From positions 1,817,587 through 1,881,586 of the forward strand of contig NZ_LT838272.1 in NCBI RefSeq assembly GCF_900176005.1: a stretch of 64,000 nucleotides of DNA, given 5' to 3'. This DNA is from Thermanaeromonas toyohensis ToBE (lineage in GTDB: Bacteria > Bacillota > DSM-521 > Neomoorellales > Neomoorellaceae). A program made the position numbers and the translations under genes. Positions 1 to 64,000 of this stretch are shown piece after piece (position 1 is the stretch's first letter; each line of letters starts with the position of its first letter). Under the pieces are notes generated by a model. That model saw only the letters and a list, made by a program, of their open reading frames with translations, made no database searches and was not told where the DNA came from.

Positions 1-1
1 G

Positions 2-919
2 CGCCCAGGAGGGGATGTTTATATCGAACAATATGATACGCCCTCACTTTTTGCCGTGATGTGCCCAGCGAGTGAAGGCTGGCAAGGGTGGTTGAAGGAC
101 TTAGCGATTTGGATGGTAAAAGCTTACGGGGCCCGAGGGATATATTTTGATCAGTTGGGCTCGGCGGAACCCTTTCCTTGCTATCACTCCCTTTCTATTT
201 CAGATCATCACCCTCATCATCCTGAGGACTATAATCGGGGGTATTTAAAGCTATTAAAGGAGACATTAGAGGCCATCAGGAAAGAGAATCCAAAAGCCTT
301 TCTCATGATCGAGAATTGTGGAGATATATATGGCCAGTATGTATGGGGGAGCTTAACGTGGAATGGGGTACTTTATGATGAACATTACTCTATCTACCGA
401 TATACTTTTCCCGAACATAGTTTAGTAATGATGGTTCACCCTAAAAGGTTATCTGAGGTAGAAGGGGATGAAAAATTACGGCGCGACCTCTTTTATCAAC
501 ATATTGAGCAAGCCCTGCTTTTGGGCGCTGTTTTCTGGATTGCTCCTGATCGGCGTTTCGGTCCTGGAGATGAGCAAATGCTCCTTCATGCTAACCAAAT
601 GTTAAAGCTTCGCGCTAGTATAGCAAGAGAAATAGCCCGATGCCATTATGTAGATCAGGACGGGATTTTATCTAAAGGGGAAATTGCGGTTTCACACTGG
701 ATAGGGAAAGACGACCCGCGTTTTCACTTGATTTGCATAGGTAATCATAAAGGGAAAGGGGGAGAAGTAGAAATAGAAGCTTTTCAAGTTGATTCTTTAT
801 GGGCGCGGGGATTAGGAGGCGAGCTAATACAAGTACCTTGGAAGTATACTGACCGAGGGATAAAACTTTTAATACCCCCTGAATTTCCGGCTTTAGTAAT
901 AGGGATAGAAGGGAGTTGA
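2..919 (+). CDS. Glycoside-hydrolase-like protein (DUF6259-type), 5' end outside window
   Basis: The frame is open from the first bases, so this is the C-terminal part of a longer protein; a GTG at 56 is probably internal. The visible 300 or so residues have the look of a TIM-barrel glycosidase C-terminal half: an Asp-containing strand (GIYFDQLGSAEP), a downstream strand with an acidic residue (MIENCGDIYG), and a beta-rich tail ending in IPPEFPALVIGIEG. This resembles DUF6259/GH-like proteins of carbohydrate loci. The substrate cannot be read from the sequence. It overlaps the next gene by 4 bases (TTGA), so the two are probably co-translated. The assignment rests on remembered family appearance, not a search. 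Confidence 0.6.
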   Translation, partial: RPGGDVYIEQYDTPSLFAVMCPASEGWQGWLKDLAIWMVKAYGARGIYFDQLGSAEPFPCYHSLSISDHHPHHPEDYNRGYLKLLKETLEAIRKENPKAFLMIENCGDIYGQYVWGSLTWNGVLYDEHYSIYRYTFPEHSLVMMVHPKRLSEVEGDEKLRRDLFYQHIEQALLLGAVFWIAPDRRFGPGDEQMLLHANQMLKLRASIAREIARCHYVDQDGILSKGEIAVSHWIGKDDPRFHLICIGNHKGKGGEVEIEAFQVDSLWARGLGGELIQVPWKYTDRGIKLLIPPEFPALVIGIEGS

Positions 920-2127
920 AGATTAAGTTGTGCCAAGTATACTTTATTCATACTTTTAATGTAAACCTCCAATTCGCTGAAATGCCTGTGGATAAGACTT
1001 TCCTGCTAGTAGAGCAAGGCTTAATTCCGCTGTTTGATCTGCTCCAAAAATACAAGCAGCCTGCCAACTTCTTTTTTACGGGTTACTCTAGCCTTTATCT
1101 TCAACAAAAATATCCTGAGTTGGTCCGCGAGGTGCAGAAAAAGATAGGAGAAGGTTTAATCGAACTAGGGACTTATACCTATGCCCATCCGGTTCTTAGC
1201 TTAATTCCCTATGAAGATGTAGAAAGGCAGATTCGGAAAGGAATGGAATGCGACGAAAAAGTATGGGGGATTAAGTGTCAGGGTATGCTTTTGCCCGAAG
1301 TGGCGTGGGATGTTTGTCTTCCTAAGGTTATGGCCGAGTTGGGCTTAGAATGGGTTATAATCTACCGCGAATTAATACACGAGCTGGCAGAAAAGAGACT
1401 ATATCCTGGAATGGTAAAGGTTAAGGGTATAGCTGATACTCAGACTAAAGCAGTGCTTGCTAACAGGAAAATAGGAAAGTTATTGTTAGAGTATCTTACG
1501 GGTGTGGCTCCTTGGGAAAAGGTAAGGGAGGAGATAGAAAGATTTATAGAGGAAGCCTCTAATGCCTTGGGGCCTGATGAGCCTCCGCCGCTACTATGTA
1601 TAAAACAGGATGCTGAAGTCTTATATGCCGCTTCAGTAGAAAGCAGCAAAGGGCAAGGAACTTGCTGGGGAGATAGATTGACCTCTTTAGAGGCTCTGCC
1701 TCGCTTCGCTAGATATTTAGAGTTTATTACCTCTCACCCTGGTATCCAGGTTACGACCGCTAAATCTTATATAGACTCCTTTTCAGGAGTTATAGGGGAA
1801 AAAGCCTTTTATGCCGAAAACGCCTCGGGCCATGCAGGATTTGATGTATGGCTTAAAGGCGAGGGAAGGGAACGACTTAACGTACTTACAGAAGATGCGC
1901 GTAGCTGGATAATAACTGCTTCCTTAATTATTCGGGCAGAGCAAGGTAAAGGGGCCGATGTACGTTCTGCTTTGGAGTTGTTGGAGGGGGCTTGGGAACA
2001 ACTTCTTTTAGCTGAAAATAGCGATGGGCGGGCATTTATACCCCATCCTTCTAGAAAACTTTTTGTAGCTACAGCGGCTTTTAAAGCTATGAAATTAGCT
2101 CAAGCTGCCATTCAAGCTCTTAAATAG
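916..2127 (+). CDS. GH57-like polysaccharide-active protein
   Basis: This 403-residue protein starts at TTG 916, behind an AAGGGAG site, inside the stop of the preceding gene. The N-terminal two thirds resembles the GH57 (beta/alpha)7 fold: an opening strand with HTFNVNLQF in the place of the usual HxHQP, a YTYAHPVLSLIP segment, and GMLLPEVAWD, which matches the GH57 motif carrying the nucleophile Glu. The remainder (about 250-403) is alpha-helical, as in GH57 helical domains. Family members are amylases, glucanotransferases, branching enzymes or galactosidases; which one applies is unclear. Co-location with amino-sugar catabolism suggests intracellular glycan processing, as no signal peptide is seen. 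Confidence 0.6.
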   Translation: MKIKLCQVYFIHTFNVNLQFAEMPVDKTFLLVEQGLIPLFDLLQKYKQPANFFFTGYSSLYLQQKYPELVREVQKKIGEGLIELGTYTYAHPVLSLIPYEDVERQIRKGMECDEKVWGIKCQGMLLPEVAWDVCLPKVMAELGLEWVIIYRELIHELAEKRLYPGMVKVKGIADTQTKAVLANRKIGKLLLEYLTGVAPWEKVREEIERFIEEASNALGPDEPPPLLCIKQDAEVLYAASVESSKGQGTCWGDRLTSLEALPRFARYLEFITSHPGIQVTTAKSYIDSFSGVIGEKAFYAENASGHAGFDVWLKGEGRERLNVLTEDARSWIITASLIIRAEQGKGADVRSALELLEGAWEQLLLAENSDGRAFIPHPSRKLFVATAAFKAMKLAQAAIQALK

Positions 2128-2161
2128 GCTTTTTAGAAAGGGAAAAGGGGTCAGAGGAAAG

Positions 2162-3763
2162 ATGTTTCCCGCGGTTACCTCTTTAACTGGGGGTTTAGGG
2201 CTGTTTTTGCTAGGGATGCATCTTATTAGTGAAGGGCTTCAGAAGGCTGCTGCGCGTGAGGTGCAGCAGATACTGGCTAAGGTAACCTCTAACCGGGTTT
2301 ATGGGATGTTAACAGGGATAATAGTTACTATCTTGCTCCAAACAAGCGCAGTAACTACAGTGTTATTAGTGAGCTTAGTAAATGCAGGTCTTATGAGCCT
2401 TAGCCAGGCATTAGGAGTTATTTTAGGAGCAGCTATAGGCTCTACCTTTACTGCTCAATTAGTGGCCCTTCGCTTGAGCGACTATAGTCTATGGGCCCTG
2501 GTATTAGGGCTTTTACCTTACTTATTTTCTAAGCGATTTCGTTGGAAACATTTAGGAGAAGCATTAGTTGGCTTTGGATTAATCTTTTACGGTGCGGCCC
2601 TTATGGGTGAAGCTGCCGTGCCTTTGCGTTCCTCTTCGGGGTTTATTAGCCTTATAAACCATTTATCGGCTCAGCCTTGGCTTATGGTGGTAATTTCTAC
2701 TATGTTTACTGCCTTAATCCAAGCTAGCGCAGCTACTGTAGTAGTAGCTATGGCGCTAGCTTCTCAAGGCGGATTAACCTTACCTGGAGCCTTGGCTATG
2801 GTACTAGGGGCTAATTTGGGGACTACTGCCACTGCTCTTTTATGTAGTTTACCTTTATCGCGGGCAGCTAAGCGGGTAGCCTTAGCTCACTTTATATTTA
2901 AGTTGGGTGGAGTACTTATCTTTTTGCCTTTTTTACCTTTTTATACTTGTCTGGTCAGAATAACTTCTTTGGACGTAGCTCGCCAAGTAGCTAATGGTCA
3001 TACCTTGTTTAACATAATAAACATGCTTATCTTTCTTCCCTTTACTCCTTGGATAGGTAAGCTTACAGAGAGACTTTTGCCTGATATAAAAGAGGAAAAA
3101 CTGGCCAGATATTTAGATCCTTCAGCTTTAGAAGTGCCTGAAATAGCCTTTACTAATGTGATGCGGGAATTAATGAGAATGGCTGAAATAATTAAAAAAG
3201 AAATGTTCACTAGGGTTATGCTCCCTTTGGCAGAGAGGGAGATAGAAGTATTGGCTAAACTTAAGGAAGTGGATAGTGTGTTAGATTATCTCTATCAAGC
3301 TATTGCTAAGTATTTAGTCCGGATACCGGAGGAGAATTTAACCGAAGAACAATTGATACTTAAGATTAAGCTATTATATATCGCGAATGACTTGGAACAT
3401 GTGGGCGATGTGTTGGTAGAAATGGCCCATCAATGGAGAAAGATTGAAACCTCGGGCCTAGAATTTTCACGCGAAGGGCAAATAGAATTACAAGAGATGT
3501 TTCAAAAAGTAAAAGACAATTTCAATGCAGCTATAGAAGCCTTTGTGGCCAATGATGAAATAGCTGCTGCCCAGATTGTCCGGCGTCATCCTGAAATTTT
3601 AAGGCTAGAAAAAGATTTACGCTGTTCTCATTTTAAGCGGCTTCAACAAGAGAACCGCTTGAGTCTCGAAACTACCTCGGTGCACATGGAACTTATCAAT
3701 CAATTTTTACGCCTTAACTTTCATAATGTAAGTATTGCCCAGGCCGTAATGGGGATTATATAA
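2162..3763 (+). CDS. Na+/phosphate cotransporter family protein (NptA/PhoU fusion)
   Basis: This 533-residue membrane protein has two inverted Na_Pi_cotrans repeats. The first has GLFLLGMHLISEGLQ and an LLQTSAVTTV signature (about residues 10-70). The second has LIQASAATVVVAMALA and GANLGTTATALL (about 185-235). QTSA/QASA pairs are the hallmark of SLC34/NptA-like carriers. Residues from about 335 onward form a helical PhoU-like cytosolic domain. The family couples phosphate, or possibly another anion, to Na+ entry. Its place inside a sugar locus is odd, but handling phosphorylated-sugar load or using the local Na+ economy are plausible reasons. It starts at ATG 2162 after an AAAGGGAAAAGGGG stretch. 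Confidence 0.85.
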   Translation: MFPAVTSLTGGLGLFLLGMHLISEGLQKAAAREVQQILAKVTSNRVYGMLTGIIVTILLQTSAVTTVLLVSLVNAGLMSLSQALGVILGAAIGSTFTAQLVALRLSDYSLWALVLGLLPYLFSKRFRWKHLGEALVGFGLIFYGAALMGEAAVPLRSSSGFISLINHLSAQPWLMVVISTMFTALIQASAATVVVAMALASQGGLTLPGALAMVLGANLGTTATALLCSLPLSRAAKRVALAHFIFKLGGVLIFLPFLPFYTCLVRITSLDVARQVANGHTLFNIINMLIFLPFTPWIGKLTERLLPDIKEEKLARYLDPSALEVPEIAFTNVMRELMRMAEIIKKEMFTRVMLPLAEREIEVLAKLKEVDSVLDYLYQAIAKYLVRIPEENLTEEQLILKIKLLYIANDLEHVGDVLVEMAHQWRKIETSGLEFSREGQIELQEMFQKVKDNFNAAIEAFVANDEIAAAQIVRRHPEILRLEKDLRCSHFKRLQQENRLSLETTSVHMELINQFLRLNFHNVSIAQAVMGII

Positions 3764-3815
3764 AAATTCCAAAGCAGCCATTTTTCGTCACCTAAAAGGA
3801 AAAGGGGGAGAATGA

Positions 3816-4556
3816 GTGGTAGGAGCAGAGGAATATCTTGGAAGAGCCATCAATGGTTTAAAGCAAATAAAAGGTACTCAAGCTGAAAAACTTAAAGCCG
3901 CAGGCAGGATGGTAGCCGAATGTATTGCTAGCGGTGGGATATTGCACATATTTGGGTGCGGCCACTCCCATATACTAGCTGAAGAAATATTTTACCGGGC
4001 AGGCGGGCTAGCCTGCGTCAACCCTATACTGGACAGCGGAATTATGTTACACGAAGGTGCCGTAAAAGCTTCACAACTAGAAAGGCTCAAAGGTTACGGC
4101 AAGATAGTGCTTTCCCGCTACCATTTGCAGCCTGGGGAAATCATCATAGTCGTCTCCCATTCCGGCAGAAACCCAGTCCCTATAGAAGTAGCCTTAGAGG
4201 CCAAAGGGCTGGGCCTCAAAGTAATAGCCATTACGGCTTTAGCTTATTACCACCAGCACATAAAATCCCGCCATTCTAGCGGTAAGCACCTAGCCGAGGT
4301 AGCTGATCTAGTCATAGATAACTGCGGGGAAATAGGAGACGCAAGCCTAAGTTTGCCTGGTAGCGAGATCAAAATTGGGCCCTTATCCACTATCTTAGGG
4401 GCAGCCATAATAAATGCCATAATAGTCGAAGCAGCTCAAGAGCTTCACCAGAAGGGGATAACGCCGCCCATATTTTTAAGCGGGAACCTGGACGGCTCTA
4501 AAGAACATAACCTTAAGCTAATCCAAAGATACAAAGGGCGCATATGGCAACTCTAG
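3816..4556 (+). CDS. SIS-domain phosphosugar-binding protein (UPF0309-like)
   Basis: This 246-residue protein starts at GTG 3816 after AAAGGGGGAG; an ATG at 3812 is out of frame. It is a single SIS domain: HIFGCGHSHILAEE near residue 45 is the first sugar-phosphate loop, and IIVVSHSGRNPVPIE near 112 is the Ser-rich phosphate-binding loop. Proteins of this type (COG4821) are thought to bind or isomerise phosphosugars, with no firm reaction known. It lies 27 bases before nagA, so it likely belongs to the GlcNAc-6-P catabolic operon, perhaps as an etherase or isomerase for modified amino sugars (inference). Confidence 0.75.
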   Translation: MVGAEEYLGRAINGLKQIKGTQAEKLKAAGRMVAECIASGGILHIFGCGHSHILAEEIFYRAGGLACVNPILDSGIMLHEGAVKASQLERLKGYGKIVLSRYHLQPGEIIIVVSHSGRNPVPIEVALEAKGLGLKVIAITALAYYHQHIKSRHSSGKHLAEVADLVIDNCGEIGDASLSLPGSEIKIGPLSTILGAAIINAIIVEAAQELHQKGITPPIFLSGNLDGSKEHNLKLIQRYKGRIWQL

Positions 4557-4583
4557 CTTTAGCCTAAAAAAGGGAGAGGGAAG

Positions 4584-5753
4584 ATGAAAAAGGTACTAAT
4601 AACAGCGGGCCGGGTATACACACCCCACCAAACTATAGAAGAAGGGGCGGTATTAATAGAAGGCGAGAAAATAAAAGCCGTAGGGGAAGTAAAAGAGCTG
4701 CCCCCAGAAATAAAAGAGGGAGCAGAAGAAATAGAAGCAAGAGAAGACATAGTAGCGCCGGGGTTCATAGACCTACACATACATGGCGGAGGGGGAGCGG
4801 AAGTAATGGACAGCACCCCTGAAGCCCTAGAAAAACTAGCCCTCTTTTTAGCCCGGCATGGCACCACAGGATTTCTTCCCACCATACTAGCTGCCCCACC
4901 CCTCAAGATGCTAAAAGCCATAGAAGCTGCTCTAAGTGCCCTAGAACGAGGGATAAGAGGGGCTAAAGTTTTGGGCCTTAACCTAGAAGGTCCCTTTCTA
5001 AACCCCCGGCAAAGAGGGGCCCAAAGAGAAGACGGGTTACGTTTACCTGACGCGGGGCTTTTGCGGGAACTTATAACTTGTGGCAAGGGCTTTATAAAAA
5101 TAATGACCCTAGCGCCTGAACTAAAAGGAGCCCTAAAGCTTATAGAACTGCTAGCCAGGGAAAGCATAACACCTGCTGCAGGCCACACAGAAGCAAGCTT
5201 TAAAGAAATAGAAGAAGCAGCCCAAAGGGGACTAAAACACATAACCCACACCTTCAACGCCATGCGAGGCCTACACCACCGCGAACCCGGGGCAGCGGGG
5301 GCAGCTCTAACCTTAGATACCTTAAGCGCCGAACTCATAGCTGATGGGGTACACGTACACCCAGCCATAATGAAACTAATGCTAAAGGCCAAGGGGGAAG
5401 AAAAGATAGCCCTAATCACTGACGCCATGCGGGCCGCGGGTCTGCCCGAAGGGGAATACGACCTAGGGGGGCAGAAGGTGAGGGTAAGGGGAGGGGAGGC
5501 CCGGCTAGCCGATGGCACCTTAGCCGGTAGCCTTCTTACCCTAGAGAAAGCAGTAAAAAACATGATCCAAAGGATAGGGCTAACCCCTAATGAAGCCCTA
5601 AGCCTAGCCACCACCACACCCGCAAGCATAATAAACCTTAGCCAGCACAAAGGGAGACTAGCGCCGGGTTTTGATGCTGACCTAATAATCTTGAACCCCA
5701 ACTGGGAAGTAAAACTCACCATGATAAAAGGGGAGATAATATACCATACCTGA
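4584..5753 (+). CDS. nagA: N-acetylglucosamine-6-phosphate deacetylase
   Basis: This 389-residue amidohydrolase converts GlcNAc-6-P to GlcN-6-P plus acetate in the cytosol. The metal-site HxH is in PGFIDLHIHGGGG (about residues 58-70). It also has AAGHTEA, HTFNAMRGLHHREPG for substrate and metal binding, and the catalytic Asp in ALITDAMRAAG. The length is normal for NagA. It starts at ATG 4584 behind AAAGGGAGAGGGAAG. It is directly followed by nagB and preceded by a SIS protein, a standard arrangement for amino-sugar degradation. Codon use is strongly biased toward ATA/CTA/GAA, which produces a 387-codon antisense open frame that is not a gene. Confidence 0.95.
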   Translation: MKKVLITAGRVYTPHQTIEEGAVLIEGEKIKAVGEVKELPPEIKEGAEEIEAREDIVAPGFIDLHIHGGGGAEVMDSTPEALEKLALFLARHGTTGFLPTILAAPPLKMLKAIEAALSALERGIRGAKVLGLNLEGPFLNPRQRGAQREDGLRLPDAGLLRELITCGKGFIKIMTLAPELKGALKLIELLARESITPAAGHTEASFKEIEEAAQRGLKHITHTFNAMRGLHHREPGAAGAALTLDTLSAELIADGVHVHPAIMKLMLKAKGEEKIALITDAMRAAGLPEGEYDLGGQKVRVRGGEARLADGTLAGSLLTLEKAVKNMIQRIGLTPNEALSLATTTPASIINLSQHKGRLAPGFDADLIILNPNWEVKLTMIKGEIIYHT

Positions 5754-5781
5754 AAAGAAGCCTAAGGAGGGAAGATAAAGA

Positions 5782-6519
5782 GTGCATCCTGAGCTAATAA
5801 TAGCAGAAGACTACCAAGACCTAAGTAGGAAGGCAGCCTTAAGAGTAGCAGAACAAATAAAGAAAAAACCCACCACCGTACTAGGACTAGCCACAGGCAA
5901 AACCCCCTTAGGGCTATACCGCGAACTAATAAGGCTACACCAAGAAGAAGGGCTTGATTTTTCCCGGGTAAAAACCTTCAACCTAGACGAATACTATGGT
6001 ATTTCTTCCGAAGACAAGCGGAGCTTTCACTACTACATGTGGGAAAACCTTTTTAAACACCTAAACATACCCCGGGGAAACATACATCTTCCTGATGGGG
6101 GAGCCCAAGACATAGAGGAAGAATGCCGAAGATACGAAGAAGCCATAAGGGAAGCAGGGGGTATAGACCTGCAAGTTTTAGGGATAGGTAGTAACGGCCA
6201 CATAGGTTTTAACGAACCGGGTACCGAATGGGGGAGCCTAACCCATCTGGCCCAGCTTACCCCGGAGACCATAAAAGACAACGAAGAAGAAGGAGGGGAA
6301 GGTATACCGGGATTTGCCCTTACCATGGGCATAAAGACCATAATGAGGGCTAACCGGATACTTCTTTTAGCCTATGGGGAGAGCAAAGCTAACATAATAG
6401 CTAGGGCTTTAAAAGGTCCGGTAGATAAAAGTGTACCTGCCTCTATACTCCAGCTCCATCCAGGGCTAGTGGTAATTGTAGATAAAGAGGCGGCTAAGTT
6501 TTTGGGAAGCCTTACTTGA
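5782..6519 (+). CDS. nagB: Glucosamine-6-phosphate deaminase
   Basis: This 245-residue protein starts at GTG 5782 behind AAGGAGGGAAGATAAAGA. It converts GlcN-6-P to fructose-6-P and ammonia, feeding glycolysis. It has FNLDEYYG with the catalytic Asp, and GIGSNGHIGFNEPGT, the signature with the general-base His. It is 245 residues long, like Bacillus NagB and shorter than the allosteric 266-residue E. coli enzyme, so strong GlcNAc-6-P allostery is not expected (inference from length). It forms the core of the operon with nagA 28 bases upstream. Confidence 0.95.
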   Translation: MHPELIIAEDYQDLSRKAALRVAEQIKKKPTTVLGLATGKTPLGLYRELIRLHQEEGLDFSRVKTFNLDEYYGISSEDKRSFHYYMWENLFKHLNIPRGNIHLPDGGAQDIEEECRRYEEAIREAGGIDLQVLGIGSNGHIGFNEPGTEWGSLTHLAQLTPETIKDNEEEGGEGIPGFALTMGIKTIMRANRILLLAYGESKANIIARALKGPVDKSVPASILQLHPGLVVIVDKEAAKFLGSLT

Positions 6520-6557
6520 ATTTAAATCCTAGAAGAAGCTTAAGGAGGGTAAAAACC

Positions 6558-7625
6558 TTGCTTCCAGGAACAAATACATTAAAGGAAATATTAAGCCAGC
6601 CTGAGATCTGGGAAAAAACTATTGCCCAAGTATTAGACTGCTCTTTTGACATTACTGCTTTTTTTAAGGAGAGCCCTGTAAGCGAAATAATCCTTACCGG
6701 TTGCGGTTCTTCTTATTACTTAAGTTTATCAGCTGCGCATACTTTAAGCCATGTATTAGGTATACCGTGTAGAGGGATTCCTGCTTCAGAGCTTATCTAT
6801 TATCCTCACTTATTTTTCTCTAGAAGTCGACTAAGGGGAGGAAATATTATAGTTATAGGTATTTCGCGTTCGGGATCTACAACAGAAACCTGGATGGCTC
6901 TTAAGAGAGCTAAAGGAGATTATAACGCTCGAACCATGGCTGTAACCTGTAAAGCTTCTTCAGAAATAGAGAGGGTCGCTGATTATTACCTAGGTTTACC
7001 CTTTAGTGACGAAAAAAGCGTAGTTATGACTAGATCTTTTACCTCTATGCTTCTGGCGCTAGAGCTTATGGGGGGTATACTAGGCGAAAACTCTAATATG
7101 GTAGACCAACTCAAACGCTTACCTGATCTTTTAAGAAGTGTTTTAAAGGGTAATACCGAGCTAGTCGAATATTTAGCTAGAAATGGGGATATAACAAGAA
7201 TTATTATCTTAGGAAATGGTCCTGCTTATGGAGTTGCCTGCGAAGCAGCCTTGAAAATGACAGAGATGGTTTTAGAACTATCTCAAGCCTATCATCTCTT
7301 AGAGTTTAGACACGGCCCCCGGGCTATTACTGATCCTAAGACTGCGATAATCTGTATCCCTTCAGATGCGGCCGAGGAGGAGGAAGAAATACTCCTTAGC
7401 GAGTTAAAAGAGTTGGGAGCCAAGATAATAACTGTTGGTAAGCTATGGCCTAGAGCTGATTTTAGCCTGGGTATTCCTGTTAAAGAGCTTGAAGAAACAG
7501 TACGGCTTCCCTTAGTAATGGTGCCACTTCAGTTGCTGGCTTATAAGAGAGCCATGGCAAGAGGTCTAGATCCTGACAACCCAAGATACTTAACTCAAGT
7601 AGTAAAATTACAACATGCGCAGTAG
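6558..7625 (+). CDS. SIS-domain sugar isomerase (AgaS/GlmS C-terminal type)
   Basis: This protein of about 355 residues has two SIS domains. The first has TGCGSSYYLSLSAAHTL (near residue 47) and ISRSGSTTETWMALKRA; the second has ILGNGPAYGVACEAALKMTEM and the FRHGPRAI segment typical of GlmS/AgaS/FrlB relatives. It lacks the GlmS glutaminase domain, so it is probably a deaminase/isomerase rather than a synthase. The frame is open from TTG 6516, overlapping the nagB stop, but the perfect AAGGAGGG at 6542-6549 sits 8 bases before TTG 6558, which I take as the start. It may act on a second amino sugar such as galactosamine-6-P, or duplicate NagB. Confidence 0.8.
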   Translation: MLPGTNTLKEILSQPEIWEKTIAQVLDCSFDITAFFKESPVSEIILTGCGSSYYLSLSAAHTLSHVLGIPCRGIPASELIYYPHLFFSRSRLRGGNIIVIGISRSGSTTETWMALKRAKGDYNARTMAVTCKASSEIERVADYYLGLPFSDEKSVVMTRSFTSMLLALELMGGILGENSNMVDQLKRLPDLLRSVLKGNTELVEYLARNGDITRIIILGNGPAYGVACEAALKMTEMVLELSQAYHLLEFRHGPRAITDPKTAIICIPSDAAEEEEEILLSELKELGAKIITVGKLWPRADFSLGIPVKELEETVRLPLVMVPLQLLAYKRAMARGLDPDNPRYLTQVVKLQHAQ

Positions 7626-7639
7626 GAGGAAGGATATTA

Positions 7640-8737
7640 ATGGCTTCTGTAACTCTAAGGAACGTCTGGAAGAAATTTGGGCAAGTGATAGCCGTAAGGG
7701 ACTTTAACCTAGAAATAAAGGACGGCGAATTTATAGTCTTAGTAGGGCCTTCAGGCTGCGGCAAGACCACCACTTTACGCATGGTAGCAGGATTAGAAGA
7801 TATCACCCAAGGAGAGATATACATTGGCGACCGGCTAGTAAACGACGTACCGCCCAAAGACCGGGACATAGCCATGGTCTTTCAGAACTACGCACTTTAC
7901 CCCCACATGAACGTATATGACAACATGGCCTTTGGGCTAAAAATGAGGAAAGTGCCCAAACAAGAGATAAAAAGAAGAGTAGAGGAAGCGGCTAAACTTT
8001 TAGGGATAGAACATTTACTTACCAGGAAACCCAAGGAGCTATCTGGTGGGCAGAGGCAGCGGGTAGCCTTGGGGAGGGCCATAGTGCGGGAACCCAAAGT
8101 ATTTTTAATGGACGAACCTCTATCCAACCTAGACGCAAAGCTTCGGGTACAGATGCGGGCGGAGCTAACGAAACTACAGCAGAAACTAGGGGTAACGACC
8201 ATTTATGTCACTCACGACCAAGTAGAGGCCATGACCATGGGTCACCGGATAGTAGTAATGAGGGACGGTATTATTCAACAGATAGACACACCATTAGGGT
8301 TATATGAGAGGCCGGCCAATTTATTTGTAGCGGGGTTTATAGGCTCACCGCCCATGAATTTTTTGCCGGTTATGCTGGAGGAGGAGCAGGGGGTTTTAAG
8401 AGTTAAGGGAGAGGGTTTTAGCTTTCCGCTTGCGGAAGATATGGGGAGGAGGCTTAAGGCTCCTAGGAAGGAAGTAGTTTTGGGCTTACGGCCAGAGGAT
8501 ATAACGGTGGAGCACAGGTTAAGGGAAGCACATCCTGAGTGGGTATACAGGGTGAAGGTGGAAGTAGTGGAGCCTTTAGGGGCGGAGGGGCTAGTATACT
8601 TTAGCCTAGGGGGGCAGCAAGTAGTGGCCAGGCTTTCGGGTTCTAGCCTGCCTAAGGTAGGGGAGGAAGTGGCGCTGGTATTCAACTTAAACCGTGCCCA
8701 TTTCTTTGATAAGGAATCGGGAAAGGCGGTGGCTTAA
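7640..8737 (+). CDS. Sugar ABC transporter ATP-binding protein, UgpC/MsmX family
   Basis: This 365-residue CUT1-type ATPase energises sugar uptake at the inner face of the membrane. It has Walker A GPSGCGKTT (about residue 37), signature LSGGQRQRVALGRA, Walker B FLMDEPLSNLDAKLR and switch His in YVTHDQVEA. A C-terminal OB-fold regulatory domain follows from about residue 240 (LGLRPEDITVE). MsmX-type ATPases can serve several different permease pairs. No permeases or binding protein are visible here; either they lie upstream of the window or this is a shared ATPase. It starts at ATG 7640 after AGGAGGAAGG. Confidence 0.93.
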   Translation: MASVTLRNVWKKFGQVIAVRDFNLEIKDGEFIVLVGPSGCGKTTTLRMVAGLEDITQGEIYIGDRLVNDVPPKDRDIAMVFQNYALYPHMNVYDNMAFGLKMRKVPKQEIKRRVEEAAKLLGIEHLLTRKPKELSGGQRQRVALGRAIVREPKVFLMDEPLSNLDAKLRVQMRAELTKLQQKLGVTTIYVTHDQVEAMTMGHRIVVMRDGIIQQIDTPLGLYERPANLFVAGFIGSPPMNFLPVMLEEEQGVLRVKGEGFSFPLAEDMGRRLKAPRKEVVLGLRPEDITVEHRLREAHPEWVYRVKVEVVEPLGAEGLVYFSLGGQQVVARLSGSSLPKVGEEVALVFNLNRAHFFDKESGKAVA

Positions 8738-8776
8738 AACCTTAAAGCTCAAAAAAGAAATGGGGGTAAGCTAGAT

Positions 8777-9769
8777 ATGAGCAAAATTGTTGTTGGAGTA
8801 GACCTGGGTGGCACTAACATAGCAGGTGTCCTAATAGATGAGAAAGGCGAGCTTAAAGGTTCAAAGGTTTGGCCAACAGAAGCAGAATATGGTCCAGAGC
8901 ATATACTTCGGAGGATAATAGAATTAATCAGGACTTTGTTGGAGGAGAATGGTTTTACTCTCAATCAATTGCAAGGGGTAGGTGTAGGAGTACCAGGTTT
9001 GGTAAATACTCGGGAAGGTAGGTCTATAATATCTCATAATTTACCTGGTTGGAAAGATATTGCAGTAGCTCAGAAGATACACGAAGAAATTAATGCTCCG
9101 GTATTTATAGAAAATGATGTGCGCATGGCTGCTTGGGGAGAGAAGTTATTAGGTGCTGGACAAGATAAAGAAGATATAGTTTGCCTTACCCTTGGTACGG
9201 GTATTGGGTCTGGTATTTTTATCCAGGGAAAAATGTTTAAAGGAAGAAAGGAAAGCGCAGGAGAAATAGGCCATATGACAGTAGAGAAGGACGGACTACG
9301 CTGTAACTGTGGCAATTATGGATGTTTGGAATTATATGCTTCAGGGCGAGGCATTGCCCGCAGGGCAAAAGAAGCCTTGGCTAACCATACTTCAAGTTTA
9401 ATTTTGAAACTAGTAAACGGAGATATTAACCAAATTACAGCTGCTACAGTCTGCACAGCAGCTAAGCAAGGTGACGAATTAGCCTTAAAAGTTATTAAAG
9501 AGACAGCTCTATATTTAGGTATAGGGTTAGCCAATGTGGCTAATCTCTTAAATCCCCAGCGCATTATATTAGGCGGAGGAGTTATGCAGGCAGGTGAACT
9601 CCTTTTAGAGCCTACTCGAGAAGTCGTTTATTCTCGAGCCCTTCCTCTAAACCGGGAAGTAGAAATAGTACCCGCGAAGTTGGGTGAATGGGCAGGAGCC
9701 ATAGGTGGTGCAATGCTTGCTAAAATGCAGTTTATAGAAGGGAGAAGTAGTTTAGAGTGGGTCTGGTAA
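8777..9769 (+). CDS. ROK-family sugar kinase (glucokinase-like)
   Basis: This 330-residue ASKHA-fold kinase has the N-terminal phosphate loop VDLGGTNIAGVLID, catalytic FIENDVRMAAWGE (Asp about residue 113), LGTGIGSG, and the ROK zinc motif EIGHMTVE...CNCGNYGCLE (about 165-190). It phosphorylates glucose, GlcNAc, ManNAc or another hexose at O6; the specificity is not readable. In this operon an amino-sugar kinase feeding nagA/nagB would make sense, since an ABC importer delivers unphosphorylated sugar, unlike a PTS. Its end overlaps the next start by 13 bases. Confidence 0.9.
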   Translation: MSKIVVGVDLGGTNIAGVLIDEKGELKGSKVWPTEAEYGPEHILRRIIELIRTLLEENGFTLNQLQGVGVGVPGLVNTREGRSIISHNLPGWKDIAVAQKIHEEINAPVFIENDVRMAAWGEKLLGAGQDKEDIVCLTLGTGIGSGIFIQGKMFKGRKESAGEIGHMTVEKDGLRCNCGNYGCLELYASGRGIARRAKEALANHTSSLILKLVNGDINQITAATVCTAAKQGDELALKVIKETALYLGIGLANVANLLNPQRIILGGGVMQAGELLLEPTREVVYSRALPLNREVEIVPAKLGEWAGAIGGAMLAKMQFIEGRSSLEWVW

Positions 9770-10605
9770 ATCCACGAGAATTATTACAAGATGCCAGGCG
9801 CAGGGGATATGCGTTGGGCGCCTTTAATATCCATAACGTAGAGACTATCCAAGCGGTGGTAGAGGCAGCCCAGGAAGTTGGGACACCGGTGATTCTACAA
9901 GCTACTCCTAATACTATAAAACATCTAGGTATAGATTTTCTAGTGACTCTAGCCCAAGCAGCAGCTAGAAAAGTTAGTATACCCGTAGCTTTACATTTAG
10001 ACCATGCTTCAGAGATAGATATTATTAAAGAGTGTATTGGAGCTGGCTTTACTTCTGTTATGTTTGATGGGTCACTTCTGCCAGGGGAATTGAATCTTAA
10101 CTTAACTCGCCAGGTAGTGGAAATAGCCCATTCCTATGGTGTGGCAGTTGAGGCAGAGCTGGGTCGAATAGGAGGAGAAGAGGAAATGAGGGTTAGGGAA
10201 GAAAGTTTTACGGATCCCGACGAGGCAGCTCATTTTGTCGCTGTCACCAAGGTGGACTTTCTAGCTATAGCTATTGGTACAGTACATGGTGTTTACCGTG
10301 GAGAGCCGCGTTTAGATTTTGCACGTCTGAAAGCCATTGCCCAAAAAGTAGATATTCCTCTGGTGCTGCATGGTGCTTCTGGCGTTCCAGAGGAAGCTAT
10401 TTTTCAGTGTATAAGGCTAGGGATAAGTAAAATCAATATTGCTACAGAACTAAAACTAGCCTTTACTCAAGCCTTGCGAGAAGCTCTTTGTAGTAGTCCT
10501 CAGGAGAGCGATCCCCGGCAATACATGGGTTTGGCCCGGCAAAAAGTTAAAGAACTAGTAAAAAGTAAACTACAACTTTTTAAGTTATCCACCAATATAA
10601 CTTAA
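9757..10605 (+). CDS. Class II fructose/tagatose-bisphosphate aldolase (GatY/KbaY/FbaA family)
   Basis: This 282-residue zinc aldolase starts at GTG 9757. It has HLDHASEID (catalytic Asp and zinc His), SVMFDGS, VEAELGRIGGEEE, IGTVHG, HGASGVPEE and ISKINIATEL, all in the family order. It cleaves fructose-1,6-bisP or tagatose-1,6-bisP to triose phosphates. Next to two SIS proteins, a tagatose (galactosamine) route is possible, but the sequence alone does not separate the two substrates. It is the last gene of the sugar cluster. Confidence 0.88.
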   Translation: MGLVNPRELLQDARRRGYALGAFNIHNVETIQAVVEAAQEVGTPVILQATPNTIKHLGIDFLVTLAQAAARKVSIPVALHLDHASEIDIIKECIGAGFTSVMFDGSLLPGELNLNLTRQVVEIAHSYGVAVEAELGRIGGEEEMRVREESFTDPDEAAHFVAVTKVDFLAIAIGTVHGVYRGEPRLDFARLKAIAQKVDIPLVLHGASGVPEEAIFQCIRLGISKINIATELKLAFTQALREALCSSPQESDPRQYMGLARQKVKELVKSKLQLFKLSTNIT

Positions 10606-10686
10606 GGGGGAAAATAAAAGTCGGCAATCGAAGCAAGGTGCTTAGTGTCTACTAAGGAGCCTATCGGTAGCTTGTTAGGTCCTGAG

Positions 10687-10725
10687 CAAAAGTCCTACTC
10701 GTGGGACTTTTGGGAACGAGTAGGA
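10687..10725 (+). terminator. Overlapping alternative hairpins; possible attenuator/terminator of the sugar operon
   Basis: Hairpin 1 pairs AAAAGTCC (10687-10694) with GGGACTTTT (10703-10711) around a 7-base loop; its 3' arm ends in TTTT. Hairpin 2 pairs TCCTACTCGT (10693-10702) with ACGAGTAGGA (10716-10725). Hairpin 2 uses the loop and part of the stem of hairpin 1, so only one can form. It lies 82 bases after the aldolase stop. A true U-run after either stem is lacking. Confidence 0.4.
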
Positions 10726-11065
10726 GTCAAACCAGGTGGGGATTAAAAAGTCGCGCGAGGAAAGAGGCGGAAGGTTTGCCTTACAAAGAACCTGGTAATT
10801 GGTGTCGGGCTTCTGTCTCTTTAGCTCCTGGGGATAGCGAATTAGCTCAAAAACTAGCCGAAGTGGTGAGTCTGATGAGCTACAGGCAGCTGTTTTAACA
10901 GAGGGTGTTTTTACCAAATGCTGTATGCTTCTGCTATACCAATTACTAACATACCATACATAAATACCCATAATAATAACCCTGGGATACCCACCCTTTT
11001 CAATACCTGTTTTACTTTACTAAAGTACTGTGAACGAAACTCTGGCCTATCTACAACATGGAGCC

Positions 11066-11074
11066 AAATTATAC
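11066..11074. repeat. Left target-site duplication of the ISL3-type element
   Basis: AAATTATAC occurs immediately outside the left terminal repeat and again immediately outside the right one (12467-12475). ISL3 elements typically duplicate 8 bp; the ninth matching base may be chance. Confidence 0.85.
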
Positions 11075-11099
11075 GGCTCTATGTCAATAGTTGTGGGAT
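11075..11099 (+). repeat. Left terminal inverted repeat of the IS
   Basis: A 25-base end matching the right end at the outer 8 bases (GGCTCTAT) and the inner 7 bases (GTGGGAT), with a diverged middle. The transposase stop (11079-11081) overlaps it. Confidence 0.88.
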
Positions 11100-12323
11100 C
11101 AGATTTTGGGGGCAACATCCTAGGAAGATTTTTTTGATGAAATGAATGCGATTTCTGAAGCCGAAACTTAAGCGTTTAAGCATTTTGCTTAAGGTATTTT
11201 TACCTTCTATATAGCCATTAGTGTACCGGCGACCTTGCTGGGTATATCTTACCAGGTTTAATATTTCTGACCTCCAAGACTTGATAGTACGGGCCCATAT
11301 CCGTCCCTCTGCATTTTCAGCGCATTCTGCATTTATAAACCAACGGCTCAAAGCAGCTTCTGCCTCTTCTACCCGGTCCATCCTTAGAATTTGCCTTAAG
11401 TCTTCCTTTAGCTGGTATAATTCATAGAGGGACGGGTATTTATCTTTAATTTTTTCTAATGCCTCTTGCTGTCTGGGAGTAAGTCTCTCTTTAGCTTTAA
11501 TCAGAGGAAACCGGGGTATCTTCTCTTTGCTCGCTTCTTGCTCTATCCTTCTTGCCTCATCTAAACGACGGTTAGCATCCTGGATCACATGAAAAGGGTC
11601 TACTATTATCTTGGCTGAAGGAAATATTGCTTTGATTAACTTACGCCAAGAGTCTTTCATGTCAATTACTACCGCCTCTACTTTGACCCCAGCTTTCTTG
11701 AGCTCTTCTAGGTAAGCCTTTATAGTTGCCGTTCTCACATCCTCTAAAATAGTCAAAGGCCTCTTGTCCGGTTCCAACCTCCCTACCATGCATACAAAAT
11801 CGTTCCCAGTAAAGGATAGCTCATCTAAGGTTAACACTATAGGTTCTTGAGTATCATCAAAAGGAAGATTAGGCTGGACATACTTGTCCACTAATCTTAT
11901 AACCCTAGTGGGGGTAAGGTTTAACATTTGAGCCGCATAAGTAAAGCTCATCCTCTGGGCATAATAAACTACTGTCTGCACCCCTAATTTTGTAAATCTG
12001 GCCCAGGGGCTGGTACCCGGAGGACGAAGGGTATAAGTCTTGCCACAACGGTAACACTTATACCGTACGGGAACCCACAATAGAATGACCCATCTACTGT
12101 ATAAGAAGGCATGGCGAATTCTTCTTTCTTTCGGCTTCTGGTTCTCCTTTAAGAAGCCATGCCTGTGTAATTTGCCTTCGTTGCATACAGGACATACCTC
12201 TGGAGGGTCTACGGTTACCTTTAACACAATATCTCCTGGGTCTTGGGGTTCTTCTAAAATGGGCTGTAGTATTTTCTCAAAATTCTCTTGCTCTTCGAGG
12301 GTGAACGTGCTAATCTTGTGCAT
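11079..12323 (-). CDS. ISL3-family transposase
   Basis: This 414-residue DDE transposase has an N-terminal zinc-binding region (CPVC near residue 47 and CYRCGKTY near 93) and a helix-turn-helix (QMLNLTPTRVIRLVDKYV). The catalytic core has LTLDELSF (first Asp), VVIDMKDSW and IVDPFHVIQ (second Asp region), and a C-terminal IEGKNTLSKMLKRLSFGFRN carrying the last Glu. The frame extends upstream to 12404, but an AGAGGAG site lies about 8 bases before ATG 12323, which I take as the start. The length is normal for ISL3 (about 400-430). No frameshift is seen, so it is probably active. Confidence 0.93.
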   Translation of the reverse strand: MHKISTFTLEEQENFEKILQPILEEPQDPGDIVLKVTVDPPEVCPVCNEGKLHRHGFLKENQKPKERRIRHAFLYSRWVILLWVPVRYKCYRCGKTYTLRPPGTSPWARFTKLGVQTVVYYAQRMSFTYAAQMLNLTPTRVIRLVDKYVQPNLPFDDTQEPIVLTLDELSFTGNDFVCMVGRLEPDKRPLTILEDVRTATIKAYLEELKKAGVKVEAVVIDMKDSWRKLIKAIFPSAKIIVDPFHVIQDANRRLDEARRIEQEASKEKIPRFPLIKAKERLTPRQQEALEKIKDKYPSLYELYQLKEDLRQILRMDRVEEAEAALSRWFINAECAENAEGRIWARTIKSWRSEILNLVRYTQQGRRYTNGYIEGKNTLSKMLKRLSFGFRNRIHFIKKIFLGCCPQNLIPQLLT

Positions 12324-12441
12324 GGGGGCACTCCTCTCTTGAAAGGGTTTTGGATTGCTAATATTCATTTGGATGTGCCCCCGTCCTTTTCCTCCTACAA
12401 CCAAAATCTACCTTCCCACTCGCTTAATCCCATCTACCCCT

Positions 12442-12466
12442 ATCCCACACTTTTTATTATAGAGCC
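12442..12466 (-). repeat. Right terminal inverted repeat of the IS
   Basis: A 25-base end, inverted relative to 11075-11099; it begins (minus strand) GGCTCTAT and ends GTGGGAT. It is followed outside by the target duplicate AAATTATAC (12467-12475). Confidence 0.88.
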
Positions 12467-12475
12467 AAATTATAC

Positions 12476-12504
12476 TTGACAACGAAATTGGACAATGCTA
12501 TTCT
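12476..12504 (+). promoter_or_regulatory. Sigma-A-type promoter for the DUF3870/CoA-transferase region
   Basis: A perfect -35 TTGACA (12476-12481), a 17-base spacer, then TATTCT (12499-12504). An overlapping TATAAT sits at 12504-12509. Transcription from about 12512 would enter the structured leader at 12591. The -35 box begins one base after the IS target duplication, so the IS landed exactly at the upstream edge of this promoter. Confidence 0.65.
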
Positions 12505-12590
12505 ATAATTGAAATGTGAAGATGGTAGCAGATGATATTTTAAAAATTTAAGGAAAGCTAACGCGAGAACTTTAAGAGTGCCAAAAGAAA

Positions 12591-12700
12591 AAAGAAAGCC
12601 ATTTTGTTTGCAGGTGAGTAAGGAGGGTCTTACTCACAAAGCGCAAGCAAGACCTGGCTTAGAGAGTAAGGTTATTGCTCTAAGTACAGGTCTTTTGTGT
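12591..12700 (+). ncRNA. Structured leader RNA copy 1 with intrinsic terminator (candidate riboswitch)
   Basis: The order of parts is as follows. AAGCCA is at 12596-12601. Helix P1 is TTGTTTGC (12604-12611) with GCAAGCAA (12643-12650). Nested helix P2 is GTGAGTAAG (12614-12622) with CTTACTCAC (12629-12637), with an asymmetric internal loop (AG / AAAGC). Then comes a terminator: GACCTG and CTTAGAG (12651-12664) pair with CTCTAAG and CAGGTC (12678-12692), followed by TTTT. The 5' AAGCCA is complementary to TGGCTT (12655-12660), inside the terminator's 5' arm, so aptamer closure and terminator formation compete. The DUF3870 gene begins 111 bases downstream. It is not a family I recognise. Confidence 0.75.
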
Positions 12701-12810
12701 TATTAGAGTATCAGAGTATTCGTATACAGTGAGGAGAAGCAAATATAGCAAATATAGAGAGGTGAGGTGAGTATTGAGTATTATAGTGTAATTAATTAGT
12801 TTAGAGGGGG

Positions 12811-13173
12811 GTGGCACCCACGAGTGAGAATCAAGAGGAAACCCTCCTAATAACAGGTTATGCTAAGTTGCCTTCTACTATTACAGCTTATAGACTTTAC
12901 GAAGTCGTAGCAATAGCCGTGGAAGTTAACCCCAGAGATGGAAAAATAGTGGATGTAGATTGTACTTTAGCTACCAGTGTAGCAAGAAAAATTGTAAGAG
13001 AAATAGCATGGGGTTATAAGCTAAGTGACGGTATCGAAGAATTAGTACAAAGGATCGAACGGCGTTATTGGGGTAGTGCACGTAAGGCAATTATTATGGC
13101 TTTTAAAGTTATTTATGAAAAATTTGTAGCCTACAAACAGGGAAGGTCCTTTGAACAAACAGAAAAAAAATAA
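12811..13173 (+). CDS. DUF3870 domain protein
   Basis: This 120-residue protein consists almost entirely of a DUF3870 domain: ITGYAKLPSTITAYRLYEVV, then VDVDCTLATSVARKIVREI and the C-terminal RYWGSARKAIIMAFKVIYE. The molecular function is unknown; from memory the family appears beside CoA- and dicarboxylate-related genes of anaerobic Firmicutes. GTG 12811 is the only start the frame allows, because an in-frame stop lies at 12802; its G-rich site (GAGGGGG) is unusually close. It sits between two copies of the leader RNA, so it is separately controlled from the mutase operon that follows. Confidence 0.8.
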   Translation: MAPTSENQEETLLITGYAKLPSTITAYRLYEVVAIAVEVNPRDGKIVDVDCTLATSVARKIVREIAWGYKLSDGIEELVQRIERRYWGSARKAIIMAFKVIYEKFVAYKQGRSFEQTEKK

Positions 13174-13210
13174 AAACAGAGAGAGTAAGAAACCGATTAA
13201 AAAATATAAA

Positions 13211-13316
13211 AAGGCCATTTTGTTTGCAAGTGAGTAAGCTGACCTTACTCACAAAAGCGCAAGCAAGACCTGGCTCAGGGAATTGATATGAGTTCGTGAG
13301 CCAGGTTTTTGTTTTG
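13211..13316 (+). ncRNA. Structured leader RNA copy 2 with intrinsic terminator (candidate riboswitch)
   Basis: It has the same architecture as copy 1: GCCA (13214-13217); P1 TTGTTTGC (13220-13227) with GCAAGCAA (13259-13266); P2 GTGAGTAAG (13230-13238) with CTTACTCAC (13244-13252); internal loop A / AAAAGC. The terminator stem ACCTGGCTCA (13268-13277) pairs with TGAGCCAGGT (13297-13306) and runs into T5. TGGC (13271-13274) can pair with the upstream GCCA instead. It starts only 38 bases after the DUF3870 stop, with no evident promoter between, and its terminator ends about 30 bases before the CoA-transferase start. It therefore probably gates read-through into the mutase operon. Confidence 0.78.
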
Positions 13317-13342
13317 TATAGGAAAGGACTGGGGGGAGGTAC

Positions 13343-14878
13343 ATGGAGGAGAATCGCATTCGACGGCCGGAACTACTCAAAAAAGTCATGTCAGCGGCTG
13401 AAGCAGCAGAATTAGTCAAAGATGGTATGACCATCGGGACCAGCGGTTTTACTCCTGCGGGCTATCCGAAAGCTGTACCTTTGGCTTTGGCAGAGAGGGG
13501 TAAGAAAGAAAAGATAAAGATTACTCTTTGGACTGGAGCCTCTGTGGGAGACGAATTAGATGGCGCTTTAACTCGGGCAGGAGTGGTGGCTAAGAGATTG
13601 CCGTATCAGACCAATAACTCTATACGTGATGCCATCAATAAACGGGAAGTAGAATATATCGATATACATTTAAGCCAGGTAGCTCAACAGGCTCGCTACG
13701 GTTTTTTAGGGTACTTAGATATGGCTATAGTAGAAGCGGTAGCTATAACGCCAGAAGGTCACTTAATCCCTAGCACTTCTGTAGGCAATACCCCCACCTT
13801 TGTAAAACTAGCAGAAAAAGTTATTGTGGAGATTAATACTAGCCAGCCTCTGGAACTGGAAGGTATGCACGACATCTATATTCCTGCCGACCCTCCCAAA
13901 CGCCAACCTATTCCCTTGACGAGAGTTGACGACCGTATTGGCACTCCGTATATTCCATGTGACCCGGATAAAATTGTGGCTATTGTCTTCACTGATATTC
14001 AGGATAACGTTCGCCCTTTGGCCCCCGTGGATGCCATCAGCAAGCAGATGGCGGAGAACCTTATTGAGTTTTTTAAACAAGAAATTAGAGCCGGGCGCTT
14101 ACCTAGTAACCTCTTACCTCTACAGTCAGGTGTAGGTAGTGTAGCTAATGCAGTTCTGGCAGGTTTAGCCCAATCAGACTTTACTAATCTCGAATTCTAT
14201 TCTGAGGTTATCCAAGATTCTGTGTTCGATCTCCTTGATTTGGGTAAAATGCGTTTTGTTTCCGGCACTTCCATCACTCCTTCTGAAACTGGGTTGAAGC
14301 GTTTCTATGAAAACATAAAGAGTTACCGCCAGAAAATCATCCTACGGCCTCAGGAGATTAGCAATAATCCAGAAGTAATTCGCCGTTTAGGGATTATTGC
14401 CATGAACACGGCTATTGAAGTGGACATCTATGGTAATGTTAATTCCACCCATATTATGGGTACCCGCATGATGAACGGCATTGGGGGTTCGGGCGATTTT
14501 TCCCGCTCTGCTTATTTATCCATTTTTGCGACACCTTCTACAGCGAAGAATGGAGCCATTTCCTGCATCGTACCTATGGTTTCCCATGTTGATCATACTG
14601 AGCATGAGGTCCATGTAATTGTTACAGAATGGGGAGTGGCAGATCTGCGCAACAAGTGTCCGGTAGAGCGGGCCCAGGAAATAATTAACAAGTGTGCCCA
14701 TCCCAACTACAGACCTTGGCTTAAGGAGTATCTCGATAAGGCTCTTAAAAAAGGTGGACATACGCCTCATTATTTACCGGAGGCTTTGTCCTGGCATATC
14801 CGATTTGAAACAAGCGGTCATATGATACCGACACTCAAGGAGGAAGCAGCATTGATGAAGGAGGAAAGGGTGGGTTAA
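13343..14878 (+). CDS. Acetyl-CoA hydrolase/transferase family CoA-transferase (succinyl/propionyl-CoA type)
   Basis: This 511-residue class I CoA-transferase starts at ATG 13343 after GGGGGGAGG. It has [15 protein letters not shown] near the N-terminus, the [18 protein letters not shown] region that carries the catalytic Glu forming the glutamyl-CoA thioester, and [13 protein letters not shown] near the C-terminus. Relatives (Cat1/ScpC/AarC type) exchange CoA between succinate and acetate or propionate. Being first in the mutase operon, it most likely links succinate and propionyl-CoA (inference). It is 2 bases upstream of the mutase gene and directly behind leader RNA copy 2. Confidence 0.92.
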
Positions 14879-14880
14879 AC

Positions 14881-16560
14881 ATGCTAAAGGAAGAAGCCAT
14901 ACAAGCTATACGTGCGGCCAAGGAAGCCTGGGAAAGGCAAAAGGTGCAGAAGACTTTAGCTAAGCAGCCTGAACGACACGAGGAGTTTATCACCGGCTCC
15001 GGGTATCCAGTAGAGCGCCTGTATACGCCGGTAGAGATAGAGGATTTCGATTACCTGAGGGATTTGGGCTTTCCGGGTGAATATCCTTTTACCCGTGGGG
15101 TCCAGCCTACTATGTACCGGGGCCGCCTATGGACCATGCGCCAGTATGCGGGTTTTGGTACAGCAGAAGAATCTAATCAACGCTACAAGTTTTTGCTTTC
15201 TCAAGGTCAGACAGGGTTGAGTGTCGCTTTTGATCTTCCCACCCAGATAGGTTACGACTCGGATCACCCTATGGCTGAAGGGGAAGTGGGGAAAGTAGGG
15301 GTAGCCATTGACTCCTTGGCCGATATGGAGGTTCTCTTTAACGAGATACCCCTAGACAAAGTAAGCACCTCCATGACCATCAACGCTCCGGCAGCCATTC
15401 TATTATGCATGTACATGGCTGTAGCCGAAAAACAAGGGGTACCCTTCAATAAACTGCGCGGCACTATTCAAAACGACATTCTAAAGGAATATGCTGCCCG
15501 GGGTACCTACATCTTTCCGCCTGAACCCTCCATGAGGTTGATCACAGATATTTTCGCTTTCTGCTCCAAAGAACTTCCTGAATGGAACACTATCAGCATT
15601 AGCGGCTATCATATTCGGGAAGCAGGTTCTACTGCAGCACAGGAGATAGCCTTCACTTTGGCTGACGGTATCGCTTATGTAGAAGCCGCCCTTAGAGCAG
15701 GCTTACAGGTAGACGAATTTGCCCCACGGCTCTCTTTCTTCTTCAATGCCCATAATGACTTCTTCGAGGAGATAGCCAAATTCCGCGCTGCTCGCCGCCT
15801 GTGGGCAAAGATTATGAAAGAACGTTTTGGGGCCAAAGACCCGCGCTCCATGATGCTACGTTTCCACACCCAGACAGCTGGCTGCACCTTAACAGCACAG
15901 CAACCTATGAATAACATTGTGCGAGTGGCCATTCAGGCTCTGGCGGCCGTACTGGGCGGCACCCAGTCCCTGCACACCAATTCATACGACGAGGCCTTGG
16001 CCCTACCTTGTGAAGAGGCGGTACGTATAGCCCTGCGCACACAGCAGATTATCGCCTATGAGAGCGGCGTAGCCGATACTATAGATCCCCTGGGGGGCTC
16101 CTATTATATTGAGGCCCTCACTAACCGCCTAGAGAAAGAAGCCCAAGATTACATCGCTAAAATCGACGCTATGGGAGGAGCGGTAAAAGCCATCGAACAG
16201 GGTTACATCCAGCGTGAAATCCAGGACAGTGCCTACCGTTATCAGAAAGAAATAGAAAGCGGTAGGCGGACTGTAGTAGGCGTCAACAAATTCCAGATGG
16301 AAGAAGAACCGCCTAAAAACCTCCTGAAGGTGGATCCTGCAGTAGGTGAAGCTCAGAAAAAGAGGCTTAAAGAGCTCAAAGCCCAGCGGGATAACCGCCA
16401 GGTGACCCGCTGCCTGGAAGAACTGCGACGGGTGGCCTCTAGCAAGGAAAATGTTATACCCGCCATATATGAAGCAGTCAAAGCCTATGCTACTTTAGGC
16501 GAGATCTGCGATGTTTTGCGGGACGTCTTTGGTGAATACCGACCGCCGGACATTGTTTAA
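14881..16560 (+). CDS. Methylmalonyl-CoA mutase, large (catalytic) subunit
   Basis: This 559-residue TIM-barrel subunit of the AdoCbl mutase interconverts succinyl-CoA and R-methylmalonyl-CoA. Diagnostic segments are [59 protein letters not shown] and [16 protein letters not shown]. The B12-binding domain is absent and encoded by the next gene, which is the split form common in archaea and Clostridia. It starts at ATG 14881 behind AAAGGGTGGG. Confidence 0.97.
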
Positions 16561-16588
16561 AGCCTGCGACACAAGGGGGGAAGATATA

Positions 16589-17008
16589 ATGAAGAAAATA
16601 CGAGTACTCATTGCCAAACCGGGGCTAGACGGCCATGACCGCGGGGCCAAGGTTATAGCTCGGGCACTGCGGGATGCCGGCATGGAAGTAATCTATACAG
16701 GCATACGGCAAACACCAGAACAAATAGTAGCGGCAGCCATCCAAGAAGACGTAGATGTAGTAGGATTGAGCCTTCTCTCAGGGGCCCATCTGCATCTATT
16801 CCCTAAAGTAGTCAAACTCTTACGCGAACAAGTAGGAGATAAGGTGTTAGTGATCGGAGGTGGGATCATACCCGAGGAAGATATTCCAGTATTACAAGAA
16901 CAGGGTGTAGCAGCCATCTTTGGCCCAGGTACACCTACCAACGTTATCGTGGATTTCATCAAGGGAAAGGTGGGGGCTAGGGCGGAGGAAGAGATAGAAA
17001 AGGCTTAA
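16589..17008 (+). CDS. Methylmalonyl-CoA mutase, cobalamin-binding subunit
   Basis: This 139-residue flavodoxin-like B12 domain has the cobalt-ligating His in [12 protein letters not shown] (about residues 11-22), [13 protein letters not shown], and [13 protein letters not shown] ... IFGPGT, all canonical for base-off/His-on cobalamin binding. The frame is open upstream to 16511 inside the large-subunit gene, but AAGGGGGGAAG sits just before ATG 16589, which gives the standard protein start [12 protein letters not shown]. It pairs with the large subunit 28 bases upstream. Confidence 0.97.
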
Positions 17009-17093
17009 GATTGATGTAGTTTGTTGGCTGGTGGGGAGAGGTAAAGGAGTCTATCAAGACCGCTGGCGCAGTTAACAAAGGAGATGGATAGTA

Positions 17094-18095
17094 GTGATTG
17101 AGGAACTGCTGCAGGAATTCGGGCAGGGAAGCAAAAGGGCAGTCGCCAGGATCATCAGCCTTATAGAAAATGAAGATCCGACAGGTAGAGAACTTCTAAA
17201 AATACTTTACAAGCAGAGCGGCAAGAGCTACATCGTAGGCATAACTGGGCCAGCCGGCAGCGGCAAGAGCACTCTAACAGATTCTTTAGTAAAGCTCATG
17301 CGGCGTCGGGAGTACAAGGTCGGGGTGGTGGCGGTGGACCCCAGCAGCCCCTTCACCGGCGGTGCCCTCCTAGGGGACAGGGTGCGTATGAGTGACCTAG
17401 CCCTGGATCCGGGGGTGTTCATCCGGAGCATGGCCACTAGAGGTCACCTGGGGGGTCTTTCTTGGGCGGTACGGGATGCCGTGGTGGTCCTGGACGCCTT
17501 CGGTTGTGACTATATTTTGGTAGAGACGGTGGGAGCTGGACAATCCCAGGTGGATATAGTAGGAGTAGCGGAAACCATCGTTTTGGTAACCGTTCCTGGA
17601 TTGGGAGACGATATTCAGGCGGCCAAGGCCGGCATTATGGAGATCGGCGACATCTTTGTGGTGAACAAGGCCGACCGTGGTGATGCTGACCAGGTGGCGC
17701 GTTATCTTCAGACTGCCTTAGAGCAGGGAGCCAAAACAGAAGGGTGGTTACCGCCGGTCTTAAAGACCATAGCCTGGCGAGGAGAAGGAGTAGAAGAGTT
17801 GTTGCAAGCCATTGAACAACATCGCTCATTTCTGGAGCAGTCAGGCCGCCTGGAACCTTTACGCAAGTTGCGGGTAAAAGAGGAGGTCATGGAGCGGGCG
17901 GAAAGGCTGATTTTAGCCCGGTTAAAGAGAGAGGTCAGGATGGAAGAATTGATAGAACAGGTTTACAGCCGCCAATTGGACCCTTGTAGCGCGGCGGAGA
18001 TGCTGGTGGAAGAGATACTTCCGCAGGGAGAACCTGCAGAGAGAAAAGTGATACTAAAGGGGAGGGTATGTGCTAATGAAAGTATTAAATGTTGA
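17094..18095 (+). CDS. meaB: Methylmalonyl-CoA mutase-associated GTPase MeaB (ArgK family)
   Basis: This 333-residue G3E-family GTPase protects the mutase and gates AdoCbl delivery. It has P-loop GPAGSGKST (about residue 54), [18 protein letters not shown], switch/base motif [11 protein letters not shown], and [10 protein letters not shown] for guanine recognition. GTG 17094 follows AAAGGAG. An 85-base gap separates it from the B12 subunit; its end overlaps the epimerase gene by 20 bases. Confidence 0.96.
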
Positions 18096-18486
18096 TCATA
18101 TTGGCATAGCGGTACCTAACCTACAAGAAGCCCTAAAATTTTACGAAGAGGTGCTAGGCCTCAAGTGCGAAGGAGTAGAGGAAGTAGCGGAGCAAAAGGT
18201 ACGGGTAGCCTTTTTGCCAGTGGGGGACAGCGAAATTGAACTGCTGGAATCCACTGATCCTGAGGGGCCAGTGGCCAAATTCATAGAGAGCCGGGGGCCA
18301 GGTATTCAGCATATAGCTTTAAGGGTTGATGATATCGAAAAAGCCCTGGCTGAACTGAAAGAAAAAGGTATTCGGTTGATCGATGAAAAACCTCGCTATG
18401 GTGCGGGTGGAGCAAAAATAGCTTTTATACATCCCAAAGCTACTAACGGGGTGTTACTAGAGATTTCCCAGCGCGAAAAGAAGTGA
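18076..18486 (+). CDS. mce: Methylmalonyl-CoA epimerase
   Basis: This 136-residue glyoxalase/VOC-fold protein interconverts S- and R-methylmalonyl-CoA. It has [23 protein letters not shown] with a metal His, [16 protein letters not shown] with the second metal His, and a C-terminal [14 protein letters not shown] with the Glu ligand. A GTG at 18070 is in frame, but GGAGGG at 18061-18066 is correctly spaced only for ATG 18076. It overlaps the end of meaB, so translation is probably coupled. Confidence 0.96.
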
Positions 18487-18498
18487 GGTTGGAGATTC

Positions 18499-20049
18499 AT
18501 GGCTATGGAGGAGCTTCTACAAGAACTAGAACAACGCTTAACCAAGGTTAAAGCTGGTGGTGGCGAAAAACGCATCGCCAAACAGCATGAGCAGGGCAAG
18601 AAGACGGCCCGGGAGCGCATCGAGACCCTTCTGGATCCAGGTAGTTTCCACGAGGTAGACGCCTTTGTGACACACCGCTGTACCCTTTTTGGTATGGACA
18701 AGACCGAGGCGCCTGGTGAAGGCGTGGTTACTGGTGTGGGTACTATCGACGGCCGGCCAGTAGCTATATTTGCCCAGGATTTCACCGTACTGGGCGGCTC
18801 TTTAGGGGAAATGCACGCCAAGAAGATATGTAAAATTATGGACCTCGCCATGAAAGTAGGCATACCCATAATCGGTTTGAATGACTCCGGTGGGGCTCGT
18901 ATTCAAGAAGGGGTAGACGCTTTAAGCGGTTACGGTCAGATTTTCTACCGTAATACCTTAGCTTCGGGTGTAGTACCTCAGATCGCGGCCATAATGGGGC
19001 CCTGCGCTGGAGGTGCGGTCTACTCGCCGGCGCTTATGGATTTTATCTTTATGGTCCAAGGTACCAGCGAAATGTTTATCACTGGGCCGCAGGTCATCAA
19101 AGCAGTAACTGGAGAAGAAGTAAGCGGTCAGCAATTGGGTGGAGCTCTGACTCATAACCAGGTGAGCGGGGTAGCCCATTTCGCAGCTGAGGACGAAGAA
19201 CATTGCTTTATGCTCATCCGTACCCTCTTAAGCTATCTTCCCAGTAATAACATGGAAGATCCACCTATCCAAGATACCGGGGATGATCCAGCCCGGGAAG
19301 AAGAAGAACTGCTTAATATTGTGCCGGCCGATCCTAACAAAGCTTATGATATGCGGGAGATTATCGTGCGGGCTGTGGACCAGGGTACCTTTTTTGAAGT
19401 CCAGCCCCTTTATGCGCCCAATATCATTACTGCCTTTGCTCGCTTAAATGGCCGAGCCATAGGTATCATAGCCAACCAGCCCAGGGTCATGGCCGGTTGC
19501 TTAGATATCAACTGTTCCGACAAGGCGGCCCGCTTCATACGCTTCTGCGATGCTTTTAATATACCCATTGTCAACTTTGTGGATGTTCCAGGTTTCTTGC
19601 CGGGGACCAACCAGGAGTATGGAGGCATTATACGACATGGGGCCAAAATGCTCCATGCTTATTCTGAGGCTACCGTACCCAAGATAACCTTAATAATACG
19701 CAAGGCATATGGTGGGGCCTATTTAGCCATGTGCAGCCGGGACCTAGGGGCGGATATAGTATATGCGTGGCCGTGCGCGGAGATAGCGGTGATGGGGCCG
19801 GAAGGCGCGGCCAATATAATCTTCCGTAAGGAAATTGAAGCGGCGGCAGATCCGCAAAAAGCTCGGCAGGAAAAAATAGAAGAATACCGTCGGCTCTTTG
19901 CCAACCCCTATGTAGCTGCCGAACGTGGTTACATTGATGCTGTTATCGATCCTCGCCAGACCAGAGGATATCTGATCCAAGCCCTGGAACTTCTAACAAC
20001 TAAACGGGAGAGCCGGCCGGCGAAGAAGCACGGGAACATCCCCCTGTGA
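18499..20049 (+). CDS. mmdA: Methylmalonyl-CoA decarboxylase alpha / propionyl-CoA carboxylase beta (carboxyltransferase)
   Basis: This 516-residue acyl-CoA carboxyltransferase has an N-half with [53 protein letters not shown] and a C-half with [20 protein letters not shown] and [13 protein letters not shown], the crotonase-like oxyanion holes. No biotin carboxylase gene is nearby, while mmdC, mmdB and gamma/delta-like genes are. It is therefore best read as the carboxyltransferase of a Na+-pumping methylmalonyl-CoA decarboxylase, transferring CO2 from methylmalonyl-CoA to biotin on MmdC. Confidence 0.94.
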
Positions 20050-20058
20050 GGTGGTAAC

Positions 20059-20409
20059 ATGCCCTATGCAGGATTGCTTACCTTGGCTGCTCTAGTGGTC
20101 ATGGGCATCCTTGTTGGAATGTGGAGCCAGCGGCGGGAACGCCAAAAAGGAGAGCAGGTGGAAGGGGGAGAAGAAGAACAAAAATTTGCACCCGCTGGAG
20201 AGGGTACAGTTGGAGGGAGCAGAACGGTTCCAAGTTTAGATCCCCAAATTGCAGCTGTAATAGCGGCTGCTGTAACAGCGGCTTCTGAAACTAGCGCTTT
20301 TACAGTTTGGACTCGCCCCGTGACTGCATCCAACCCCTGGGTCTTAAGCGGACGCCAGGAACTCCAAGCTACTCTACCACTTAACCTGAGATGGAGGTCA
20401 GTAAGATGA
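20059..20409 (+). CDS. mmdD: Methylmalonyl-CoA decarboxylase delta/gamma-like membrane anchor
   Basis: This 116-residue protein has one N-terminal membrane helix (about residues 4-22), then a charged linker rich in Arg/Glu/Gly and an Ala-rich segment. The C-terminal stretch has AFTVWTRPVTASNPWVLSGR, the kind of conserved tail seen in OadG/MmdD-like proteins that assemble the pump. It lies between mmdA and mmdC and its stop overlaps the mmdC start (ATGA). The role is probably to tether the soluble carboxyltransferase and biotin carrier to MmdB. A second, shorter OadG-like gene exists at 24823. Confidence 0.8.
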   Translation: MPYAGLLTLAALVVMGILVGMWSQRRERQKGEQVEGGEEEQKFAPAGEGTVGGSRTVPSLDPQIAAVIAAAVTAASETSAFTVWTRPVTASNPWVLSGRQELQATLPLNLRWRSVR

Positions 20410-20828
20410 GGAAAACGTACATCATCCATGTAAACGGCCAGCGTTTCGAAGTAACTGTAGAAGAAAAGAAGGAGGGAGGAGGTGGCCTTCAGGCGGTAAC
20501 AATTCCGGTTGTAACTGGAAGTTCTTCTTCGGCAACCCCTAGTCCTACGGTACCTGTTTCGCCGGCGGTCTCTGGTACAGCAGCTTCATCTCCTTCTACT
20601 CCTACGGCGGCTAGTGGTAATGTTATTACTGCTCCTCTACCCGGGAAAGTAGTGGCTGTAAAGGTAAAGGCGGGAACCCCAGTAAAGAAGGGACAAGTCC
20701 TATTGGTACTGGAGGCCATGAAGATGGAAAACGAAATTGTGGCTCCTGCTGATGGTACAGTACAAGAGGTCTATGTGAGTGAAGGTGCGAGTGTCAACGT
20801 GGGCGAACCCCTGCTGTCCTTAAGTTAA
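20406..20828 (+). CDS. mmdC: Biotin carrier protein of methylmalonyl-CoA decarboxylase
   Basis: This protein of about 140 residues has a short N-terminal beta segment (YIIHVNGQRFEVTVEE) and a flexible Ser/Thr/Pro/Ala linker (roughly 40-70). It ends in a C-terminal biotinyl domain with the LEAMKMENEI motif, where the Lys is biotinylated. The linker lets the carrier swing between MmdA and MmdB. The frame is open from 20391, but GGAGG lies 7 bases before ATG 20406, which also gives the ATGA overlap with the upstream gene. Confidence 0.95.
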   Translation: MRKTYIIHVNGQRFEVTVEEKKEGGGGLQAVTIPVVTGSSSSATPSPTVPVSPAVSGTAASSPSTPTAASGNVITAPLPGKVVAVKVKAGTPVKKGQVLLVLEAMKMENEIVAPADGTVQEVYVSEGASVNVGEPLLSLS

Positions 20829-20915
20829 AGAGACTAGGCGTTGCCCCTAACGACGCAGGCGAATGAAACGAAGGATAAAGGGCGGTAATTAGATCCTCAA
20901 AAGGAGAGAGGATTC

Positions 20916-22121
20916 ATGGAAAAAGCCTTGCTTGGTGTAAGGGTCATAGATCTCACCCGTGTACTTGCAGGGCCCTTCTGCACTATGATTTTAGGGGATC
21001 TAGGAGCCGATGTAATCAAGATTGAGGCGCCGGAGGGAGACGAATCTAGGAACTATGGTCCCTTTGTCAAGGGTGAGAGCGCCTATTTTATGAGTATCAA
21101 CCGCAACAAGCGGAGCGTGGTACTCAATCTTAAGGAACCTAAAGGAGTAGAGATATTCAAGAAGCTAGTTCAGAAGGCGGACGTACTGGTAGAGAACTTT
21201 CGGCCAGGCACCACAGCTAAACTTGGCATTAGCTATGAAGACCTTCAGCCGCTTAATCCACGGCTAATCTATGCTTCCTGTTCTGGTTTTGGCCAGACCG
21301 GTCCCTACCGGCTGCGTCCGGCTTACGATATTATCATACAAGCGATGGGGGGGATCATGAGCATAACTGGCCATCCAGGGGGAGAGCCCACGAGGGTAGG
21401 GGCATCCATAGCGGATATAACAGCAGCTCTTTTTACTGTTATTGGAATTTTAGCTGCTTTAGCGGAGCGGGAACGGAGTGGAAGAGGGCAATATATAGAC
21501 ATAAGCATGTTAGATTGTCAAGTAGCGATTCTAGAAAATGCCATTGTACGTTACAGCACAGGAGGTGAAGTACCGAAACCTATAGGAAACCGACATCCGT
21601 CCATTACACCCTTTACAGCTTTAAGAACCCAGGATGGATATGTGATCATCGCTGTAGGAAATGATAACTTGTGGCGTAGGTTCTGCCAGGCTATCAAACG
21701 TGAAGATCTTATTGACGATCCACGGTTTAAAACCAATCCTTTACGCACGCAAAACTGGGAAGAACTCTATGCTATTTTACGTTCTGTATTCAGCCAGTAT
21801 ACCACTGCTGAGGCGCTAGCTATTATTGAAGCTGCTGGAGTACCCTGTGGTCCGTTACAGGATATAAGCCAGGTCTTCCACGATCCCCAAATACGTCACC
21901 GAGATATGATAGTCCCGGTAGAACACCCAGTGGCGGGGGTCGTATGGATGGCTGGCACACCCCTTAAGCTTTCCAGAACACCAGGAAATATAACTAAGCC
22001 GGCTCCTACATTAGGGCAGCACACATACGAGGTACTCCAGGAGATTGGCTATAGCGAAGCTGAACTTCAAGAACTAGAGGCGCAAGGGGTGATCACGCCA
22101 GCACAGAAGAAATCTAAATAA
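20916..22121 (+). CDS. CaiB/BaiF (class III) CoA-transferase
   Basis: This 401-residue family III CoA-transferase has VIDLTRVLAGPFCTMILGDLGADVIKIE at the N-terminus (about residues 10-37), RNKRSVVLNLKEPKG, and RGQYIDISMLDC, whose Asp is the expected acyl-carrier nucleophile (near 190). It moves CoA between carboxylic acids. Between mmdC and a MatC-type carrier, it is a good candidate for activating an imported dicarboxylate such as succinate, methylmalonate or malonate (inference). It starts at ATG 20916 behind AAAAGGAGAGAGG. Confidence 0.92.
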   Translation: MEKALLGVRVIDLTRVLAGPFCTMILGDLGADVIKIEAPEGDESRNYGPFVKGESAYFMSINRNKRSVVLNLKEPKGVEIFKKLVQKADVLVENFRPGTTAKLGISYEDLQPLNPRLIYASCSGFGQTGPYRLRPAYDIIIQAMGGIMSITGHPGGEPTRVGASIADITAALFTVIGILAALAERERSGRGQYIDISMLDCQVAILENAIVRYSTGGEVPKPIGNRHPSITPFTALRTQDGYVIIAVGNDNLWRRFCQAIKREDLIDDPRFKTNPLRTQNWEELYAILRSVFSQYTTAEALAIIEAAGVPCGPLQDISQVFHDPQIRHRDMIVPVEHPVAGVVWMAGTPLKLSRTPGNITKPAPTLGQHTYEVLQEIGYSEAELQELEAQGVITPAQKKSK

Positions 22122-22188
22122 TTTACGATTAACAGGATATTCATAGCAAGATAAGATACCAGATATTTCAAAAAGGAGGGTGTTTTAG

Positions 22189-23553
22189 GTGACCATAGCA
22201 GCTTTGTTATCTTTGGTAGCCCTAGCGATAGTTATTATTGTCAGTTGTTTTCGGGAGGAGTGGAATCCGGGGCTGCTTGCTATTGCCGCTGCCCTTATTG
22301 TAGGTGCAGGTTGGGGTGGATTAAAGGGCGGTGATATATTAAAATACTGGCCTACATCTTTGTTCATGATACTGTTAGGCGTAACCTTCATGTTTAGTTT
22401 GGCGCAGGAAAATGGAACCTTAGAGAAGCTGACTGCCTACGCCGTACGCCTGGCTAGAGGTAACACTGCTTTGATTCCGTGGATTATCTTTGTGATAGTG
22501 GTTATTCTTACCACCATCGGTCCTGGCAATATCGCTGCGACGGCCTTAGTGGCTCCTTTAGCTATGGCCATTGCTGGTCGCATCGGAATAAGTGCGTTTT
22601 TAATGACGCTTCTGGTAGTCGGTGCAGCTAACGCTGCTTGCTTTTCACCCTTTGCCCCGACTGGTATTATTTCCATGGGGCTTATTTCCAAAATGGCTCC
22701 CCAGCTAGGTATCAATCCCCAGGATATACTAGGAATAGAGTGGAAGGTTTACTGGAACTCCATGGTAGCCCAGGGCATCACCAATATCGGAGGTTTCCTG
22801 CTTCTAGGCGGGCTTGCCTGGATGCGAAGGCAGCGGGGCGCTTCTTTAAACATCGATGAGATTGCTCCACGACCCGAACCTTTTAACCGTCAGCAGTGGA
22901 TTACACTTATTGCTATTATTCTCTTCATTGTTCTAGTTTTAGCACCTGGGTTTCCAGGGGCCAAAGCTGTTTTACCCAAATGGGCCCTCAACATGTTCTC
23001 AGATGTTGGCGCTATAGCTTTTATACTGTCGGGTATTTTGATCCTGTGCAACGTAGCTAGTGTTAAGGAAGCAGTGAAACGCGTCCCATGGTTCGTCCTA
23101 CTTCTAGTATGCGGGGTTACAGTCCTTATTGAGGTTATGGACAAAACAGGAGGCTTAAACGTACTAGTTAATTTAATTGGTGCTATTTCTACGCCTCTTA
23201 CTGTGCATTTCTGGGTTGCTTTGATAGATGGAGTTATTTCTGCTTATTCTAGCTCTTCTGGTGTTGTCATGCCCATGTTCTTACCCCTTGTTCCTGGTTT
23301 GCTGCAAAAGCTTGGTTTGATGGGTATACCTGAGCAGGTACACCATGCAGTAGCCTTGATTTCTAGCGTTAACGTTGGTGCTCATCTAGTAGATACCTCA
23401 CCGTTATCTACTTTAGGGGCTCTTTGTATAGCCTGTGCTGGTGAACACGAAAATAAGGCTAAATTGTTCCGTAATCTTCTGATTTGGGGTTTGTCCATGT
23501 CAGTAGTGGGCGGTATTGTCTGCCTGTTATTCTTTGGTATTTTAGGTCTATAG
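22189..23553 (+). CDS. MatC-type dicarboxylate carrier (SLC13/ion-transporter superfamily)
   Basis: This 454-residue polytopic membrane protein has about 11-12 hydrophobic segments. The N-terminus (EEWNPGLLAIAAALIVG, then WPTSLFMILLGVTFMFSLAQENGTLEKL) matches the MatC N-terminal domain of malonate/dicarboxylate carriers. It also has TTIGPGNIAATALVAPLAMAIAG and a Ser-rich YSSSSGVVMPMF re-entrant-like motif. It probably imports a C3/C4 dicarboxylate with Na+. It is flanked by a CoA-transferase and MmdB, which suggests substrate supply to the decarboxylase. It starts at GTG 22189 with GGAGGGTG. Confidence 0.82.
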   Translation: MTIAALLSLVALAIVIIVSCFREEWNPGLLAIAAALIVGAGWGGLKGGDILKYWPTSLFMILLGVTFMFSLAQENGTLEKLTAYAVRLARGNTALIPWIIFVIVVILTTIGPGNIAATALVAPLAMAIAGRIGISAFLMTLLVVGAANAACFSPFAPTGIISMGLISKMAPQLGINPQDILGIEWKVYWNSMVAQGITNIGGFLLLGGLAWMRRQRGASLNIDEIAPRPEPFNRQQWITLIAIILFIVLVLAPGFPGAKAVLPKWALNMFSDVGAIAFILSGILILCNVASVKEAVKRVPWFVLLLVCGVTVLIEVMDKTGGLNVLVNLIGAISTPLTVHFWVALIDGVISAYSSSSGVVMPMFLPLVPGLLQKLGLMGIPEQVHHAVALISSVNVGAHLVDTSPLSTLGALCIACAGEHENKAKLFRNLLIWGLSMSVVGGIVCLLFFGILGL

Positions 23554-23575
23554 CTTAGAAAAAGAAGGAGTTAGA

Positions 23576-23596
23576 CGGGGCGGGCGGACCGCCCCG
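23576..23596 (+). other. GC-rich intercistronic hairpin
   Basis: CGGGGCGG (23576-23583) pairs with CCGCCCCG (23589-23596) around a 5-base loop between the MatC and mmdB genes. No U-run follows, so it is more likely an mRNA-stability or processing element, or a weak pause site, than a full terminator. Confidence 0.5.
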
Positions 23597-23644
23597 CAAG
23601 ACTTAAAAATATAGCAGTTCATCTAAAGAGATTGAGGTGATACT

Positions 23645-24760
23645 ATGCAAGAGCTTTTGATGGGCATAACTGGACTTACGCCCCAGCAAGTTATCATGTT
23701 TGTGATTGGCGGTATACTGATCTACCTTGCTATAGCTAAAGACTATGAACCCTTGCTGCTGTTACCCATAGGCTTTGGCGCCATTCTAACCAACATTCCT
23801 TTTTCTTCAGCAGTAGGTGAGGAAGGGTTTCTGACCGTTCTACTTCATGGAGGTATTCTAAACGAGCTGTTTCCTATTTTAATCTTCATAGCTGTAGGAG
23901 CCATGTGCGATTTTACCCCTCTTTTGCGTAATCCCCTCATGATGGTCTTTGGGGCGGCAGCCCAATTTGGTATTTTTGCTACGATAGTAATAGCAGCTCT
24001 TTTAGGATTTGACCTAAAGGAGGCAGCTTCCATAGGTATTATAGGAGCGGCGGACGGGCCTACCACTATTTATGTGGCCACCAAATTTGCTCAGCACCTC
24101 TTGGGTCCCCTTTCTGTAGCTGCCTATTCCTACATGTCCCTGGTGCCCATCATTCAGCCGCCGGTGATAAAGCTTTTAACTACCAAGAAAGAACGTATGA
24201 TCCGTATGCCCTATCGAGAAGGGAAACCGGTGTCTAAAACAGTCCGGATTTTATTTCCCATTGTTGTTACCGTTGTGGCTGGGATCATCGCTCCCATCTC
24301 AGTAGCCCTTATTGGCTCCCTCATGTTTGGTAATCTTTTACGGGAAGCTGGGGTAGTGGAGCGGCTGGCTAAAGCAGCTGAAAACGAGTTAGCCAACCTA
24401 GTGACCTTGCTCTTAGGTATAACTATTGGCTCTACTATGGAAGCTAGCGCTTTCTTAAACCTAAAAACCCTCATGGTTATGGGTTTAGGGTTAGTAGCCT
24501 TTATTTTTGATACTGCTGGTGGAGTGCTTTTAGCCAAGTTTCTTAACCTTTTCTTAAAAGAGAAGATCAATCCCGCTATAGGTGCGTGTGGTATTTCTGC
24601 TTTTCCTATGTCTGCTAGAGTAATATCTAAGCTAGTATTAAAGGATGATCCTCATAATTTTGTTATCATGCATGCTATAGGAGCTAACACATCTGGGCAG
24701 ATTGGGTCCATTATAGCTGGTGGATTGGTTTTGGCCTTAGTGCCTGCACTGCTGGGATAG
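23645..24760 (+). CDS. mmdB: Na+-translocating decarboxylase beta subunit
   Basis: This 371-residue integral membrane subunit of the OadB/MmdB/GcdB family decarboxylates carboxybiotin and exports Na+. It has GFGAILTNIPFS, the conserved IGIIGAADGPTTIY segment with the Na+-site Asp, SYMSLVPIIQPPVIKLLTT, and C-terminal KLVLKDDPHNFVIMHAIGANTSGQIGS. The length is typical for the clostridial short form. It starts at ATG 23645. It is separated from mmdA-D-C by the CoA-transferase and carrier genes, so the pump operon is interleaved with substrate-supply genes. Confidence 0.96.
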   Translation: MQELLMGITGLTPQQVIMFVIGGILIYLAIAKDYEPLLLLPIGFGAILTNIPFSSAVGEEGFLTVLLHGGILNELFPILIFIAVGAMCDFTPLLRNPLMMVFGAAAQFGIFATIVIAALLGFDLKEAASIGIIGAADGPTTIYVATKFAQHLLGPLSVAAYSYMSLVPIIQPPVIKLLTTKKERMIRMPYREGKPVSKTVRILFPIVVTVVAGIIAPISVALIGSLMFGNLLREAGVVERLAKAAENELANLVTLLLGITIGSTMEASAFLNLKTLMVMGLGLVAFIFDTAGGVLLAKFLNLFLKEKINPAIGACGISAFPMSARVISKLVLKDDPHNFVIMHAIGANTSGQIGSIIAGGLVLALVPALLG

Positions 24761-24822
24761 AATTAAAGGGCACTGGCAATTTGTACACGCTTTAGGGATG
24801 GAACTAGGGGGGAGCGACATAA

Positions 24823-24957
24823 ATGGGAACTGTGGCACTTGCACTGGAACTTATGGGTATAGCTCTGCCTACTATGTTTGGGGTTATCCTCATCTTCATA
24901 GCTTTAATCAATTTGCTAACTCGGCTTTTCCCTGCGAGAGAAGAGCCGGAGAAGTAA
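24823..24957 (+). CDS. 44-residue OadG-like (gamma) subunit of the Na+ pump
   Basis: A short frame starts at ATG 24823 behind GGGGGGAG and stops at TAA 24955. It begins MGTVALALELMGIALPTMFG and continues with a hydrophobic helix (VILIFIALINLLTRLF) and a charged tail (PAREEPEK). This is the layout of decarboxylase gamma chains: one helix, then a short polar tail. It follows mmdB by 62 bases. A longer open frame over the same DNA (24798-24995) has poor composition and is a shadow. Together with the 116-residue protein at 20059, the pump has two small membrane subunits, as MmdD/MmdE do in Veillonella. Confidence 0.82.
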   Translation: MGTVALALELMGIALPTMFGVILIFIALINLLTRLFPAREEPEK

Positions 24958-25029
24958 AAAAGAGAAGTAAAAAAATCAGAAGAAATAATGAATAAATCTT
25001 GGCTGTTGTGGTTAGAGTATCTAGCTTCG

Positions 25030-25087
25030 GGATAAGATAGCTGGGAGGAAGTCTAAAGAGGAAGGCTTCCTCCGGCTATACTTATCC
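25030..25087 (+). promoter_or_regulatory. Long imperfect stem-loop in the coaD leader
   Basis: GGATAAG...GGAGGAAG (25030-25051) pairs with CTTCCTCC...CTTATCC (25065-25087), giving a long stem with small bulges around a purine-rich loop. It ends 26 bases before coaD. No U-run follows, so it is not a standard terminator. It could control coaD translation or protect an mRNA end. Confidence 0.45.
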
Positions 25088-25113
25088 AAAAAGCCCTGGG
25101 GAGCTGGAGGACA

Positions 25114-25623
25114 ATGCGGATAGCGATATACCCGGGGGTTTTTGATCCCATAACCCTAGGTCATTTAGATGTAATTCAACGGTCATGCAAATTATTTGAT
25201 AAAGTAATCGTAGCCGTGGCTCAGGATCCTTCCAAAGAACGCCTTTTCACCCTAGGTGAACGGGTCGAATTAGTGCGAACCTCCATTAAAGATCTTCCCC
25301 GGGTAGAGGTCAAAACCTTTGATGGAATGTTGGTTGAATTTGCACGGCAGCAAGGGGCCTGTGCTATTGTTCGCGGGTTGCGAGTGGTTTCGGACTTTGA
25401 ACAGGAGTTTCAAATGTCGATGATGAACAAGAAACTGGCAGGAGAATTAGAAACTATATTTCTTATGGCGGCTACAGAATATTGCTTCTTAAGTTCCCGG
25501 GTGGTACGACAGGTAGCTTCTGTAGGAGGATGTGTTAAGGGGCTGGTTCCTCCCGTGGTGGAATCAGCACTTAAGGCCAAGTTTAATAGGCTAAAGCACA
25601 TACGGGCGGCCATAAAATCATAA
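25114..25623 (+). CDS. coaD: Phosphopantetheine adenylyltransferase
   Basis: This 169-residue nucleotidyltransferase makes dephospho-CoA from 4'-phosphopantetheine and ATP. It has IYPGVFDPITLGHLDVI with the TxGH site, AIVRGLRVVSDFEQEF, and a C-terminal FLSSRVVRQVA in the place of the usual SSS-VKEV. The common GSFDP is GVFDP here. It lies away from its usual neighbours and inside CoA-ester metabolism, so it may be a second copy dedicated to CoA demand, or simply relocated; the window cannot tell. It starts at ATG 25114 with GGAGCTGGAGG. Confidence 0.92.
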   Translation: MRIAIYPGVFDPITLGHLDVIQRSCKLFDKVIVAVAQDPSKERLFTLGERVELVRTSIKDLPRVEVKTFDGMLVEFARQQGACAIVRGLRVVSDFEQEFQMSMMNKKLAGELETIFLMAATEYCFLSSRVVRQVASVGGCVKGLVPPVVESALKAKFNRLKHIRAAIKS

Positions 25624-25744
25624 AAAAATATAACCATAGTATAAACTACCGGAAAGTTTGACAGAGTAAGAAGCCGGCGGCTGTAGGTGGTATGGCCAGA
25701 AGGTACTGACCAGGAGCAACAATATTAAAAAGGAGTAGTGGGGT

Positions 25745-26383
25745 ATGAAGATTTTGGCTATCAATGGTAGCCATCGCAGAGGACGTAATACCGCTAAGAT
25801 GTTAGAGACGGTTTTGGAAGAGGCACGTAGCCTGGGAGCGGAGACAGAGCTCTTGGAGTTGAGCGATTATAATATAAAACCTTGCCGTGCCTGCAACCAT
25901 TGCTTACGGGTAATAGAGTGTTCTATCCAGGATGATGACATTAAACTGATCACGGATAAGATGTTAGCAGCCGATGCCATTGTATTGGGTTCTCCGGTAT
26001 ATATTTCTAATGTAACGGGACTAATGAAAAATTTCATGGACCGGACCCGTTGGTTGCATATGTGCCGCAACACTCTTCATGGTAAGGTGGGTGCAGCAGT
26101 TACCCATGCGGGGCTAAGAAATGGTGGACAGGAATTAACCCAAATAATAATGGAACGTTATTTGGCCAGCCATGGCATGATAGTAGTAGATAGCCGAGAC
26201 CAAGAGGGTAGGATCTATAACCATGGGCCCATGGGCACTCTATTTGAACGGCTGGAAGATGGCAGGGTAATATGGAAAAAAGATGTAGAAGAAGATTCTC
26301 TGGCCCTACATGAGTGCCGTACGTTGGGAAGGAACATTGTAAGACAACTGCAGCTCTTGAAGGCTGCGCGTCAAGAGGTCTGA
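25745..26383 (+). CDS. NADPH-dependent FMN reductase / iron-sulfur flavoprotein-like
   Basis: This 212-residue flavodoxin-fold protein has an FMN phosphate loop NGSHRRGRNTAKML (residues 6-19), ADAIVLGSPVYISNVTGLMKNFMDR, and a compact Cys cluster PCRACNHCLRVIECSIQDD (about 47-65) like that of Isf-type iron-sulfur flavoproteins. It probably shuttles electrons in the cytosol; partners are unknown. It starts at ATG 25745 with AAAGGAG. It stands alone between coaD and an MBL-fold gene. Confidence 0.82.
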   Translation: MKILAINGSHRRGRNTAKMLETVLEEARSLGAETELLELSDYNIKPCRACNHCLRVIECSIQDDDIKLITDKMLAADAIVLGSPVYISNVTGLMKNFMDRTRWLHMCRNTLHGKVGAAVTHAGLRNGGQELTQIIMERYLASHGMIVVDSRDQEGRIYNHGPMGTLFERLEDGRVIWKKDVEEDSLALHECRTLGRNIVRQLQLLKAARQEV

Positions 26384-26481
26384 GGTTAGATTTTTGCCGC
26401 AGGAGACCGCGTGGCGTTAATTTATTTCTCGAGCACCCTTAATGGGAGAGCAGTAAAGAATCAACGACAGGATGAACGGTT

Positions 26482-27402
26482 ATGGCGGAGTTGGTGAGCA
26501 CTTTTTCCGACGGCGAGCTCTACCTTATTGAATTGCCCCTAAAGCGGGAGGGTTTCCGGAAATTCATTGGCTCTTGGCTGCTAAAGAGCGAGGATGGGCA
26601 ATTTCTAATAGATGTGGGACCAGCCGTTGCTTTGCCACAACTACTAGCTGCCCTCCAGGATTTGAGCGTTTCCCAATTAGATTATATTCTTCTGACTCAT
26701 ATTCATCTGGACCATGCTGGTGGTGTAGGGGAGTTATTGCAGTATTTCCCTGAGGCCCTTGTGCTTACCCATCCCAAGGCCCGGCAGCACTTGCAAAATC
26801 CTACTAGTCTATGGGAGGCCAGTGTTAGGGTTTTAGGTGATTTGGCATACTTCTATGGGCCGATTAAACCGGTACCTACCCAAAACTTTGTCGACCAAGT
26901 ACCTCAAATAAATACTATAGAAACCCCTGGCCATGCTCCCCACCATTTAAGCTTCCTCTGGCGAAATTTTTTGTTTGTAGGGGAGGCAGCAGGGGTTTAT
27001 TTAGATTTAGGACAAGGTTTTTATCTACGACCGGCTACCCCTCCTAAATTTTTCCTAGAAACTGCAATCGGCTCTTTGGATGCTCTTTTGAAGTTAGTGG
27101 ACGATGGGACTAGCATTTGTTTTGGTCACTTTGGTTGGGCACCGGGAGCCAAGAGGATTCTTAAGCTCGCTCGCCAGCAGTTATACCGCTGGAGAGAAAT
27201 TATCACCGCTGCTTGTAGGGGCTTCCAGCGTCAAGAAGAGAAGGAGCTATTAGTTGTTCTTATGGATGAATTGACGACAAGAGATCCCTTATTGGAGAGC
27301 TTTTATCGGTTAGATCCCGCTATTCAGCAGAGGGAAAGATATTTCTTAGAGAATAGCCTTAGGGGGTATTTGGAGTACTTAAGGTCTCGGTTGTTTTGTT
27401 AA
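26482..27402 (+). CDS. MBL-fold metallo-hydrolase
   Basis: This 306-residue metallo-beta-lactamase-fold protein has the metal motif LLTHIHLDHAGG (about residues 73-84), a later His in IETPGHAPHHLSF, and a distal FGHFGWAPGA. The C-terminal 80 residues are helical. The substrate is unknown; related proteins are thioesterases, glyoxalase II-like enzymes or lactonases. Its ribosome site is weak (AGGATGAAC). An acyl-thioesterase role would fit the CoA-rich setting but is only a guess. Confidence 0.8.
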   Translation: MAELVSTFSDGELYLIELPLKREGFRKFIGSWLLKSEDGQFLIDVGPAVALPQLLAALQDLSVSQLDYILLTHIHLDHAGGVGELLQYFPEALVLTHPKARQHLQNPTSLWEASVRVLGDLAYFYGPIKPVPTQNFVDQVPQINTIETPGHAPHHLSFLWRNFLFVGEAAGVYLDLGQGFYLRPATPPKFFLETAIGSLDALLKLVDDGTSICFGHFGWAPGAKRILKLARQQLYRWREIITAACRGFQRQEEKELLVVLMDELTTRDPLLESFYRLDPAIQQRERYFLENSLRGYLEYLRSRLFC

Positions 27403-27459
27403 TGGGTTAGATACCACGGGACTGCATCAAATACTTAAGGTATAGGAGGGGGAACTCAG

Positions 27460-27981
27460 ATGAGGAAGGGATTGACTTTAGTCTATACTGGCAATGGTAA
27501 AGGGAAAACTACAGCCGCTTTGGGGTTGGCCTTGAGGGCTATAGGGCATGGGCAAAGGGTTTTTATGATTCAATTTATGAAAGGGAGCGCAGAATATGGA
27601 GAAATTCAAGCGGCCCAATATCTCCCTCATTTTACCCTGGTGCAAAAGGGCCTTCCTACTTTTGTGAAAAAAGGAGACCCTGGCCGGGAAGATTTGAGAC
27701 TGGCCAGGGAAGGGTTAGAATTGGCCAGGCAGGTGATCCAGGCCGGAGAGCATGAACTTGTTATTCTTGATGAAGTTAATGTGGCGGTTGATTATGGACT
27801 ATTAAAAGCGGAGGATGTTTTAGAATTAATAGAGATTAAGCCTGAAGGAGTTACCTTAGTCCTCACTGGCCGTTATGCCTCGGATAAAATTATGGAAAAA
27901 GCGGATATGGTTAGCGAAGTTAAAGATATTAAACACCACTACCGACAAGGGATACCCTCTCAACCAGGTATCGAGTACTAG
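27460..27981 (+). CDS. cobO: Corrinoid adenosyltransferase (CobA/CobO/BtuR type)
   Basis: This 173-residue P-loop protein has VYTGNGKGKTTAALGLALRA (residues 9-28), IQFMKGSAEYGE, and LVILDEVNVAVDYGLL, all typical of BtuR/CobO adenosyltransferases that attach the 5'-deoxyadenosyl group to cob(I)alamin. Its product, AdoCbl, is the cofactor of the mutase encoded at 14881-17008, which explains its place here. It starts at ATG 27460 behind ATAGGAGGGGG. Confidence 0.93.
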   Translation: MRKGLTLVYTGNGKGKTTAALGLALRAIGHGQRVFMIQFMKGSAEYGEIQAAQYLPHFTLVQKGLPTFVKKGDPGREDLRLAREGLELARQVIQAGEHELVILDEVNVAVDYGLLKAEDVLELIEIKPEGVTLVLTGRYASDKIMEKADMVSEVKDIKHHYRQGIPSQPGIEY

Positions 27982-28058
27982 AAGTATAACTTTGGGGTCT
28001 TTGTTTGAGGTAAACAGGGTGAGGGAAATAGGTGGCGTAAAGGAGGTTTATAACACGG

Positions 28059-30038
28059 GTGAAGCTAAGATTTACCCAGACCATGTTCGGGCGCTTGCTG
28101 ATATGGTTTTTAGTTGTATCCTTTGTACCCCTCGTAGGGGTTAGCTTTATTAATTATTATATTACCCGCAGTCAAATTGTTGCCCAATGTAAACAGAATA
28201 TGATACATAGTGTTACCTTGACTTCAGGAGCAATCGAAGCTTGGTTAAATGAGAAAATTGTCTGCTTACAAGAGTTAGGTAAAAATCCAGTCTTCCAATC
28301 AGGCGATAAAGAACAGATTATGGCTTTTTTAAAAAGCATGAAACAGGCTGTCCCTGAAGCAGAACTCATTTTATGGGCCGGTAGCGATGGACAATCGGTT
28401 AATTCTATGGGTGCCACTCCTAGTATAAAAGATCGCGAATACTTTCAGGAGGCCATTCAAGGTAAGATAAGCGTATCTAACCTTTTAATTGCCAAAACAA
28501 CAGGTAACAAGATCATTATAATAGCGATACCAGTTAGAGTACCTGGTGGTAATTCGGTGCTGGCTATGTCAATTAGGACTGATGTCTTAACTGATATGGT
28601 AGCCCGCACTAAGTATGGGAACAAGGGATACGCCTATATGATCGATCGAACCGGTGTGGTCATGGCCCATCCTGATGAGAAGATGGTCATGAACGAGAAC
28701 TTGACCCAGAGCAATTCCGAAAGCCTAAAATCTATTGCTGAGAAGATGGTGCAGGGTGAAGAAGGGATAGGTGAGTACACCTGGGAAGGTGTAGAGAAAC
28801 TAGTGGCCTATGCGCCGGTGAAGATAAGCGGTTGGTCTATAGCCCTGGCAGCCGAGACCAGCGAGGTTTATGGGCCGGTGTACAACATGGTGCATTTTAG
28901 TCAACGTGCTGCTCTTCTTATGGCCCTCCTAGCTGTATTGTTAGCCTTCGCGGTGAGTCGGCAGTTCTCTGGGCCTATCTTGAAGATAGCCGAGCAGGCC
29001 AATACACTGGCCACAGGCGACTTGAGGGTGGCTATTGCTACTAGCTTTTCTGGGGAACTCGGTATTTTAGGCCGTGCACTAAAGAAGATGATCGATAATA
29101 GTAAAACTATCTTGACTTATATTAACCAAGCTGCAGAGGACCTAGAGGTAGCCATCCAGGAAATTTCTCAGGCTGCTACCGATACAGCTAGGGCAACGGA
29201 GCAGGTAACAGAAAATATAAATCAAATTTCAGCAGGTGCCCAGGAAATGGTTAAGAGCACCAGCCATATAAGCAGTGCAGCAGAAGAAACAGCCGAACAG
29301 ATAGCTGCTCTGGCAAGAAATGTGGAACGGATAGCTGGGCAGACAGGGCAAACCCTTCAACGTACTGAGGAGGGCAAAAATATAATGCAGGCCCTGGACC
29401 AGAAGAATGAGGAGACCCTAAGAAAAGCGGGTATGGTTCAGGAAGCCATGGCGCGCCTAGCAGACCAAGCCCAAAGAATAAGAGGCATAACGGATATTAT
29501 CACTGGTATAGCAGAACAAACTAATTTGCTAGCTTTAAATGCGGCTATTGAGGCAGCCAGAGCCGGCGAGGCTGGCCGAGGCTTTGCTGTGGTAGCCGAA
29601 GAAGTAAGAAAGTTAGCTGAAGCCTCTAGCCAACAGGCTGCGGAAATAGCCAGGGTTGTGGTAGAAGTAACTGGGGATGTGGAAAGAGCTGTCCAGGCAA
29701 CGCAGGAAGCTACTCGCCTGGTGAAGGAACAAGCGTGTATAGCTGAAGAGGCGCTACGTTATTTTGAAAGTATCGCAAGGGGGTCACAGGAGGTAGCCGA
29801 GCTGTTACAGGAAGTGGAAGGCCAGGCCAAGACCGTAATGGAACAAGCCCAGAAAGTAAGTTCGGCCATAAATGATATCGTAGCCACGTCTGAAGAAAGC
29901 GCAGCCTCCACAGAAGAAATAGCGGCTTCAGCTCAGCAGATGAGCGCTGCAGCTCAAAATATAAGTGCTAGGACAAAGGATTTAGTTAAGCTTATGGAAA
30001 AACTCAAAGAACAAAGCCAAAGGTTTATTCTTACATAA
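28059..30038 (+). CDS. Methyl-accepting chemotaxis protein with extracellular Cache domain
   Basis: This 659-residue receptor has a first membrane helix at about residues 13-33 and an extracellular dCache-type sensor at about 35-280 ([33 protein letters not shown]). A second helix at about 285-303 is followed by HAMP, then a long coiled coil with the conserved hairpin tip [20 protein letters not shown]. The start is GTG 28059 with AAAGGAGG about 12 bases before. Cache domains often bind carboxylates or amino acids. With dicarboxylate genes on both sides, a C3/C4 acid is a reasonable ligand guess. Confidence 0.93.
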
Positions 30039-30062
30039 GAATATGGAGATACTCTTCTGGCC

Positions 30063-31469
30063 ATGGGATACGATCTTACAGCAAAGCATGTGGTTGCTGC
30101 TGTTTTGACTTTGATCGGTGTTGCCTTGGTAGGAAAGTATGCAGGAAGACACATCCGGGGCTCGGCGGACTTTTTGGTAGGGGGACATAAAGCAAACGCC
30201 CTTATTGTGGCTGGTACCATTGTGGGCACCCTAGTGGGAGGTGCCTCCACTATTGGTACTGCCCAGATGGCTTACCTTTACGGTTTTGCCGCCTGGTGGT
30301 TTACTCTAGGGGCAGGCATCGGTTGTCTATTTTTGGCTCTTTTTTTTGTAAAACCGCTCTATCAAGGCCAGAAAGACACAGTACCAGAGATATTGATGGC
30401 TGAATTTGGCCCCGTTTCTGGTACTGTATCTACCATATTTGTTTCTTTGGGCATATTTTTGAATATTGTAGCCCAGGTCCTTTCGGCTATTGCCCTGTTA
30501 ACCACCATGTTTAAAATCTCGCCCTTACCTGCTGCTTTTTTGTCTCTTTTACTTATGGCCTTCTATGTTGCTTTTGGGGGTATATGGGGAACAGGCCTGG
30601 TAGGTATAGTTAAGCTATTTCTTATATATATAGCCATGCTCAGTGCGGGGCTTATGGCTTGGATGTGGGGCGGAGGTTGGGCCGGATACCAGGCCTCGTT
30701 TCCAGCTTATCCATATTTTAGCTTTTTCGGCCGGGGTTTCTGGCAGGATTTTGCCAGCGGTTTTTCCCTGATCATCGGCGTTTTGTCTACCCAAACCTAT
30801 ATTCAGGCTGTGGTTGCAGGAAAGAGCCTAAACCACGCTAGGTTAGGGGCGATACTAAGTGCGATGCTTATCCCACCTATTGGTTTAGCAGGTATTTTTG
30901 TTGGTCTATATATGAGAATACATTTTCCCGCTATCGATTCTGCAGCGGCTTTTCCTCTTTTCATCTTAACCCATATAAATCCGTGGCTAGGTGGGGTTAT
31001 TCTGGCTACGCTCTTGATAGCGGTAGTAGGTACAGGAGCTGGTCTGACGCTGGGTATCAGTACCATTCTGGTAAAGGATATCTATAAGCTTTACTTAGAT
31101 AAAAAAGCCAGCGATGTTACCCTTTTAAAGGCTTGTAGATTTATGATTTTGGTTATCTTGGCCCTTACACTTTTATTTATCACTGGCAATATCAAATCGC
31201 TGGTACTTAAATGGAGCTTCATGTCCATGGGATTAAGAGGGGTAACAGTTTTTCTACCCCTATGTGTGGCACTTTTTGCTAAGGGCAAAGTGGATAGGAA
31301 AGCAGCAGTTATATCTATGGTTTTGGCCCCCCTATCTATGTTGGCAGGGAAATTCTTTTTACGGGTTGATTTAGATCCCCTTTTCTTGGGGGTATTAGTA
31401 AGCTTTCTTATTATTAGCTGTGGTTATGTAATACACCGTATATCCTACCTTTCTAAAAGGAACACCTAA
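30063..31469 (+). CDS. Sodium:solute symporter (SSS family)
   Basis: This 468-residue protein has about 13 hydrophobic helices of the LeuT fold. It has an N-terminal GSADFLVGGHKANALIVAGT and GGASTIGTAQMAYLYG, matching SSS carriers such as PanF/PutP relatives. It starts at ATG 30063, 25 bases after the MCP stop, so the chemoreceptor and carrier are probably co-transcribed and concern the same solute. The substrate is unknown; a monocarboxylate such as propionate or acetate is plausible. Confidence 0.9.
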   Translation: MGYDLTAKHVVAAVLTLIGVALVGKYAGRHIRGSADFLVGGHKANALIVAGTIVGTLVGGASTIGTAQMAYLYGFAAWWFTLGAGIGCLFLALFFVKPLYQGQKDTVPEILMAEFGPVSGTVSTIFVSLGIFLNIVAQVLSAIALLTTMFKISPLPAAFLSLLLMAFYVAFGGIWGTGLVGIVKLFLIYIAMLSAGLMAWMWGGGWAGYQASFPAYPYFSFFGRGFWQDFASGFSLIIGVLSTQTYIQAVVAGKSLNHARLGAILSAMLIPPIGLAGIFVGLYMRIHFPAIDSAAAFPLFILTHINPWLGGVILATLLIAVVGTGAGLTLGISTILVKDIYKLYLDKKASDVTLLKACRFMILVILALTLLFITGNIKSLVLKWSFMSMGLRGVTVFLPLCVALFAKGKVDRKAAVISMVLAPLSMLAGKFFLRVDLDPLFLGVLVSFLIISCGYVIHRISYLSKRNT

Positions 31470-31594
31470 AAGGAACACTGCTAGCTTGAGGCAGGAGTTG
31501 TCTCTTGTTATCGCATAGACTATAGTTTCTAATTCGTTTTAGTGAATAGGATAACATGATTTTTAGAATTTTTTTGGGTAAACATAGGAGGATT

Positions 31595-31623
31595 TTGCAC
31601 TAATAAGGCGAATAATATATATC
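31595..31623 (+). promoter_or_regulatory. Possible promoter upstream of leader RNA copy 3
   Basis: TTGCAC (31595-31600), a 17-base spacer and TATATC (31618-31623) lie just before the structured leader. The boxes are imperfect, but the position is right for a transcript starting near 31630. Confidence 0.35.
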
Positions 31624-31640
31624 CAAATCTTGATTAGGAT

Positions 31641-31762
31641 GGCAAAAAGGAAGAAGCCACTTTACTTGTGAGAGGATAAATGGGCTTTATCCTCTAGTAA
31701 AACAGGTAAAGCCTGGCGTAGAGGATCTGATTAGTTCATGGTCCTGTATGCCAGGTTTTTTA
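31641..31762 (+). ncRNA. Structured leader RNA copy 3 with intrinsic terminator (candidate riboswitch)
   Basis: It has the same plan as the copies at 12591 and 13211 but with different bases in the helices. GCCA is at 31656-31659. P1 is TTACTTGT (31662-31669) with ACAGGTAA (31702-31709). P2 is AGAGGATAAA (31671-31680) with TTTATCCTCT (31686-31695), and the internal loop is G / AGTAAA. The terminator is GCCTGGCGTA (31711-31720) with TATGCCAGGT (31747-31756), then T5-6. TGGC (31714-31717) can instead pair with GCCA. Helix-preserving substitutions relative to copies 1 and 2 are strong support for a real fold. It ends 66 bases before the fumarate reductase flavoprotein gene. Confidence 0.8.
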
Positions 31763-31827
31763 TTTACAGTAAGAACGCTAGAAGGGTGGGTTAAGCTTAA
31801 GTTAAGAGGAGGTCGCCAACACATCTT

Positions 31828-33543
31828 ATGGAAATTCTTACCCACGATCTCATCATCCTTGGCGCAGGACTTGCTGGGCTTAGGGCAGCCATTGAAGCAG
31901 CCAGGGTAAGCCAGGGCCAACTCGACATAGCAATAGTAGCTAAGACTCAGCTTGTACGGCCCCATTCTGTCTGCGCCGAAGGTGGTACAGGAGCAGTAAT
32001 AAGGCCCGAGGAGGGAGATAGCCCAGAACTTCACGCCTGGGATACAGTAAAGGGGAGTGATTTCTTAGCCGACCAGGATGCTGTAGAGTTGTTTGTCCAG
32101 ACCATTCCCCAAGAAATCCTGCAGCTTGAACACTGGGGTATACCCTGGTCTAGGCGAAAGGATGGAAGGATCGACCAGCGCCCCTTTGGCGGCCATAGCT
32201 TCCCGCGGGCGGTTTTCGCCGCAGATAAGACAGGTTTCTTTGAAGTCCACACCCTCTATGACACATTACTTAAATACCCTAGGGTTACCAAATATGAAGA
32301 ATGCATGGCCACCTCACTACTAGTGGAGGAAGGCAAGTACTGTGGTCTTACCGCCATAGATCTAAAGAGCGGAGAGTTTTTAGCCTTTCGTTCTAAAGCC
32401 CTAATCATTGCCACAGGCGGGGCCTGCCGGATATATGGCTTTACCACTTACAGCCACACCGTAACTGGGGACGGCATGGCCATAGCCTACCGAGCGGGAC
32501 TACCCTTAAAAGACATGGAATTTGTTCAATTTCACCCTACGGGGCTTGTCCCTTCGGGCATTCTCATTACAGAAGCGGCCCGTGGGGAAGGAGGATACCT
32601 CATCAACAACCTAGGTGAACGGTTTATGCAAAGGTATGCCGAGAAGATGATGGAGCTTGCCCCACGGGATATTGTGTCCCGTTCAGAGATGTTAGAGATC
32701 GAGGCGGGCAGGGGCTTTCCAGGACCCCAAGGATTAGACTACGTACACTTAGATTTAAGGCACTTGGGTCGAGAGAAAATAAACGAAAGGCTTCCCCTCA
32801 TAAGGGAAGTAGCCATAAAATTTGCTGGGCTAGACCCTGTAGACAAACCTATTCCTGTAAGGCCAGTAGCCCACTATTCCATGGGGGGCATCCACGTAAA
32901 TAAGGAAGGCGCCACACCAATAGAAGGTATCTGGGCAGCAGGTGAAGTAGCCTGCGTATCCATCCATGGAGCAAACCGGCTAGGCACTAACTCTACAGCC
33001 GAATGCCTGGTCTGGGGAGCTATTACTGGTAAGAAAGCGGCTTTACATGCTATGAAGGTATCATCCTTACCTGAAGTACCCAAAGAAAAAGCCCGTACTG
33101 AAGAACACCGGGTCATGGAAGAAATATTCCAGCGCAAGGGTACCGAAGACCTCTACACTATAAGGAAAGAACTCCGTGAAACCATGGATACGCATGTAGG
33201 AGTATTTCGCACTAAACAAGGATTAGAAAAGGCGTTAACACAGATAAAAGAACTAAAAGAACGGCTAAAAAAGTGCAGTCTGAAAGACCAGAGCAGAATA
33301 TACAACACTGATCTAGTATCTTATCTCGAAATGGAAAACATGGTTGAACTAGCTGAAGTCATAGTCGCAGGCGCCCTAGCCAGAGAAGAATCCCGGGGAG
33401 GCCATGCAAGGCGCGACTTTCCCCAGAGGGATGACCAGAACTGGCTAAAACACACCCTAGCTTACCATACCCCTTCAGGTCCAAGACTAGAATACATCCC
33501 CGTAAACATAACCATCTGGAAACCTACCGAGAGAAAATACTAA
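31828..33543 (+). CDS. sdhA: Fumarate reductase/succinate dehydrogenase flavoprotein subunit
   Basis: This 571-residue flavoprotein has the FAD dinucleotide fold LIILGAGLAGLRAAIEA (residues 7-23), the HSVCAEGGTGAV region with the likely FAD-linking His, EFVQFHPTGL and LITEAARGEGGYLIN in the active site, and AHYSMGGIHVN. It interconverts succinate and fumarate at the membrane with SdhB/C/D. An AGAGGAGG site lies about 15 bases before ATG 31828, which is longer than usual. First gene of the operon behind leader RNA copy 3. Confidence 0.96.
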   Translation: MEILTHDLIILGAGLAGLRAAIEAARVSQGQLDIAIVAKTQLVRPHSVCAEGGTGAVIRPEEGDSPELHAWDTVKGSDFLADQDAVELFVQTIPQEILQLEHWGIPWSRRKDGRIDQRPFGGHSFPRAVFAADKTGFFEVHTLYDTLLKYPRVTKYEECMATSLLVEEGKYCGLTAIDLKSGEFLAFRSKALIIATGGACRIYGFTTYSHTVTGDGMAIAYRAGLPLKDMEFVQFHPTGLVPSGILITEAARGEGGYLINNLGERFMQRYAEKMMELAPRDIVSRSEMLEIEAGRGFPGPQGLDYVHLDLRHLGREKINERLPLIREVAIKFAGLDPVDKPIPVRPVAHYSMGGIHVNKEGATPIEGIWAAGEVACVSIHGANRLGTNSTAECLVWGAITGKKAALHAMKVSSLPEVPKEKARTEEHRVMEEIFQRKGTEDLYTIRKELRETMDTHVGVFRTKQGLEKALTQIKELKERLKKCSLKDQSRIYNTDLVSYLEMENMVELAEVIVAGALAREESRGGHARRDFPQRDDQNWLKHTLAYHTPSGPRLEYIPVNITIWKPTERKY

Positions 33544-33633
33544 AGAAAACCCAAGGAGCCCTAAGCTCATGAAAATGAGTAAAGTTCCAAAACAGAAAAA
33601 AGCCCACAAAACGTAAACGAGAAGGTGAAGATT

Positions 33634-34059
33634 ATGCAACGTTACCATAACCGTCTGGGGATAAAAGGATGGATTTATGGAGGCCGCTATAGCCTAGAAC
33701 GTTACCTTTACACCCTGCACCGTATAACCGGCCTAGGCCTCATCCTCTACCTCTTTTTGCATATCTACGTAACTGCGGCACGTCTTTATGGAGCCAGTGC
33801 CTGGGAGAAGACCATGGCTCTCCTTTCAGGGCCAGCCTTTAAACTGGGCGAATATATACTCATGGCAGGGGCCATATTCCATGCGGCCAATGGCCTGCGC
33901 CTTATTATCATCGAACTAGGGATGTGTATAGGCAAACCCCAGCGCCAGGAATATCCCTATGTTTCTTCTATAAAAAGACAACGCCCTCTTATGATTTTAC
34001 TTATGCTTATCACGATCCTCCTTCTACTAATAAGCGGACTCGACTTCTTTATAATTTAA
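33634..34059 (+). CDS. sdhC: Succinate dehydrogenase/fumarate reductase cytochrome b anchor, subunit C
   Basis: This protein of about 141 residues has three membrane helices (about 26-47, 68-90, 111-133 from the ATG). His residues in LHRITGLGLILYLFLHIY and AGAIFHAANGLR are probable haem ligands. It carries the quinone site with the next subunit. GTG 33625 is in frame, but ATG 33634 gives the better spacing from GAAGGTG and the more usual protein start. Confidence 0.85.
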   Translation: MQRYHNRLGIKGWIYGGRYSLERYLYTLHRITGLGLILYLFLHIYVTAARLYGASAWEKTMALLSGPAFKLGEYILMAGAIFHAANGLRLIIIELGMCIGKPQRQEYPYVSSIKRQRPLMILLMLITILLLLISGLDFFII

Positions 34060-34128
34060 CGAAGCTACTCTTACCGAGCCCCAAGATAATCTTTAAGCCC
34101 CAAAATTGAGAGTAGGAGGCAAAAAACC

Positions 34129-34497
34129 TTGCGGGAAGCACATTACTGGCTACTCTCCCTTATAGCTGCCGCCTGCCTTCTAATTCTTTTAGGCTTACAC
34201 CTTTTCCTTATGCATCTTAACACCCTGGCAGCTTACCTAGGCCTAGCTCCTCAGGATCCACTGGAGTACACCGCGGTTATGGCTAGGGGGAAAAGCTTAG
34301 GTTGGGTAGTAGGTTACCTAGCCCTGCTGGGTTTAGCTCTCTATCATGGTCTCTACGGGTTACGTTCTATACTTAGTGAGATTATATATCCTAGGATAGA
34401 CCACCTGCTCACTCTAACTATAACGGCCTTGGGCCTTATAGCCTTTACCTTAGGAACTTACGTCGTCATTATCACCTACATTATGGAGGGAATATAA
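34129..34497 (+). CDS. sdhD: Succinate dehydrogenase/fumarate reductase membrane anchor, subunit D
   Basis: This 122-residue protein starts at TTG 34129 behind AGTAGGAGG. It has three hydrophobic helices, with His in LLGLHLFLMHL and ALYHGLYGLRS as candidate haem ligands. It pairs with SdhC to anchor the enzyme and bind quinone. Its stop overlaps the sdhB start (TAATG). Low sequence identity is normal in this family; the assignment relies on position, helices and His placement. Confidence 0.78.
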   Translation: MREAHYWLLSLIAAACLLILLGLHLFLMHLNTLAAYLGLAPQDPLEYTAVMARGKSLGWVVGYLALLGLALYHGLYGLRSILSEIIYPRIDHLLTLTITALGLIAFTLGTYVVIITYIMEGI

Positions 34498-35312
34498 TGT
34501 CTACCTTTAAAATCCAGAGGTACAATCCTGAAAAAGGCGCTAAACCCTACATGCAGACCTATCAAGTACCTATAAAGCCTGGCATGAGCGTTTTAGACTG
34601 CCTTTTTTACATTAAAGAAAACCTTGATGCTACTTTAAGCTTTCGAGCTTCCTGCCGTATGGGTATTTGTGGTTCATGCGCCATGTACATCAACGGCCTA
34701 CCGAGGCTGGCCTGCGAAACCCAAGTTAGGTCTTTACACACAGACACCATAGAGATAAAACCTCTGCCCAACTACGAGATTATAAAGGACCTAGTAGTAG
34801 ACCTAACACCTTTATTCTATAAACACCAGAAAGTAAAACCGTGGATCATTACCTCTGATCCCTTGGAGCTCGACCGTCCTACCAAGGAATACTATCAATC
34901 TCCGGCCCAGCTTGAGAGCTACTTACAATTCGCCTACTGCTTAAAATGCGGTATATGCCTTTCTGCCTGTCCAACAGTAGCCACCGACGAGGAATTTTTA
35001 GGGCCACAAGCCCTGGCCCAAGCCTTCCGGTACAGCTCCGACAACAGGGATAACGGCTTTAAGGAACGTATCTCCGTAGTGGATACCCTACATGGCCTCT
35101 GGCGTTGCCATATGGCTGGCGCCTGCGCCGAAGTTTGCCCCAAAGGAGTAGACCCTGCCCTAGCTATACAACTTATGAAACGCCAGGCTATTTTCGGTCA
35201 GAAAAAAGAGCAGACCAGGCTATTAGAAGCTCCACTGGAAGCAACCACTAAACCCGGTATACCTAAAGCCCCAGAACCCACTGTAAAAAAGAAGACTGTA
35301 AAAAAGAAGTAA
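34497..35312 (+). CDS. sdhB: Succinate dehydrogenase/fumarate reductase iron-sulfur subunit
   Basis: This 271-residue protein has a [2Fe-2S] domain with CRMGICGSCAMYING and a later Cys in LPRLACE (about residues 53-75). The C-terminal ferredoxin domain has CLKCGICLSACPT (about 148-160) and CHMAGACAEVCPKGVDP (about 202-218), for [4Fe-4S] and [3Fe-4S] centres. It passes electrons between SdhA and the anchors. The last 20 or so residues are a Pro-then-Lys tail ending TVKKKTVKKK, beyond the conserved domain. Confidence 0.95.
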   Translation: MSTFKIQRYNPEKGAKPYMQTYQVPIKPGMSVLDCLFYIKENLDATLSFRASCRMGICGSCAMYINGLPRLACETQVRSLHTDTIEIKPLPNYEIIKDLVVDLTPLFYKHQKVKPWIITSDPLELDRPTKEYYQSPAQLESYLQFAYCLKCGICLSACPTVATDEEFLGPQALAQAFRYSSDNRDNGFKERISVVDTLHGLWRCHMAGACAEVCPKGVDPALAIQLMKRQAIFGQKKEQTRLLEAPLEATTKPGIPKAPEPTVKKKTVKKK

Positions 35313-35437
35313 AAACCTAAAGATAAACAAGGTAAAATCGAGAGGAAGACGAATTAGAAAGAAGGGATTAAAATAAGGAAAAACCCTAAGGCAAACTTTT
35401 AAAAGAAAAAGCCACTAACTAAAGAGGGTGATAATCA

Positions 35438-36280
35438 ATGAAAGAGATACACGTAAGCCAGATAGCCGACACAGTAGAGCGCCTCTGTATAGAAGCTTGC
35501 ACCGTTTTAAGCGAAGACTGGTGGCAGGCTATGGACAAGGCAATAGCTAAAGAAGAGTCACCTTTGGGCCGAGAGATTTTGGAGCTTCTTAAGGAGAACG
35601 CTAGGCTGGCAGCTTCTACTAGTGAGGCCATTTGCCAGGACACGGGTATAGCCGTAGTCTTTCTAGAGATAGGGCAAGATGTACACATAACCGGGGGAAG
35701 CCTATATGAAGCCATAAACGAAGGAGTACGTAAGGGGTACACCCGTGGCTACCTCCGGAAGTCAGTGGTGAAAGACCCCTTAATCCGGCAAAATACAGGT
35801 GACAACACCCCTGCCATAATCCACACAGAAATAGTTCCTGGCTCTAATCTAAAAATAACTGTAGCCCCCAAGGGCATCGGCTCCGAAAACACCTCAGCCC
35901 TAAAAATGCTAAAGCCGGCCGACGGCAAAGAAGGTATTATCCGCTATGTACTAGAAGTAGTAGAACAAGCAGGGCCTAACCCTTGCCCGCCTATAATAGT
36001 AGGGATAGGGTTGGGAGGCAACTTTGAAAAAGCAGCCCTCTTAGCTAAAAAGGCCTTATTACGCCCTTTAGGGGAAAGACATCCTGCTCCCCATATATCT
36101 GAACTAGAAGAGGAACTCCTAAAGCGCATCAACGCTACAGGCATTGGCCCCCAAGGGCTAGGCGGCCGTATCACTGCTTTAGATGTACACATAGAGACCT
36201 ATCCTACCCATATAGGGGGATTGCCGGTAGCTGTAAACATCCAATGCCATGCTGCCCGGCATGCGGAAGCTATCCTTTAG
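35438..36280 (+). CDS. Class I (iron-sulfur) fumarate hydratase, alpha subunit
   Basis: This 280-residue protein corresponds to the N-terminal domain of class I fumarases. It has ICQDTGIAVVFLEIG with a cluster Cys, TGDNTPAIIHTEIVPG, and ANPCPPIIVGIGLGGNFE-type C-half residues (here GPNPCPPIIVGIG) with another cluster Cys. With the beta subunit it hydrates fumarate to malate using an oxygen-sensitive [4Fe-4S] cluster. It is in line with sdhACDB (125-base gap) and the beta subunit 15 bases on. Confidence 0.95.
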   Translation: MKEIHVSQIADTVERLCIEACTVLSEDWWQAMDKAIAKEESPLGREILELLKENARLAASTSEAICQDTGIAVVFLEIGQDVHITGGSLYEAINEGVRKGYTRGYLRKSVVKDPLIRQNTGDNTPAIIHTEIVPGSNLKITVAPKGIGSENTSALKMLKPADGKEGIIRYVLEVVEQAGPNPCPPIIVGIGLGGNFEKAALLAKKALLRPLGERHPAPHISELEEELLKRINATGIGPQGLGGRITALDVHIETYPTHIGGLPVAVNIQCHAARHAEAIL

Positions 36281-36295
36281 CGAGGTGAACCTGGC

Positions 36296-36850
36296 ATGAA
36301 AAGGATTACCACGCCTCTTAACCCTGAGATTATACAAGAACTTAAAGCTGGGGAAAGGGTAAGCCTAAGTGGCGTAATCTATACAGCCCGGGACGCGGCC
36401 CACAAAAGACTAGTGGAGGCCTATCTGGCAGGAGAGAAGCTGCCTATAAACTTAGAAAACCAAATTATCTACTACGTAGGACCCTGCCCAGCTAAACCGG
36501 GGAAAGTGATCGGTTCAGCGGGTCCCACCACCAGCGGCCGGATGGACCCCTATACCCCTCTCTTAATCCGGGAACTGGGCCTAAAGGGCATGATAGGTAA
36601 GGGCAGCCGCAGCCAGGAAGTTATTGAAGCCATGGAAGAAAAAGGGGCAGTATATTTCTTAGCTATAGGGGGTGCCGGAGCCCTTCTCGCGCAAAAAATT
36701 AAAAAAGCCGAGGTAGTGGCTTACGAAGACTTAGGCCCAGAAGCCATCTACCGGCTAGAAGTGGAAGATTTTCCCCTGATAGTCGGTATCGACTGCCGTG
36801 GTAACAACGCTTATCTTGAGGGGAAGGCACGATACAGACTAGACACCTAA
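36296..36850 (+). CDS. Class I fumarate hydratase, beta subunit
   Basis: This 184-residue swivelling domain of the two-subunit fumarase has the conserved YVGPCPAKPG, SAGPTTSGRMDPYTP and MIGKGSRS motifs that bind substrate carboxylates. Residues IGGAGALLAQKIKKAEVVAYEDLG continue the family pattern. It starts at ATG 36296 with GCGAGGTG. It completes the fumarase with the preceding gene. Confidence 0.95.
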   Translation: MKRITTPLNPEIIQELKAGERVSLSGVIYTARDAAHKRLVEAYLAGEKLPINLENQIIYYVGPCPAKPGKVIGSAGPTTSGRMDPYTPLLIRELGLKGMIGKGSRSQEVIEAMEEKGAVYFLAIGGAGALLAQKIKKAEVVAYEDLGPEAIYRLEVEDFPLIVGIDCRGNNAYLEGKARYRLDT

Positions 36851-36915
36851 AAACAAGGAAGGGAAAGGATTGCTCCTTCAAAATTATTTTCGAGATTTTA
36901 GGAGGGAATACATAA

Positions 36916-38139
36916 ATGGACCTTCGCACTAAAGCCCTAACCCTGCACAAGGAAAACAAAGGGAAAATCGCCATCCAGAGCAAAGTAGCGGTCAAAAACC
37001 GGGAAGACCTAAGCCTGGCCTACACCCCCGGAGTGGCCGAACCCTGCAAAGAGATCCACCAGAACAAAGAACTCGTATGGGAATACACCTCCCGGGGCAA
37101 CCTCATAGCCGTAGTCACCGATGGAAGCGCTGTACTAGGCCTAGGAGACATAGGCCCAGAAGCCGCTTTACCTGTCATGGAAGGAAAATGCGTGCTCTTT
37201 AAAACCTTTGCTGGCGTAGACGCCTTCCCCTTGTGTCTTGCCACCAAAGACGTAGACAAAATAGTAGAGACCGTAAAGCTAATTTCCCCCACCATAGGTG
37301 GAGTTAACCTGGAAGACATATCCGCCCCCCGCTGTTTCGCCATAGAAGAGCGCCTTAAAAAAGAGACGGACATACCCATCTTCCACGACGACCAGCACGG
37401 TACAGCCATAGTAGTAGCTGCTGCCTTAATCAATGCCCTTAAAGTAGTAGAAAAAAAGATGGCTGAGGTAAAGGTTGTCATCAATGGTGCCGGCGCAGCC
37501 GGCATTGCGGTGACCAAGCTTCTTTTAGACATGGGAGCAGGGGATATAATTCTTTGCGACAGCAAGGGGGCCCTTTATAGAGGCCGACTAGAAGGGATGA
37601 ACCCTTACAAAGAAGAGATAGCCCATAAGACTAACCGGGAAGGAGCCAAGACTTTGCCTGAAGCCCTAAAGGGCGCCGATGTTTTCATAGGATTATCGGT
37701 AGGTGGAGCGGTAACCCAGGATATGGTAAGGAGCATGGCCAAAGACGCTATAGTGCTGGCCATGGCCAATCCTGTTCCTGAGATATATCCTGAGGAAGCC
37801 AAGTTAGCGGGGGCCAAGGTAGTGGGGACTGGCCGTTCGGACTTTCCCAATCAGATAAACAACGTTTTAGCTTTTCCTGGGGTTTTAAGGGGGGCGCTAG
37901 ATGTACGGGCACGGGACATAAATGAGAAGATGAAGATAGCTGCGGCCCATGCCCTGGCAGCCCTGGTGGACGAAGAGAGGTTGGGTCCTGATTTTATCAT
38001 CACGGATGTATTTGATTCCAGGGTAGCTCCTGCTGTAGCTGCGGCGGTGGCTCGCGCGGCCATGGAGAGCGGGGTAGCACGGGTAAAGAGGGACCCCAAG
38101 GAAGTGGAAGAGAATACTAGGAAGATTGTAGGAGTTTAG
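36916..38139 (+). CDS. NAD(P)-dependent malic enzyme (oxaloacetate-decarboxylating)
   Basis: This 407-residue protein converts malate to pyruvate and CO2 with reduction of NAD(P). It has AYTPGVAEPCKEIH with the catalytic Tyr, FHDDQHGTAIVVAAAL with metal ligands, the Rossmann site VVINGAGAAGIAVTKLL (about residues 187-203), and MANPVPEIYPEEA. It is the last gene before a strong terminator at 38196, so sdhACDB-fum-fum-malic enzyme is one transcription unit from succinate to pyruvate. Confidence 0.96.
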   Translation: MDLRTKALTLHKENKGKIAIQSKVAVKNREDLSLAYTPGVAEPCKEIHQNKELVWEYTSRGNLIAVVTDGSAVLGLGDIGPEAALPVMEGKCVLFKTFAGVDAFPLCLATKDVDKIVETVKLISPTIGGVNLEDISAPRCFAIEERLKKETDIPIFHDDQHGTAIVVAAALINALKVVEKKMAEVKVVINGAGAAGIAVTKLLLDMGAGDIILCDSKGALYRGRLEGMNPYKEEIAHKTNREGAKTLPEALKGADVFIGLSVGGAVTQDMVRSMAKDAIVLAMANPVPEIYPEEAKLAGAKVVGTGRSDFPNQINNVLAFPGVLRGALDVRARDINEKMKIAAAHALAALVDEERLGPDFIITDVFDSRVAPAVAAAVARAAMESGVARVKRDPKEVEENTRKIVGV

Positions 38140-38195
38140 TAGGACGGGAGGGGAAGATGGAAGAACAACAGACATAGGAACAGCAAATAGCTAGG

Positions 38196-38222
38196 TCCTC
38201 GGGTTACCCGAGGATTTTTATT
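38196..38222 (+). terminator. Intrinsic terminator after malic enzyme
   Basis: TCCTCGGG (38196-38203) and CCCGAGGA (38207-38214) form an 8-bp stem with a 3-base loop followed by TTTTTATT. It closes the fumarate reductase-malic enzyme operon. Confidence 0.92.
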
Positions 38223-38360
38223 AGCCCTTCGAGGCAGGAGTTTTTCTTTTTCAAGGCGAATTCCCTAGAAAGGATTTGAGATGCGGTTGGAGTAGAGTAT
38301 GCGAGCTATTTAGGCGTTATTAAACTAATTGGGGGTTTATGGTATTTTGTTCGAAAAAGG

Positions 38361-38393
38361 GAGATGAAGTGGAGATGAAGTAGAGATGAAGTG
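38361..38393 (+). repeat. Three tandem 11-bp units upstream of guaB
   Basis: GAGATGAAGTG occurs at 38361, again at 38372 (last base A) and at 38383, head to tail. It lies 16 bases before the -35 box of the guaB promoter. Each unit is purine-rich; no coding frame is implied. Confidence 0.8.
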
Positions 38394-38408
38394 GAGGTAC
38401 AGGTTGCC

Positions 38409-39932
<1,524 letters not shown>

Positions 39933-39982
39933 AAACCGGAAATAGGGCAGCTTTTAAGAAGAGAGGAGAAGGAGAGGGAGAG

Positions 39983-41080
39983 ATGGTAGCTGAAGTTTTC
40001 TGGGCGGATATGCGTACTGAAAAGGGCAAGAACCTAGCAGATAAAGTGGAGAGGCTTTGGCGTAGGGCGGGTTTTGATAAAATTATATCCAACGGAGATC
40101 TGGTAGCCATAAAGATCCATTTTGGGGAGAGGGGCAATCTAGCCTATATCCATCCTGCCTTGGTCCGCAGGGTAGTGGAATTAATACGCCAGCAGGGGGG
40201 CAAGCCCTTTTTAACCGATACTAATACCCTATATGTGGGTTCACGTTCCAACGCAGTTGATCATTTAGAGACAGCTATAGAACACGGTTTCGTTTATGCC
40301 GTGGTAGGCGCACCGGTCATTATTGCCGATGGACTAAGGGGAAAAGATTATATAAATGTACCTATAAACCTCAAGCGGTTTAAAGAAGTAAAGATCGCTA
40401 GCGCTATATATCATGCCGATGCTCTCGTGGTTTTAACCCATTTTAAGGGCCATGAGCTGGCTAGCTTTGGGGGGACATTAAAAAATTTAGCTATGGGGTG
40501 TGCAAGCCCCAGCGGCAAGCAGATGATGCATTCGGATGTCCTCCCTGTGGTAACGGAAGAAAAGTGCACGGGCTGTGGACGTTGCCAGGAATGGTGCCCT
40601 GCCGGGGCGATTACTGTACAGCATAAGGCTTCAATTGATCCGGAAAAGTGTATAGGTTGCGGAGAATGTACAGTAACTTGTCCCCGCAAGGCCATAAAAC
40701 CAAACTTTAAGTCCGAGCCGGAAGTTTTGCAAGAGAAGATGGTGGAGTACGCTTACGGTGCCCTTAAGAATAAAATTAATAAAGTAGCTTTCTTTAATTT
40801 CGTAATGCATGTATCACCTGATTGTGACTGTAATTCCTGGAACGATGCCCCTATAGTGCCTGATGTAGGGATTTTAGCTTCCTACGATCCTGTAGCTTTA
40901 GATCAAGCTAGCCTAGACCTGGTGAACGCCCAGCCGGTTTTACCAGGAAGCATCCTAGAAGAGAAGGGAAAAGCAGGGGACAAGTTTTTGGCCCTCACTG
41001 GATATGATGGGACGAGGTTGCTTGCTTATGCAGAGGAGATAGGAATGGGGAGCAAGAAATATAATTTAACCCGTGTTTAA
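39983..41080 (+). CDS. DUF362 family 4Fe-4S protein
   Basis: This 365-residue protein has a DUF362 N-terminal domain (VAIKIHFGERGNLAYI, LVVLTHFKGHELASFGGTLKNLAMGC). A two-cluster ferredoxin insert follows at about residues 190-235 with CTGCGRCQEWCP and CIGCGECTVTCP. The family role is unknown; it is generally seen as a cytoplasmic electron-transfer or metal-binding protein of anaerobes. It starts at ATG 39983 with GAGAAGGAGAGGGAG. No functional link to guaB upstream is evident. Confidence 0.88.
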   Translation: MVAEVFWADMRTEKGKNLADKVERLWRRAGFDKIISNGDLVAIKIHFGERGNLAYIHPALVRRVVELIRQQGGKPFLTDTNTLYVGSRSNAVDHLETAIEHGFVYAVVGAPVIIADGLRGKDYINVPINLKRFKEVKIASAIYHADALVVLTHFKGHELASFGGTLKNLAMGCASPSGKQMMHSDVLPVVTEEKCTGCGRCQEWCPAGAITVQHKASIDPEKCIGCGECTVTCPRKAIKPNFKSEPEVLQEKMVEYAYGALKNKINKVAFFNFVMHVSPDCDCNSWNDAPIVPDVGILASYDPVALDQASLDLVNAQPVLPGSILEEKGKAGDKFLALTGYDGTRLLAYAEEIGMGSKKYNLTRV

Positions 41081-41109
41081 ATGTGAGGTAAGCAGGAGGT
41101 TAGAGAGAA

Positions 41110-41553
41110 ATGGAGAATCTATATGTTAAGAAGTGGGAAGCTAAGCCGGGACGTGTTTTGGCCTTCCGTTTAGCGTATGGGTGTGATCTGCTAAAGGCTT
41201 TGCAGGCGATGGTAGAAGAAAATGATATCCGCTTTGGATGGTTACATTTCCTAGGGGGTGTCCAGAAAGCCAGGGTAGCTTACTACTTGCAGGATCGTAA
41301 AGAATTTGTTACTCTGAGTTTAGAGGAACCTATGGAGATCTTATCTGGATCGGGTAATATAAGTTTGCGTGATGGTAAACCTTTTGTTCATGCGCATGTA
41401 ACTTTTATGGATAAAGAGGGGAAAGCGTGGGGAGGCCACCTGGTAGAGGGTACGGTGGTCTTCGCCGGTGAAGTGTTCATCCAGGAGTTGCTTTTACCGG
41501 CACCGCCCGAGAGGGTGTATGATGAGGTTACGGGCCTATCCCTTTGGGTGTAA
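41110..41553 (+). CDS. PPC/DUF296 domain protein
   Basis: This 147-residue single PPC (plants and prokaryotes conserved) domain runs from RVLAFRLAYGCDLLKALQAM to a PFVHAHVTFMDKEGKAWGGHL segment in which the His residues resemble the trimer metal site of the family. Bacterial single-domain members are trimeric and often annotated as DNA-binding, but direct evidence is thin. It lies between the DUF362 gene and the nuclease-family gene with short gaps, so it is probably co-transcribed. Confidence 0.82.
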   Translation: MENLYVKKWEAKPGRVLAFRLAYGCDLLKALQAMVEENDIRFGWLHFLGGVQKARVAYYLQDRKEFVTLSLEEPMEILSGSGNISLRDGKPFVHAHVTFMDKEGKAWGGHLVEGTVVFAGEVFIQELLLPAPPERVYDEVTGLSLWV

Positions 41554-41579
41554 GGTGAAGGGGCAGGGAGGTGGGTTGT

Positions 41580-42059
41580 ATGCTTATACCTGTCAAGGTA
41601 AAGCAGATTGTCCTGGACCAAAGCATGAGCCCAGTGGTGTTACTGGTGGACCAGGAGGAATCCCAAGTCCTCCCCATCTGGGTAGGTCCCTTTGAGGCCC
41701 AGGCTATTGCCATGGCCTTGCAGGGGATCCTAACCCCACGGCCCATGACCCACGACCTGCTGCGGTCCCTCTGCGAGAGCCTGGGAGCCAAGGTGGAACG
41801 TGTGCTAGTCCAGGACATAAGGGATGGGACTTATTATGCTGAGCTCTACCTAAACCACCAGGGTAAAGAAGTAGTGGTAGATGCCCGGCCTAGCGATGCC
41901 ATTGCCCTGGCTCTCCGGACAAACGCACCGTTATACATTACTGAAAAGGTAGCTGCTTATACTTTATCTATAGAAGACCTCATGGGGGACGAACAAAGTG
42001 AAGGTATGCAAGACCTGTTCCAGCCCAAGCCGGATATAGACAAGAAATCCTTACATTAA
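41580..42059 (+). CDS. Bifunctional nuclease family protein (DUF151/BFN)
   Basis: This protein of about 159 residues has the BFN fold: VVLLVDQEESQVLPIWVGPFEAQAIAMAL, then RPMTHDLLRSLCESLGAKVERVLV and VVDARPSDAIALALRTNAPLYI, the conserved DARPSDAIALA motif. A second short domain covers the last 30 residues. Plant relatives were reported as nucleases; the bacterial role is uncertain. A GTG at 41571 is in frame, but GGGAGGTG is spaced for ATG 41580. A terminator follows at 42132. Confidence 0.88.
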   Translation: MLIPVKVKQIVLDQSMSPVVLLVDQEESQVLPIWVGPFEAQAIAMALQGILTPRPMTHDLLRSLCESLGAKVERVLVQDIRDGTYYAELYLNHQGKEVVVDARPSDAIALALRTNAPLYITEKVAAYTLSIEDLMGDEQSEGMQDLFQPKPDIDKKSLH

Positions 42060-42131
42060 AAATCTTGCCTTAACCTAAAGGGTAGCCATCAAACTAGGAT
42101 AGCTAGTTCGGTTAAGGACTTGGAGATATAA

Positions 42132-42163
42132 GGCTTCTTCCAAATTGAAGAAGCCTTTTTCTT
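42132..42163 (+). terminator. Intrinsic terminator after the BFN gene
   Basis: GGCTTCTTC (42132-42140) pairs with GAAGAAGCC (42147-42155), with a 6-base loop and a TTTTTCTTT tail. It separates the guaB-side genes from the miaB operon. Confidence 0.93.
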
Positions 42164-42190
42164 TGGCAGGAGGAAAAAGCACGTTATAAT
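42163..42190 (+). promoter_or_regulatory. Promoter of the miaB-mutS-mutL-miaA-hfq operon
   Basis: TTGGCA (42163-42168), a 16-base spacer and TATAAT (42185-42190). The predicted start near 42197 coincides with an in-frame ATG, so use of that ATG would mean a leaderless message. The RBS-preceded GTG at 42236 is therefore preferred for miaB. Confidence 0.6.
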
Positions 42191-42235
42191 TATGGTATGG
42201 TAAATTTAAAAAATCTAGTAGGAGGAAACTCTCCA

Positions 42236-43555
42236 GTGAAAAGCTACTGGATTAAGGTCTACGGTTGTCAAATGAATGAGAGGGATGGCGAGATTATCGC
42301 TGGCCTTTTGGAAGAGGCTGGCTACTACAAGGCACCGGCCATGGAAGAGGCTGATGTTATTGTTTTGCATACATGCTGTGTACGCGAGAAGGCCGAAAAC
42401 AAGGTATATGGTCGCTTGGGGCAGCTGGCCCGCCTTAAAAGTAAAAAGCCAGATTTGGTTATTGCGGTAGGAGGGTGTATGACCCAGCAACCCGGTGCCG
42501 CTGAAAAAATGAGGGAAAAGGCACCCCATGTAGATTTAATATATGGTACCCATAACCTCCATGAGCTACCCCAGCTTCTTAAGAAAGTAGAAGAAGAGCG
42601 AAGGCCTGTGGCCGTTATATGGGAAAAAGAAGGGCCTGTAGTAGAAGGGTTACCCCTTCGTCGCGCTCACGGGGCCAAGGCCCTGGTGACCATTAGTTAC
42701 GGCTGTAACAATTTTTGCACTTATTGTATTGTGCCTTATGTGCGGGGGCGGGAGCGTAGCCGGAGGCCAGAAGATATAATAGAAGAGATTAAAGCCTTGG
42801 TAGCCGACGGGGTCTTGGAGGTAATGCTCCTGGGCCAGAACGTTAACTCCTATGGTAAGGATCTGGAAGACGGTGTTGACTTCGGTAATCTTTTAGAAAG
42901 AGTCAATGCTATTCCAGGCCTCCAGAGGATACGTTATATGACTTCTCATCCCCGCGATTTTACCCTTAAGTTGGTGGAAACCATTAGCCGGCTGGACAAG
43001 GTTTGTGAACATGTTCATCTCCCTGTCCAAGCCGGGAGCAATCGAGTCTTGGAACTTATGAATCGCGGGTATACCCGGGAGTATTACCTGGAATTGGTAA
43101 AGACCTTACGCCAGTATATACCTGGAATAAGCATAACCACGGATCTCATCGTAGGCTTCCCTGGGGAAACAGAAGACGATTTTCAGGACACCTTAGACCT
43201 GGTGGAACAAGTACAGTTTGATAACGCCTTTACCTTTATGTTTTCTCCCCGGAAGGGAACAGTAGCTGCTACTTTACCTGGGCAGTTGCCCCTAGAAGTA
43301 AAGAAGGAGCGCCTCTATAGGCTGATGGAGGTCCAGAACAGGATAAGCCGGGTCAAAAATGAAGCTTTGGTAGGCCAAGAGTTGGAAGTTTTAGTGGAAG
43401 GCCCCAGCGAAACGGATCCCGAGAAGTTAAGCGGGCGTACCCGGACTAACAAGTTGGTGATTTTTCCAGGGCCAGAAGATCTGGTGGGGAAACTCGTCAA
43501 GGTAAAAATCACCCAAGCCCAAACCTTCCTCCTTAAAGGGGAAGTTGCGTCATGA
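42236..43555 (+). CDS. miaB: tRNA-2-methylthio-N6-dimethylallyladenosine synthase
   Basis: This radical-SAM methylthiotransferase of about 439 residues has an N-terminal UPF0004 domain with Cys ligands ([34 protein letters not shown]). The radical SAM motif is [18 protein letters not shown], and a TRAM domain lies near the C-terminus. It modifies A37 of tRNAs reading UNN codons, acting after MiaA, whose gene is in the same operon. The frame is open from ATG 42197, but that lies at the expected transcript start; AGGAGG at 42220-42225 points to GTG 42236. Confidence 0.93.
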
Positions 43556-46260
43556 AGCGAAATGAGGGACAATCCCTTACCCCTATGATGCAGCAATATA
43601 GAGAGCTTAAAGAACAGCATAAAGAGGCCATTTTGTTTTTTCGCTTAGGCGATTTTTATGAGATGTTTTTTGAGGATGCCATAGTAGCCTCCCAAGAGCT
43701 GGGCTTGGTTCTAACTTCCAGGGAATCCGGGGAAAATGCGCCGCCCATGTGCGGGGTACCCTACCACGCTGCCGATGGTTACATTGCCAGGTTGGTGGCC
43801 AAAGGGTACAAGGTGGCCATCTGTGAGCAGATGGAGGATCCCCGCTTGGCTAAAGGCCTAGTAAGGCGGGAAGTGGTACGGATAATAACCCCCGGTACCA
43901 TTACAGATGATAAAGTGTTACCGGAGAAGGGTAACAACTTCTTGGCTGCAGTGGTACCCCAAGGGGAATGTTATGGCTTAGCCTGGGCTGATGTCTCTAC
44001 CGGCGAATTTCATGTGAAATATTGCGCTTCTTTTTTAGAGTTAGCTGACGAACTAGCGCGCCTTAATCCAGCAGAGTGCCTTTTGCCTTCCTATTGGTTA
44101 GGGAAAACTGATATAGTTAAAAGACTTCAAACCTGGTATTCTGGTGTTTTTACACCCTGGGATGAGGGTTTAGAGCCTGACGTAGGGTTACAACTTTTAA
44201 GGGAACGTTTCGGCTCCCAATGGCAACTAGAAGCTAAGGGGGAAGCTTTGGCTGCCTGTAGCCTACTTTTGAGCTACCTTTTGGCCACCCAGAAAAATAC
44301 CCTCCCCCATTTAAAGCCCCCTTCTTTGGTGGAAGATATAGCTTATATGGCCCTTGATCAGGCCACGCGGAGGAATTTGGAGCTTTTTTTAGCTGGCCGG
44401 GAGGCGGGCCGCCGGGGCTCCCTTCTTTGGGTACTGGATCGGACGGCTACGGCCATGGGCGGCCGGACCTTAAAGCGATGGCTGGAACGGCCCTTAGTTA
44501 AACTGGAGGCCATCCGGGAAAGGCAGGAAGCAGTTAAGGAGTTGGTAGATAATTTTATCCTACGCCAGAAGGTGGAAGGTTTTCTTAAGAAGGTAAAGGA
44601 TCTGGAAAGGCTTGCCGGACGCGTGGCCTATGGTACGGCAGGAGGTAGGGAATTACAGGCCCTGCGCCATTCCCTGGAGGTTGTTACCCCCCTTAAGGAA
44701 GCTCTAAAGGAAGCGAAGGCGCCCCTCCTTAAGGATGTAACTAAAGAGCTAGATGCCATACCTGAAATCACCGATCTTATAGCCCGGGCTTTGGTGGAGG
44801 AACCGCCAGCGGGTGTAAAGGAAGGGGGGCTCATCCGGCCTGGCTACCATCCCGAGGTAGACCGCCTACGGGAAGCGATTACCCATGGCCGGGAGTGGAT
44901 AGCTGAACTGGAAAACGAGGAAAGGGAGCGTACGGGTATCAAATCCCTGAAAGTAGGTTTTAATCGGGTCTTCGGGTATTACATAGAGGTTACTCGCCCT
45001 AATTTATCCTTAGTCCCGGCAGATTACGAAAGGAAACAAACCCTAGCTAATGCCGAGCGTTTTATTACCCCTCGTTTAAAGGAACTCGAACAGCAGGTCC
45101 TGGGAGCCGAGGAAAGGCTGGTAGAACTGGAATATGAACTGTTTCAGGAACTCCGTTCCCAGGTGTTGGCTGTATTACCTCGGATTCAGGCTACAGCCAA
45201 AGCCCTAGGAGTCCTAGATGCCCTTTACTCCTTAGCCTCTGTAGCCGCCGAGTACAACTATACTTGTCCAGTGGTAGATGAGGGGGAAGTGATCGAAATT
45301 CGCCAGGGCCGCCACCCGATGTTAGAAAGGGTAGGGGAGGGGGGAAACTTCGTCCCCAACGATACTTTTCTAGATTGCGGAAGGCAGCGTCTGCACATTA
45401 TTACTGGGCCTAACATGGCCGGCAAATCCACTTATATCCGCCAGGTAGCCTTGATAGTGTTGCTCGCTCAGGTGGGGAGTTTTGTACCAGCTAGCTGGGC
45501 CCGGATAGGTTTAGTAGACGGGATTTTTACCCGGGTGGGTGCTGCTGATGATCTTTTTGCCGGCCAGAGTACCTTCATGGTGGAGATGCGGGAGGTGGCC
45601 TATATCTTGAGCCGGGCCACCCGCCGTAGCCTCATTATACTAGATGAAGTAGGACGGGGGACTAGCACCACCGACGGTTTGAGCATAGCCCGGGCTGTAG
45701 TAGAATATATCCATGACCGTATAGGTGCCCGTACTCTTTTTGCTACTCATTACCATGAGTTGGTAGAACTAGAACAGTACCTACCTGGGGTTAAGAACTA
45801 TAGTGTGGCTGTTCGAGAGCAGGGGAAAGATATCCTATTTCTCCACACCATAATACCCGGGGGAACGGATAAAAGCTACGGGATCCATGTGGCTAGGCTA
45901 GCCGGGTTGCCCGAAGATCTAATCCGGCGGGCAGAAGAACTCCTTAAAGGTATTTATCAAGAAGGAGAAAAGGGGAGTGGGAAGAAGGTTCAGGAAGGTC
46001 TGCAAGAGGACTATAGGATTTTGCTTAGGGCTCAAGGAGAAGTGTTGGAACCGGAGCCGGTGACCCGGAGCCCAGAAGAGCAGCCTCCTAAGTCCAGGAG
46101 GACGGCTATCGAGGCAGAGGTATTAAAGGAACTGGAAAATTACAATCTCTTTAACAAAACACCCTTAGAAGCTATGCAGGCTATTTTTAACTGGCAAAAG
46201 AAGCTTGCCGCCCGGAAGAAAGTGGTTCGCGATGAGCAACAACTAAGGTGGTGGGGGTGA
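43552..46260 (+). CDS. mutS: DNA mismatch repair protein MutS
   Basis: This 902-residue protein has the mismatch-binding N-terminal motif [16 protein letters not shown] with the Phe-x-Glu wedge, connector and lever domains, ATPase Walker [11 protein letters not shown] (about residue 621), Walker [14 protein letters not shown], and a C-terminal helical tail of about 70 residues. It recognises mismatches and recruits MutL. The start overlaps the miaB stop (ATGA), so translation is coupled. The length is at the upper end of normal (850-900). Confidence 0.98.
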
Positions 46261-46270
46261 AGGCTAGCTC

Positions 46271-48073
46271 ATGTCCCGGCCACGTATTGCTATTTTAGAT
46301 CCAGAGACTGCCTCGAAGATTGCGGCGGGAGAAGTAGTAGAGAGCCCGTCTTCTGTAGTTAAAGAGTTAATAGAAAATGCTCTGGATGCCCAGGCTAAAC
46401 GTATAGTGGTAGAAATTAAAGAGGGAGGGAAAAAATACATTCGAGTCCAAGATGATGGGTGGGGGATGGAGGCGGAGGAAGCCAGGCTAGCCTTTGCCCG
46501 TCATGCCACGAGCAAAATACGGCATGTAGAAGACCTATTTTCCTTAAAGACCTTAGGCTTTCGGGGCGAGGCCCTTCCTAGTATTGCGGCTGTAGCCCGG
46601 GTAGAAATGGTAACCCGGGCTCGGGGATTGCCCTGGGGAAGTAAAATCCGGATAGAAGGCGGTCATGAGCAGGGAATAGAGGAAGCCGGTTGCCCCGAAG
46701 GTACCACAGTTACTGTCACTGATCTATTTTTTAATACCCCTGCTAGGAGGCGTTTTTTAAAGGGGCCGGCCAGGGAGGCAGCCAAGGTAGTGGCGGTAGT
46801 GGAACGTCTAGCCTTGGCTCATCCAGAGGTTGCTTTCCAGCTTTTAGTAGATGGACGCCGTGTCCTAGCCACCCCTGGTAATAACGACCTGCGTTCTACA
46901 ATAACTGCTGTCTGGGGCCTGGAACTGGGCCAGAACTTGCTATTTGTTCAGGGACAATTAGAAGGAGCTTCTTACCAAGGTTTCCTTTCGCCTCCTTGGT
47001 TGCACCGCTCCAGCCGGCATTATCAGATATTGATTGTAAATGGCCGGTATATAATGAGCAAAGTTCTAACACGTGAAATTGAAGGGATCTATACCAGCCT
47101 TATCCCGACTGATCGGTACCCGATTTTTATCTTACACTTATCTTTGCCCCCCAGTTGGCTAGATGTAAACGTACATCCAGCCAAGTTGATCATACGCATA
47201 AAGGAGGAAGAGATATTGGCCAGGAACTTGGGGCAATCTTTGCGCCAAGCTTTGGACAATCCTCAAGCCGTGGCGCCGGCTGTACATACCAATTTATCTA
47301 CTGATTCTAGCCGTTCCCGTATTATTGCCGATATTTGGCAGATAGCGGAGCAGGAAAGCCTCGGTTTTTATCCATATAAGTTAGAATCTCAGGAAGTTCA
47401 GGGATGTAAACCCCAGGAGGATATAATAGAAGAGCATAGAAAGGAGCCAGCAGAAACTTTACCTCCTTTGCATCTTGTCGGCCAGGTGTTTAATACCTAT
47501 ATACTGGCTGAGGGGCCAGATGGGTTATACATAATAGATCAGCATGCTGCCCATGAAAGGATAAGGTTTCAAAAGCTAAAAGAGCGATGGAGTAAGTTGG
47601 AAAGGCCGGGCCAGATTCTAGAGCCACCCCGCATCTTAAGGTTCAATGCCTCTATTGCTTTAGAATTACTATCTGGGCGTTCTATATGGGAACACTTAGG
47701 CTTTAAGATAGAACCCTTCGGTACTAATACTTTTTTATTGAGGGAGGTTCCCTACGGTACTCCACCGGGTAAAGAAGTAGAGGTACTAGAGGAGCTTTTA
47801 AGTAAAGGATGGAGCGAGGCTTCCCCCGAGATGGAGGAGACCTTGCTTAAAGTTATAGCCTGCCATGGAGCTATAAAGGCTGGCCAGGGCTTATCAAAAC
47901 AAGAAATGGAAAACTTGATAAAGGAGCTAGCCCAAAGCTTTCATCCTTACACCTGCCCCCATGGTCGTCCAGCTATTGTAAAAATTAAAGCTGAAGAGCT
48001 AGATAAGTATTTTAGTCGGTCGGCTACCATAGGACAAGGAGGAGCTATTATCTTTGGAAAAAGGGGTGGATAA
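46271..48073 (+). CDS. mutL: DNA mismatch repair endonuclease MutL
   Basis: This 600-residue protein has a GHKL ATPase N-terminus (ASKIAAGEVVESPSSVVKEL, DDGWGM, TKGFRGEAL-like LGFRGEALPSIA), a Pro/Glu-rich linker (about 350-400), and a C-terminal dimerisation/endonuclease domain. The latter has DQHAAHERIRF, ACHGAIKAGQ and CPHGRPA, the metal-site motifs of nicking-type MutL found in bacteria without MutH. It starts 10 bases after mutS. Its end overlaps the miaA frame by 20 bases. Confidence 0.97.
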   Translation: MSRPRIAILDPETASKIAAGEVVESPSSVVKELIENALDAQAKRIVVEIKEGGKKYIRVQDDGWGMEAEEARLAFARHATSKIRHVEDLFSLKTLGFRGEALPSIAAVARVEMVTRARGLPWGSKIRIEGGHEQGIEEAGCPEGTTVTVTDLFFNTPARRRFLKGPAREAAKVVAVVERLALAHPEVAFQLLVDGRRVLATPGNNDLRSTITAVWGLELGQNLLFVQGQLEGASYQGFLSPPWLHRSSRHYQILIVNGRYIMSKVLTREIEGIYTSLIPTDRYPIFILHLSLPPSWLDVNVHPAKLIIRIKEEEILARNLGQSLRQALDNPQAVAPAVHTNLSTDSSRSRIIADIWQIAEQESLGFYPYKLESQEVQGCKPQEDIIEEHRKEPAETLPPLHLVGQVFNTYILAEGPDGLYIIDQHAAHERIRFQKLKERWSKLERPGQILEPPRILRFNASIALELLSGRSIWEHLGFKIEPFGTNTFLLREVPYGTPPGKEVEVLEELLSKGWSEASPEMEETLLKVIACHGAIKAGQGLSKQEMENLIKELAQSFHPYTCPHGRPAIVKIKAEELDKYFSRSATIGQGGAIIFGKRGG

Positions 48074-49031
48074 GAGGCCACCTGTAGGCGCTATAGTAGG
48101 TCCTACCGCTGTAGGTAAATCAGAAATAGCTTTAGAAGTAGCCGCAAGGCTCAAAGCAGAGATAGTTTCTGTGGATTCTACCCAGGTTTACAGGGGCCTC
48201 GATATTGGTACAGCTAAACTTCTTCCACATCAGCGTATAAGTAAAACAGGGGTTTCTATCCCTCATCACCTTATAGATATAGTAGATCCCGATGAACCCT
48301 TTAGCGTGGCTGATTACCAGAAATTAGCTAGAAAGGTAATTGCAGACATTCATGCCCGGGGTCGGTTACCCCTTTTAGTGGGAGGCACGGGCCTTTATTT
48401 TCAGGCTGTAATTGATCCTTATGTGTTTATTCCCGGTGCTAGGGATAGTTCTTTGCGGGCTAGGTTAAAAGAGGAGGCTAAAGAGCGCGGTCTTGGTTAC
48501 CTCTACCGTCTTTTACAAGAGGTAGATAAAGAGGCAGCGCAGCGTATCCACCCCCATGACCAACGCCGGATTATCCGTGCTTTGGAATTTTATGAGTTAA
48601 CTGGACAGCCTTTATCTATTACTTGGAAAAGGGGAAAGCAGGAATCCCCTTATAGGTTGGCTTTGGCAGGCTTGAAGATGGACCGGGAGCTACTTTATGA
48701 GCGCATAAACCGAAGGGTAGATCAAATGTTGGAAGCTGGGCTAGTGGAGGAAGTAAGGGGACTATTGCTTAAAGGTTATAGTCCCGATCTTCCTGCCTTA
48801 CAGGCTTTGGGTTACAAGGAGATAATAGCTTACCTTCAAGGGGAAATACCCTTAGAGGAGGCTATATATCTTTTAAAGCGCAATACCCGGCGATATGCGA
48901 AAAGGCAACTTACCTGGTTTAGGCGGGACCCGCGTATAAAGTGGTGGGAGGTTGAACCAGGGAAGCTTGAGGAAATTTCTAGCTCCATAAGTACATGGAT
49001 GGCAGGACAATTGGGTACTGACGTAGAATAA
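48054..49031 (+). CDS. miaA: tRNA dimethylallyltransferase
   Basis: This 325-residue protein adds the dimethylallyl group to A37 of tRNA, making the substrate of MiaB. It has P-loop [16 protein letters not shown], the [15 protein letters not shown] motif, [31 protein letters not shown], and [14 protein letters not shown] with a WFRRDPRI tail. The start is TTG 48054 (AAGGAGGAG upstream, a slightly long spacing) inside the mutL end; GTG 48066 is an alternative. Confidence 0.96.
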
Positions 49032-49074
49032 GCTTTATGTTAGAGATAAAATACTAAAATCTGGAGGGAAAAAA

Positions 49075-49326
49075 ATGAGCAAAACCCAAGGAAACTTGCA
49101 GGATGTTTTTTTAAACCAGATTAGGAAGGAAAATGTACCCGTGACTGTCTACCTTGTTAACGGGTTCCAGCTGCGGGGGACAGTACGGGGTTTCGATAAT
49201 TTTACTGTTCTACTAGATTCTGAAGGCAAACAGCAGATGGTGTATAAGCACGCCATCTCCACTATAATGCCCCACCGGCCAGTGAGCTTAACGTTTAGAA
49301 CGGAAAGTGAGTCGGCGAATACCTAA
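49075..49326 (+). CDS. hfq: RNA chaperone Hfq
   Basis: This 83-residue Sm-like protein has Sm1 ([19 protein letters not shown]) and Sm2 with the diagnostic [10 protein letters not shown]. The distal-face [15 protein letters not shown] segment is also present. It forms hexamers that bind sRNAs and U-rich 3' ends. It starts at ATG 49075 behind CTGGAGGG and closes the operon before a terminator. Confidence 0.98.
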
Positions 49327-49344
49327 AAACTTTTAAAGTAAAAT

Positions 49345-49377
49345 GGCTCCCCAACAAGGGGGGCTTAAAATTTTTTA
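49345..49377 (+). terminator. Intrinsic terminator after hfq
   Basis: GCTCCCC (49346-49352) pairs with GGGGGGC (49358-49364) with one G-U pair and a 5-base loop. It is followed by TTAAAATTTTTT. Confidence 0.7.
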
Positions 49378-49471
49378 TAGACCTGACAGGGAGCATAAGC
49401 TAGCGCTCAAAGGACCACACTAGCATAAAGACTTTTTGGAAGTACATTTTAAGGAGGTAGGGTAGGGAAGT

Positions 49472-49858
49472 ATGGCTGGTCCCCAAGTGAAATGTGTGGT
49501 AAACACTTGTACCCATTGGCTTAAGGGCGATCTATGTGGAGCCCAAAATATCGATATTACCCATGAAGAAGAAGGGAGAATGGCCCAGAATGTTGAGCAC
49601 ACCCAATGCAAAACTTTTCATCAGCGACGGGGATTAGCGAATACCTTAGGATCCCTGGATAATGTGAACTGGGGGGGCGTTTTGGCCAACACCTTTTTGC
49701 CAGGGACAGAACCTTATCCTTCAGTAACCTGTATAGTAAATAGTTGTCAATATTGGAAAGAAGGCAATAAATGTTCAGCAGAAAAAATTGATATCGTGGG
49801 GATGAATGCCGATGAGTGCCAGGACACCAATTGCTATACCTTTAAGCTAAAAGGTTAA
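49472..49858 (+). CDS. Two-domain DUF1540 protein
   Basis: This 128-residue protein is made of two similar Cys-rich modules. Module 1 has CVVNTCTHWLKGDLC and a later QCKTF (about residues 8-50). Module 2 has CIVNSCQYWKEGNKC and CQDTNCYTF (about 88-125). The spacing matches DUF1540 repeats, short metal- or disulfide-type domains common in spore-forming Firmicutes. The function is unknown. Its ribosome site is AAGGAGG a little far upstream of ATG 49472. It lies between hfq and a SpoVK-like gene. Confidence 0.85.
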   Translation: MAGPQVKCVVNTCTHWLKGDLCGAQNIDITHEEEGRMAQNVEHTQCKTFHQRRGLANTLGSLDNVNWGGVLANTFLPGTEPYPSVTCIVNSCQYWKEGNKCSAEKIDIVGMNADECQDTNCYTFKLKG

Positions 49859-49915
49859 GGTCGACGTTAGCCTGGGGTACCCCCAGCATATATTTTTTGT
49901 ATGGGGGTGGGCAGG

Positions 49916-50890
49916 ATGCAGGTTAAGATAGGGTTTGCACCAGGCAAGGTAGGTAATCGAGGAGGCTTGCGTGCCACAGGAACTTCGTCACAAAAACTAG
50001 AGGCTCTTTTACAAGAGCTAGACAGACTAGTGGGGCTATTACCTGTTAAGGAATTGATCAAAGAAATAGGAGCATATGTAGAGATACAAAAGAGGAGGCA
50101 GGAGGAAGGGCTTGTCTCTTCTCCTATGGCCCTGCATATGATTTTCAAGGGTAACCCAGGGACGGGCAAAAGTACAGTAGCGCGTCTTTTAGGTCGCATT
50201 TTTAAAGAAATGGGGATCTTATCCCAGGGGCACTTGGTGGAGGTAGAACGTGCTGACTTGGTGGGCGAATATATTGGCCACACTGCCCATAAGACCCGAG
50301 AACAAATGCGCAAGGCCTTAGGAGGTATACTTTTCATCGATGAGGCTTATTCCTTGGCCAGGGGAGGGGAAAGGGATTTTGGCCGCGAGGCTATAGATGT
50401 ACTCGTAAAGGGTATGGAGGATCACCGAGATAATCTCATTTTGATTCTGGCCGGCTATAAAGAAGAGATGGAATACTTTTTAGAGACTAATCCAGGCCTA
50501 CGTTCCCGTTTCCCCATTCACCTAGAATTTCCTGATTATTCAGTGCCCGAACTTATCAGCATAGCTGAGCTGATGTTCCAGGATAGGCAGTATTATCTAA
50601 CAGTAGAGGCTAGGCTAGAATTAGAACGTATCTTACGACGGGAGGCTATTTTTGGTCATCGCTACAACGGTAATGCTCGGCTAGTAAGGAATATTGTGGA
50701 AAAGGCTATGCGCAAACAAGCTTTAAGATTATTGCAGAAAACGCACCTTACGCGGGAAGAACTCATGACTATCACAAAGGAAGATCTGGTAGGGGTCCTA
50801 GGTAACTACAGAAACCTGGATTGGCTAGAGACTTTAGACAAACCCCATCTTAAGGAGCGCTTCCAGATCTGCTATAATAATGCTTCGTAA
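49916..50890 (+). CDS. SpoVK-like AAA+ ATPase (CbbX superfamily)
   Basis: This AAA+ protein of about 324 residues has Walker A KGNPGTGKSTVARLLG (about residue 78), Walker B GILFIDEAYSLARGG, sensor-like ILILAGYKEEMEYFLETNPGLRSRFP with the arginine finger, and a C-terminal small domain. It matches stage V sporulation protein K and CbbX-type remodelling ATPases. A frame start exists at ATG 49901, but only ATG 49916 has a purine-rich site (GGGGGTGGGCAGG). The gene next to miaA/hfq is often spoVK in spore formers, followed by ynbB as here. Confidence 0.88.
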   Translation: MQVKIGFAPGKVGNRGGLRATGTSSQKLEALLQELDRLVGLLPVKELIKEIGAYVEIQKRRQEEGLVSSPMALHMIFKGNPGTGKSTVARLLGRIFKEMGILSQGHLVEVERADLVGEYIGHTAHKTREQMRKALGGILFIDEAYSLARGGERDFGREAIDVLVKGMEDHRDNLILILAGYKEEMEYFLETNPGLRSRFPIHLEFPDYSVPELISIAELMFQDRQYYLTVEARLELERILRREAIFGHRYNGNARLVRNIVEKAMRKQALRLLQKTHLTREELMTITKEDLVGVLGNYRNLDWLETLDKPHLKERFQICYNNAS

Positions 50891-50925
50891 TCCTTGTGTG
50901 ATTGTTAAGGGAGTGAAGGGAGTAG

Positions 50926-52203
50926 GTGAAAGGAAGGGAACATATCCTGGCTTACTTTACAGTAGAGCCCTGGCTAGTGGAGGAAATGTTCAAGGCCGAA
51001 AGGGAAGCTAGGGAGCGTGGGCTATTTCGCCGGATAGAAGAAATAAGTGCTTTAAATCATTATAGGGTTCTTAAAGCCTTTCAAGAGGTAGGTATTAGCG
51101 ATTTTCACTTCCAGGATTCTACAGGTTATGGATATGGAGATCTAGGGCGGGATGTTCTAGAAAAGCTTTTTGCAATTATTTTTCAAGGAGAAGAAGCGTT
51201 AGTTAGACCCCAGATTGTGTCAGGTACCCATGCCTTAAGCCTTTGCCTCCATGCCCTTTTACGTCCTGGGGATACGCTGCTTGCGGCGTGTGGCAGACCT
51301 TATGATACTTTGGCTACAGTGATTGGCTTAAACCGGCCTGTAAGGGGTAGTCTGGTGGACCGTGGGGTACGTTACGCTGAAGTTCAGTTAACTCCTGAAG
51401 GCCAGCCAGATCTAGAAACTCTGGCGCAACAAGTGGAACGCCTGAAACCACGGATATGTTTCATCCAGCGTTCCCGGGGATATTATAATCGGCCTGCTCT
51501 GGGTGTGAATACCATAAGGCAAGTGATAAGGGTTATCAAAGAAGCTTACCCCCGTACCCTATGTTTGGTAGATAATTGCTATGGAGAATTGGTGGAAGTA
51601 GAGGAACCTTGTGCAGCAGGTGCGGACCTGGTGGCGGGATCCCTTATAAAAAATCCAGGTGGGACTCTGGCACCAGGCGGAGGGTATATAGTGGGAAGGA
51701 AGGAACTTGTGGAGGAGGTTTCATATTATCTTACAGCTCCTGGCCTGGGACGGGAAATAGGGGCTTTTTCTGGAAAACGTCTTTTTTTCCAGGGCCTTTT
51801 CTTGGCCCCGCTAGCCGTAGAGCAAGCCCTTAAAGGTGCTGTCTTGGCGGCCCTTTTTTTCCAGAGGCTTGGATATCCCGTAGATCCTTTGCCAGAAGAG
51901 GAACGCCATGATATAGTTCAGGCCATCACTTTAGGTAATGAACAGGCGTTGTTAGCCTTTTGCCGGGGATTGCAAAAAGGGTCTCCTGTGGAGACCTATA
52001 ACATCCCTGAACCCGCTCTTTTACCAGGATATGAGGATCCTATAATTATGGCCGGTGGAACTTTTATACAAGGAGCTTCCCTCGAATTAAGTGCTGATGC
52101 TCCCCTCCGACCGCCATACACTGTGTTTCTCCAGGGTGGTATATCCCTACCTTATACTAAGATAGGCCTTCTCTTAGCAGCGCAAGAGGTAACGCACCTT
52201 TAA
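50926..52203 (+). CDS. Methionine gamma-lyase/aluminium-resistance family PLP enzyme (YnbB-like)
   Basis: This 425-residue fold-type I PLP protein has FHFQDSTGYGYGDLGRDVLE, the substrate-domain VSGTHALSLCLHALLRPGD, DNCYGELVEVEEP, and AGSLIKNPGGTLAPGGGYI containing the Schiff-base Lys. Bacillus YnbB and clostridial relatives are annotated as aluminium resistance or methionine gamma-lyase, but the natural reaction is uncertain. GTG 50926 follows AAGGGAG. It sits in the conserved hfq-spoVK-ynbB order. Confidence 0.88.
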   Translation: MKGREHILAYFTVEPWLVEEMFKAEREARERGLFRRIEEISALNHYRVLKAFQEVGISDFHFQDSTGYGYGDLGRDVLEKLFAIIFQGEEALVRPQIVSGTHALSLCLHALLRPGDTLLAACGRPYDTLATVIGLNRPVRGSLVDRGVRYAEVQLTPEGQPDLETLAQQVERLKPRICFIQRSRGYYNRPALGVNTIRQVIRVIKEAYPRTLCLVDNCYGELVEVEEPCAAGADLVAGSLIKNPGGTLAPGGGYIVGRKELVEEVSYYLTAPGLGREIGAFSGKRLFFQGLFLAPLAVEQALKGAVLAALFFQRLGYPVDPLPEEERHDIVQAITLGNEQALLAFCRGLQKGSPVETYNIPEPALLPGYEDPIIMAGGTFIQGASLELSADAPLRPPYTVFLQGGISLPYTKIGLLLAAQEVTHL

Positions 52204-52324
52204 AGCGGTTTTAAAAAAGGGGGAAGAAGGGGGTTCTTAAGTGCTAAAAAAGACCTCTCCTCTTTTTTAATAACTTCCGATAATAAGTATTATGTTAACA
52301 AAGGAAGATAAAAATAAAAGCCCC

Positions 52325-52459
52325 TTATTTGTTTTCTGGGCCCCTTTCTGGATCAACTATAATTTGATTACCGCGGATATTATGCCATTCCCGAGCATGT
52401 ATCTTACTACGCCTATCTTGATTTGGTCCCTCACGGCTTAACCGGAATCTTTTTCTCAT
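52325..52459 (-). CDS. Possible 44-residue basic protein
   Basis: On the minus strand an ATG at 52459 opens a 44-codon frame beginning MRKRFRLSREGPNQDRRSK and ending PERGPENK. It is hydrophilic, strongly basic and lacks hydrophobic segments. AAAGGAG lies upstream, but at a long distance (about 14 bases). The surrounding 534 bases between the PLP enzyme and the small ORF at 52738 contain nothing else I can support. It may be chance; I do not recognise it. Confidence 0.35.
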   Translation of the reverse strand: MRKRFRLSREGPNQDRRSKIHAREWHNIRGNQIIVDPERGPENK

Positions 52460-52737
52460 AAAGTTAAACTATGCTCCTTTTGTTATAGTTTGCGTTGGTT
52501 TATAATACAATACATTGGCTTATAATAATTGCATGCTTTAGCTTGTAAGTTATATGGCTTTTTTATCTAATTTGCTCTTTTAGTTGTCCAGGTTTGGTGT
52601 TTACGTTCAACTACCTTGTTATAGTATGGGCATCTTTTAAAAATTTAATCGCTGTAACCTTAATTGTTGTAGCCTGGAAATTGATTCCTAAATAGAAGGA
52701 ATTATGTTGACAAATACTATAAGCGGGAGGGATAACT

Positions 52738-52893
52738 GTGTTCCGAGCTCGTGCAGCAATGATGACTCCTAAACCCCAGAGAGGTTGGTTGCGCTGGCTC
52801 GCATGGTTAGCTTACCCCATGGGCTTGTTACACGGTGCTCTGCTAGCCCGTTTCTTCTTCCAACCCAAGGAGCAGGCGAGCCCTCAGGGGTAA
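52738..52893 (+). CDS. 51-residue membrane-associated small protein
   Basis: GTG 52738 follows GCGGGAGGG and opens a frame stopping at TAA 52891. The peptide begins MFRARAAMMTPKPQRGWLRW and has an arginine-rich N-terminus. A Trp-rich hydrophobic helix follows (about residues 17-41, with LAWLAYPMGLLHGALLARFF), then a short polar tail. It is immediately followed by an intrinsic terminator overlapping its stop, as expected for a stand-alone small gene. The function is unknown; the amphipathic/membrane design suggests a membrane peptide or spore-membrane component. Confidence 0.6.
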   Translation: MFRARAAMMTPKPQRGWLRWLAWLAYPMGLLHGALLARFFFQPKEQASPQG

Positions 52894-52907
52894 GCCCCTC
52901 CTTTTTT
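52886..52907 (+). terminator. Short terminator overlapping the small ORF stop
   Basis: AGGGG (52886-52890) pairs with CCCCT (52895-52899) around TAAG, followed by CC and TTTTTT. The stem is only 5 bp but GC-rich, with a good U-run. Confidence 0.6.
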
Positions 52908-53078
52908 CGTCAATTTTATGTTTTCCTGTTATATATCTCCTATATTTTCCTGTCCTTATGCAAGAATATAAAAACTCAAAGGTAGAAGGCCTCTTCTTTG
53001 TAATTGATATCTTAAAACTTATTATCCTTTTAGCATATACTCTAGTTTCCCTGATTATTTTTTTATTAGGTTAGGCAG

Positions 53079-54074
53079 GTGAATATTAAATATAAACCCA
53101 TGTTTCTATTTACGACCCCAGATGGTGATATATGGAAGATATATTCCTGGGGAGGGACACTTGCTTATACTTATACCCTAGTAGGTCGTCCCTTGGAAGG
53201 TATTTCCTCTTTTCTAGGGGCTATAGATAAGAAAGGCTACTTGCACTTATTGCTTAAATCAATAGGTAACCAGTACATTTACTCTTATTGGGAGGGACAA
53301 CGCTGGTGTAGCTTACCTCTCCCTGTTCAGGGTTGCGGAAATTTATACGGTTTAGTGGTGGATAATACTGGAAAGAGACATATTTTATTGGGCTTACTAG
53401 GGGAAGTGGTACACCTTATCCGTTACCATAAACAATGGTTTATGAAAAACCTTCCTTTTAGATTGTATGGGGAACCTTTACGTATTCAACTGTGGGGAGA
53501 AGAATATCTCTTTCTCTGCTGGGAGGAGATAAAACAAAACGTAAAGAAAATATTTTATGCCTTTTATCAGGGAGGAGATTGGTCCTCCCCTGCCCTTTTG
53601 CTCGAGGGACCCCAGGAAGTTAAGTGTTATGTTTACTTTACAAATAGTTCCAAGAGCAGTTTTGAGATTCACTCTTTTGTTTGGGAACCCCAGGGAGAAG
53701 AATACCAACTATACTGGTACATAACAGCCAATAGTAGGTCTCAAGTAACAACCCATGTCGTAGGGGATACTTTAGGGATACCAGATAGCTATCCCCTTCT
53801 CTTAAGTAGTAGGGCTAATCATCTCCTCTGCTGGACAGTGCACGGCCAATTTACTTTCTCCATTAAAGGGGAAGAGGGCTCTTGGACCCGGCCTCAAGGA
53901 GATTATCTTTTCTTTCCTACAAGCATAAGGCCGCTTCTTAGCTGGAACGGTTGGAACCGAGATAAGGTTGCCTTTACTCGGGTGGGTGGACTACATCTTG
54001 ACTGGCCTTTAATTGTGGGGGTAGATCAGATTTTACCCTACTGCAAGGGTGCTTTAGCTGTCTCCAAAAGATGA
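53079..54074 (+). CDS. Unrecognised beta-rich protein with repeated Trp/aromatic strands
   Basis: This 331-residue protein starts at GTG 53079. It is dominated by short beta-like stretches with recurring patterns such as W-x-I-Y-S-W, YIYSYWEGQRWCSLPLP, KIFYAFYQGGDWSSPALLL and NHLLCWTVHGQFTFSI, at roughly 50-residue spacing. This resembles beta-propeller (BNR/sialidase-like) blades. No signal peptide or membrane helix is seen. I cannot assign a function. Similar orphan propellers occur in clostridial spore formers, which is only a general impression. Confidence 0.6.
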   Translation: MNIKYKPMFLFTTPDGDIWKIYSWGGTLAYTYTLVGRPLEGISSFLGAIDKKGYLHLLLKSIGNQYIYSYWEGQRWCSLPLPVQGCGNLYGLVVDNTGKRHILLGLLGEVVHLIRYHKQWFMKNLPFRLYGEPLRIQLWGEEYLFLCWEEIKQNVKKIFYAFYQGGDWSSPALLLEGPQEVKCYVYFTNSSKSSFEIHSFVWEPQGEEYQLYWYITANSRSQVTTHVVGDTLGIPDSYPLLLSSRANHLLCWTVHGQFTFSIKGEEGSWTRPQGDYLFFPTSIRPLLSWNGWNRDKVAFTRVGGLHLDWPLIVGVDQILPYCKGALAVSKR

Positions 54075-54109
54075 AAAAATGAATTACAAAGGCTTAAAAG
54101 CTGAGAAGT

Positions 54110-54350
54110 TGACACCCACCCCCAATATTTAGTTTGAGCGAGTGGGACCACTTGTTGGCGGATAACTTCTGGAATAGTGTGGGCCGGCTTACGAACTCGA
54201 TTTCCGTGGGCCAAGGAAGCGGGCCCGTGCTCTCGCAACCTGGCCTTGAGCCTATAGAGGTGCCGCTCACTTAGGCCAAGAACTAAGGCCGCATAACTAA
54301 GTGGTAATCAACCCTCCCAAAGTTTATTCTAAGACTTGAATGCGATTTAG
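54110..54350 (-). pseudogene. Decayed N-terminal part of an ISNCY-type transposase
   Basis: The minus strand reads GLSERHLYRLKARLREHG and then PASLAHGNRVRKPAH, PEVIRQQVVPLAQTKY. This is the helix-turn-helix N-terminus of ISNCY/integrase-like transposases (typical text ASLAHGNRGRKPAN). Upstream, a related start segment is broken by an in-frame TAA and a frameshift near 54300. The homology stops abruptly near 54110 and the catalytic domain is missing. It is an old insertion remnant just upstream of the tRNA-Glu promoter. Confidence 0.75.
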
Positions 54351-54456
54351 TTCCGGCTGTGACAAAGTAATCCTCTCCCTGCTCATACTGGCATTTTCAC
54401 AGATGGATTTCACCCTGACAATATCACAGTCCGGTGACACTCAGGCCCGCCGAGGA

Positions 54457-54485
54457 TTGACGAAATAGGGTAAACATGATATAAT
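54457..54485 (+). promoter_or_regulatory. tRNA-Glu promoter
   Basis: TTGACG (54457-54462), 17 bases, TATAAT (54480-54485), placing the start about 7 bases before the mature tRNA 5' end. Confidence 0.85.
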
Positions 54486-54498
54486 TAACCCCGCATGG

Positions 54499-54574
54499 GG
54501 CCCTATCGTCTAGTGGACTAGGACGCCGCCCTCTCACGGCGGAAACCGGGGTTCGAATCCCCGTAGGGCTACCA
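54499..54574 (+). tRNA. tRNA-Glu (anticodon CTC)
   Basis: A 76-base cloverleaf. The acceptor GGCCCTA (54499-54505) pairs with TAGGGCT (54564-54570), the first pair being G-U. The anticodon stem is CCGCC/GGCGG with loop CTCTCAC, giving anticodon CTC, and the T arm is CGGGG-TTCGAAT-CCCCG. Discriminator A and an encoded CCA follow. It reads GAG. A promoter and a terminator flank it, so it is a single-gene unit. Confidence 0.93.
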
Positions 54575-54606
54575 GCCTTTAAAAAATACTAGGGTTTAGC
54601 CGTTCT

Positions 54607-54647
54607 AACCCCCTTAGCGAGGGCGGTGGCCCTGAGGAGGGGGTTTT
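54607..54647 (+). terminator. Intrinsic terminator after tRNA-Glu
   Basis: AACCCCCT (54607-54614) pairs with AGGGGGTT (54638-54645), with an inner AGGGC/GCCCT helix, followed by TTTTATA. The reverse strand also forms this hairpin downstream of the GGDEF gene, so it may act in both directions. Confidence 0.8.
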
Positions 54648-54775
54648 ATATTGGATATCCAGACCGCTGCCGCATATTTTTCTCTTATGATTTTTGAGTT
54701 TTTTCGTAGCTTCAACAAGCAGGTCTAGGCCCTCCAGGAGAGACCTGTCCAGCAGGAAAATTATTCTTCCGGACT

Positions 54776-56200
54776 TCACGTACTGTTGTAGACCCGGTTC
54801 TTGCCCAACTTTTTAGCCATATAGCAAGCTTCATCGGACCTTCGTAGAAGAGAGTCAATCGTATCATCTTCTCTTAAGGTGGCGACACCTATACTTGCTG
54901 TAATCCGCCGGTGAGGGAAAGGATGGTTTTGCAAGGAATTCAGTATCCTTTTAGCTACCTTCAAAGCGTTTTCATTGTCCGTACCCGGGAGAATAATCAC
55001 GAATTCTTCACCACCATGGCGACAGGCGATATCTGTAACCCTTATACAGCTCTTTATTATTTCTGCTACCTTTTGGAGGACAACGTCGCCCGCTAGGTGA
55101 CCAAAGGTATCATTGTAAGACTTGAAGTCGTCGAGATCTATAAATATGACAGACACCGGATAGCCATATGTAGCTGCTCGCTGAAGTTCCTCAACTAAGG
55201 CAAACCCGAGGGCCCGCTTGTTTAAGAAACCGGTTAGAAAATCAGTCTTAGCCGCTTCTTCCAGCCGGCTAATAAGGGTCGCATTAGCCAGTGCTATAGC
55301 AGCAAAATTAGCGTAGATTTGCAAGTTTCTTTTCCCATTTTCCCCTAACGACATAGGTACCACTATACCCAGGAGCCCCACTATTCCCAGAGCAGTCCAT
55401 AGAGGGTACAAGATAATTTCGCTGTGCGAGGAAACTTCCAAGTGGGAGACGCCAGTTAGTGTTCTTAGTTCATCTGCCGTCAGCATGGAGGGCTCTATTT
55501 GAGAAAATACGCGCTCGATAACTGGGTGGAGTAAAGTCCACTCTTTTCCTCCCAATAGGTGTCCGGACTCACCCTTAGCTTGAGCAATCCTTATTTTGTC
55601 CCCCATCCTTAGGCCCACGAAGCACAGGTCCGCCTGATAGATTATCACGAGGGAGTTGGTGATGAGGTCTAATACTTTATCTAGTTCGGTAATAGAGGTC
55701 ATCAAGCGGCTGATTTCATAAATGCTGTTGAGCTCGAGACGCTGCAAACCTAACAAATTCTTTTCTAAAAGGGCACTAAGAACTTCGTTAACGGCGCGGT
55801 AAGTGTTATAGGCCTTGGCATTTAATATCATTTCCTTTTCCCGGTCGAAAGGTGCTGTCCCCGTGTCAAGGGTCACGATCATGTATCCCAGGTGTTGCAT
55901 GTAGTTACCCAGACGGTATACGCACAGCTTAATACCTCGGGAGCAGGTAAGAAGTTCTCGGTCCTTTAATTGATTAAAAGTTGTCCTATAAAAATCTAGA
56001 CAAGTGCTGTCTGTAACCGTTTTCCCTTTGTTTATCTCTCGGCACAACTTAATAGGCAGGCTAAATTGAGAAAAAGGGTTACCCTGGGCATCAAAGATAT
56101 AAATATTAGCATCCATGACTTTGGACAGAGTATCTTGAAATTCCTGCCAGTATCTTACTGAAAGAGTGAGCAACAGGTTATTGGCCAATTGGACTACCAC
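54776..56200 (-). CDS. PocR-GAF-GGDEF diguanylate cyclase
   Basis: This 474-residue protein starts at GTG 56200, one base after the KaiC-like stop. Residues about 10-130 form a PocR-type ligand domain (VRYWQEFQDTLSKVMDANIYIFD, then Cys residues in DSTCLDFYR and LTCSRGIKLCVYRLG). About 150-310 is a GAF domain. The C-terminal GGDEF domain has the active-site GGEEF (about 397-401) and an RVTD inhibitory I-site exactly five residues before it. It should make c-di-GMP with product feedback. The PocR domain may sense a small hydroxylated or carboxylic ligand. It is translationally coupled to the ATPase upstream. Confidence 0.9.
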   Translation of the reverse strand: MVVQLANNLLLTLSVRYWQEFQDTLSKVMDANIYIFDAQGNPFSQFSLPIKLCREINKGKTVTDSTCLDFYRTTFNQLKDRELLTCSRGIKLCVYRLGNYMQHLGYMIVTLDTGTAPFDREKEMILNAKAYNTYRAVNEVLSALLEKNLLGLQRLELNSIYEISRLMTSITELDKVLDLITNSLVIIYQADLCFVGLRMGDKIRIAQAKGESGHLLGGKEWTLLHPVIERVFSQIEPSMLTADELRTLTGVSHLEVSSHSEIILYPLWTALGIVGLLGIVVPMSLGENGKRNLQIYANFAAIALANATLISRLEEAAKTDFLTGFLNKRALGFALVEELQRAATYGYPVSVIFIDLDDFKSYNDTFGHLAGDVVLQKVAEIIKSCIRVTDIACRHGGEEFVIILPGTDNENALKVAKRILNSLQNHPFPHRRITASIGVATLREDDTIDSLLRRSDEACYMAKKLGKNRVYNST

Positions 56201-56201
56201 C

Positions 56202-57605
56202 TTACCTCAGCATATCAGGTTTGTCCAGCTTGCCCAGGATATTTATGCCGCTTGACGTTATTTCATACTCTCTTAAGTCCTTATCGTGGTTGCTACCGCG
56301 AGCCTTTAATATTCCAAGTACTTTCCTTATGCCCGCGCGGTCTTCTACGTAACGTAAGAAAATAATATTGTCCGCGATAAGAGATATTTGAGATTTCGAC
56401 ACGATAAGAGAAGAAAACGGGTTCTCATTTAGCGAAGTGAATATAGAAGTAACATGCTGCTTACGCAGAAGTTGTCCGATTGCCCAGAGATAGTCTTTAT
56501 ACTTCTTTAAGTCAGAGACGCTGTTCTCAAAAGAGGAAATGCTGTCTATAACAAACCTTTCTACGCTTTTTTCTTTTATCATTTCCATTATCTCGAAGGC
56601 GTGTTTATCTACGTCTAGCTCCACCGGAGAAATAAACCTGATATCTAATTGACCACTGTGTAAGAACTTGCTTATATCCCACCCCAGTTGGCTAGCAGTA
56701 CTTTGTAACTGTCCCGCTGATTCCTCGAAGGACACAAATACACCTTGTTCCCCGCGATAAGCCCCTTCTATCAAAAACTTTAAGGCCAAAAGGGTCTTGC
56801 CAGAGCCCGTTGCGCCGGAAACCAAGGTAATTGTACCCTCTCGCAGGCCACCCCCCAGCATTTCATCCAGCTGTAGAATACCAAACTTTTTTCTCCCGTG
56901 CTTGATTTCATAATGAAGCTCTTCTCCTTCCGGTTTCATTCGGGGAAAAACTTCTATCCCGTTTGAACTAATCTGAAAGAGGTGTTCGCCTTGTTGGTAA
57001 CTAGTGCCCCTCATTTTTAAGATACGCATATACCGTTTCTGGAAACGTTTTTCTTCCTGGCCATACAAGTGAAAAATCCCATCAGCGATAGCAAACTCGC
57101 TAAGACGCGTAAGCTCCTGCTCTTCGTATTCTCCAATGAGGAAAGAGGTTATCTCCCATACGGATAGGGTAGCGGCCAAGTCAAATAGGAACATGCGAAA
57201 ATTCTTCTCATCCGGAAATAAATCCCTAATAACCTTTATACTATCGATGACGACTATATTTGGTAGGTATTTTTTAATCAAGTCGCCTAAATACTGGAGA
57301 GCCTGACTGGCACCTTGTGTGCGTAGTATCATGCCCAGATCGTCGTATACGATCTTATCACCCAGTAATTCGTCTTGGAAGAAACGAAAGTTTTCCAGGT
57401 TCCGCACCATCTTAAATTGAGATTCCGATATAGTAGTTAAATACAGGGTCTTCATTCCCTGCCTGGCACAGTTGAATATAATGTTTTGGACGAAAATCGT
57501 TTTACCGCTACCGGGGGCACCGGAAACAATATTTATAGAATAGGCCGGGATTCCTCCCTCAAGGATATGGTCGAGATTTTTTATCCCCGTGACCAGCCTG
57601 ACCAT
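56202..57605 (-). CDS. KaiC-like double RecA-domain ATPase
   Basis: This protein of about 467 residues has two KaiC/RAD55 domains. Domain 1 has Walker A GAPGSGKT at residues 29-36 and NIVVIDSIKVI as Walker B; the place of the catalytic Glu pair reads TTISES. Domain 2 has GATGSGKT at 264-271, FVSFEES with the Glu pair, and RFVIDSISSFEN. So the C-terminal half keeps the canonical catalytic glutamates while the N-terminal half has only one. The frame is open to 57641, but GGGAGGGG sits about 8 bases before ATG 57605. Such proteins act as phospho-switch or scaffold ATPases in signalling; here it is coupled to a diguanylate cyclase. Confidence 0.88.
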   Translation of the reverse strand: MVRLVTGIKNLDHILEGGIPAYSINIVSGAPGSGKTIFVQNIIFNCARQGMKTLYLTTISESQFKMVRNLENFRFFQDELLGDKIVYDDLGMILRTQGASQALQYLGDLIKKYLPNIVVIDSIKVIRDLFPDEKNFRMFLFDLAATLSVWEITSFLIGEYEEQELTRLSEFAIADGIFHLYGQEEKRFQKRYMRILKMRGTSYQQGEHLFQISSNGIEVFPRMKPEGEELHYEIKHGRKKFGILQLDEMLGGGLREGTITLVSGATGSGKTLLALKFLIEGAYRGEQGVFVSFEESAGQLQSTASQLGWDISKFLHSGQLDIRFISPVELDVDKHAFEIMEMIKEKSVERFVIDSISSFENSVSDLKKYKDYLWAIGQLLRKQHVTSIFTSLNENPFSSLIVSKSQISLIADNIIFLRYVEDRAGIRKVLGILKARGSNHDKDLREYEITSSGINILGKLDKPDMLR

Positions 57606-57627
57606 AATTTTTTCGCCCCTCCCTAAA

Positions 57628-57975
57628 TCAGCAAGTACCACCGGACACTGTGACTATCTTTTTCCTGATCTCCTCTGCCCTCTCGTGACCCAATAACTTT
57701 GCCAGGATGGAAACATATCTGGTAATAAACCTCATAAACATCTCCTCAACATCATTAAAGTCCTTCTCTACGCTTGTCAATATTTGAGCGCAAGATATAC
57801 CATCTGGACCGTACTTGAGAAGTTGGACAGCCGGGTACTCTTGAGACAGTTCCCAAACTACTCGTTCTACCAGTAGATTAGTGGAAAGTATTCCCAGGTA
57901 TTTTGCCGACTCCGACCACATCTCCTTAAGGAGTGTCTCGTACCGGACGATAACATACTTGGCGTCTTCTCCCAA
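57628..57975 (-). CDS. Unrecognised 115-residue helical protein, first gene of the KaiC-GGDEF operon
   Basis: The frame is open from TTG 57981, but GGAGGG is spaced correctly for TTG 57975. The protein is predicted all-helical, with an acidic middle (LTSVEKDFNDVEEMFMRF) and a basic end (HERAEEIRKKI). No membrane helix or catalytic motif is seen. It stops 22 bases before the KaiC-like ATPase start. By position it is probably a partner or adaptor of that ATPase. I do not recognise a named family. Confidence 0.65.
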   Translation of the reverse strand: MGEDAKYVIVRYETLLKEMWSESAKYLGILSTNLLVERVVWELSQEYPAVQLLKYGPDGISCAQILTSVEKDFNDVEEMFMRFITRYVSILAKLLGHERAEEIRKKIVTVSGGTC

Positions 57976-58239
57976 AATCAATCCCTCCGGCCCTTAAAAG
58001 TCGCGACTACCAGTCTTAAATATCGTTGACGGCAGTCCGAAATAATAACCCTGGCAAAGATTTACCCCGAGTCGCTGATGCTGTCAAGTAGAGTTTAGGT
58101 TGATTGGGTAGTGTCAACTCCAAGTGGGAACTAGCAATGCCGCTGGTCTTCTTTAAAGTACCAAGGGCTCTCACGCCAGGGCCGGTGAGCCTCTTTCAAA
58201 AGCCGCTGTCAATAGGATTCCTTTGCTGCCCTTGAAGGC

Positions 58240-59094
58240 TTATATCTCTTCGGCCCTTTGCCTACAAAGACTGAGAACCCTAGCTATTTCCTTTCCATAG
58301 TCCTCGTATTTTTCTACTGTAGTCTCTAAAATCATAGGGAGGGAGCCCAGGAAAGGATGATTTATGATGGCGCTGATGCCCTCTTCTCCCAATTCTCCTT
58401 CACCGATACAGGCATGACGGTCGCGGTTACTCCCTAAAGGGGCTAAGGAGTCGTTTAGGTGGAACACTTTGATCCGTTCTAGCCCAAATTTATCCTCCAG
58501 GGCAGCTACTAGGTCATCACAGCCTGCAGAGCTTTTCAAATTCCAGCCAGCGGCGAAGAGATGTGCAGAATCCAGGCATATCCCTACTTGAGGAGGCCAA
58601 TCCAGGAGATCCAAAACCTGACGGAGTTCGTCGAGGCTTCCCAATTCACCTGTTTGCCCGGCCATGGTTTCCAAAAGCAACATGGGACCATGCTCCTGGC
58701 CTTCCAGGACATTTTCCTGTATAATGGCCGCCAAACGTGTTAAGGCTTCTGCTGCATCTCCCTTATGCCTACCCGGGTGGGTTACGATATACTCTCCGCC
58801 TATTAGTTTTACTCGTTCTAGGTCTTCCTGGAGAACCGAAGCTGCAAAGTCCCGCAGTTTTCCAGGAGGGGCAGCCAAGTTAACTGTATAAGGAAGATGG
58901 GCTACTACTGGGTATATATCGTTTCTGGCTCTTTCTTCCAGCCATTCCTTTATTTCTGTTTCCCCTATTTGTCGAGCACGGCCACCCCGGGGATTACGGG
59001 TGAAGTACTGGAAGGTGTTGGCACCGATCCGTTTAGCCATCAATACAGCTTGAGGTAGCCCCTGCGCAATAGATAAGTGAGCTCCTAAACGCAT
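58240..59094 (-). CDS. nfo: Deoxyribonuclease IV (endonuclease IV)
   Basis: This 284-residue AP endonuclease has a TIM barrel with zinc ligands. It starts MRLGAHLSIAQGL and has NTFQYFTRNPRGG, HLPYTVNLAAPP, THPGRHKGD, LLLETMAGQ, GICLDSAHLFAAGW, FHLNDS and RHACIGEGELG, all family landmarks in order. It cuts 5' to abasic sites in DNA repair. It starts at ATG 59094 with AGGAGG. It is transcribed alone on the minus strand. Confidence 0.97.
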   Translation of the reverse strand: MRLGAHLSIAQGLPQAVLMAKRIGANTFQYFTRNPRGGRARQIGETEIKEWLEERARNDIYPVVAHLPYTVNLAAPPGKLRDFAASVLQEDLERVKLIGGEYIVTHPGRHKGDAAEALTRLAAIIQENVLEGQEHGPMLLLETMAGQTGELGSLDELRQVLDLLDWPPQVGICLDSAHLFAAGWNLKSSAGCDDLVAALEDKFGLERIKVFHLNDSLAPLGSNRDRHACIGEGELGEEGISAIINHPFLGSLPMILETTVEKYEDYGKEIARVLSLCRQRAEEI

Positions 59095-59125
59095 GTCAGC
59101 CTCCTAAGGTCAAATTTTCAACTTT

Positions 59126-59154
59126 ACCTTACATTACTTTAGCTATCCTGTCAA
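59126..59154 (-). promoter_or_regulatory. Probable nfo promoter
   Basis: On the minus strand, TTGACA (59154-59149), 17 bases, then TAAGGT (59131-59126). The -35 is perfect and the -10 weak. Transcription would run into nfo at 59094. Confidence 0.5.
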
Positions 59155-59167
59155 TTTTTTTAAGAAG

Positions 59168-59186
59168 AAGGGCCCCCCGGGCCCTT
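59168..59186 (-). terminator. Terminator-like hairpin after the HMA-like gene
   Basis: AAGGGCCC (59168-59175) and GGGCCCTT (59179-59186) form a perfect 8-bp stem with a 3-base loop, 16 bases past the stop of the minus-strand gene at 59202. The minus-strand tail is CTTCTT, a modest U-run. Confidence 0.55.
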
Positions 59187-59201
59187 CCGCTAACAAGTCT
59201 T

Positions 59202-59477
59202 TCATATCTTATGAATGTAGTGGTAACCTAGCTTGGTGATATGGTAACCTATAGTTTCTAGGGTTATTTGCGAGGAATTATAGGTAATCATAAGGCGCCG
59301 GTGGCTGAGGAAAGGTACCACGCTACTTACACCCGGAAGGGTTTGCAAAGTATTTACTAATTTTCGGGTATCTTCGTCACTTTTCATGTTGGTAATGATA
59401 AGGGTAACAGTAGCCTCCTGGCTACCCCACTTCCCAGAACCCATCAAAGCCTTAATCTCGTTTATATAAAAGCTCAC
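59202..59477 (-). CDS. Small HMA/ACT-like ferredoxin-fold protein
   Basis: This 91-residue protein has a beta-alpha-beta pattern: ATVTLIITNMKSDEDTRKLVNTLQ, GVSSVVPFLSHRRLMITYNSS, QITLETIGYHITKLGY. This resembles a heavy-metal-associated domain by shape, but the CxxC metal motif is missing, so metal binding is unlikely. The first 20 residues are extra. The function is unknown. Its start region has GGAGGTGACGGG before ATG 59477. Confidence 0.65.
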   Translation of the reverse strand: MSFYINEIKALMGSGKWGSQEATVTLIITNMKSDEDTRKLVNTLQTLPGVSSVVPFLSHRRLMITYNSSQITLETIGYHITKLGYHYIHKI

Positions 59478-59597
59478 GAACCCGTCACCTCCGGATGGAT
59501 TTGCTCTCTTTATTTTATGCCGTTATTTGTTCACATTCCCCTTCCCCTGTTCAATATGCTATTAATGGTCAATCTTCATAGCTAGGAGGGAAAAGAA

Positions 59598-60668
59598 TTG
59601 AACATGACTATTATTCTTAGAGCGCTAGGCGCACCTGATCCATCTCTCCAAGGTTTTCTAGAAAGGTTAGGTGTAGCTTTAGATAAGCGTAGCTTCCGGG
59701 TACTAGGATTGCCTCCTAAGTCCAGCGATGGTAAGCTTTTCCGTCTATGGCAGGCTAATTTACTTTTAATCATAGCGGATCGTTCTTTAGATAAAACATA
59801 TCTGGAACCCACTTTAAGGTTTTTCCATTCTTTTAAAAAAGCAGAGGAGAGCCTGGGGATTATCGCCGCTATCGTTCAAGAAATGCTCCTAAATAGAGAT
59901 AGGATTAATTATTCCCTGGCCAGGAAATGGGAACATATAATCCGGCCTACCTACTTTAGGCTTTTACAGGATAGCGATGTACCTGCTATATTGCTAGAAT
60001 TACATGGCTCTCGGATTTTGGAGGTTGTAGGCAATGGCCTGGAAAACAGGATTGTCGAAGGGATAACTCGTTACTTCAAGGGTTTATACCAAGGAGCTGG
60101 AGATGATTCCATATGTAGCTGTTCGGCTAGAAGAGAAGGTGTAGGACAGTTATTACCTAGCAGGAAGGAAGAGCCTACTGAAGTTAACCAGGACATAAAT
60201 GGTATGGTAGAAAATAACCAAGAAGCCATAGTATCGTTAGCGTTAGAAACGGGAGAGAGGGCATCTCCTTTGGAAAGGCAAAAAAGCCAGGATTTTGAGG
60301 AGGTGCAGGAGGAAGGTCAAGAATATGCAGCAGAAATGAAATCTAACGAAAAAGAGCCCCAGGAAGAGGAGGTGAAAGAAGTTAGCCATAACGGAGAAAA
60401 ACAACTTGATAAGGAAACGCCTAGGCTGGAGTTGCCTTTAACCGAAGCTAAACTTAAGCGCCGGCCTAGGCATTGGGGTAGCAATCCTTTAGCTCCTCCA
60501 GGTGACGGGCCCATCTATTATTTCGAGCCTTATAGCCCGGCAGAATTACCCCCCTCTATTCTATCTAGCAATACTTTCCCTGCCCTTCGTGTACCTGATC
60601 CTTTAAGTAGCTTAAAGGAGCTTGCGTTGAGCCTTAAGCGTGTAACCAGGAATGAAAAACCCAAATAG
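59598..60668 (+). CDS. Hypothetical protein with degenerate amidase-like domain and long charged tail
   Basis: This 356-residue protein starts at TTG 59598, 8 bases after AGGAGGG. Residues 1-170 loosely follow the N-acetylmuramoyl-L-alanine amidase (Amidase_3) layout, with a late VPAILLELHGSRI strand in the position of the catalytic-Glu strand (VPAVLVELGF), followed by RIVEGITRYF. The zinc-ligand His motifs are not evident, so activity is doubtful. Residues 180-290 are very Glu/Gln/Lys-rich and low in complexity, and the last 70 are Pro-rich. It may be a structural, spore-related protein. It ends at a bidirectional terminator. Confidence 0.55.
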   Translation: MNMTIILRALGAPDPSLQGFLERLGVALDKRSFRVLGLPPKSSDGKLFRLWQANLLLIIADRSLDKTYLEPTLRFFHSFKKAEESLGIIAAIVQEMLLNRDRINYSLARKWEHIIRPTYFRLLQDSDVPAILLELHGSRILEVVGNGLENRIVEGITRYFKGLYQGAGDDSICSCSARREGVGQLLPSRKEEPTEVNQDINGMVENNQEAIVSLALETGERASPLERQKSQDFEEVQEEGQEYAAEMKSNEKEPQEEEVKEVSHNGEKQLDKETPRLELPLTEAKLKRRPRHWGSNPLAPPGDGPIYYFEPYSPAELPPSILSSNTFPALRVPDPLSSLKELALSLKRVTRNEKPK

Positions 60669-60669
60669 A

Positions 60670-60710
60670 GACTAAAAAAGCACCGTCAAGGAGACGGTGC
60701 TTTTTTAGTC
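60670..60710. terminator. Bidirectional terminator
   Basis: A perfect 18-bp inverted repeat: 60670-60687 against 60693-60710, with a 5-base loop. Each arm contains an A6/T6 run, giving U-runs on both strands. It separates convergent genes at 59598 (+) and 60711 (-). Confidence 0.95.
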
Positions 60711-61343
60711 TTAGAAGCATTGGGGTGGTGGAGAAGGCGGGCACACGCCAGGAGCCACCACACAAGGTGCCGGTACACAGAAACCATAGCTAGGGACCAG
60801 GAGTTGTACAGTGAGCAAGGTTTTAATTACTACACAAACTTGGAAGTCACAAGTTACAGTTATGGTGCCAACACCCACGGCGGATACTACGCAATTGCAA
60901 AAGAGCAAGGTGCTTTCGCTGCAGTCTACCGTGACCCCATCGGGTGCGCAGAGGGTAACAATCTTCGTAAAGGTAAATACTCTATTGGCGGTTTCGGTAG
61001 GTGCGTTGGGATTAGTCAGGGTAATAGGTACAGAAACTACCAGAGTAAGATTTGCGAACCCGCCTGTAGTAGGTTGCTTATTTATGACGTTACAGGAGAT
61101 AGATTGATTGGGCGTAAGGCTACAAGGTATGGCCTGGCCCACGGTAAAAGTACCTGTGGCAAATTCACCGCCGATCCCAGTAGTTACTGTGGTATCCCGG
61201 GTCCGGCTTTCCACTTGGAAGCAACTATCGTAAACTTTATCTACTACAATGCATTCAATGCGTGTAGGTGGTGGACATCCTTCTGGCGGGCACTGGCCTG
61301 GTCTGATTACCTGTTGCTGTTGGGTTACAGCTTCTTCCGACAT
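60711..61343 (-). CDS. Cys/Pro-rich spore-coat-like protein
   Basis: This 210-residue protein has 16 cysteines, Pro-rich ends (CPPEGCPPPTRIEC near residue 18 and CPPSPPPQCF at the C-terminus), and a Thr/Val-rich beta middle. IVVDKVYDSCFQVESRT near the N-terminus is typical of a group of clostridial proteins thought to belong to the spore coat or exosporium. No signal peptide is seen, consistent with mother-cell cytoplasmic production and disulfide cross-linking. Its composition produces a long antisense open frame that is not a gene. Confidence 0.7.
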   Translation of the reverse strand: MSEEAVTQQQQVIRPGQCPPEGCPPPTRIECIVVDKVYDSCFQVESRTRDTTVTTGIGGEFATGTFTVGQAIPCSLTPNQSISCNVINKQPTTGGFANLTLVVSVPITLTNPNAPTETANRVFTFTKIVTLCAPDGVTVDCSESTLLFCNCVVSAVGVGTITVTCDFQVCVVIKTLLTVQLLVPSYGFCVPAPCVVAPGVCPPSPPPQCF

Positions 61344-61560
61344 AATTAATTACTACCCCCTCCTGACAAGATTTTTACTTGTTGTCTGGTATATAATATT
61401 GCGTGCCCGTAGTGGATGTGCCACCGTATTTTGGGAGATTCACGTTTATCTCTGAGCTTTTTACTATTACCGCAAAAAACTTTATGTTACTGCCCTCTAC
61501 GTAAAGTTACCCGGGATTGCCTGGTTTCCTTTGACGGTAGCGAAATTAAACTTAACCTGC

Positions 61561-61589
61561 TTGACGCTCGCAAATACACGTGCTATTAT
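61561..61589 (+). promoter_or_regulatory. tRNA-Gln promoter
   Basis: TTGACG (61561-61566), 17 bases, TATTAT (61584-61589), 17 bases ahead of the mature tRNA. It uses the same -35 variant as the tRNA-Glu promoter. Confidence 0.8.
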
Positions 61590-61606
61590 AAATAATGCAG
61601 TTTTGC

Positions 61607-61680
61607 TGCGGGATGGTGTAACGGTAGCACACATGACTCTGGATCATGTTGTCCTGGTTCGAATCCAGGTCCCGCAGCCA
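61607..61680 (+). tRNA. tRNA-Gln (anticodon CTG)
   Basis: A 74-base cloverleaf: acceptor TGCGGGA/TCCCGCA with the U1-A72 pair expected for Gln. The anticodon stem is CATGA/TCATG with loop CTCTGGA, giving anticodon CTG, and the T arm is CCTGG-TTCGAAT-CCAGG. Discriminator G and an encoded CCA follow. It reads CAG. Confidence 0.94.
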
Positions 61681-61764
61681 ACAATGACAAGCTCTCCGGG
61701 GCTCAGGGGGTAGCTTAAAAGGTTGTGTTGCTGCAACCGCCTCCGGGGTTCTGGTGATAATAAA

Positions 61765-61794
61765 ATGACCGCCAGGGAAGACCCTGCCGGTCAT
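61765..61794 (-). terminator. Terminator of the integrase remnant (minus strand)
   Basis: ATGACCG-C-CAGGG pairs with CCCTG-C-CGGTCAT (one internal mismatch, 4-base loop). On the minus strand the stem is followed by TTTTATTAT, so it works downstream of the integrase fragment. Confidence 0.7.
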
Positions 61795-61807
61795 GGTGGT
61801 GGATGTG

Positions 61808-62281
61808 TTACTTCCCTCCCGGAGCGGAGGGGATTTTCTTTTTAACGAATAGGGTATTCAGCTTTGCTACGGCTTTCGGATGCTCATTAGCCTCCAGTAA
61901 CCTTGTTGCATAGGTATGACGCAGAGAATGGAGAGTAACTCCGTTCAAACCGAGGTTTGCCGCTAGCTCAGTGAAGCGCTTACTGAAACTAGAAGGGTCA
62001 AGAGGGCGGCCATCCTCAGCACAGAATACTAGGCCACTATCTTCGTAAGCCTGGCCTAGGAGTAGTTTTTCTTCATTCTGCCGAGCTTTATGGGCTTTTA
62101 ACGCTGGTAGCAGGGCCTCAGGAATGGGAACGATTCGCCTACTTTGCTTGGACTTCGGCTCATGGTATCTCAAAGTTGTTTTACCAGAGCCACTGTCATT
62201 TGTCACCCGCACCAGGGTCCGTCTCACATGGATCATGCCCTCTTTCAGGTCTACATCTTGCCAGCGCAGAGCTAGTCCCAT
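61808..62281 (-). pseudogene. Tyrosine integrase remnant next to tRNA-Gln
   Basis: This 157-codon fragment of a phage-type tyrosine recombinase catalytic domain has LRWQDVDLKEGMIHVRRTLV, KSKQSRRIVPIP, LVFCAEDGRPLDPSSFSKRF, and the HxxR box LHSLRHTYATRLL. The N-terminal SAM-like domain is absent and a frame change with stop codons sits just before the ATG (GEL residues precede in another frame). After HPKAVA the family sequence is lost, so the catalytic Tyr box is missing. Integration beside a tRNA gene is classic for such elements; this one is dead and its cargo gone. Confidence 0.82.
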
Positions 62282-62466
62282 TCATTAGTTCCCCCATAAT
62301 ATCCCTAACACACCATCATAGATAGTGGGAAACAATTTCTCGGGATTATAGTACCTCCTGCTTTTGTCTGAGCTATTTATTCGGATAAGCCCGGGGCTGA
62401 CCCTATAAGTGCACTTATCAGCCGGTCTAATTCGAGCGGGTAGCCCTGGGTGTACACGGTAGTCTC

Positions 62467-62619
62467 TATAGCGGCCACATCCAGGCTTTGCTTGCCCTGG
62501 CAGTGCACAACATTAGGCAACTGATCAAGGCGATGGAAAAGGAGAGGAAAGAAATTGTACAGGTTCATTGGTTTGGTATGGAAATCAAAGGTAGCGAGCC
62601 CCTTTCTACTATGGTATAA
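62467..62619 (+). pseudogene. Possible C-terminal remnant of a transposase
   Basis: The plus-strand frame ending at TAA 62617 reads HIQALLALAVHNIRQLIKAME and then KERKEIVQVHWFGM. This recalls the C-terminal helix of IS1182/IS5-type transposases (pattern xxIQALLTAxAxNLKRL). No start codon or upstream homology is visible, and the first residues are cut by stops. The rest of 62282-62710 holds nothing else I can support. Confidence 0.35.
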
Positions 62620-62710
62620 CATAAGGAGTGGATAAATCAAAAAGCTAGAGCAAAATGATTATGGTTTATATCATGGTTTACATCATTGAACCGTAAGAGG
62701 TATTCCATCT

Positions 62711-63742
62711 ATGATGCAGGGTAAAGAGCCTATCTTTGTCATTTCTCGGTTTAGACTATTATACATAGTCATCCTCTTTCTTGCCGCTGTTCTTATAGCT
62801 ATTCGCTTAGGCCAGGCGCAAGAGATCTGGCGGGTGTTCCAGCGCGCCAATTGGGCTTGGATTGCTGTTGCCGCTCTCTTGCAAATAGCACTATTAGTAA
62901 ACCAAACCGATCTGTATAAAAGTGCTTATCGAATGGTTCAATTACCACTTAACTTTAAAGAACTTTTCCTTTTAGTGACATCCGCTGCCTTTGTTTCTGC
63001 GGTCGTTCCGGGAGGTACCATTTCCGGAGCAAGCCTGATGATTTACGACGGCCTACGTCAAGGCTGGGAGGTTTCCCGGATACTGATGGCCAATTTCATC
63101 TTCTACCTCTTTGACTATTCGGCCTTCCTGGCCCTGTTGGTGGCGGCTTTACTTTATCTTTTCTGGCGGGGCAGTTTACAACAATACGAAATCATGGCTA
63201 CTGCTTTCCTTTTAGCCCTAGTGGGCGGGTTATTTGCGGTACTCTTTTTTACTGGTGCCCGACCAGCAACTGTTTTAAACCTGATCCGACGGTTGAGTCG
63301 TCTGGTCAGCCGCCTCTTTCCCAAAGTTGACCAGCATCTCCCGCCTTGGGAAAGTAAGGCGGAGGAGTTCGTTGGGCAGTTATCCAAGGCCTTGAAAGCT
63401 GCCGGTTATAGCCGGCCGGCTCTATTTCAAGCGGTGTTTCATGCTCTCTTGATGGATGGTATCTCGCTATTACAGGTACAAGCCCTATTCCTTGCCTTTG
63501 GCCAGGCTCCGGGCCTGGGTCGTCTCATTGCCGGCTACGCCATCGGAGTCCTGTTCATGATCGTCTCCATCACCCCGCAGGGGGTGGGTGTTGTGGAGGG
63601 AGCCATGACCACGGTTTACATCTCGCTAGGGGTCCCGCCCGAGCAAGCCGTCCTGGTCACCTTTAGTTACCGGGCGCTTAGCTTTTGGCTACCCGTCCTT
63701 CTGGGCTTTATGTTCTTGAAAAAGGTGGTGGTAAGGGAATGA
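62711..63742 (+). CDS. UPF0104/lysylphosphatidylglycerol synthase-type membrane protein
   Basis: This 343-residue polytopic protein has about eight membrane helices. The landmarks are FVSAVVPGGTISGASLMIYDGLRQG and, near the C-terminus, GYAIGVLFMIVSITPQGVGVVEGAMTTV, both typical of the LPG_synthase_TM/UPF0104 family (the flippase-like half of MprF, also found alone). It is probably involved in lipid modification or flipping. It starts at ATG 62711 (a second ATG follows). Its stop overlaps the next gene (ATGA), so the two are coupled. Confidence 0.88.
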   Translation: MMQGKEPIFVISRFRLLYIVILFLAAVLIAIRLGQAQEIWRVFQRANWAWIAVAALLQIALLVNQTDLYKSAYRMVQLPLNFKELFLLVTSAAFVSAVVPGGTISGASLMIYDGLRQGWEVSRILMANFIFYLFDYSAFLALLVAALLYLFWRGSLQQYEIMATAFLLALVGGLFAVLFFTGARPATVLNLIRRLSRLVSRLFPKVDQHLPPWESKAEEFVGQLSKALKAAGYSRPALFQAVFHALLMDGISLLQVQALFLAFGQAPGLGRLIAGYAIGVLFMIVSITPQGVGVVEGAMTTVYISLGVPPEQAVLVTFSYRALSFWLPVLLGFMFLKKVVVRE

Positions 63743-64000
63743 GCGACAGCTTTCCTAAGGTTTCCAGACCCCACCTGGCTGCTTTCCTGGTGGGCTTGTT
63801 AGGGCTGGGTAACATTCTTTCCGCCTGGCTTGTACATCACCCGGCTCGCCTTTTCTGGCTCAAGCAACACCTCCCCTGGACGGTCCTGCGGGTGAGCTGG
63901 CTAGGTAACGTTTTTGCGGGCAGTGCAGAGCTTTTCCTTTCCTGGAGCCTGGTACGCCGCAAGACCCAGGCCTGGCGCATTGCCGTGTTCATGCTCCTGA
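63739..64000 (+). CDS. Membrane protein N-terminus, possibly MprF-like, cut by window end
   Basis: The frame opens at ATG 63739 inside the stop of the previous gene and runs off the window. The visible 87 residues begin MSDSFPKVSRPHLAAFLVGL and contain a first membrane helix (about 12-32) and a second (about 48-68), then a basic segment (RRKTQAWR). Following a UPF0104 protein, it may be the N-terminus of a phosphatidylglycerol lysyltransferase (DUF2156-type) protein, but too little is visible to be sure. Confidence 0.6.
   Translation, partial: MSDSFPKVSRPHLAAFLVGLLGLGNILSAWLVHHPARLFWLKQHLPWTVLRVSWLGNVFAGSAELFLSWSLVRRKTQAWRIAVFMLL

Follow-up and report, generated by a model that had tools for sequence, protein, structure and literature searches.

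The window analysed here is a continuous stretch of 64,000 nucleotides from Thermanaeromonas toyohensis ToBE. It contains three copies of a hairpin-forming element, each joined to an intrinsic terminator. Elements 1 and 2 flank a gene whose 120-residue product has DUF3870 as its one Pfam match, with element 2 starting 40 bases 3′ of the gene, and element 3 lies about 19 kb away from it. The features are as follows.

12476–12504, plus strand: promoter-like site 5′ of element 1, TTGACA-17-TATTCT with TG preceding the second hexamer (consensus match only)
12598–12658, plus strand: antiterminator element 1, the leader of the DUF3870 gene
12650–12700, plus strand: terminator of element 1, the weakest of the three
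12811–13173, plus strand: DUF3870 (PF12986) gene, 120 aa, Pfam 95 bits, E 3e-27, the sole copy in the genome and the candidate antiterminator protein
13214–13274, plus strand: antiterminator element 2, between the DUF3870 gene and the methylmalonyl-CoA operon
13267–13315, plus strand: terminator of element 2
13343–24760, plus strand: operon of element 2, probably a single transcript as judged from gene order; CoA transferase (13343), methylmalonyl-CoA mutase large (14881) and small (16511) subunits, MeaB (17094), carboxyltransferase (18499), biotin carrier (20391), CoA-transferase III (20916), dicarboxylate carrier (22189), Na+ decarboxylase beta (23645)
31656–31717, plus strand: antiterminator element 3 (model R3, 59.0 bits, E 9e-16 in its own genome); outer stem GCCA 31656–31659 with TGGC 31714–31717, P1 31660–31669 with 31702–31711, P2 31671–31680 with 31686–31695
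31712–31755 plus U-tract (to 31762), plus strand: intrinsic terminator of element 3, whose 5′ arm includes the TGGC strand of the antiterminator
31828–38139, plus strand: operon of element 3; frdA/sdhA (31828), sdhC (33625), a 122-aa ORF (34129), frdB (34497), fumarase alpha (35438), fumarase beta (36296), malic enzyme (36916)

Together, the three elements precede the DUF3870 gene and the whole propionate–succinate–pyruvate route. The first-pass annotation had placed copy 3 in front of a fumarate reductase operon, and the genes that follow (frdA, sdhC, frdB, both fumarase subunits and malic enzyme) bear this out. Its reading of the copies as leader RNAs also stands, but the first copy turns out to be the leader of a DUF3870 gene. 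An ISL3-type transposase gene (Pfam DDE_Tnp_ISL3; 11079–12404, minus strand) is located directly 5′ of the DUF3870 promoter region. Directly 5′ of element 3, the region 28059–31469 encodes a dCache-MCP chemoreceptor and an SSF symporter, which are possibly part of the same organic-acid response as the element.

Fold and covariation of the element

The fold common to the three copies is composed of a 4-bp outer stem (GCCA/TGGC), helix P1, an asymmetric internal loop of about 2 + 6 bases, helix P2 and a small apical loop. P1 contains ten pairs, P2 nine or ten, and the apical loop 4–6 bases; the intrinsic terminator starts inside or just past the last bases of P1. Folding z-scores of the three leaders, measured against dinucleotide shuffles, range from −4.7 to −6.5. 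When both strands of the window are scanned with a descriptor, the three copies rank at the top, with scores of 74.5, 70.1 and 63.1, and the next candidate scores 48.6. They are also the only strong covariance-model matches in the 3.33-Mb genome. BLAST with copy 1 against this genome returns copies 1 and 2 only, copy 3 being too diverged for the method.

The sequences quoted in the first-pass annotation are all present at their places, and its base-by-base comparison is correct. In copy 3, P1 is changed from TTGTTTGC/GCAAGCAA to TTACTTGT/ACAGGTAA and P2 from GTGAGTAAG/CTTACTCAC to AGAGGATAAA/TTTATCCTCT, with pairing kept in both helices. Across the copies GCCA is retained, as are the purine richness of the internal loop, the shortness of the apical loop and the terminator that abuts the element with its CCTGGC. 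GCCA and CCTGGC had been regarded as mere flanks beside a separate terminator; their conservation is confirmed, but they supply the two strands of the outer stem, so that the element is itself the antiterminator rather than a domain standing apart from the terminator.

Three copies cannot prove covariation, which is seen instead in 46 relatives from Bacillota. The element recurs in related genomes, and not one of the three outcomes that the annotation had named as refuting its reading was obtained. Because MAFFT on the three copies misregistered P2, model building used copies of equal length and, after that, covariance-model alignment; the first model (R1) was too narrow and placed the element in just 8 of 101 genomes. 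In the 46 relatives, 95% of 945 cells are paired, a figure inflated by the fitting of the alignment to the structure, of which the descriptor scan and direct folding are independent. Double-sided changes occur at 21 of the 22 pairs and number 256, compared with 68 in shuffles, and the covariation score is 0.717, compared with 0.28 for shuffled alignments and no more than 0.14 when the partners are slid. Pairing persists as the sequence diverges. G-U cells outnumber A-C cells by 119 to 18, indicating that the transcribed strand acts as RNA. The claim of a selected RNA fold, as opposed to a DNA repeat, is therefore upheld by these data.

Few bases are unpaired, and their conservation is weak. 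Preferred among them are an A preceding the 3′ strand of P1 (34 of 43) and a C at the end of the apical loop (27 of 36), and the apical loops of the relatives mostly have five bases with C last. Elements are seen in dozens of species with differing downstream genes. Rfam 15 (4227 models, gathering score) identifies two tRNAs only in the whole window, and with permissive E-values the three leaders, together with 16 relatives, give chance matches far under the thresholds. No Rfam family fits, just as the annotation had matched the copy to none of the leader classes it named. Literature searches, within the library covered, returned no publication on such an element or on DUF3870 function, and nothing relevant on an RNA motif associated with methylmalonyl-CoA mutase or propionate. 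One paper mentions DUF3870, in a study whose main subject is the neighbouring family DUF3869.

Overlap with the terminator

The TGGC tetramer forms the 3′ strand of the outer stem and is also located within the 5′ arm of the terminator. This double role is seen in 41 of the 46 elements, where one tetramer within the 5′ arm of the terminator is able to pair upstream as well as with the 3′ arm. The tetramers used are of ten kinds (e.g. TGGC, CAGC, GGCC, TGGT, CAGT and CGGT), and pairing with an element's own upstream partner has a mean of 3.67 of 4 pairs compared with 2.89 when partners are permuted (maximum of 3.20 in 2000 permutations). For all three leaders in the window, the nascent RNA preceding the terminator 3′ arm folds to the full antiterminator. 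In the complete RNA, the terminator is favoured by 3.6, 12.1 and 11.2 kcal/mol for elements 1, 2 and 3, respectively, which suggests that a stabiliser is needed for the antiterminator.

The antiterminator hairpin is thus mutually exclusive with the terminator, as in the RAT sites of the BglG/LicT proteins, and the assignment of the element as a cis-acting antiterminator and RNA switch is strongly supported. We consider it nearly certain that this is a real, undescribed and widespread terminator/antiterminator RNA.

In RAT/LicT antitermination, initiation is constitutive and termination is the default; a hairpin overlaps the terminator foot, and the regulator gene is a neighbour of its targets (PMC3369936, PMC9981650). 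The present elements share with the BglG–LicT–SacY systems a hairpin with asymmetric internal loop(s), a 3′ strand overlapping the terminator foot, a predicted default off state, a candidate regulator gene adjoining the target and a small putative regulon of catabolic operons (PMC3369936, PMC9981650). They differ from RAT in that the hairpin is longer, with a P2 that is separate and variable and an outer stem of 4 bp that covaries, and in preceding organic-acid operons where RAT targets are PTS sugar operons. DUF3870 contains neither a CAT nor a PRD domain. The protein-stabilised antiterminator proposed here, overlapping a terminator, also resembles those of the ANTAR proteins EutV and NasR (PMC3369936). 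ANTAR sites consist of two hairpins with A1 and G4 in their loops, however, whereas each of our elements is one compound hairpin whose loop mostly has five bases and ends in C. HutP is a small single-domain protein acting on the leader terminator of a catabolic operon, and the candidate DUF3870 would be alike in size, domain content and type of target, but is not matched by the HutP model in Pfam. Transcription-terminating riboswitches in Rfam use the same kind of alternative terminator/antiterminator pairing; in contrast to these, the elements match no family at threshold, and their tie to a trans-acting gene is not expected of a riboswitch.

Association with DUF3870

About 90 DUF3870 loci were gathered (90 scored by the descriptor; 92 rows in the tree). 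An element with its terminator is found near many of them, mostly 30–200 bases 3′ of the gene and sometimes 5′. Descriptor scores of at least 45 are reached at 39 of the 90 loci; the opposite strand of this DNA yields 5, and 90 shuffled sequences peak at 36. By tree row, the covariance model detects elements in 37 of 92 and the descriptor alone adds 15, in most major branches; about 40 of the 92 DUF3870 genes have no detectable adjoining element. Carriers include Thermanaeromonas, Moorella, Frackibacter, Thermotalea, Thermohalobacter, Dethiosulfatibacter, Alkaliphilus and Geobacillus thermodenitrificans.

Among 398 genomes sampled from the phylum, 54 encode DUF3870, and these include each of the 19 in which R3 gives a strong match (E < 1e-6; hypergeometric p about 1e-18). 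No DUF3870 was detected in the control genomes, one of which is that of a Bacillus subtilis laboratory strain. The models were trained on DUF3870-adjacent elements, which biases the adjacent-element count and leaves only the eight non-adjacent cases free of bias. In these cases, detected with model R2 (trained on adjacent elements only), the element lies away from the DUF3870 gene, and all eight genomes have DUF3870 (p about 7e-8), four of them belonging to one family so that the events are not all independent. Downstream of the non-adjacent elements are frdA (three genomes), methylmalonyl-CoA mutase, a CoA transferase, a TAT-type protein followed by fumarase, an SSF symporter and a citrate-type transporter. 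Genomes without DUF3870 give weak matches (E 0.001 or worse), and those inspected in G149, G332, G076, G242 and G180 have no correctly placed terminator; some fall inside coding sequence.

The downstream operons are species-dependent and include CoA transferases, the mutase, MeaB, carboxyltransferase, OAD beta, PrpF, an AMP-binding ligase, amidohydrolase, an enolase-type epimerase, an NMT1-like binding protein, DUF819 and several transporters. DUF3870 is the constant partner, the pattern expected of a regulator with its own site, as for BglG-type proteins and RAT.

Several individual loci show further arrangements. At 1501–2485 of locus L021 (genome G006), two tandem DUF3870 genes are each followed by their own element and terminator; this genome has a third DUF3870 copy elsewhere (L033). 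An element or element-like hairpin is positioned 5′ of the DUF3870 gene, like copy 1 of the window, in L108 and L109 (G223, G200) and in L027 (G044). Locus L017 (G016) contains a second, weaker element-like hairpin and terminator (2049–2109, plus strand) pointing away from the DUF3870 gene. Another element (L160; G003:C89:24769-24848) lies about 6.6 kb from the DUF3870 gene and 5′ of a gene that was judged by eye to be nitroreductase-like.

The AlphaFold model of DUF3870 is a confident single domain (pLDDT 90) with the order b-a-b-b-a-a-a. Comparison of this predicted fold with the PDB gives no significant match; the nearest structures are IscU/NifU-like domains and lipoate-ligase C-terminal domains, which are not known to bind RNA. 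No HutP, CAT or ANTAR structure is among the matches listed, an observation that excludes nothing. The best Foldseek match is IscU (E 0.01, TM 0.47; VIA-align Z about 8), and hhalign with NifU_N covers the same region in the same register at a non-significant E of 0.11. A conserved DUF3870 segment, GxIxDADCTLAT...G(Y)xL, is in register with GxIxDAxFKTFGC...GK of IscU, with the metal ligands mostly lost. Homology of DUF3870 with IscU is suggested by fold and register, at a level short of significance. On the predicted model, DUF3870 may be distantly related to the Fe-S scaffold fold and put to another use; the likeness would reflect a common arrangement, perhaps with remote kinship, and is not evidence of function.

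A candidate antitermination system

From the conserved fold, the way it excludes the terminator and its association with DUF3870, we propose a candidate DUF3870-dependent antitermination system, to which we assign a probability of roughly 0.73. We infer that DUF3870 binds the element RNA, that binding favours read-through and that the protein senses a signal. The nascent leader would fold into the outer stem, P1 and P2. Once transcribed, the terminator 3′ arm would reclaim the TGGC (or equivalent) strand, forming the terminator and stopping transcription, so that the default state would be off. DUF3870, responding to a metabolite or state, would bind the hairpin formed by P1, the asymmetric internal loop and P2 and hold the antiterminator, allowing read-through. 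It would control its own gene via element 1, with its leaky terminator, the propionate/methylmalonyl-CoA operon via element 2 and, acting in trans from 19 kb away, the fumarate reductase–fumarase–malic enzyme operon via element 3. Since the targets vary, the signal may differ between DUF3870 subfamilies.

The first-pass annotation had implied a metabolite riboswitch (succinate, propionate, CoA esters). In a switch of this kind, the internal and apical loops would bind a small molecule such as a CoA ester or dicarboxylate, and DUF3870 would simply be one regulated gene. Such a switch would use the same type of terminator/antiterminator platform and would account for the preferred unpaired bases, and in the family of the window genome and several relatives the genes concerned belong to one pathway. 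We nevertheless consider it unlikely. Some 2 + 6 internal-loop and 5 apical-loop bases, little conserved, are small for an aptamer; the downstream genes range from propionate metabolism to PrpF, ligase, amidohydrolase, epimerase and transporter genes while DUF3870 is constant; and elements distant from DUF3870 are confined to genomes that have it. The data agree better with an antiterminator that a protein stabilises than with an aptamer that binds a ligand. The association data would be the same if DUF3870 bound the RNA with the opposite sign, unfolding the antiterminator or favouring the terminator and so repressing its operons, as TRAP does, and the unaided formation of the antiterminator in nascent RNA is consistent with this. 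With the terminator already favoured by 3.6–12 kcal/mol, however, a repressor would have little to do, and the strong, covarying P1, P2 and outer stems are retained, as they should be were the hairpin the form that is recognised and active; repression by DUF3870 is distinctly improbable.

To our knowledge, few protein families act by holding an RNA antiterminator, and CAT, ANTAR and HutP were considered. The window genome encodes one protein of each type, so that a BglG/LicT-type CAT protein, an ANTAR protein or HutP could act on the leaders with DUF3870 as an accessory. The 3′ strand of P1, GCAGGCAAGACC, resembles what we take to be the RAT core, which is a lead only. Each of the three families is absent from some element-bearing genomes, CAT_RBD (PF03123) from eight (G001, G002, G006, G013, G055, G057, G063 and G099), ANTAR (PF03861) from G001, G044 and G057, and HutP (PF09021) from G044, G057 and G098. 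G057 lacks all three and has both the element and DUF3870. The gene adjoining the elements is that of DUF3870, and HutP and ANTAR are present in most element-free genomes, making control by a known antiterminator protein very improbable. HutP-family proteins occur in two thirds of the 101 relative genomes, with three or four copies in some (G100, G047), a spread wider than histidine utilisation alone would suggest. Finally, the copies might do no switching at all: each could be an ordinary terminator to which a hairpin has been added, or they could be repeats of a mobile palindrome. Element 2 lies 3′ of the DUF3870 gene and could be read as its 3′ end, and a transposase gene lies just upstream. 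This explanation is contradicted by the positions of elements 1 and 3 before genes, by outer-stem strands that covary with the terminator, by pairing kept despite sequence divergence and by the recurrence of the fold in dozens of species with differing downstream genes; we regard it as having a negligible chance of being correct.

DUF3870-dependent antitermination, as proposed here, would add one more family to the proteins that hold an antiterminator and would assign a function to DUF3870. Probably, DUF3870 is a new signal-responsive RNA-binding antiterminator family, whose fold is not known from other RNA-binding proteins, and its target a new covarying class of antiterminator RNA, the two together constituting a portable regulatory module that occurs across the Firmicutes and governs the catabolism of propionate, succinate and other organic acids. 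The element could serve as a probe for further operons under the same control. The methylmalonyl-CoA route is a key, energetically marginal path in propionate oxidation, and the proposed system would account for how some anaerobes turn it on.
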